Below, piece by piece: positions 1 through 21,284 of a stretch of 21,284 bases of DNA (positions within the stretch are counted from its first letter, which is position 1; every line of letters begins with the position of its first letter). The stretch is from a virus, in the IMG/VR virus record IMGVR_UViG_3300036715_002803, positions 1 through 21,284 of that record, one strand, 5' to 3'. The position numbers and the translations under genes were made by a program. The notes beneath the pieces were generated by a model. That model was not told where the DNA came from and did not search any database. It was given only the letters and a program-made list of their open reading frames with translations.

Positions 1-28
1 TTCAATTTCATTGTGAGTGAGGCTCAAA

Positions 29-235
29 ATGCAACCATCGGAAGCAGAACTCGAAGAAGTTCAAAAGGGCCTGGCGCATTGCAAGGTCTTGATTCGCCGG
101 TCTAAGACCGCAAAACTGGCGAAGGAGCCTTTCCATCGTCAGTATCTCTACGAGGCAAACACGATTCTCAAGTCGTTGCCTCGAACCTACGAAGTTGTCA
201 AGCTTGACAACTTTGTGAAACAATTTCGGAACTAA
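29..235 (+). CDS. Small hypothetical phage protein (68 aa)
   Basis: I do not recognise this protein. It is short, basic and rich in charged residues, and is predicted mostly helical (EAELEEVQKGLAHCKVLIRR near the N-terminus). I chose the ATG at 29 because GAGG at 19-22 sits 6 bases upstream; an in-frame GTG at 17 has no such site. The codons for residues 55-62 (EVVKLDNF) lie on a perfect 22-bp palindrome at 192-213. The stop at 233-235 runs directly into a strong intrinsic terminator, so this is the last gene of a transcript coming from left of the window. The sequence before 29 may belong to an upstream gene that cannot be seen. Confidence 0.6.
   Translation: MQPSEAELEEVQKGLAHCKVLIRRSKTAKLAKEPFHRQYLYEANTILKSLPRTYEVVKLDNFVKQFRN
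192..213. repeat. Perfect 22-bp palindrome inside a coding region
   Basis: The two 11-base half-sites AAGTTGTCAAG and CTTGACAACTT are exact reverse complements with no spacer. It lies near the 3' end of the small gene at 29-235, about 20 bases before the terminator hairpin. It could be a dimeric protein-binding site or, in RNA, a hairpin. Function is not known. Confidence 0.85.
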
Positions 236-277
236 GGAACCGCCCCTTCGGGGGCGGGTAGCTACTTTCCTTTTTTT
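234..277 (+). terminator. Intrinsic terminator with UUCG tetraloop
   Basis: A 7-bp all-GC stem, CCGCCCC (240-246) with GGGGCGG (251-257), is closed by a TTCG tetraloop. An outer arm AAGGAA (234-239) can pair with TTCCTT (267-272), leaving an unpaired stretch at 258-266. It is followed by a run of T to 277. It lies directly after the stop codon at 235 and before the gene at 295, so it should end the transcript entering from the left. The bulge makes the exact folded form uncertain, but the stem-loop plus T-run is clear. Confidence 0.85.
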
Positions 278-294
278 ATCACAAAGGGGTCTGA

Positions 295-732
295 ATGATT
301 CTTGCTCCATACAAAATGCCTAGCTGGGAGCCACACACAACAATTAACCCAGAGGAGGCAGGCAAGCCTCACCCAAAGGTTTTGCCTTATTTTGACCGAG
401 ATGGTAGGTTGGTTTACCGAGTTTCGACCAACGATTTGCCATTCAAAAGCAGCCCAGTGCGGTATGCAGACTGGGTGGAAGGAGATGGACCAGGACCTAA
501 CAAATGGTTTTCCTGGAGAGCTCTGATCATGGACAAAAAACCAGAGTTGAGGCAAGCTGGTAGCCTCTTCGGAGATGACATACCAGCTGCTGTGCAAGAA
601 GTATTCACTGCTCGCTTCCAATTGAGGCATTTATCGCAGTTGAATCTGACTTGGTCTACAGAGCTATTGGTTCAGGCTGAAACTCTGTGGCGAGAGAAAT
701 CAAATCAGAGAGCAGGAGTGAATCATCCATGA
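295..732 (+). CDS. Hypothetical phage protein (145 aa)
   Basis: Not recognised. The N-terminal half is rich in proline, glycine and tryptophan (YKMPSWEPH, VEGDGPGPNKWFSWRALIMD), and the C-terminal third looks helical (QLRHLSQLNLTWSTELLVQA). No membrane segment or signal peptide is visible. The ATG at 295 follows AAAGGGG at 283-289. The gene is the first after the terminator at 234-277 and its stop overlaps the next start as ATGA at 729-732, so the two genes are probably translationally coupled. No promoter matching the repeated phage motif was found upstream. The neighbouring terminase might suggest a structural or packaging role, but the sequence itself gives no support for that. Confidence 0.7.
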   Translation: MILAPYKMPSWEPHTTINPEEAGKPHPKVLPYFDRDGRLVYRVSTNDLPFKSSPVRYADWVEGDGPGPNKWFSWRALIMDKKPELRQAGSLFGDDIPAAVQEVFTARFQLRHLSQLNLTWSTELLVQAETLWREKSNQRAGVNHP

Positions 733-1043
733 AATTGTACTTGACAGTTGGAGACAACTGGAAAGACTACTTCTCGGTTGGTCTTGACAAGGTGGTTTGT
801 GTTCAAACCTTGTCTGGAGGCACAGTCAAAGAGGGTACTGGTGGTCTGTTTCTCATAACAGACTACTATCTAAAAATCAGCACAATAAGAGGCAACTCCT
901 ACTTGTCTAGCTTTGACAATCCAGGAGATCGTGATGACCTCTTAGCTATGTTGGTAAAAGAGGGGCTGCCAGATTTCCCGGAGGATTTGGCAACCCCTGT
1001 CTATGGTAACTTCAAAAGAAATGGGGGCTTTGTGCAAACATAG
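729..1043 (+). CDS. Hypothetical phage protein (104 aa)
   Basis: Not recognised. The reading frame is open further upstream, but I chose the ATG at 729 because it overlaps the previous stop as ATGA and has AGGAG at 714-718, 10 bases upstream. The protein seems to be mainly beta strand (KLYLTVGDNWKDYFSVGL, KVVCVQTLSGGTV, GGLFLITDYYLKIS) followed by a short helical part (DDLLAMLVKEGLPDFPEDLA). There are no membrane segments. Its last 32 bases overlap the 3' end of the terminase gene, which is read from the other strand, so two converging transcripts meet here. No clear terminator is visible between them. Confidence 0.7.
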   Translation: MKLYLTVGDNWKDYFSVGLDKVVCVQTLSGGTVKEGTGGLFLITDYYLKISTIRGNSYLSSFDNPGDRDDLLAMLVKEGLPDFPEDLATPVYGNFKRNGGFVQT

Positions 1044-2373
1044 GTTTGCTATAGTTGAGTGGCCACAGGTAATCAACAAGATACCTTAGTCCATCACTAA
1101 AGTGTTCTACACCTTGAGTCTTGTCAATGGTAGCAGTTTCAGGTCTGCTTTCCAACCACACTGTTCGTTCGATAGAGTCAATAAACCCTTTGCACCTTGG
1201 GTGGACATACATGTCGATGTCCCCTGCAGCATTCATCATCTTGCGGTTGACTGCTGCAACACTATCAACAAGAGGTGGTGCTTTATCACGAGCAAGGACA
1301 GTAAAACCTGCTTCTCGTAGAATACTAAAGTCTGTGGCTCCAATTGCGGCTGAGGTCTTACGAGCTCGGCCAGAAGGATCTGGATAACAAATAATTCTAG
1401 AACGAGGGTATTTACTACGAATTACATGAGCAAGCTGCTCAGTGTTTGCGGAACCCTTTGACTCGTCTAGAGTGTGAAGTTGGCCACCACGAATAGCATG
1501 AAAGCTAGTGCAGTTCAACATGATGTTAAAGTCAATTGCAACATGCACGTCTTCCCCCTCCATAAAATCTGGAAGGTTTGAATCAACATGAAGTTTTCGA
1601 TCCCAGGTATGAAACAGAGTCAAACCGGACTCTTCAAAGGAGGCTAGATACTCACGAGCAAAACGCAAAGGATCAGCATGTTTCTTTGCTTCCTCAATTT
1701 CTTCGTAGGACAACAAAGGAGAATCTTTATAGGTGTATTTAAAAGTCTTCCAGCGTTGATCTGTGTGCTCGCGCTGTGCGAGATCATAGAAGTAGTCTTT
1801 ACCTTTAGGGGTACTGGGGATCAGGGCTCTACCGGGACTAGCTGCTCCGACCAGAGCTGCTTGCTTAGGGGACCAACGGGTAACAATGCAAGGCTCAATG
1901 ACTGATTCCCAGGCGTTACGAATATCAGAACCACGAACTTCCCAACTTGGCATTTCGTCAGCAACAACAAGGTATTGGCCAGACCCACGCATACGTTCGT
2001 GAGCGTCCGAAGACCAGCAACGAACTTCAGTTCCATTCTTGAAGACAAATTTACCCAGAGCTCTTGAAGAGCTTTTGGCTCGAGACTCAAGCCCGAATTG
2101 GTAAGCAAGCATTGGCCAGTAAATGTCTGTAACCTGAGTATAGGAACCGCACAACAGCGCAATGTTCTTGTTAGGAACAGATACTGGAAGACGTTCTAGC
2201 TCTTCAACAGCGAGAGTCACAGCCGAACCAGACATAAAGGATTTACCGAGACCACGAGACCCAACCACAACAGCAAAACGCATCTTCCAGTCGGGAGAAC
2301 CAACTAGCTGGGGAGTGAATAAATGGCTCACAACCTCAGACTGAGATCGATGGAGATTAATGGTTAAAGTCAT
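1012..2373 (-). CDS. terL: Terminase large subunit (TerL), DNA-packaging ATPase/nuclease
   Basis: This is the motor that pumps DNA into the prohead and cuts the concatemer. At 453 aa it is a normal to short length for the family. The ATPase domain has a Walker A motif GSRGLGKS at residues 38-45 and a Walker B YLVVADEM with D139 and E140. The RNase H-like nuclease domain follows, with acidic residues at D281 (VAIDFN) and D332 (CYPDPSG) and a late HFSDGLRYL motif, as expected for the metal-binding triad. I kept the ATG at 2373 because homology-like sequence begins at residue 7 (LHRSQSEVV). There is no good ribosome site, and the start overlaps by 14 bases the start of a gene read the other way. 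The gene is leftward, downstream of five small leftward genes. Confidence 0.95.
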   Translation of the reverse strand: MTLTINLHRSQSEVVSHLFTPQLVGSPDWKMRFAVVVGSRGLGKSFMSGSAVTLAVEELERLPVSVPNKNIALLCGSYTQVTDIYWPMLAYQFGLESRAKSSSRALGKFVFKNGTEVRCWSSDAHERMRGSGQYLVVADEMPSWEVRGSDIRNAWESVIEPCIVTRWSPKQAALVGAASPGRALIPSTPKGKDYFYDLAQREHTDQRWKTFKYTYKDSPLLSYEEIEEAKKHADPLRFAREYLASFEESGLTLFHTWDRKLHVDSNLPDFMEGEDVHVAIDFNIMLNCTSFHAIRGGQLHTLDESKGSANTEQLAHVIRSKYPRSRIICYPDPSGRARKTSAAIGATDFSILREAGFTVLARDKAPPLVDSVAAVNRKMMNAAGDIDMYVHPRCKGFIDSIERTVWLESRPETATIDKTQGVEHFSDGLRYLVDYLWPLNYSKPMFAQSPHFF

Positions 2374-2731
2374 AAATGTTTTTACCGAAATAGATCTTGC
2401 AAAGAAACTAAAGGAAAAGTTTCCTCATATTAAATATCACTACCATCGTCGTGTAGTGCGCTTGATCTTTGCTACAATAATTGAAGGTCTAGAGGCAGGT
2501 TGGCCTGTAGACCTGGGGACACAGCTAGGTAAGTTTGTTGTTCAAGAGATAACAACTACCTTCGGCAACTTAAAGAAAGGTCACGGAAACCACAGCAGAA
2601 AAACTAAACGAGTTCAGTTCAGACCGAGTTCAAGCTTCAAAGAAAGGTATTCCTATGTTCCTCCTCACGATCCTGTGTTTGATTGCGGCAATCAACCTGT
2701 CAGCGCTGTGCCTGACGAGCATACTGATTGA
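2360..2731 (+). CDS. HU/IHF-like histone-family DNA-binding protein
   Basis: The 123-aa protein follows the HU/IHF fold pattern: a helical N-terminus (residues 9-46), the turn and strands GLEAGWPVDLGTQLGKF (43-59), a basic arm region (72-85), and VQFRPSSSFKERY (85-97), which matches the conserved 'V-x-F-x-P-s-x-x-F/L-K' ending of HU proteins. A tail of about 26 residues is extra. HU proteins bend and wrap DNA; a phage copy might assist packaging, replication or transcription control. GGAG at 2352-2355 lies 4 bases before the ATG. The gene sits antisense between two leftward blocks, and its start overlaps the terL start by 14 bases, so its ribosome site lies inside terL. The assignment rests on motif pattern alone. 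Confidence 0.72.
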   Translation: MVKVINVFTEIDLAKKLKEKFPHIKYHYHRRVVRLIFATIIEGLEAGWPVDLGTQLGKFVVQEITTTFGNLKKGHGNHSRKTKRVQFRPSSSFKERYSYVPPHDPVFDCGNQPVSAVPDEHTD

Positions 2732-2873
2732 TGACAAAGAGATGTCCGCGTTGATCAAGTTGCGTAACTGCTTGCTTGCAATCTTTTTCGGATTACCGAT
2801 TGGTATTATTGCTTCTTTTGCAGTAGGAATTGAATCCGTGCAACAATCACGTCGCCACCCGCCAAAGTCATAA
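2655..2873 (+). CDS. Possible small two-helix membrane protein
   Basis: A 72-aa frame with two strong hydrophobic stretches, about residues 2-24 (FLLTILCLIAAINLSALCL) and 42-60 (LAIFFGLPIGIIASFAVGI), separated by a charged loop (DDKEMS...KLR) and ending in a basic tail (QQSRRHPPKS). AAAGG at 2643-2647 is 7 bases before the ATG. This architecture is seen in class II holins, and lysis genes often lie near terL in T7-like phages, but no sequence signature proves it. It overlaps the end of the HU-like gene by 77 bases and, on the other strand, a 56-aa gene by 68 bases. One of these overlapping frames could therefore be spurious. Confidence 0.5.
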   Translation: MFLLTILCLIAAINLSALCLTSILIDDKEMSALIKLRNCLLAIFFGLPIGIIASFAVGIESVQQSRRHPPKS

Positions 2874-2976
2874 GCTCCTTGTAAAGGGCTGCGTAGGGGT
2901 CATTCTTTGCAATAACCACTTCGCCAGCGTCAGCTTTGTTCAGTGCAATTGCGTCGTCGGAGAGTTCTTCAGCCAT
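2806..2976 (-). CDS. Small hypothetical protein (56 aa), last of leftward operon
   Basis: A short leftward frame starting MAEELSDDAIALNKADAGEV, acidic at the N-terminus and with a helical, basic end (ARIQFLLQKKQ). I do not recognise it. Support for its being real comes from a strong ribosome site, AAGGAAA, 7-8 bases before the ATG, and from an 8-base overlap with the stop of the preceding leftward gene (ATGGCTGA), the typical geometry of coupled translation in this window. It overlaps the end of the possible rightward membrane protein at 2655-2873. The 430 bases between its stop and the terL start carry only rightward genes. Confidence 0.6.
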   Translation of the reverse strand: MAEELSDDAIALNKADAGEVVIAKNDPYAALYKELMTLAGGDVIVARIQFLLQKKQ

Positions 2977-3226
2977 TATCTTGTTTCCTTGTGATGAGTA
3001 GTTTCAATTTGATTACACCTGGAGTCTCTTCATTAGACCCAGCAAGCAAATAGTTGATTGGCCCCTGCTCATGTTCTTCAATGAACTTCTTAAGTTCGGG
3101 CCAGTCATAGTGATTAAATACCCGGTAAGCCAGGTTGTTTGCTTGTTCAGGAGTCAAGTCACGACCCCAAGCAATTCGATCTTCCTTAGTACGGGGAGAA
3201 AACCAGTGGATCTGTAGTTCTGTCAA
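2969..3226 (-). CDS. Hypothetical phage protein (85 aa)
   Basis: Not recognised. It contains a helical stretch LTPEQANNLAYRVFNHYDWPELKKF (described in parts: LTPEQANNLAYRVF at residues 24-37 and WPELKKFIEEHE at 42-53), followed by a strand-rich end (GVIKLKLLITRK). It starts with TTG at 3224-3226, overlapping the stop of the previous leftward gene (ATTGA), with an AAGG about 8 bases upstream. No cysteines, membrane helices or catalytic motifs are visible. It belongs to the five-gene leftward operon that begins at 4109. Confidence 0.65.
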   Translation of the reverse strand: MTELQIHWFSPRTKEDRIAWGRDLTPEQANNLAYRVFNHYDWPELKKFIEEHEQGPINYLLAGSNEETPGVIKLKLLITRKQDNG

Positions 3227-3480
3227 TGGAGCACCTTCAATTCTAATTCTGAAAAGTTATTTGCGTCTTCGTCATCACCAATAAAGATGGCAACAGCTTC
3301 TAGGTAGAAGCCCTTAGGGTAAAGCTTTAGCCCAAACTTTTTAACCTCGGATGGTACACGGCCTTGTTCAGACATCTCAAGAAAGATTTGGTTGTCTCGA
3401 TCTGCATTGTGAAGCTGCAATAGAAACAGCCTACATTCGTTCAAAGTCTGGTCAGGTGATCTCATTGCGAGTTGAATCAT
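3223..3480 (-). CDS. Hypothetical phage protein (85 aa; start uncertain)
   Basis: Not recognised. An N-terminal helical part (SPDQTLNECRLFLLQLHNAD) is followed by a strand-rich part (KFGLKLYPKGFYLEAVAIF) and an acidic segment (GDDEDANNFSELELK). I chose the ATG at 3480, which overlaps the end of the upstream gene by 29 bases; an in-frame GTG at 3537 would add 19 residues. Neither has a convincing ribosome site, so translation probably depends on the ribosome finishing the upstream gene. It is the third gene of the leftward operon. The boundaries of the C-terminus are certain, the start is not. Confidence 0.55.
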   Translation of the reverse strand: MIQLAMRSPDQTLNECRLFLLQLHNADRDNQIFLEMSEQGRVPSEVKKFGLKLYPKGFYLEAVAIFIGDDEDANNFSELELKVLH

Positions 3481-3931
3481 GGGAGAGAATAATCCTAATA
3501 GGTTCTGCTTGATCTGTAGATTCTTGGCTGACAGCACCAGCTTCTCGATAACGATATTTCAGCAGAGCTGCTGCAATACGCTCTTGAATTGTAATAAGAT
3601 TATTGATAACGGTAGCGCGTGGTTGAGCTGCAGCCAACTCTTTCTTCAAGAGTTTTTTGTACTCATCTAACTGGCAAACCAGTTCATCAATAGGATCAAA
3701 CCCAATGTCAATCAATTTGACAGGTCCTTCAATGTTATTAGAAGGTGGAGGGCTAGCAATAGCTCTTAGAGCCTCTAGTGCTTTCTTATTCAATTTGTAT
3801 CGCTCCGGTGGTGGTCTCCATGTCTGTGTGTAGGGGTCATAACCTGCCATATAGGCATCTAGATTCTTACCAACTGGACTTCCTCTTGTTTTTTGGTGAG
3901 AGAAATCAGTCTTAGACTTATACAGGGTCAT
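3452..3931 (-). CDS. Hypothetical protein (159 aa), possible small terminase candidate
   Basis: A proline-rich N-terminal half (YDPYTQTWRPPPERYKLN, IASPPPSNNIEGPV) leads into a long helical segment at about residues 78-130 (DPIDELVCQLDEYKKLLKK, VINNLITIQERIAAALLKYR) that looks like a coiled-coil or oligomerisation region. It lies upstream of terL on the same strand and has a size and helical content compatible with a small terminase or an internal/scaffold-like protein, but I see no diagnostic DNA-binding motif. The ATG at 3931 overlaps the preceding gene by 14 bases and has no good ribosome site, again suggesting coupled translation. The terminase link is inference from position only. Confidence 0.6.
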   Translation of the reverse strand: MTLYKSKTDFSHQKTRGSPVGKNLDAYMAGYDPYTQTWRPPPERYKLNKKALEALRAIASPPPSNNIEGPVKLIDIGFDPIDELVCQLDEYKKLLKKELAAAQPRATVINNLITIQERIAAALLKYRYREAGAVSQESTDQAEPIRIILSHDSTRNEIT

Positions 3932-4109
3932 GATTGAGAGTATAGAGAATTAGGTTGGGTTTAAAGACTACATTAAAGGCCTCAGACTGGCGGGTAGCTA
4001 GCTCTCCAAGGGCAGTAATCCGAAGGTTATCAGAGCCAGGAGTTGTGGTCAACTCAACAATAGCAGGAGAACCTGTGTAAAGGGTGTTGAAGTAGTCAGA
4101 GTAGTTCAT
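3918..4109 (-). CDS. Small hypothetical protein (63 aa), first gene of leftward operon
   Basis: Not recognised. The sequence is strand-rich (AIVELTTTPGSDNLRITALG, EAFNVVFKPNLILYTL) with no membrane segment. The ATG at 4107-4109 follows GGAG about 5 bases upstream, one of the better ribosome sites of the leftward block. It is the first gene after the minus-strand copy of the repeated promoter motif (revcomp of 4139-4155), with a leader of roughly 30 bases. All following leftward genes overlap one another, so this promoter probably serves the whole set down to 2806 and possibly terL. Confidence 0.65.
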   Translation of the reverse strand: MNYSDYFNTLYTGSPAIVELTTTPGSDNLRITALGELATRQSEAFNVVFKPNLILYTLNHDPV

Positions 4110-4132
4110 GGAGTCTCCTCATTGGTAGGGGG

Positions 4133-4155
4133 TTTCTTCTTTATAGCTAAGAGGT
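4133..4155 (-). promoter_or_regulatory. Phage RNA polymerase promoter candidate P1 (leftward)
   Basis: Read on the minus strand this is ACC-TCT-TAGCTATAAAG-AAGAAA, sharing ACC-N3-TAGCTATAAAG exactly with sites at 4851 and 8645. It faces the leftward operon starting at 4109. It resembles T7/SP6-class promoters (CTATA followed by an AG-rich start). The plus-strand gene at 4161 has its ribosome site (AGAGG, 4150-4154) inside the upstream half of this motif. Confidence 0.7.
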
Positions 4156-4160
4156 GTGAA

Positions 4161-4547
4161 ATGCTGTTTTTCGTCTATGGGTCTTTAAAGGCAGGACAAC
4201 GTTTGTCTCCGGCGATGCGAAGATTGGAGTTTGTTGCTGAGGCAAGAACTACAAAACCTGCTGTCCTGTTTCAAGGAGACTCTTGGCCCTGGGTTTCCCT
4301 GTCCGATTTATCCAGTGGTGTTCTTCCTGTTCATGGGGAACTCTACAGAGGAGACGAAAGTTGCAAAGACTTGCTCGACTATGTGGAGGGTTACCCCACG
4401 TTGTTCTATCGGAGTAAGATCAGTGTGACAGTGTTTGAAGAAGCTGAAGTAACTGCCTGGATTTATCACCGGGAGTGTAATCACCCTGCTGTGGCAGATA
4501 AGGTGGTTAAAAATGAGGTATTGGGGTACTGCTGGTCCCCGAAGTAG
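4161..4547 (+). CDS. Gamma-glutamylcyclotransferase-like (AIG2/GGCT fold) protein
   Basis: The 128-aa protein has the hallmarks of the GGCT/AIG2 family: the VYGSLK substrate-binding turn at residues 5-10, GELY at 59-62, and LLDYVEGYP at 71-79, where E76 matches the catalytic glutamate. Family members act on gamma-glutamyl groups (glutathione turnover, gamma-glutamylamines); what the phage protein acts on is not known. The frame is open further upstream, but I chose the ATG at 4161 because AGAGGTG at 4150-4156 precedes it and the family motif begins at residue 4. It is the first rightward gene and is divergent from the leftward operon. No forward copy of the phage promoter motif is upstream, so it may rely on a host promoter. 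Confidence 0.85.
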   Translation: MLFFVYGSLKAGQRLSPAMRRLEFVAEARTTKPAVLFQGDSWPWVSLSDLSSGVLPVHGELYRGDESCKDLLDYVEGYPTLFYRSKISVTVFEEAEVTAWIYHRECNHPAVADKVVKNEVLGYCWSPK

Positions 4548-4568
4548 AAAGGAAATAAAAATAGACCT

Positions 4569-4613
4569 GATAGCAATGCTTTTGGCCGTTGGCCTTGTGA
4601 AGCTCTTGCTATC
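4569..4613. repeat. Inverted repeat in the 4548-4665 gap
   Basis: GATAGCAA (4569-4576) and TTGCTATC (4606-4613) are exact reverse complements, enclosing GGCC-GTT-GGCC, which can form a small inner hairpin. There is no T-run, so it is not an ordinary terminator. In the transcript it could be a structured processing site between the genes at 4161 and 4666. Confidence 0.5.
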
Positions 4614-4656
4614 TTCCAAAGATCGTGTGAATAAGGCTCGTAAGAGAACTCCTTAA
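4576..4656 (+). CDS. Possible 26-aa microprotein
   Basis: A tiny frame reading MLLAVGLVKLLLSSKDRVNK followed by ARKRTP: a hydrophobic stretch and then a basic tail, as in very small membrane peptides. There is no ribosome site before the ATG; AAAGGA at 4548-4553 would better suit a start around 4561, where only a non-standard ATA exists. It lies within an inverted repeat in the 118-base gap between the genes at 4161 and 4666. It is listed only because the composition is suggestive. It may be chance. Confidence 0.22.
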   Translation: MLLAVGLVKLLLSSKDRVNKARKRTP

Positions 4657-4665
4657 GGATAAACG

Positions 4666-4848
4666 ATGAAAGATAACAACAACAAAAAAGACTTGTCCTT
4701 TTCTTCATTGATTAGAGAAATTGACGCTAAATGGGGGCACACTTATGAAAAAGTTTCCGTAGAACAAGAGTTGGAAGAATTTACTTCCGTAGAGTCTGGT
4801 GTTCTTGTCATTGACCAAACAGACATAGTTTCAAGATTGAAATGGTGA
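4666..4848 (+). CDS. Small hypothetical early protein (60 aa)
   Basis: Not recognised. It begins with an Asn/Lys-rich stretch (MKDNNNKKD) and is acidic in the middle (VSVEQELEEFTSVESGVLVI). AAGGA at 4655-4659 is correctly placed before the ATG. It is the gene immediately upstream of the promoter motif and RNA polymerase gene. In T7-like phages this position holds small proteins that modify the host early in infection, but nothing in the sequence shows such a role. There are no cysteines or membrane segments. Confidence 0.65.
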   Translation: MKDNNNKKDLSFSSLIREIDAKWGHTYEKVSVEQELEEFTSVESGVLVIDQTDIVSRLKW

Positions 4849-4850
4849 TT

Positions 4851-4870
4851 ACCACTTAGCTATAAAGCAG
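4851..4870 (+). promoter_or_regulatory. Phage RNA polymerase promoter candidate P2
   Basis: ACC-ACT-TAGCTATAAAG-CAG, identical to P1 and P3 at the ACC and the 11-base core. It lies 27-43 bases upstream of the RNA polymerase ATG, which suggests that the polymerase would transcribe its own gene. A host sigma-70 reading is also possible here (TTGAAA at 4837-4842, 18-base spacer, TATAAA at 4861-4866), but that -35 box is not shared by the other two copies. Confidence 0.72.
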
Positions 4871-4893
4871 ACCAGAAAATTTTAAGGAGACTA

Positions 4894-7074
4894 ATGTCAG
4901 ATAACTCTATTTTAACAAAACTCGTCGTTGACTTCGACGATAGAAAATCAATTTTAAGAGCTGACCGAAATCAATACACCCACTTCTTGAAGGAAGAAGA
5001 TGGAAGAAAAATAATCCTGTACTCCTTCGCCCATGTAATCAAGGGAGTTGAACGCAAGGCAACTCTTGTAGATTTGTCAGTCACTCTAGGTCGTAGAGTA
5101 AGACAAAAACTAAGGTTGAAGAGAAATTCTGTAGCCGCTTGCCAAGTTGGATGGTTTATTCTTGTCTCTTTCTTTGAGGTAGGTCTACTCCACTACACAC
5201 TGGAAAAAGCAGATAAGAAAGGTCGCAAGTCTAAATACCTGGCCTATATAATCACCGTCAAGGATCGAAAAAGTTTGTTTGATCTTTGGGATGAGTTGAA
5301 CAAGGAAGAGCAGATTGACTTGTTTCCAACAGGCCAACCTCCTGGCGACTGGACTTCACCAACACACGACCTTGGGTATGTCATTATCAAGAAATCTAGC
5401 CCCGAGATTACCTCAAAGCTAGTACCAGAAACAGCACCACTAATCTATGAGATGTTGAATAAACTAGGGCGTCAGCCTTGGATCATCAACACTCCCATGT
5501 TGGAGGTGCTAGAATATTTTATGGATCAGCCAGCGGAAGGAAACCCTCTAAAACATAAGACTGAACGTGATCCTGAACGTCGAGCTAGTTTGACTATTGA
5601 AATTGAAGCCATTGTGAGGTTGGCACGTCGAAATTCAGAAAGGCTGTTTTACCACCTTTACAATCTAGATTTTCGAGGGAGAATCTACCCAAATTCTGCA
5701 TATTTGCACGAGCAATCGTCTGACAATGCAAAGAGTCTGTTGCTGTTTGCCAAGGGGGTTCCCCTGGGAGAAACAGGGTTGTACTGGTTGTTGCTCCATG
5801 GTGCGAACACCTGGGGTAATGACAAGGTCTCTCTTGATGACCGAGTCGAGTTTTGTCTAACAAACTATGACACTTTTGTGGAGTATGCACGAAATCCCTA
5901 TGAAGTCAGAGGTTGGATGGAGGCTGATAAGCCTTTTAGCTTTCTAGCTTTTTGTCATGAGTTAATGTATTTGCAAGATTGGGTGTCAGCTGGAAACCTC
6001 CAGAATGAGTTTGTTTCTAACCTAGTGTTGTATCTCGATGGTAGCTGTAATGGCACACAGCATCTCGTAGCAATGTCTAAAGATGAAGAGCTCGCACCTT
6101 ACGTAAACCTGGTCCCTGAAGAGGTGCCAGGAGACTTGTACAGTTATGTTGCGGACAAAGTCTGGGCTAGGCTCGACCGTCTTGCAGCTGCTGTACCCCC
6201 TGAGATTGCTTGTCAGCTAGACGATGTTTTGAATCGTCTTGAGACACTGCAAGAAGCCTATGACACAGCTCCTGCAGGATCTGAACGCAAGGCGATTGCC
6301 TACACTGAGGTCCAAACTTGGCGTAATAACAATCGTAAGCTGCGTGAGATGCTCTACCCGATCTATTGGGCGCGCATCACAGATCGGAAGCTACGGCGTA
6401 AGTTAGTTAAGCGGGGAGTAATGACTTCCAGCTATGGTGCGGTTCCTTTCGGAATGGGACAACAAGTGTGGGATGACACCCGAGGGCTCAGCCCTTATCT
6501 TGCTAGTCAAGAAAAGTTGTGGTCATCGATGCTTGGATTGGAATTGTATCAGACTTGCCGCGAAGACCTTGTTGGTCCAGGTAAGTTACTGGCTCTTTTT
6601 GAGTCTATCGCCGATGCTTACAATGAGAAGCATGAATACATGGCTTGGTTTAGCCCTGTAACAGGGTTTCCGGTAGTTCAGCACTATCGCCAACCTTTGT
6701 CAACCCGAACTTGGCTGTCTTATGGAGAAAATCGCTTTCATGTTGTTGTTGAAAATTGGGAGGAAGCTACTCTTGACAAGGACTCACAACGTCTTGGTGC
6801 GTCTCCAAACATTGTGCACAGTCTTGATGCTACCCACATGACCATGGTTATTTGTGCTGCGTACTTTGATGTGGCAGCAATACACGACTCTTGGGGCTGT
6901 GTGGCTGGAAACATGGAGAAACTTTTTGTCTTGATCCGAGAAAAATTTGTAGAGTTGTATGAGAAAGACCCTTTGAAGCAGATTCTGTCGCAGCTAGATG
7001 CTGAGACAATGATGCCAAAAAGAGGTAGCCTACAGTTGGAAGGAGTGCTTGAGAGTGACTACTGCTTCTGCTGA
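4894..7074 (+). CDS. T7-type single-subunit DNA-directed RNA polymerase
   Basis: This enzyme transcribes phage genes from its own promoters without sigma factor. Catalytic motifs are clear: motif A YLDGSCNGTQH with D382 (T7 D537), motif B KRGVMTSSYG with K506 and Y514 (T7 K631, Y639), and motif C NIVHSLDATHM with D645 (T7 D812). The C-terminus ends DYCFC, comparable to the essential aromatic 'foot' (DFAFA) of T7. At 726 aa it is well below T7's 883 aa; nearly all the difference (about 155 residues) lies before motif A, so the N-terminal domain is reduced. AAGGAG at 4884-4889 precedes the ATG, and promoter motif P2 is just upstream. The last 20 bases overlap the next gene if its GTG start is right. 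Confidence 0.97.
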   Translation: MSDNSILTKLVVDFDDRKSILRADRNQYTHFLKEEDGRKIILYSFAHVIKGVERKATLVDLSVTLGRRVRQKLRLKRNSVAACQVGWFILVSFFEVGLLHYTLEKADKKGRKSKYLAYIITVKDRKSLFDLWDELNKEEQIDLFPTGQPPGDWTSPTHDLGYVIIKKSSPEITSKLVPETAPLIYEMLNKLGRQPWIINTPMLEVLEYFMDQPAEGNPLKHKTERDPERRASLTIEIEAIVRLARRNSERLFYHLYNLDFRGRIYPNSAYLHEQSSDNAKSLLLFAKGVPLGETGLYWLLLHGANTWGNDKVSLDDRVEFCLTNYDTFVEYARNPYEVRGWMEADKPFSFLAFCHELMYLQDWVSAGNLQNEFVSNLVLYLDGSCNGTQHLVAMSKDEELAPYVNLVPEEVPGDLYSYVADKVWARLDRLAAAVPPEIACQLDDVLNRLETLQEAYDTAPAGSERKAIAYTEVQTWRNNNRKLREMLYPIYWARITDRKLRRKLVKRGVMTSSYGAVPFGMGQQVWDDTRGLSPYLASQEKLWSSMLGLELYQTCREDLVGPGKLLALFESIADAYNEKHEYMAWFSPVTGFPVVQHYRQPLSTRTWLSYGENRFHVVVENWEEATLDKDSQRLGASPNIVHSLDATHMTMVICAAYFDVAAIHDSWGCVAGNMEKLFVLIREKFVELYEKDPLKQILSQLDAETMMPKRGSLQLEGVLESDYCFC

Positions 7075-7324
7075 AATCACTATCTATGGCTACATTGAAG
7101 TAGATGAGTCGGATAATTTTCATCAAGAGTTCTTTACTACAAAGAGGTTGGAAGACTATTTTTCCTATGTAGAGAATGTTCCTACCCTCACTCCAAGTAG
7201 TATCTTGACTTTTCGATCTCAGGATGATCTCGACATGGAGTGTCTGCTTGTTCTTGACTGGGACTATTATTTTAATCCAGAGTCCAATCACGACGACTAC
7301 TGGGGAGAGTTGGTGCTGAAATGA
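7055..7324 (+). CDS. Acidic hypothetical protein (89 aa)
   Basis: Not recognised. The protein is acidic and aromatic (EVDESDNFHQEFF, LDWDYYFNPESNHDDYWGEL), a composition also seen in small phage inhibitors that mimic DNA or bind host enzymes, but no family is evident. I prefer the GTG at 7055, 9 bases after AGGAG (7041-7045); an in-frame TTG at 7049 is only 3 bases from it. The gene overlaps the end of the RNA polymerase gene and its stop overlaps the next start as ATGA, so it is translated as part of the same transcript. Confidence 0.62.
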   Translation: MTTASAEITIYGYIEVDESDNFHQEFFTTKRLEDYFSYVENVPTLTPSSILTFRSQDDLDMECLLVLDWDYYFNPESNHDDYWGELVLK

Positions 7325-7509
7325 CTGAGAAGAACTGGGGTTGTATAAACTGTTCAGGTTGGGACTGTGCTTGTGACAAACCCAAGACTGTTGAGTTGAC
7401 TCCTGAACGATACCAAGAGTTGCTTGACGCTGAGGATAAACTTATTAAACTTGAGGCAGGAGGTGTTGACAACTGGGATGGGTATGAGTTTTGTTTTGAG
7501 GAAGAATGA
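7321..7509 (+). CDS. Small Cys-rich hypothetical protein (62 aa)
   Basis: The N-terminus has CINCSGWDCAC (residues 8-18), a tight cysteine cluster that could bind a metal ion. The rest, LTPERYQELLDAEDKLIKLE followed by AGGVDNWDGYEF, resembles a short helix-plus-'GVDNW-GY' module found in many small phage proteins of unknown function. It starts with ATG overlapping the previous stop (ATGA) and ends overlapping the next start. It is part of a run of small genes behind the RNA polymerase. No enzymatic motif is visible. Confidence 0.65.
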   Translation: MTEKNWGCINCSGWDCACDKPKTVELTPERYQELLDAEDKLIKLEAGGVDNWDGYEFCFEEE

Positions 7510-7724
7510 TGAGAAGACCACTTGTTTGGGTTGCTCCACGAGAACACAGTGCTTGTTGGTGCTGCCCAGGCCACGACAAGTTTCCCACAGAGACCTACCG
7601 TAATAGACGGTCCAAACACGCTCGGGCTCGCGATCGACAGATTGAAAACCAACTTGTAAGAACAATACAGAAAAGGACACTGAAACATGCGGTTGACCAA
7701 GGCAATTATTACGGCAATTACTAA
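7506..7724 (+). CDS. Small basic hypothetical protein (72 aa)
   Basis: Not recognised. It is strongly basic (RNRRSKHARARDRQIENQLV, IQKRTLKHAV) with a CWCC cluster at residues 17-20, and may bind nucleic acid or metal. Two adjacent ATG codons (7506 and 7509) can serve as start; the first overlaps the previous stop. The last 38 bases overlap the next gene, a larger overlap than elsewhere in this block, so the C-terminal end or even the gene might be over-called. There is no membrane segment. Confidence 0.55.
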   Translation: MMRRPLVWVAPREHSACWCCPGHDKFPTETYRNRRSKHARARDRQIENQLVRTIQKRTLKHAVDQGNYYGNY

Positions 7725-8118
7725 AGTAAAACAAGAAGAAAAAGTAAACAATGTTCTTACGTTGGACTTCCAGGCTGCCCTCAACAAGGCAGTAGGTTTA
7801 TCTTGGAGTGACTTCAATACAATTCGAAAAATTGAAGATTCAATGTTAGAGGGTAGAATTCTACAATACTACAAAGGTTTTTATGGCTTTTACAATTCAA
7901 ATAACCAATATGCTACCTTGGTTTTTGATGGTGTTGTCTATGTTCCTTTTAACATAAGTACAAACACTATTCGATCTGTTTGCGGTAGCTTTATCACAAA
8001 AGAGGTTGTTAAGGACTGGGCTACAGTGTTGTCAGCCTTCACAAACGTTGAAGCAGCCATTGCAGTTTATCCTGAGTTGAAGCCTCGGTTTGTGGCCTTG
8101 TTTGGGGAGGTGTTCTGA
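7687..8118 (+). CDS. Hypothetical phage protein (143 aa)
   Basis: Not recognised. It starts with a Lys-rich helix (MRLTKAIITAITKVKQEEK), has an aromatic strand-rich centre (QYYKGFYGFYNSNNQYATLV, VVYVPFNISTNTI) and a helical C-terminus (WATVLSAFTNVEAAIAVYPEL). No catalytic pattern or membrane helix stands out. AAAAGGA at about 7672-7678 precedes the ATG by 8-9 bases. The stop overlaps the next start as TGATG. It is the longest gene in the accessory block between the RNA polymerase and promoter P3. Confidence 0.68.
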   Translation: MRLTKAIITAITKVKQEEKVNNVLTLDFQAALNKAVGLSWSDFNTIRKIEDSMLEGRILQYYKGFYGFYNSNNQYATLVFDGVVYVPFNISTNTIRSVCGSFITKEVVKDWATVLSAFTNVEAAIAVYPELKPRFVALFGEVF

Positions 8119-8312
8119 TGGCTAAGTTTATGGTGGTGTGCAAGTTAGAAACAACTGTTGTTGTTGAAGCAGGTAGCCCTAGCGAAGCTATCGACCGTTG
8201 GGGGCAATTACAAGAAGAAGGTCTTCTGACTCTTGACCATTATGTGATAGATCAAGATGAACCTTATACAATTCAAGTAGATAATCAGACAAAGGAGACT
8301 ATTAGTGTCTAA
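8118..8312 (+). CDS. Small hypothetical protein (64 aa)
   Basis: Not recognised. Its pattern is strand, helix, strand: KFMVVCKLETTVVVEA, then SPSEAIDRWGQLQEEGLL, then HYVIDQDEPYTIQV. That layout is common in small proteins in which a beta hairpin packs on one helix, but it is not diagnostic. The ATG overlaps the previous stop (TGATG) and the 3' end overlaps the next gene by 8 bases, consistent with coupled translation. There are no cysteine clusters and no membrane segment. Confidence 0.62.
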   Translation: MAKFMVVCKLETTVVVEAGSPSEAIDRWGQLQEEGLLTLDHYVIDQDEPYTIQVDNQTKETISV

Positions 8313-8586
8313 ATGGGCTAATGAACCTTACGTGTCGAGTCCTTTTGTAGTATATGGCTACGTGGCAGATGGCGGTGATGGGTCTTATAGTATTTTCTGG
8401 CTTGATGGGAAAATAGAAGATCACACAGATGAAGATTATATTGAAGGAGTGTCTGACGGAGACGGACTAAGCTATCGATCAAAACTGACTTTTGATTCCA
8501 AAGAGGCAGCTATAAAAGCTGGTATTCGATACGAGCCAGTCCTGAACTGGCTGCAAGAGCATGGAATTAAAACAAGGGAAGTTTGA
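8305..8586 (+). CDS. Acidic hypothetical protein (93 aa)
   Basis: Not recognised. It is rich in Gly, Asp and aromatic residues (VYGYVADGGDGSYSIFWLDG, EDHTDEDYIEGVSDGDGLSY), suggesting a small acidic beta protein, with a helical C-terminal part (SKEAAIKAGIRYEPVLNWLQ). The start is GTG at 8305, 7 bases after a strong ribosome site AAAGGAG (8291-8297) that lies within the end of the preceding gene. It is the last gene before the 88-base gap holding promoter motif P3. It is similar in character to the acidic protein at 7055 but not obviously homologous. Confidence 0.66.
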   Translation: MSKWANEPYVSSPFVVYGYVADGGDGSYSIFWLDGKIEDHTDEDYIEGVSDGDGLSYRSKLTFDSKEAAIKAGIRYEPVLNWLQEHGIKTREV

Positions 8587-8644
8587 TGTCACTAACTTTT
8601 CTGCAGCATACCTACATTGCGCGCTGAAATTGAATTTTGAAAGC

Positions 8645-8663
8645 ACCAGGTAGCTATAAAGAG
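8645..8663 (+). promoter_or_regulatory. Phage RNA polymerase promoter candidate P3
   Basis: ACC-AGG-TAGCTATAAAG-AG, with the same fixed spacing as P1 and P2. It lies in the only clear gap (8587-8674) of this region, directly before the gene at 8675 and the SSB/replication genes. The bases right after the core, GAGGAA (8661-8666), also form the ribosome site for the ATG at 8675, so the leader would be only about 15 bases long. Confidence 0.72.
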
Positions 8664-8674
8664 GAACAAAATCA

Positions 8675-8956
8675 ATGAGCACTATTGAACTCCATGACTA
8701 CAATCCGACCTCTAAATCTGGGTCCAAAGGAATCTTTTTGTCTGTAGGGCCTGAGCGGCGGCGCAAGGTTTATCGCATTACGTCAAAGACTGGCCGTGCG
8801 CTGTTTCTCAAGTATGCGTCGCGCTGGAACACAATGCAAGTTCATAACTACCATCATCTAGGTGTTGGTCTTCGAATTACCAAAAATTTGAAATGCTCTT
8901 ACCTAGGCAAAGTCATTTCTACCCGCAAAGCCTTCAAGCTTATTGCTAACAGCTGA
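8675..8956 (+). CDS. Basic hypothetical protein (93 aa), first gene after P3
   Basis: Not recognised. The protein is strongly basic, with clusters such as PERRRKVYRITSKTGRALFL and VISTRKAFKLI, and is probably beta-rich; nucleic-acid binding is plausible but unproven. Its ribosome site GAGGAA (8661-8666) merges with promoter motif P3. The stop is followed by a small hairpin (8957-8974), so this gene could be transcribed partly apart from the SSB gene behind it. Position next to a strong promoter suggests it is made in large amounts. Confidence 0.68.
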   Translation: MSTIELHDYNPTSKSGSKGIFLSVGPERRRKVYRITSKTGRALFLKYASRWNTMQVHNYHHLGVGLRITKNLKCSYLGKVISTRKAFKLIANS

Positions 8957-8985
8957 GGACTGGTTTTACAGTCCAACTTTATTTT
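8957..8985 (+). terminator. Weak hairpin, possible attenuator/terminator
   Basis: GGACTG (8957-8962) pairs with CAGTCC (8969-8974) around a GTTTTA loop, followed by the T-rich AACTTTATTTT. The 6-bp stem is short and the T-run is broken, so termination would be partial at best. It separates the gene at 8675 from the SSB gene. Confidence 0.4.
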
Positions 8986-9011
8986 AACGAAACATATAGG
9001 AAAACAAATTA

Positions 9012-9515
9012 ATGCCGATTATTCAAGACGTGTCTGTGTTTTGGGTCAAACTGAATCCCGCTAAGCCGGAACGTTACCAAGGAAAAGGTCCTGCAAAGAA
9101 CACTGTTCAAATCCGAGTGTATGAACGTGCCAAAAAAGATCAACTGGAAAAAGAGTACGGATTTAAATTCACTCCCAAGGAAGATGCTACGACTGGTAAA
9201 CTCTATTATCAGACCTCAATCTCCGCGTTTACCTATGGGACTGATGCCGACAAAAACGAAGACACTAACAACCAAAACAAGCCTGTCGAGGTTCGGACTG
9301 CCGATCTTCGCCCTCTTGACCCTGACACAGTAGGTAATGGTTCGATTGCAAACATTCGCTTCCGTATGAAGGACGATAAGTCTTCGCGTACCATTACCGG
9401 TATGCAAGTAACGAAGCTCGTTGTCTACAAGGGTCGTGAAGAAGAAGAATTCACTCGTTCTGACAACTTTGAAATCATTGGTGATGCTGGTGACAGCACA
9501 GGGGAAGAGTATTGA
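9012..9515 (+). CDS. Single-stranded DNA-binding protein, T7 gp2.5-like
   Basis: The 167-aa protein is probably the phage SSB that coats unwound DNA and contacts the polymerase and helicase. It shows the pattern of phage OB-fold SSBs: a strand-rich body with NGSIANIRFRMKDDKS and ITGMQVTKLVVYKG near residues 110-145, where gp2.5-type proteins have 'G-GS-x-xN/KV...' and 'L-x-x-V-x-L-x'. The C-terminus is acidic and ends with an aromatic residue (GDAGDSTGEEY), as in gp2.5, whose acidic tail and final Phe bind partner proteins. AGGAAAA precedes the ATG. It sits directly upstream of the nucleotide and replication genes. The identity rests on pattern and context, not on alignment. Confidence 0.78.
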   Translation: MPIIQDVSVFWVKLNPAKPERYQGKGPAKNTVQIRVYERAKKDQLEKEYGFKFTPKEDATTGKLYYQTSISAFTYGTDADKNEDTNNQNKPVEVRTADLRPLDPDTVGNGSIANIRFRMKDDKSSRTITGMQVTKLVVYKGREEEEFTRSDNFEIIGDAGDSTGEEY

Positions 9516-9928
9516 ACTCAGTTTACCTTGCAGGCCCCATGGAAGGGGTTGATAAGGTAGTAGCAAACGCCTGGCGGGTAACTGTCAGGCGCGAGCTTGC
9601 CTTATCTGGAATAAACACCTTGGATCCTGCTAGACGACAAAGATACCACGACCAACCACCGTCTCTAAACTTGTCCAGAAAGATAGTTTCCCTTGACCTG
9701 CACGACATAAGTTCTTGTCGGCTAGTCTTGGCAAATCTATCCGAGCTGGGGGGAGGCCGTGCTTGGGGCACTGTTATGGAAGTTGCCTTGGCGGCTTACC
9801 ACTTTCGAAAACCCGTAATTGTTCTTGCAGAAAAGGACTTCAAACATCCCTTCATTGAAACTTTCGCTACTGAGCTGGTCTATGATCTAAATGAAGCAAT
9901 AGCTTCCTGCAAAGGTTACTTTCAATGA
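9512..9928 (+). CDS. Nucleoside 2-deoxyribosyltransferase-like protein
   Basis: The 138-aa protein begins with VYLAGPM (residues 4-10), the family's nucleotide-binding N-terminal motif, has D62/D65 in VSLDLHDISSCRLVLANL, and GTVMEVALA with E90 as the likely nucleophilic glutamate; 'PVIVLAE' follows as in the fold. Such enzymes move deoxyribose between bases or hydrolyse deoxynucleotides (the DUF4406 and DRTase groups look alike), so the exact reaction is open. It starts with TTG overlapping the SSB stop (ATTGA), and its own stop overlaps the next ATG. It fits a role in recycling or purging nucleotide pools beside the phage DNA polymerase and RNR. Confidence 0.8.
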   Translation: MNSVYLAGPMEGVDKVVANAWRVTVRRELALSGINTLDPARRQRYHDQPPSLNLSRKIVSLDLHDISSCRLVLANLSELGGGRAWGTVMEVALAAYHFRKPVIVLAEKDFKHPFIETFATELVYDLNEAIASCKGYFQ

Positions 9929-10182
9929 GCCAAAATCACGTCAGATATGAGCTGGTGGATACACAGCTTGACGGGCTACTGATGAAGACAAAGTACCACC
10001 ACAAACTTGAAAAACACTACGAAAAGATTATTCGTAGAGCTCCGCAGCTGGAAGGCTATATCTGTCTTCGTGTTATTCTTGTGCGATCAAATCTTCTCTG
10101 GTTCACACCAAGATTGGAAGATTTTCAAAAATTCAGACAGAACTTTGTGACAGCGTATATTGCAACAGAAGAAGTGGAATGA
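9925..10182 (+). CDS. Hypothetical phage protein (85 aa)
   Basis: Not recognised. It is a basic protein with a helical stretch (KTKYHHKLEKHYEKIIRRAP) and a strand (EGYICLRVILVRSNLLWF), then FTPRLEDFQKFRQNFVTAYI. There is no obvious catalytic motif or membrane helix. The start overlaps the previous stop (ATGA) and the stop overlaps the next start, placing it firmly within the SSB-to-polymerase operon. A role in nucleotide or DNA metabolism would be guilt by association only. Confidence 0.66.
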   Translation: MSQNHVRYELVDTQLDGLLMKTKYHHKLEKHYEKIIRRAPQLEGYICLRVILVRSNLLWFTPRLEDFQKFRQNFVTAYIATEEVE

Positions 10183-10460
10183 CAATGGCAGATCCAATTA
10201 ATCCTGACTACTATAAAGGAGTTCTTGTAATTCCTAAGCATCGCCTAGCAGAGTTCACCACACCCAGTGGTGACATCTCTCTGGAATACATGGATCTGAT
10301 GGAGTTTGTCATGACTCCAGACCAGTTTGAAGGTCACTTGAAGGGGCAAGTATGGAAGTACTTGCTCCGTCTTGGAGGCAAAGATGACCCAGTTCAAGAA
10401 GTTAAAAAATCTAGCTGGTACTTGACTCGTCTTGTGAAGTTTATTACAGGGAAAAAGTAA
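10179..10460 (+). CDS. DUF3310-family protein (T7 gp1.7 C-terminal-type)
   Basis: The 93-aa protein matches the DUF3310 pattern: NPDYYKG at residues 8-14, DLMEFVMTPDQFEGHLKGQV (39-58), and WKYLLRLGGKDDPVQEVKKS with the closing SSWYLTRLVKFI. In T7 the related protein gp1.7 is a nucleotide kinase for dGMP/dTMP; many phages carry a stand-alone copy like this one beside nucleotide genes. The usual 'H-Y' in the N-terminal motif is Y-Y here. A second ATG at 10185 is also possible as start. It lies between genes for nucleotide-type enzymes and shares the overlapping TAATG junction with the next gene. Confidence 0.82.
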   Translation: MTMADPINPDYYKGVLVIPKHRLAEFTTPSGDISLEYMDLMEFVMTPDQFEGHLKGQVWKYLLRLGGKDDPVQEVKKSSWYLTRLVKFITGKK

Positions 10461-11275
10461 TGAAAATTCCTGCTGAGCGATTGTATTCAGTTGCAGAAAA
10501 AATCTTTTCGGAAACACCTGTGCAGATCGGGGAAGAAAAAAAGGTGAAAATGTTTAACCGAGGAGCTTATCTTGCAGGAGGGGCTATTGTAAACACTCTT
10601 CTCGGTAGTGAGCCCAACGATTATGACATCTTCTTTCGTGACAAAGACTTGGCATTGGACTTTGCTAGAGCAGCGGTAAGGGGGCTGCCAGTGACTGCTT
10701 CGGTTGTGCAGGTTAATGACAAGGTTGATCGGGTTGTACTTGAAGCAAACTTCAGCACTATTAATCGTATATTGAAGGCTGACAAGAAAAATGAATTGTC
10801 TTTTGTATCAAATACTGCCTTGAGCTACAAGAATAAGCTTCAAGTCATCACGGCCTTCATCGGAGAGCCCGAAGATGTCTTTAAGTTCTTTGACTATGAG
10901 CACTGCAAGGTCTATATGGACTTTAACATTGTCGAAGAAAAGTTTGTGGTTGGGGATGAACAAACTATCTCTGCAATTCTCACCAAGGATCTGATTTATA
11001 CAGGCGGGTCTAAGTACATCCTGTCTGCACTCATGCGATCTCAAAAGTTTGCAAAGAGAGGATGGAGCATGAAGCTTAGCTCTGCTCTTCGTTTGTCAAA
11101 AGGTCTTGGTGAGATTGACTTGACAAACAAAAAAGAGTTGAAAGAACAGTTGATTAGCTTTTACGGGTTGTCTGATGCAGCAGATGACTTGTTGAACCAA
11201 GCTACTCGACTAGATGATTTTTCGTCAATTGATTTTGACAAATTGATTACAGTATTGGAAGGCGTTTACAAATGA
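10460..11275 (+). CDS. Nucleotidyltransferase-fold protein (pol-beta/CCA head domain-like)
   Basis: The 271-aa protein has the signature of the poly(A) polymerase/tRNA nucleotidyltransferase head domain: YLAGGAIVNTLLGS (residues 37-50), with the GG turn, followed by NDYDIFF, where D54 and D56 are the metal-binding aspartates. A later aspartate in FDYEHCKVYMDFN could complete the triad. Family enzymes add nucleotides to RNA, proteins or small molecules; the target here is unknown. The C-terminal half is helical. The ATG overlaps the previous stop (TAATG) and the stop overlaps the next start. It may act on tRNA, on a host toxin or protein, or on nucleotides; none of these can be distinguished from sequence. 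Confidence 0.75.
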   Translation: MKIPAERLYSVAEKIFSETPVQIGEEKKVKMFNRGAYLAGGAIVNTLLGSEPNDYDIFFRDKDLALDFARAAVRGLPVTASVVQVNDKVDRVVLEANFSTINRILKADKKNELSFVSNTALSYKNKLQVITAFIGEPEDVFKFFDYEHCKVYMDFNIVEEKFVVGDEQTISAILTKDLIYTGGSKYILSALMRSQKFAKRGWSMKLSSALRLSKGLGEIDLTNKKELKEQLISFYGLSDAADDLLNQATRLDDFSSIDFDKLITVLEGVYK

Positions 11276-11463
11276 TTGAGACTGTTGTTGTTGTGGAAAA
11301 AGGAACGAAGTACGAGTCCGGAGTTGGTTACACCGGTGCTGTTTTGTCTCGGTTGGGATTCCCCGAAGGACCCTATACTCCCAAGATTGCAAAGATTTTT
11401 GTGAGCCAGGCACGCTCTGTTGACTCTACCTTGAAGTTTGAGATCAAGCCTTACCGAGTCTAA
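11272..11463 (+). CDS. Small hypothetical protein (63 aa)
   Basis: Not recognised. It is strand-rich, starting MIETVVVVEKGTKYESGVGY and ending STLKFEIKPYRV; probably a small beta protein. The ATG overlaps the stop of the nucleotidyltransferase-fold gene (ATGA). It is the last gene before a 52-base gap with a strong hairpin upstream of the DNA polymerase. There are no cysteines, membrane helices or catalytic residues to note. Confidence 0.62.
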   Translation: MIETVVVVEKGTKYESGVGYTGAVLSRLGFPEGPYTPKIAKIFVSQARSVDSTLKFEIKPYRV

Positions 11464-11470
11464 ACAACTC

Positions 11471-11496
11471 TTGGCCAGTGGGAGACTGCTGGCCAA
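11471..11496 (+). promoter_or_regulatory. Hairpin in the DNA polymerase leader
   Basis: TTGGCCAG (11471-11478) and CTGGCCAA (11489-11496) form a perfect 8-bp stem around a 10-base loop, 19 bases before the TTG start of the DNA polymerase gene. No T-run follows, so it is not a standard terminator. It could control translation or processing of the polymerase message. Confidence 0.6.
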
Positions 11497-11515
11497 CCAA
11501 ATAGAAAGGTAATAA

Positions 11516-13381
11516 TTGAAAAGACGAGTAGTATATGATATTGAGACTAACGGGCTGCAATCAACAGTAGACACACTGTGGATTGTGGTCGCCTACGACA
11601 TTGATGAAAAAAAGTATTACACCTTTACTGACTGTGAAGACAACGACACTCGACAACCTTTGTCAGACTTGATCCCTTTCCTTGACGATTGCAGGGTCTT
11701 GATTGCTCACAATCAGATGATGTATGACATTCCTGTTCTGCGCAAACTGATTGGTTGGATTCCTTCTCCTGATGTTGTGTTCTATGACACAATGATCTTG
11801 TCACAAGTTCTAAACTATAAACGATTTGGCTTTGGCCACAGCCTGGCTAAGTGGGGTGAGTTTTTAAACTATGCCAAGGTAGAGCATGAAGAGTGGAATC
11901 GTTATTCTCCCGAAATGAGAAAACGCTGCCAAGTCGACGTAGAGCTTAACGTAAAAGTTTGGGAGCACTTGTCAGCTGAACTGCAATCACGAAAGAACAA
12001 AGAAACTCTTAAACTAGGCATCAGAGGCGAGCATTACGCCTCTTATTTTACTGGACGAGCAAACGCGGGTGGCTGGCCTTTTGACGTTGAAGCTGCTAAG
12101 CTGCTGCTGACTCGTATTGGTCATGAGCTGTTGCTGATCAAGGAAGTAGTCGAGCCTCAGTTGAAGCTCAAGATTGCTCAACTTGATAATAATCCTGAGT
12201 TCAAGTCTCCTGCTTGGATCAAGAATGGAGACTACGCAGCAAGAACTGCTGGTTGGTTTGAAATTTCCCCTAGGCTTGGCCAGGAAGAAGATCGCCCTAT
12301 CTGGGGTGACTACTGCCGAGTTCAAGCAGTAAAACCAGACATTGGTTCGATGGAATCTGTGAAGGGCTTGCTTTTTAGCCTTGGTTGGGTTCCTGATGAG
12401 TACAATTATGTAAAAAACGCTGCTGGAAAACTTATCCAGTCTACTCCGAAATTGACAGAGTCTAGCCTAGAGCCTCTTGGTAAAATCGGAGAAATGATTG
12501 GTGATTTTTATTCTCTTCGCGCAAGACACTCCGTTCTTCAAACCTGGATTGATTCTGTTGTTGACGGTAGGTTGCATGGAGACTGTTTTGTCATAGGAAC
12601 ACCCACTGGTAGAGCACGACACGAAATCATTGCCAACATTCCGTCAGCTGACGCTAAGTATGGCCCTGAGATTAGAGCCTTGTTCATTGCTCCACCTGGT
12701 TATGTTGTTGTTGGTGTTGACTCAAAAGGGAATCAGAACAGAGCTCTAGCTCATTACCTAAACAACAAAGATTACACCGAGGCTGTTTGCACCGGTGATA
12801 TCCATGAATACAACAAGGGAATTCTAGAAACAATTCTAGGCAATATGGGAGCGGCAGGTCGTAAAAAAGCCAAGGCCTTCTTCTATGCTCTTATCTTTGC
12901 TGGAGGTGCTGGAAAGCTTGCACTTATCACTACAGGTAAAAGAGACCCTGTTCGTGGTAGTGTAATCAAGGAGTCTTTTCTCAAGGGAATTCCAGGTCTT
13001 AAAAAGCTGGTTAGCTCTCTTGAAGACATGTTTACAGTTACCCAAGAGAAAACTGGAAAGGGGTACATCCTTGCTCTTGACGGTCGACCTATCTTCATGG
13101 AAGCAGCTCGGCTAGCGCTGAACTACTTGCTTCAATCTTTTGAGAAGATTACAGTTTCTTTGTCCATTCAACAAGTGGTTGAAGAGCTGGACCGTGGTAG
13201 GTTTGATTGGCAACCGCTGATTTTCTACCATGACGAAATTCAGTTCTATGTTAAAGAGGATCAAGCCGAAGCTGCAAAGGAAATTGGCTTGAAGGCGTTC
13301 AAGGAAGCACCTAATAAACTCGGAGTCTCTATCATGGAAGGCTCTGCAGCAATAGGTAAAAACTGGTTCGAAACTCACTGA
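11516..13381 (+). CDS. Family A DNA polymerase with 3'-5' exonuclease (T7 gp5-like)
   Basis: The replicative polymerase, 621 aa (T7 gp5 is 704). The proofreading domain has ExoI DIETNG (D8, E10), ExoII HNQMMYD (N66, D71) and ExoIII SPEMRKRCQVD (D141). Polymerase motif A is VDSKGNQNRALAH with D402, motif B RKKAKAFFYALIFAG with R449, K453 and Y457, and motif C YHDEIQ with D573 and E574. Y457 matches the Tyr526 position of T7 polymerase. Two positions are unusual: Q407 replaces the steric-gate Glu, and R137 replaces the ExoIII Tyr. Start is TTG at 11516 behind GAAAGG; the DIETNG motif begins at residue 8, as expected. A hairpin lies in the leader. Confidence 0.96.
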   Translation: MKRRVVYDIETNGLQSTVDTLWIVVAYDIDEKKYYTFTDCEDNDTRQPLSDLIPFLDDCRVLIAHNQMMYDIPVLRKLIGWIPSPDVVFYDTMILSQVLNYKRFGFGHSLAKWGEFLNYAKVEHEEWNRYSPEMRKRCQVDVELNVKVWEHLSAELQSRKNKETLKLGIRGEHYASYFTGRANAGGWPFDVEAAKLLLTRIGHELLLIKEVVEPQLKLKIAQLDNNPEFKSPAWIKNGDYAARTAGWFEISPRLGQEEDRPIWGDYCRVQAVKPDIGSMESVKGLLFSLGWVPDEYNYVKNAAGKLIQSTPKLTESSLEPLGKIGEMIGDFYSLRARHSVLQTWIDSVVDGRLHGDCFVIGTPTGRARHEIIANIPSADAKYGPEIRALFIAPPGYVVVGVDSKGNQNRALAHYLNNKDYTEAVCTGDIHEYNKGILETILGNMGAAGRKKAKAFFYALIFAGGAGKLALITTGKRDPVRGSVIKESFLKGIPGLKKLVSSLEDMFTVTQEKTGKGYILALDGRPIFMEAARLALNYLLQSFEKITVSLSIQQVVEELDRGRFDWQPLIFYHDEIQFYVKEDQAEAAKEIGLKAFKEAPNKLGVSIMEGSAAIGKNWFETH

Positions 13382-13388
13382 GGTAAAA

Positions 13389-13805
13389 ATGACGTATGTA
13401 GAAACAGCCTTTGACTACCCCACCGTTGCCCAATTTGATGAAGAAGCAGCTCGGGTGGTTAATGTAGAAGATGCTCAGTTGGGGGTACTACTTTACCTGC
13501 TGGTGTCTTACATCTACAAAAAAGACAACATCGAGTGTATGACAAGGGAGCGTTTCTACTCGCTTTGCGGTTTTCTTGAAGATCACATTAGTCAACTGCC
13601 GGATAACAGTGCGAAGTTGATCAAGAAAGAGGATCTTGCAAAACGTGTCTGCACCTTGGTTATTCCAAGGAGCAAAGGGGAGTACTACGTGAAAGGTAAG
13701 GAGATGCCTCCTGATCTTGACAAGAAGGCATTTCGTTACCTGCACAGTTTTAACTTTGGTTCAAAAGCAGAAAGTTGGGAGACTATTGAAGCTAGCACTG
13801 ATTGA
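13389..13805 (+). CDS. Hypothetical protein (138 aa), one of three related small proteins
   Basis: It has a helical core: LGVLLYLLVSYIYKKDNIEC, then MTRERFYSLCGFLEDHISQL, then KLIKKEDLAKRV. The order and spacing resemble the proteins at 18388 and 18693, and loosely recall the 'YY-x-D-x-x-I-x-D-x-x-Y-D-x-L' arrangement of the NAD-ligase Ia domain and phage LigA-related small proteins. This is a pattern-level impression. GAGG just upstream of the ATG overlaps the polymerase stop. Its last 20 bases overlap the exonuclease gene, whose ribosome site lies inside it. Its place between polymerase and exonuclease suggests a role in replication. Confidence 0.68.
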   Translation: MTYVETAFDYPTVAQFDEEAARVVNVEDAQLGVLLYLLVSYIYKKDNIECMTRERFYSLCGFLEDHISQLPDNSAKLIKKEDLAKRVCTLVIPRSKGEYYVKGKEMPPDLDKKAFRYLHSFNFGSKAESWETIEASTD

Positions 13806-14508
13806 TGGTGACGTTCTTCTACACTGGTCTATGTGGAAAACACAGTCTGTAGAAGAAGCTATTGAACGATACAATTTTACATTGAATGAATGGGTAGAGG
13901 GGGTCTTTACATACGACTATCTAGTGTGTCTAGGCCCTCTTGACGGAAAGAACTTCCGAGATGACCTCTGGCCCCTGTACAAACAAACCGCTTCCAGGGT
14001 ATCTGGACGAGGGACAAGACCGGATCATCAACCTGCTTTTAAGGGCTGGGTTTACGATCAAAAAAACACGGTGATTGCTGACAACATCGAGGCGGATGAT
14101 TTGCTTGGTATTTACAGCAACCAAGTAGACTCAGTGATTATCAGTGTTGATAAAGACCTGAACCAACTCGAGGGTTTTCACTACAATCCAAACCAAGGTG
14201 GGTTGTATTACCAAGACGAAGTTGGCTCAAAGAAGTTCTTGCTTGAACAGCTAGTCAAGGGAGACCCAATAGATAAAATCCCAGGGATACCTGGTATGGG
14301 AGATAAGAAAGCCAGAGCCTACCTAGAGCCTGCAGGAGACAACGTTCCTCAAGCTGCCGCCATGGTTCAGGATTTGTACACTAAGACGTACGGAGAAGAA
14401 GCAGAGTCTGCCCTCTTGTTTAATGGCAAACTCCTATATTTGATGAGAAAAGATTATGATTGGTTTACAATGAAAACCTTTCAGGAATTGTTTACACAAG
14501 GATTGTAA
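13786..14508 (+). CDS. 5'-3' exonuclease, FEN/T7 gp6-type
   Basis: The 240-aa enzyme probably removes RNA primers and degrades host DNA. It has the PIN/FEN metal site: ALIDGD with D7 and D9, NIEADDLLG with E102, D104 and D105, and ISVDKDLNQL with D122 and D124, followed by the helix-3-turn-helix DNA-binding element KIPGIPGMGDKKARAYLE. The frame is open upstream to 13717, but the true start is the TTG at 13786: GGGAGA (13777-13782) precedes it, and the catalytic motif then begins at residue 3, normal for the family. The start overlaps the previous gene by 20 bases. Confidence 0.92.
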   Translation: MKLALIDGDVLLHWSMWKTQSVEEAIERYNFTLNEWVEGVFTYDYLVCLGPLDGKNFRDDLWPLYKQTASRVSGRGTRPDHQPAFKGWVYDQKNTVIADNIEADDLLGIYSNQVDSVIISVDKDLNQLEGFHYNPNQGGLYYQDEVGSKKFLLEQLVKGDPIDKIPGIPGMGDKKARAYLEPAGDNVPQAAAMVQDLYTKTYGEEAESALLFNGKLLYLMRKDYDWFTMKTFQELFTQGL

Positions 14509-14526
14509 TGAACAACAAAGAGGTAA

Positions 14527-15000
14527 ATGTCTGATACTGGCCATTGGTCCGCTCAGGGTCTCAATCTAGACCCTGTCAAAGCGGTAGGCTTTGTATACAT
14601 GATTATCGATCTTGATACCAATCAAAAGTATATTGGTAAGAAGAACTTCACTGGACGAGGAAAACTTAATAAAGGAGAGCCATCTAACTGGAAAAGCTAC
14701 AGCAGCTCTAGCAAGTACGTTCAACAAATGATCTCTGAAAAAGGAGAAGACAGATTTAAGTTCATCATCTTAGAGCAATACTTTACAGTAGGAGGTCTTA
14801 CTTTTGCCGAAACTTGGTCTCAAATTGTTTGTGAAACCCCTTGTAACAACGATGAGTTTCTAAATCGATTTATCGACAAGATCACGTTCAAGGTAACAGA
14901 ACCAGTAAGTCTCCATCACCGAAACCGATTGAAGTACTATCTGAGGAAATACAAATATGAAAAAACAGCTAAACCTGTTGAACCTGCAAGTGACGATTGA
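14527..15000 (+). CDS. GIY-YIG nuclease (SegE-like)
   Basis: The 157-aa protein has GFVYMIID (residues 21-28) and KYIGKKNF (34-41), the variant GIY...YIG pair of this nuclease superfamily, followed by NWKSYSSSSKYVQQMI and FAETWSQI, where the glutamate fits the metal-binding position. This layout is typical of SegE-like phage GIY-YIG proteins. It may be a homing endonuclease, or the phage's branch-cleaving or recombination nuclease, as it sits in the replication operon and no T7 gp3-type resolvase is visible in the window. AGAGGT precedes the ATG. Its end overlaps a 47-aa gene by 44 bases. Confidence 0.82.
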   Translation: MSDTGHWSAQGLNLDPVKAVGFVYMIIDLDTNQKYIGKKNFTGRGKLNKGEPSNWKSYSSSSKYVQQMISEKGEDRFKFIILEQYFTVGGLTFAETWSQIVCETPCNNDEFLNRFIDKITFKVTEPVSLHHRNRLKYYLRKYKYEKTAKPVEPASDD

Positions 15001-15100
15001 GTGGCTACAGTCGAGGTTCAAGACTAAAACCCCAGCATTGAAGTCATTGATGAAAGAGCTACTTGATGAAGAACTAGAACTATTGGAAATCAAGGAATAA
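14957..15100 (+). CDS. Small helical protein (47 aa)
   Basis: A short frame, MKKQLNLLNLQVTIEWLQSR and onward, ending in the Leu/Glu-rich ELLDEELELLEIKE, so it is amphipathic and probably helical or coiled coil. It is too short for routine gene calling, but GAGGAA at 14943-14948 lies 8 bases before the ATG and the frame fills the whole space between the GIY-YIG gene and the gene at 15105. It overlaps the end of the GIY-YIG gene in another frame. Function unknown. Confidence 0.58.
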   Translation: MKKQLNLLNLQVTIEWLQSRFKTKTPALKSLMKELLDEELELLEIKE

Positions 15101-15104
15101 AAGT

Positions 15105-15509
15105 ATGCCTGTTAAATACTTAGAGTTCTACACAAGACAGTTTGTTGCTTCAAACCAAGATGCATTTTTTGTCTTTGGTGATAATGAAGCTCGGTGCGGA
15201 ATTCAAGGTCAAGCACGTGCATGTCGTGGTTTTATGAACACTATAGGTATTACCACTAAAAAGTTTCCAGGCAACAAAGCAGAAGACTATTATGACAAAG
15301 AGTCTTTTCATGCCTGGTACAATTTCAATCAAACGGCTTTGCAGAGAATTGCTGACTTGTTGTGGATCAATAAGGCGGTAGTTTATTTTCCAAAAGACGG
15401 CATCGGTACAGGGTTTGCGCAGTTGGCTCAACGTTGTCCCGAAATACTACAGTTTATCAAACGTTGGACAGTAGGAATGGAACAGGTAGGAGAAGCTGGA
15501 AATGTTTAA
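15105..15509 (+). CDS. Conserved phage protein, macrodomain-like pattern
   Basis: The 134-aa protein has FVFGDNEARCGIQGQARACR (residues 22-41), NTIGITTKKFPG, and VVYFPKDGIGTGFAQLAQ (91-108). The arrangement of a GDN turn, a Gly-rich loop, and 'P-x-x-GIGTG' resembles macrodomains, which bind ADP-ribose, though this is not a typical macrodomain sequence. Similar proteins of unknown function occur in many phages. If it binds ADP-ribose or NAD derivatives, it could act in NAD metabolism or counter host ADP-ribosylation. AAGGA precedes the ATG by 8 bases. It overlaps the next gene by 8 bases. Confidence 0.68.
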   Translation: MPVKYLEFYTRQFVASNQDAFFVFGDNEARCGIQGQARACRGFMNTIGITTKKFPGNKAEDYYDKESFHAWYNFNQTALQRIADLLWINKAVVYFPKDGIGTGFAQLAQRCPEILQFIKRWTVGMEQVGEAGNV

Positions 15510-15732
15510 ACACACCTGCGAGTACAAGGATTGCTGCAAGTTTTTGAAAACTACCAACAGGTATGATATTTATATCACAGCTGGTGGTGAAGCAGTCTTG
15601 ATGAGATACTCTGACGAACCTGATGGTTTTTTCTTGTTCTCTCTGAAAAGGTGCGAAGAAAGCTCTGACCCTAGTTTAGTTTATGCAGCAAAGTTAGTAA
15701 TGGAATTTAAACAAGAAATTACTCTACATTAA
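15502..15732 (+). CDS. Small hypothetical protein (76 aa)
   Basis: Not recognised. It has an N-terminal cysteine set CEYKDCC (residues 6-12), a strand-rich middle (RYDIYITAGGEAVLMRYSDE, GFFLFSLKRCEE) and a helical end (YAAKLVMEFKQEI). The spacing of the cysteines might bind metal, but with no clear second pair that is weak. The ATG lies inside the end of the previous gene with a GGAGAAG about 6-12 bases upstream. It directly precedes the primase-helicase gene, separated by only 9 bases that hold that gene's ribosome site. Confidence 0.62.
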   Translation: MFKHTCEYKDCCKFLKTTNRYDIYITAGGEAVLMRYSDEPDGFFLFSLKRCEESSDPSLVYAAKLVMEFKQEITLH

Positions 15733-15741
15733 GGAGAGTCA

Positions 15742-17427
15742 ATGGGGCGTATTGTAAAGCGAAATCAACCATGCCTGCGGTGCAAGTCTTCAGACGCATT
15801 GCAGGTTTTTGAGGATGGTGGAGCTAAATGTTTTTCTTGCGGAGCTGCATTCAATTTTGAAAAAGAGTATGCAGCTAAGAATGGTACTGCTGTACAGTGG
15901 AAAGAAGATAATTTCCGGCGTAACCATTTTAAAAAAGAGCTGACAATCGAGGACATCTTGTCTTTGCCCGAAAGGGGTATCAAGGATAGACTGATCACCA
16001 GAGAAGTTGCTAAGTTTTTTGGTGTTCGGGCCAGCTACTTGCCTGATGGGACGGTTGAACGGTTTTATTTTCCCTTTACAAAGCAAGGAACCAACGAAAT
16101 TGTTGGTTTCAAGATGAAAAATCCAGCTGAGAAGCACGATATGCTAACAATGGGTTCACCTAAAAACCTGTTTGGCATCGAGCATTTTCTCAATGGAGGT
16201 AAGCGTATTGTCCTGACAGAGGGGGAAGAAGATACCCTTGCTGTTGCCCAGATGTCAATGAACCAGTACAACACTATTTACCCTGTTGCGTCCATGGGTG
16301 GTGTTAATCAATTAAGTTACCTTCTTGATAACCGTGATATTCTAAGGAAGTTTGACGAGATTGTAATCTGGTTTGATGCTGATGAGCAAGGAATCAAGGC
16401 CTCAACAGAAGCAGCTAAAATCCTAGGAGCAGACAAGTGTAAGATTGTTTCTTCAAATGAGAAAGATGCTTGCGACACTCTTCGCAAGTTTGGCTCAGAC
16501 TCTAAGGCTGGTTGGCGCTATATTTGGGATGCAAAACCATACAGTCCTGCGGGTATTGTTCACGGAGAAGATACTTGGGCTAAGTATCAAGAATTCAAAA
16601 ACCTAAAGTTTATTCCTTGGCCACCTTTCCTGACAAAACTAGGTCGAATGACCTATGGTCGAGCGTTGAAGACAATCACCTTGTTTGCTGCAGGAACTGG
16701 TGTTGGTAAGTCAACTCTTTTGCGAGAAGATTTTATTCACCTGTTAGAAACAACCGACTACAAGATTGGTTGTATCTTTCTGGAAGAAGACGTAGGTGAG
16801 ACTACTGCTGCTATAATGGGTATGCATCTTAACCGGCGATTAGGGCTCCCAGGAGTAGAGGTAACCCCGGAGGAAGAGCTAGAAGCTTGGCAAGCCACAA
16901 TTGGCCAGCCTGGTCGTGTGATGCTGCTTGACCACCAAGGCTCTGTGTCTGATGGTTCCTTGATTGACAAAATCGAGTTCATGGCCTTGTCTGGTTGTCG
17001 TTGTATTTACCTCGACCACATCACAATTGCAGTGAGTGATACAGAAGACACGAATGTTAACACAGCCATTGATAAGTTCATGTCAGAGCTGTTGAAACTT
17101 GTAAAGAGACACGAAGTTTGGATTGGTGTTGTTTCCCACTTGCGTAAGGTGAAGTCAGGCGAAGATTCTTTTGAAACGGGTGCTCCAATTAGTGAAGATG
17201 ATCTCAAAGGATCAGGTTCCTTGAAACAAATTAGTTTTCAGACCATTGCCTTGTCGCGTAACAAAATGTCTGAGAACGAAGCGGTTAGGCATAGAACAGA
17301 TCTTTACCTGTTGAAAGATCGAAAGACAGGTGAAACAGGCCCTGCTGGTGCCTACAGCTTTGTGGGATCAACAGGACGATTGAAAGAAGCGGTTGTAACA
17401 GAACAGGAGTTTGAGTTTATAAATTGA
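15742..17427 (+). CDS. DNA primase-helicase, T7 gp4-like
   Basis: The fused enzyme makes RNA primers and unwinds the fork as a ring. At 561 aa it nearly equals T7 gp4 (566). Domains in order: zinc-binding C11-C14-C30-C33 (CxxC-x15-CxxC, the T7 spacing); TOPRIM primase with E160 (LTEGEEDTL) and D212/D214 (WFDADEQG); RecA-like helicase with Walker A AAGTGVGKS (K323), Walker B YLDH with D425, and the VVSHLRK motif. All key residues are present, so both activities are expected. AAGGAGA at 15731-15737 precedes the ATG. The stop overlaps the TTG start of the following GNAT gene (AATTGA). Confidence 0.96.
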   Translation: MGRIVKRNQPCLRCKSSDALQVFEDGGAKCFSCGAAFNFEKEYAAKNGTAVQWKEDNFRRNHFKKELTIEDILSLPERGIKDRLITREVAKFFGVRASYLPDGTVERFYFPFTKQGTNEIVGFKMKNPAEKHDMLTMGSPKNLFGIEHFLNGGKRIVLTEGEEDTLAVAQMSMNQYNTIYPVASMGGVNQLSYLLDNRDILRKFDEIVIWFDADEQGIKASTEAAKILGADKCKIVSSNEKDACDTLRKFGSDSKAGWRYIWDAKPYSPAGIVHGEDTWAKYQEFKNLKFIPWPPFLTKLGRMTYGRALKTITLFAAGTGVGKSTLLREDFIHLLETTDYKIGCIFLEEDVGETTAAIMGMHLNRRLGLPGVEVTPEEELEAWQATIGQPGRVMLLDHQGSVSDGSLIDKIEFMALSGCRCIYLDHITIAVSDTEDTNVNTAIDKFMSELLKLVKRHEVWIGVVSHLRKVKSGEDSFETGAPISEDDLKGSGSLKQISFQTIALSRNKMSENEAVRHRTDLYLLKDRKTGETGPAGAYSFVGSTGRLKEAVVTEQEFEFIN

Positions 17428-17867
17428 TTAGAGATCTTCAAAAAGTACAGGATTTTGACGAAGTAGTTCGTCTTGCAACTTCTTTTTACCAAGAGCAAGA
17501 AACAAAGTTTACTCTTGATACAGACGGTATGCGGTTGCTGCTACAGCAAGCAATGATCCCTGAACTGTCAATCTATTTCTGTAAACTTCTCGAACACGAA
17601 GAAACTGTCCAAGGATTTATCTTTGGAGTGTTGGGTCGACCAGCTTACTTTAAAGAGGTTATTGCAGCCGAGCTGGCTTGGTACGTGGCTCCTGCTGCAC
17701 GAGGCGGTCCGTCCTCTGTAAAGTTGCTTCGAGCTTTTGAAGACTGGGCAAAGTATCGTGGTGCAGACTACGTAGCCCTGTCGCACCTAGGTGACCCAAT
17801 GATTGACAACTTGTACCAGCGTTATGGCTACGCTTTGAAAGAACATGTCTACGTAAAGGGAATGTGA
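17424..17867 (+). CDS. GNAT-family N-acetyltransferase
   Basis: The 147-aa protein has the GNAT layout: beta-strand 4 AELAWYVAP, the acetyl-CoA loop AARGGPSSVKLLRAFEDWA (R-G-G-x-S form of the Q/R-x-x-G-x-A signature), and the closing LYQRYGYALKEHVYVKG. Such stand-alone acetyltransferases are common in tailed phages; their target may be a host or phage protein or a small molecule and cannot be told from sequence. It starts with TTG overlapping the primase-helicase stop and ends overlapping the metallophosphoesterase start, so it is tied into that operon. Confidence 0.85.
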   Translation: MIRDLQKVQDFDEVVRLATSFYQEQETKFTLDTDGMRLLLQQAMIPELSIYFCKLLEHEETVQGFIFGVLGRPAYFKEVIAAELAWYVAPAARGGPSSVKLLRAFEDWAKYRGADYVALSHLGDPMIDNLYQRYGYALKEHVYVKGM

Positions 17868-18388
17868 TGGCTCGCGAATGTTTTGTTATCTCTGACACAC
17901 ACTTTGGTCACAAGAACATCTTGAAGTTTACAGGAGCAAATGATGAGTTGATTCGTCCTTTTGACTCTGTGGAAGAGATGGACGAACACATGGTTGAACG
18001 ATGGAATTCTGTGGTTGGAAAAGGAGACATTGTTTACCACCTTGGTGATGTCTTCATGGGCTCTAAAACCTCTTTCGACAAAGTCTGGTCGAGGTTGAAG
18101 GGTTCTAAGAACCTGGTCATTGGTAATCACGATGACATTCGCTACTTGTCTTCCGGGGGTTACTTCAAAGAAATCTGTATGTGGAAGAAGATGACCTACT
18201 TTGGTCTGTTGTTGACTCATGTTCCTGTTCATTTGTCAACAATACAGCACCCTGGCAAAGAACCTTGGGGTGTCAATGTTCATGGGCATATCCATGAAAA
18301 ACCTAGTCCAGCAGGCCCCTACTGCTGTGTTTCTGTTGAACAAGTTGGCTACGTGCCAGTAAGCATCGATCAACTTCGGGTGAAGTAA
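17867..18388 (+). CDS. Calcineurin-like metallophosphoesterase
   Basis: The 173-aa protein has all motifs of the two-metal phosphoesterases: ISDTHFGH (D10, H12), YHLGDVF, VIGNHDD, LLTHVPV and NVHGHIHEKP. Family members hydrolyse phosphodiesters in nucleotides, cyclic nucleotides, nucleic acids or proteins; the closest bacterial kin of this short form are phosphodiesterases of unknown substrate. I prefer the ATG at 17867 (6 bases after AAAGGG); a GTG at 17864 is also in frame. The start overlaps the GNAT stop (TGATG) and the stop overlaps the next gene (TAATG). A role in nucleotide turnover would fit the nearby RNR genes. Confidence 0.88.
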   Translation: MARECFVISDTHFGHKNILKFTGANDELIRPFDSVEEMDEHMVERWNSVVGKGDIVYHLGDVFMGSKTSFDKVWSRLKGSKNLVIGNHDDIRYLSSGGYFKEICMWKKMTYFGLLLTHVPVHLSTIQHPGKEPWGVNVHGHIHEKPSPAGPYCCVSVEQVGYVPVSIDQLRVK

Positions 18389-18690
18389 TGCGAAAAGCTG
18401 ACTACAATGACAAGGTTAAAAACTTAATAAAGGAAAACAAACATGAGTTTGGGCTAAGGATTTTTGCCATACATTGCTACTGCCACTGCTTCCAAGACTA
18501 CGAGGTGTTGAACAATAGAAGCCTTACACAGTTGTGTGGGTTCTTGTATCGAAACTACGATAAACTTGAGGAGTCAGAGCTACAGCAATGGCTGTTGAGA
18601 ATAGATTTGATCCAGGGTAACACTCTGTTTATACCTGAAGACAAGTACCCTGTGTCTATTAGAAATCTAGCCAAGGTGGCATCGAGGTAA
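18388..18690 (+). CDS. Hypothetical protein (100 aa), one of three related small proteins
   Basis: Helical core with FGLRIFAIHCYCHCFQDYEV, then RSLTQLCGFLYRNYDKL, then WLLRIDLIQGNTLF and IPEDKYPVSIRNL. The second segment (TQLCGFLYRNYDKL) lines up with YSLCGFLEDHISQL of the protein at 13389 and EKINFFLYDNYWDI of the next gene, with the same order of flanking blocks. This suggests distant paralogues. The function is not known; a resemblance to phage LigA-related small proteins is only a hint. It starts at TAATG, overlapping the metallophosphoesterase stop. Confidence 0.66.
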   Translation: MRKADYNDKVKNLIKENKHEFGLRIFAIHCYCHCFQDYEVLNNRSLTQLCGFLYRNYDKLEESELQQWLLRIDLIQGNTLFIPEDKYPVSIRNLAKVASR

Positions 18691-18692
18691 TC

Positions 18693-19043
18693 ATGGAAGA
18701 CTACATGGTCTTGTCGGATAACTATATTGATTATCTGATTGGCACTTGCAACTACCGCAGGTTGGCTACCTTGTTGGCCTGTGACTCCTACGGTTATCTG
18801 TTCAATGATCGTAGGTTGTTGAACGATGCCTGTCTTGAAAAAATCAATTTCTTTCTGTATGATAATTACTGGGATATCCCTGGCTGCCCAGCAAAAAAAC
18901 TTATAACCTCAGAGGCGTTATTGCAGGATTCTGTGGAGGGAGACTACCACCTGATTTTGTTCGAGAGTGATTTTCCATACTCTTTGGCAAATCAGTACTA
19001 CGAGCAAGTATATGCTCTCGACAACGATTTTTCTGACGTATAA
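18693..19043 (+). CDS. Hypothetical protein (116 aa), one of three related small proteins
   Basis: An acidic, aromatic helical protein: RRLATLLACDSYGYLFNDRR, then LEKINFFLYDNYWDIPG, then AKKLITSEALLQ and LFESDFPYSLANQ. The block order and spacing follow those of the gene just upstream (100 aa) and of the more distant 13389 gene, so it is probably a tandem, diverged duplicate. 'KKLITSEALL' matches 'KLIKKEDLAK' of the 13389 protein. GAGG about 6 bases before the ATG supports the start. It is followed closely by RNR beta. Function unknown. Confidence 0.66.
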   Translation: MEDYMVLSDNYIDYLIGTCNYRRLATLLACDSYGYLFNDRRLLNDACLEKINFFLYDNYWDIPGCPAKKLITSEALLQDSVEGDYHLILFESDFPYSLANQYYEQVYALDNDFSDV

Positions 19044-19056
19044 CAAAAGGATTACT

Positions 19057-20043
19057 ATGGGACTATTCGACAAACAAACAGCTAGAAAACCAAATCTCTA
19101 CCCGGAAACAGAACAGTTCATTTCAGCTATGTGGACTGGCTTCTGGACTCCTAATGAGTTCTCCTTCAAATCCGATTACAATCAGTTCAAGAGTAATTTG
19201 AGCGAGCAAGAGCAAGGTATTGTTACCAGAACGCTCTCAGCAATTGGACAAATTGAAGTTGCAGTAAAGACTTTTTGGGCAAGGCTTGGGGATCATTTGC
19301 CCCACCCAAGCATCAAAGACCTTGGATACGTTATGGCTAACTCGGAGGTTGTTCACAACATTGCCTACGAGAAGCTACTGACTGTTCTCGGTCTTGAACG
19401 AATATTTGAAGAAAACCTGAAAGAAGGGGTTGTAGCAAGACGTGTAGACTACCTCCAGAAATACCTGGAAAAAGTCTACAAAGACAATCGAAAACAATAC
19501 ATCTACGCTATCTGCCTCTTCACTTTGTTTGTGGAAAACGTTTCTCTGTTCAGCCAGTTCTACACTATTCTTCATTTCAATCGTTTTGATAATGTCTTGA
19601 AGGATACGGCTCAACAAATTCAGTACACCAGAAACGAAGAAATGCTCCATGCTCAGGTAGGTATTTTTCTGATCAACAAGCTCAGAGAAGAGTATCCTGA
19701 CTTGTTTGATCAAGAGCTGATGGAGAGAATTGTAAACGAATGCAAGTCAGCCTTTGAAGCAGAGTCGCAGGTCATTGACTGGATTCTCCAAGGCTACACA
19801 AACAAGTATTTGTCAGCACCAACGCTGAAAGCTTATATTAAACGCAGGCTTAATGACTCTCTAAACCAGATTGGTTTTGTTGGTGGGTTGGCCGAAACAG
19901 AGCAAGATTTGGCTCTGATTAAGACTACACTGTGGATGGAAGAAGAAACTCTCGGGGGTAATAAAACAGATTTCTTCCATAAACGTCCAGTAGATTACGC
20001 AAAAAACATTGGTGGGTTCGATTTGGAGGATCTCTTTGGCTAA
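19057..20043 (+). CDS. nrdB: Ribonucleotide reductase class I, beta (small) subunit
   Basis: This subunit makes the radical used to reduce ribonucleotides to deoxyribonucleotides for phage DNA. The 328-aa protein has the carboxylate/histidine metal ligands: E67 (QIEVAVK), E97 and H100 (SEVVH), E160 (FVENV), and E195 and H198 (EMLH), and Y104 at the position of the radical tyrosine (E. coli Y122). The C-terminal tail DLEDLFG fits the alpha-binding peptide. The frame opens earlier, at 18967, but the ATG at 19057 has AAAAGG 6 bases upstream and gives the normal N-terminus. Its last 8 bases overlap the alpha-subunit start. Confidence 0.95.
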   Translation: MGLFDKQTARKPNLYPETEQFISAMWTGFWTPNEFSFKSDYNQFKSNLSEQEQGIVTRTLSAIGQIEVAVKTFWARLGDHLPHPSIKDLGYVMANSEVVHNIAYEKLLTVLGLERIFEENLKEGVVARRVDYLQKYLEKVYKDNRKQYIYAICLFTLFVENVSLFSQFYTILHFNRFDNVLKDTAQQIQYTRNEEMLHAQVGIFLINKLREEYPDLFDQELMERIVNECKSAFEAESQVIDWILQGYTNKYLSAPTLKAYIKRRLNDSLNQIGFVGGLAETEQDLALIKTTLWMEEETLGGNKTDFFHKRPVDYAKNIGGFDLEDLFG

Positions 20044-21284
20044 TAAACTACAACCTTGGTATTGGGTAAATGAAGACACAGTAGACTTCATGTCACGAGG
20101 CTACCTTCTACCAGGAGAAACTGTGCAAGAACGTGTTCGGTCCATCGGGGATCGAGCAGAGTTTCTGCTAAAAGAAAGTTGCCTTAATGCAGCAGATCGA
20201 TCTCGTTTCAACGGCTACTCTGACAAATTCGTTGACTACATGGCAGCAGGCTACTACAGTCTTGCTAGCCCAATTTGGAGCAATTTTGGTAGGACTGGGC
20301 TCCCTATTTCTTGTAATGGTGTTTTTATTTCAGATACCATGGCTTCAATTCTTGAGAAGTTTTCTGAAATTGGCATGCAAACTAAGTATGGTGCTGGCAC
20401 TTCTGCCTATTTGGGAGCGATTCGCCCTAGGGGTTCTGCTATTACTGGCGCTGGTTTCGCTGATGGGCCGTTGAACTTTGCGGAAATTGGTCAAACAATT
20501 ACATCGGTAATCAGTCAAGGTGCTGTGCGAAGAGGTAACCTTGCTGTATATCTTGATGTTGACCACCCTGACATTGAAGAGTGGTTGACTATTCGTGAAG
20601 AAGGCTCTCCAATTCAAACTCTATCCTATGGTGTTTGTCTGAGTGACTCGTTCATGACTCGTGTCTCCAAACGAGAACGAGAAGCTTCGCTCCTGTGGCT
20701 TCGAATTCTTCGTAACCGAGCCGAGACAGGTTACCCCTACCTGTTCTTCTCCGACAACGCCAATCACGGGGCACCGCAAGTCTACAAAGACAAAGGTATG
20801 AGGATTTGGGCTTCAAACCTTTGCACTGAAATTATGTTGGCTTCCAGCGAAGACTCTAGCTTTGTTTGCGACCTTTCTTCAATGGACATCTTCACCTGGG
20901 AAAACTGGCGGGAGATTCCTGACTCGGTGGAAGTGCTTGCCTTGCTACTTGATGCTGTTATGTCAGAATACATTACAAAAACTGACAACATTAAGTTCAT
21001 GGAGGCTTCCAATCGCTTTGCTCGTACACAGCGAGCTCTTGGCATCGGAACCCTTGGGTATCACTCCTACCTGCAGTCGATTAATGTTGCCTTTGAGTCT
21101 GAAGAAGCTCGAGCAGTCAACGAAGCAGTTCACTCTTGGATTTCAGACAAGGCGGCTGCAGCTACATCAATGATGGCTGAGCTGTTTGGTGAGCCTGAGC
21201 TGCTTGTAGGGACTGGAAACCGTAATGTAACCATGATGGCTATTGCTCCGACAACGAGCTCTAGTTTTATCAAGGGAGCAGTTT
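20036..21284 (+). CDS. nrdA: Ribonucleotide reductase class I, alpha (large) subunit, partial
   Basis: The frame is open for 416 codons to the window edge, so the C-terminus is missing. C93 (LPISCNG) and C278 (FVCDLS) match the redox cysteine pair (E. coli C225, C462), and N261-L-C263-T-E265 is the N-x-C-x-E active site (N437, C439, E441). The TTG start has a perfect ribosome site, GGAGGA at 20025-20030, 5 bases upstream, and overlaps the beta stop by 8 bases; the first ATG (20090) has none. About 130 residues fewer than in E. coli precede the first cysteine, so there is no room for an N-terminal ATP cone. Together with beta it forms the holoenzyme. Confidence 0.93.
   Translation, partial: MANKLQPWYWVNEDTVDFMSRGYLLPGETVQERVRSIGDRAEFLLKESCLNAADRSRFNGYSDKFVDYMAAGYYSLASPIWSNFGRTGLPISCNGVFISDTMASILEKFSEIGMQTKYGAGTSAYLGAIRPRGSAITGAGFADGPLNFAEIGQTITSVISQGAVRRGNLAVYLDVDHPDIEEWLTIREEGSPIQTLSYGVCLSDSFMTRVSKREREASLLWLRILRNRAETGYPYLFFSDNANHGAPQVYKDKGMRIWASNLCTEIMLASSEDSSFVCDLSSMDIFTWENWREIPDSVEVLALLLDAVMSEYITKTDNIKFMEASNRFARTQRALGIGTLGYHSYLQSINVAFESEEARAVNEAVHSWISDKAAAATSMMAELFGEPELLVGTGNRNVTMMAIAPTTSSSFIKGAV

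Follow-up and report, generated by a model that had tools for sequence, protein, structure and literature searches.

A conserved 23-bp element predicted to be the promoter of a T7-type RNA polymerase in a lineage of uncultivated phages

Where a phage that encodes its own single-subunit RNA polymerase would start transcription, and whether three closely similar intergenic motifs around the polymerase gene are these start sites, are the questions raised by the sequence analyzed here. The window, which corresponds to the entire IMG/VR record of 21,284 bases, represents part of the genome of an uncultivated tailed phage and encodes a T7-type RNA polymerase, a T7-like DNA polymerase, an exonuclease, a primase/helicase, a ribonucleotide reductase and a leftward terminase (Table 1). 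A megablast of the window DNA against phage records gave no match, and the nearest named RNA polymerases are those of the roseophages DSS3_VP1 and DSS3_PM1 (Naomviridae), with 44-45% (44.5%) identity. Among IMG/VR records there are close relatives with RNA polymerases ~70% identical to that of the window, and more distant ones at 41-49%. The data gathered below indicate that the three motifs are very probably promoters for the enzyme encoded at 4894-7074, as had been proposed in a sequence-only reading of this DNA, a prediction from sequence that now draws on conservation and synteny in relatives, on copies before capsid genes and on a common register with T7-family promoters.

That reading had described an 11-base core, TAGCTATAAAG, occurring exactly three times (4149-4139 on the minus strand, 4857-4867 and 8651-8661 on the plus strand), with ACC three bases upstream of every copy and A/G-rich bases downstream. 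All of this was found again on inspection, the corresponding 17-mer mapping to 4155-4139 (-), 4851-4867 (+) and 8645-8661 (+). No further match to the 17-mer with up to two mismatches was detected in the window, nor any with a reversed-pattern control. Three copies of a bare 11-mer are not rare, as 68 of 100 shuffled sequences contain some 11-mer three times, so that the weight of the observation rests on the ACC, the position and the conservation of the motif. A gapped 14-mer with the ACC-N3-11-mer shape reached three copies in a single one out of 200 dinucleotide-preserving shuffles, with a maximum of two in the other 199. The three copies are intergenic, in a window with only ~7% of non-coding sequence, and each of them, as claimed, lies just upstream of a transcription unit, with a co-directional gene within 30-46 bp of the ACC (a motif-to-gene gap of 14-30 nt). 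The genes faced by the copies are a 63-aa ORF (3918-4109, minus strand), the RNA polymerase and a 93-aa ORF (8675-8956, plus strand). Promoter 1 would serve the leftward unit, whose ORFs are homologous to the corresponding operon of three relatives (G003, G004 and G005), promoter 3 would serve the replication module, and the position of promoter 2 would be autoregulatory. Within the replication module, the gene at 9012-9515 gave no Pfam or PHROG match and can be regarded as a putative SSB.

Table 1. Predicted promoters and the genes and transcription units of the window that they face
Feature	Coordinates	Strand	Description
Leftward transcription unit	1012..4109	-	ORFs 3918-4109, 3452-3931, 3223-3480, 2969-3226 and 2806-2976; terminase large subunit 1012-2373
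Promoter 1 (predicted)	4134..4156	-	CACCTCTTAGCTATAAA followed by GAAGAA; predicted +1 at 4139; faces the leftward operon with the terminase large subunit
Promoter 2 (predicted)	4850..4872	+	TACCACTTAGCTATAAA followed by GCAGAC; predicted +1 at 4867, 27 nt before the RNA polymerase gene
Single-subunit (T7-type) RNA polymerase, 726 aa	4894..7074	+	phrog_414, E=2e-131; PF00940, E=4.9e-76
Promoter 3 (predicted)	8644..8666	+	CACCAGGTAGCTATAAA followed by GAGGAA; predicted +1 at 8661; faces the replication module
Rightward replication module	8675..20043	+	ORF 8675; SSB-position gene 9012-9515; DNA polymerase 11516-13381; exonuclease 13717-14508; primase/helicase 15742-17427; ribonucleotide reductase beta 19057-20043

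As the window is a fragment of an uncultivated phage, the motif was studied in the relatives with ~70% identical RNA polymerases, using a matrix built from these close relatives and Markov-simulated genomes as a null. The matrix detected six sites in G005 (73.8 kb) and seven in G004 (46.8 kb), the two longest records, all of them with scores above 19, and two to three sites in most of the shorter fragments. Overall, the sites score 19-42, against 0-1.8 per genome at scores above 10 in the null. The alignment of 24 non-redundant sites delimits a conserved block of exactly 23 bases, from -17 (0.66 bits) to +6 (0.90 bits), with 0.42 and 0.25 bits just outside, and with the consensus CACCTCTTAGCTATAAA followed by GMAGAA, whose G is the +1. 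The ACC at -16 to -14, C-7, T-4 and A-3 are invariant in the 24 sites. The ACC-N3-11-mer pattern of the sequence-only reading is present, but the conserved unit is this larger 23-bp element. Moreover, each of the three sites of the window has syntenic counterparts at the same gene junctions. Those of promoter 1 are located 34 bp before the terminase operon in G005 (44287+), G004 (32088+) and G003 (9374+), and a CACCTCTTTGCTATAAAGAAGAAAAGGAG site like that of promoter 1 also occurs at the contig end of G009 (20415+). In G004 (29845-) and G003 (6929-), the counterparts of promoter 2 precede the RNA polymerase by 42-52 bp. Promoter 3 has counterparts in G005, G004, G003, G007 and G009, in the interval that separates the RNA polymerase from the SSB-position gene. 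The relatives have additional sites, such as one 53 bp upstream of the ribonucleotide reductase, where the window has none, a point that speaks against the promoter reading. At one site of G005/G004, a leader of ~49 nt is conserved.

A search for the exact 21-mer ACCTCTTAGCTATAAAGMAGA among 2.9 million viral contigs gave 41 stretches, every one of which encodes proteins of the lineage of the window, including one (L013) that is itself an RNA polymerase relative. The capsid region is absent from the window, and the copies close to capsid genes are known from contigs of relatives. In ~20 of these contigs the 21-mer precedes the major capsid gene by roughly 1-2.5 kb and has the same direction, so that copies upstream of late genes, whose absence had been set beforehand as refuting the promoter proposal, do occur.

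Regarding more distant relatives, an all-pairs 20-mer clustering of whole genomes was too permissive, and a de novo search confined to intergenic DNA was used. Four more distant lineages showed a distinct motif of their own each: DSS3_VP1, with 16 sites of RATAGGKKRCGTTAAA followed by GAGGGG, all on the coding strand and nine of them within the non-coding 6% of the genome; G012, with four sites of AATTACCTGACGTTAAA followed by GAACAA; G014, with four sites of AAATACTGCCGCCTAAT followed by GA; and G017, with five sites of AAATACTTGACCCTTAT followed by GA. The G012 motif is present twice in G011, whose specificity loop is nearly equal to that of G012. For G018 and G016, none of the seeds employed yielded a motif, and G016 had one weak G014-like match. 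The bridge sequence ACGTTAAAG is common to G012, DSS3_VP1 and one site of G005 (39646), and it is mainly this -8 to +1 part that the motifs of the window lineage and DSS3_VP1 have in common.

The promoters of phages T7, T3, SP6 and K11 provided the matrix used to place the transcription start. Single known promoters fitted to the window lineage alone left the register unsettled, which was settled by the pooled matrix over the five lineages: the same offset, with the G of TAAAG as +1, was the best of 31 in all of them. The fit of the window lineage is poor in absolute terms, with a score of -7.1 at the best offset vs -7.9, and due to this small margin the assignment leans on the bridging lineages and their common sequence ACGTTAAAG. 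An offset with CTATA in the place of T7 positions -5 to -1 scored lower in the five lineages. The most likely start is therefore the G of TAAAG (4139, 4867 and 8661), from which it follows that the element spans -17 to +6. The sequence-only reading had compared the motif with CTATA followed by a purine-rich start in T7 and SP6 promoters; the purines are indeed found downstream, but the start implied at the A after CTATA is probably three bases off, as judged by the five-lineage matrix.

The enzyme that would use these sites is, by sequence and predicted fold, of the T7 type. Its best PDB sequence match is T7 RNAP (1aro, E=6e-60), and the predicted structure (mean pLDDT 88.7) has a TM-score of 0.78 to the T7 RNAP-promoter complex 1cez. 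Residues D382, K506, Y514 and D665 match the catalytic D537, K631, Y639 and D812 of T7, and the enzyme is shorter (726 vs 883 aa). The specificity loop is represented in the model by a beta hairpin (599-627), where R605, W607, R614 and H616 align with T7 R746, N748, R756 and Q758. All four residues are constant among the close relatives that have this promoter; in lineages with a different promoter, the loop is different too. This is an association at the level of lineages and not a proven residue code. A code in which one residue (T7 R746) recognizes C-7 was considered and dropped as a rule because L019 has the R, yet its single site shows G at -7.

In T7-like promoters, positions -17 to -5 are devoted to recognition and -4 to +6 to initiation (PMC13029058, together with general T7 knowledge), and a CACTA core at -7 to -3 is found in T7, T3, SP6 and K11 (PMC13029058), being described in the literature as common but not as obligatory. 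Like the class II/III promoters of T7 and T3, the element described here forms one contiguous 23-bp block (-17 to +6) without -35/-10 boxes, has a small number of copies, which precede operons and the capsid module, shares G at +1, T-4, A-3 and C-7 (with TAAA followed by G, as in T3), and coexists in the same genome with the gene of a cognate single-subunit polymerase. On the other hand, the core at -7 to -3 is CTATA in most of the 24 sites, with CGTTA or CGCTA in variants, instead of CACTA, and the initial bases are GMAGAA instead of GGGAGA. In the place of the AT-rich element that T7-family promoters have at -17 to -13, the window lineage carries the invariant ACC (consensus CACC at -17 to -14), with an AT fraction of 0.46 vs 0.81-1.00 in the other four lineages. 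Some of the 16 DSS3_VP1 sites share TAGGTGAC at -14 to -7 with SP6. DSS3_VP1 and DSS3_PM1, which have deoxyuridine DNA, are the closest named phages; they share replication and terminase genes with the window and portal and capsid genes with its relatives, but differ in their promoter sequence. Unlike T7, with its podovirus tail, the relatives of the window have long-tail genes, among them a tape-measure homologue, that are shared with DSS3_VP1.

Could the same motifs have a different meaning? The TATAAA of the motif is similar to a -10 hexamer, and the sites precede genes, as would be the case for host sigma-70 promoters from which the bacterial RNA polymerase reads early genes. Nevertheless, a sigma-70 promoter has -35 and -10 hexamers separated by 16-18 bp, and the 24 aligned sites contain no conserved -35 hexamer (0.01-0.42 bits everywhere from -45 to -18), and their 23 contiguous bases are unlike a two-box promoter. 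A sigma-70 scan of the window gave no excess of matches (32 vs 28 expected). As the motif also precedes late capsid genes and changes with the lineage of the phage polymerase, a sigma-70 origin seems very unlikely. Few, long, nearly invariant and mostly intergenic copies would also be expected from an operator or another protein-binding site (for a phage repressor or activator, an origin, packaging or recombination) that happened to precede operons. Such a role is even harder to reconcile with a motif that is directional and not palindromic, keeps a promoter-like distance to the downstream gene in the window and the direction of the capsid gene in relatives, and whose versions in five lineages all fit T7-family promoters in a common register. 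Least probable of all, and close to negligible, would be a conserved 5′ leader or mRNA-processing signal acting as RNA, with the promoter elsewhere: the GMAGAA purine stretch and the ~49-nt leader of G005/G004 would agree with it, but over the aligned sites the conservation lies mainly upstream of the predicted +1 and ends at about +6.

A phage promoter read by the encoded polymerase is thus the preferred explanation, and the proposed pathway would start with the transcription of the polymerase gene by the host RNA polymerase. The phage enzyme would then bind the -17 to -5 half of the element through its N-terminal domain and the specificity-loop hairpin (R605/W607/R614/H616), melt the TAAA at -4 to -1 and initiate at the G. 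From these sites it would drive its own gene in an autoregulatory manner, the replication module and the leftward terminase operon, as well as the capsid module in parts of the genome outside the window. With regard to the ACC, it is possible, rather than probable, that it replaced an AT-rich element loosely read in the minor groove, and that the N-terminal domain of the polymerase now reads these three bases one by one. As sister lineages keep the AT-rich form, a dissection of the switch to ACC could be made inside a single family.

The arrangement is the classical one of T7 in a different phage family, and not a new kind of system; its distinctive feature is the ACC at -16 to -14 in all aligned sites, replacing the AT-rich element kept by sister lineages. 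A search of openly accessible papers found none printing this promoter sequence. Predicted polymerase-promoter pairs are added for a branch of uncultivated relatives of the deoxyuridine-DNA roseophages, together with a predicted transcription map of the branch that comprises the polymerase gene itself, replication, terminase and capsid. The five lineages, which differ in their promoters and specificity loops, are a natural data set in which to study the recognition code of these polymerases, and orthogonal polymerase-promoter pairs can be drawn from them. Finally, positions +1 to +6 of promoter 3 could also be the ribosome-binding site of the ORF at 8675.

In four relatives of the window phage, a near-consensus promoter site is located ~53 bp before the ribonucleotide reductase beta gene or its upstream-extended start; for the corresponding gene of the window, no promoter match was found upstream of 19057. 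Two relatives, G005 and G004, carry a promoter copy followed by a leader of ~49 nt kept between both; promoter copy and leader together, GAGAGTTCTTTGGGGGT...GGTTCAGTTAGAAGA, are 91% identical over a total of 66 bp. This promoter faces the structural module across ~4 kb of small genes encoded on the opposite strand, and a small RNA or an antisense late transcript may possibly originate from it. Directly 5′ of the PhoH-like gene, the first of that module, both phages also share a 50-nt stretch with 94% identity, against ~78% elsewhere between them, which does not match the promoter motif.

Directly 3′ of promoter 3, a terminator-like hairpin lies between an ORF (8675-8956) and the SSB-position gene, and could possibly correspond to an attenuator or a processing site.

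Features of the window and of its relatives G005 (locus L051) and G004 (locus L048)
Feature	Position	Strand	Remark
Terminator-like hairpin, then T-rich tail	window 8957-8974	+	
50-nt conserved stretch	G005:C1:58075-58124 (L051)		
50-nt conserved stretch	G004:C1:44040-44089 (L048)		
Promoter copy and conserved leader	G005:C1:54242-54310 (L051)	+	
Promoter copy and conserved leader	G004:C1:40520-40585 (L048)	+	
Deaminase	G005:C1:52691-53089		42% identical to DSS3_VP1 enzyme
Deaminase	G004:C1:38174-38581		42% identical to DSS3_VP1 enzyme
GIY-YIG endonuclease, SegE type	window 14527-15000	+	PF19835
Small HU/IHF-like DNA-binding protein	window 2360-2731	+	PF00216
Gamma-glutamyl cyclotransferase-like gene	window 4161-4547	+	PF06094

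The deaminase of roseophage DSS3_VP1 makes dUTP for deoxyuridine DNA (PMC12697855). Alongside the deaminase genes of G005 and G004, neither a thymidylate synthase nor a YfbR-like dTMP phosphatase was found, and the window fragment lacks the deaminase gene itself. Among other window genes, the SegE-type endonuclease lies within the replication module (~70% identity in relatives), the HU/IHF-like gene is divergent from the terminase gene, and the gamma-glutamyl cyclotransferase-like gene, flanked by promoters 1 and 2, is kept in relatives at ~30% identity.
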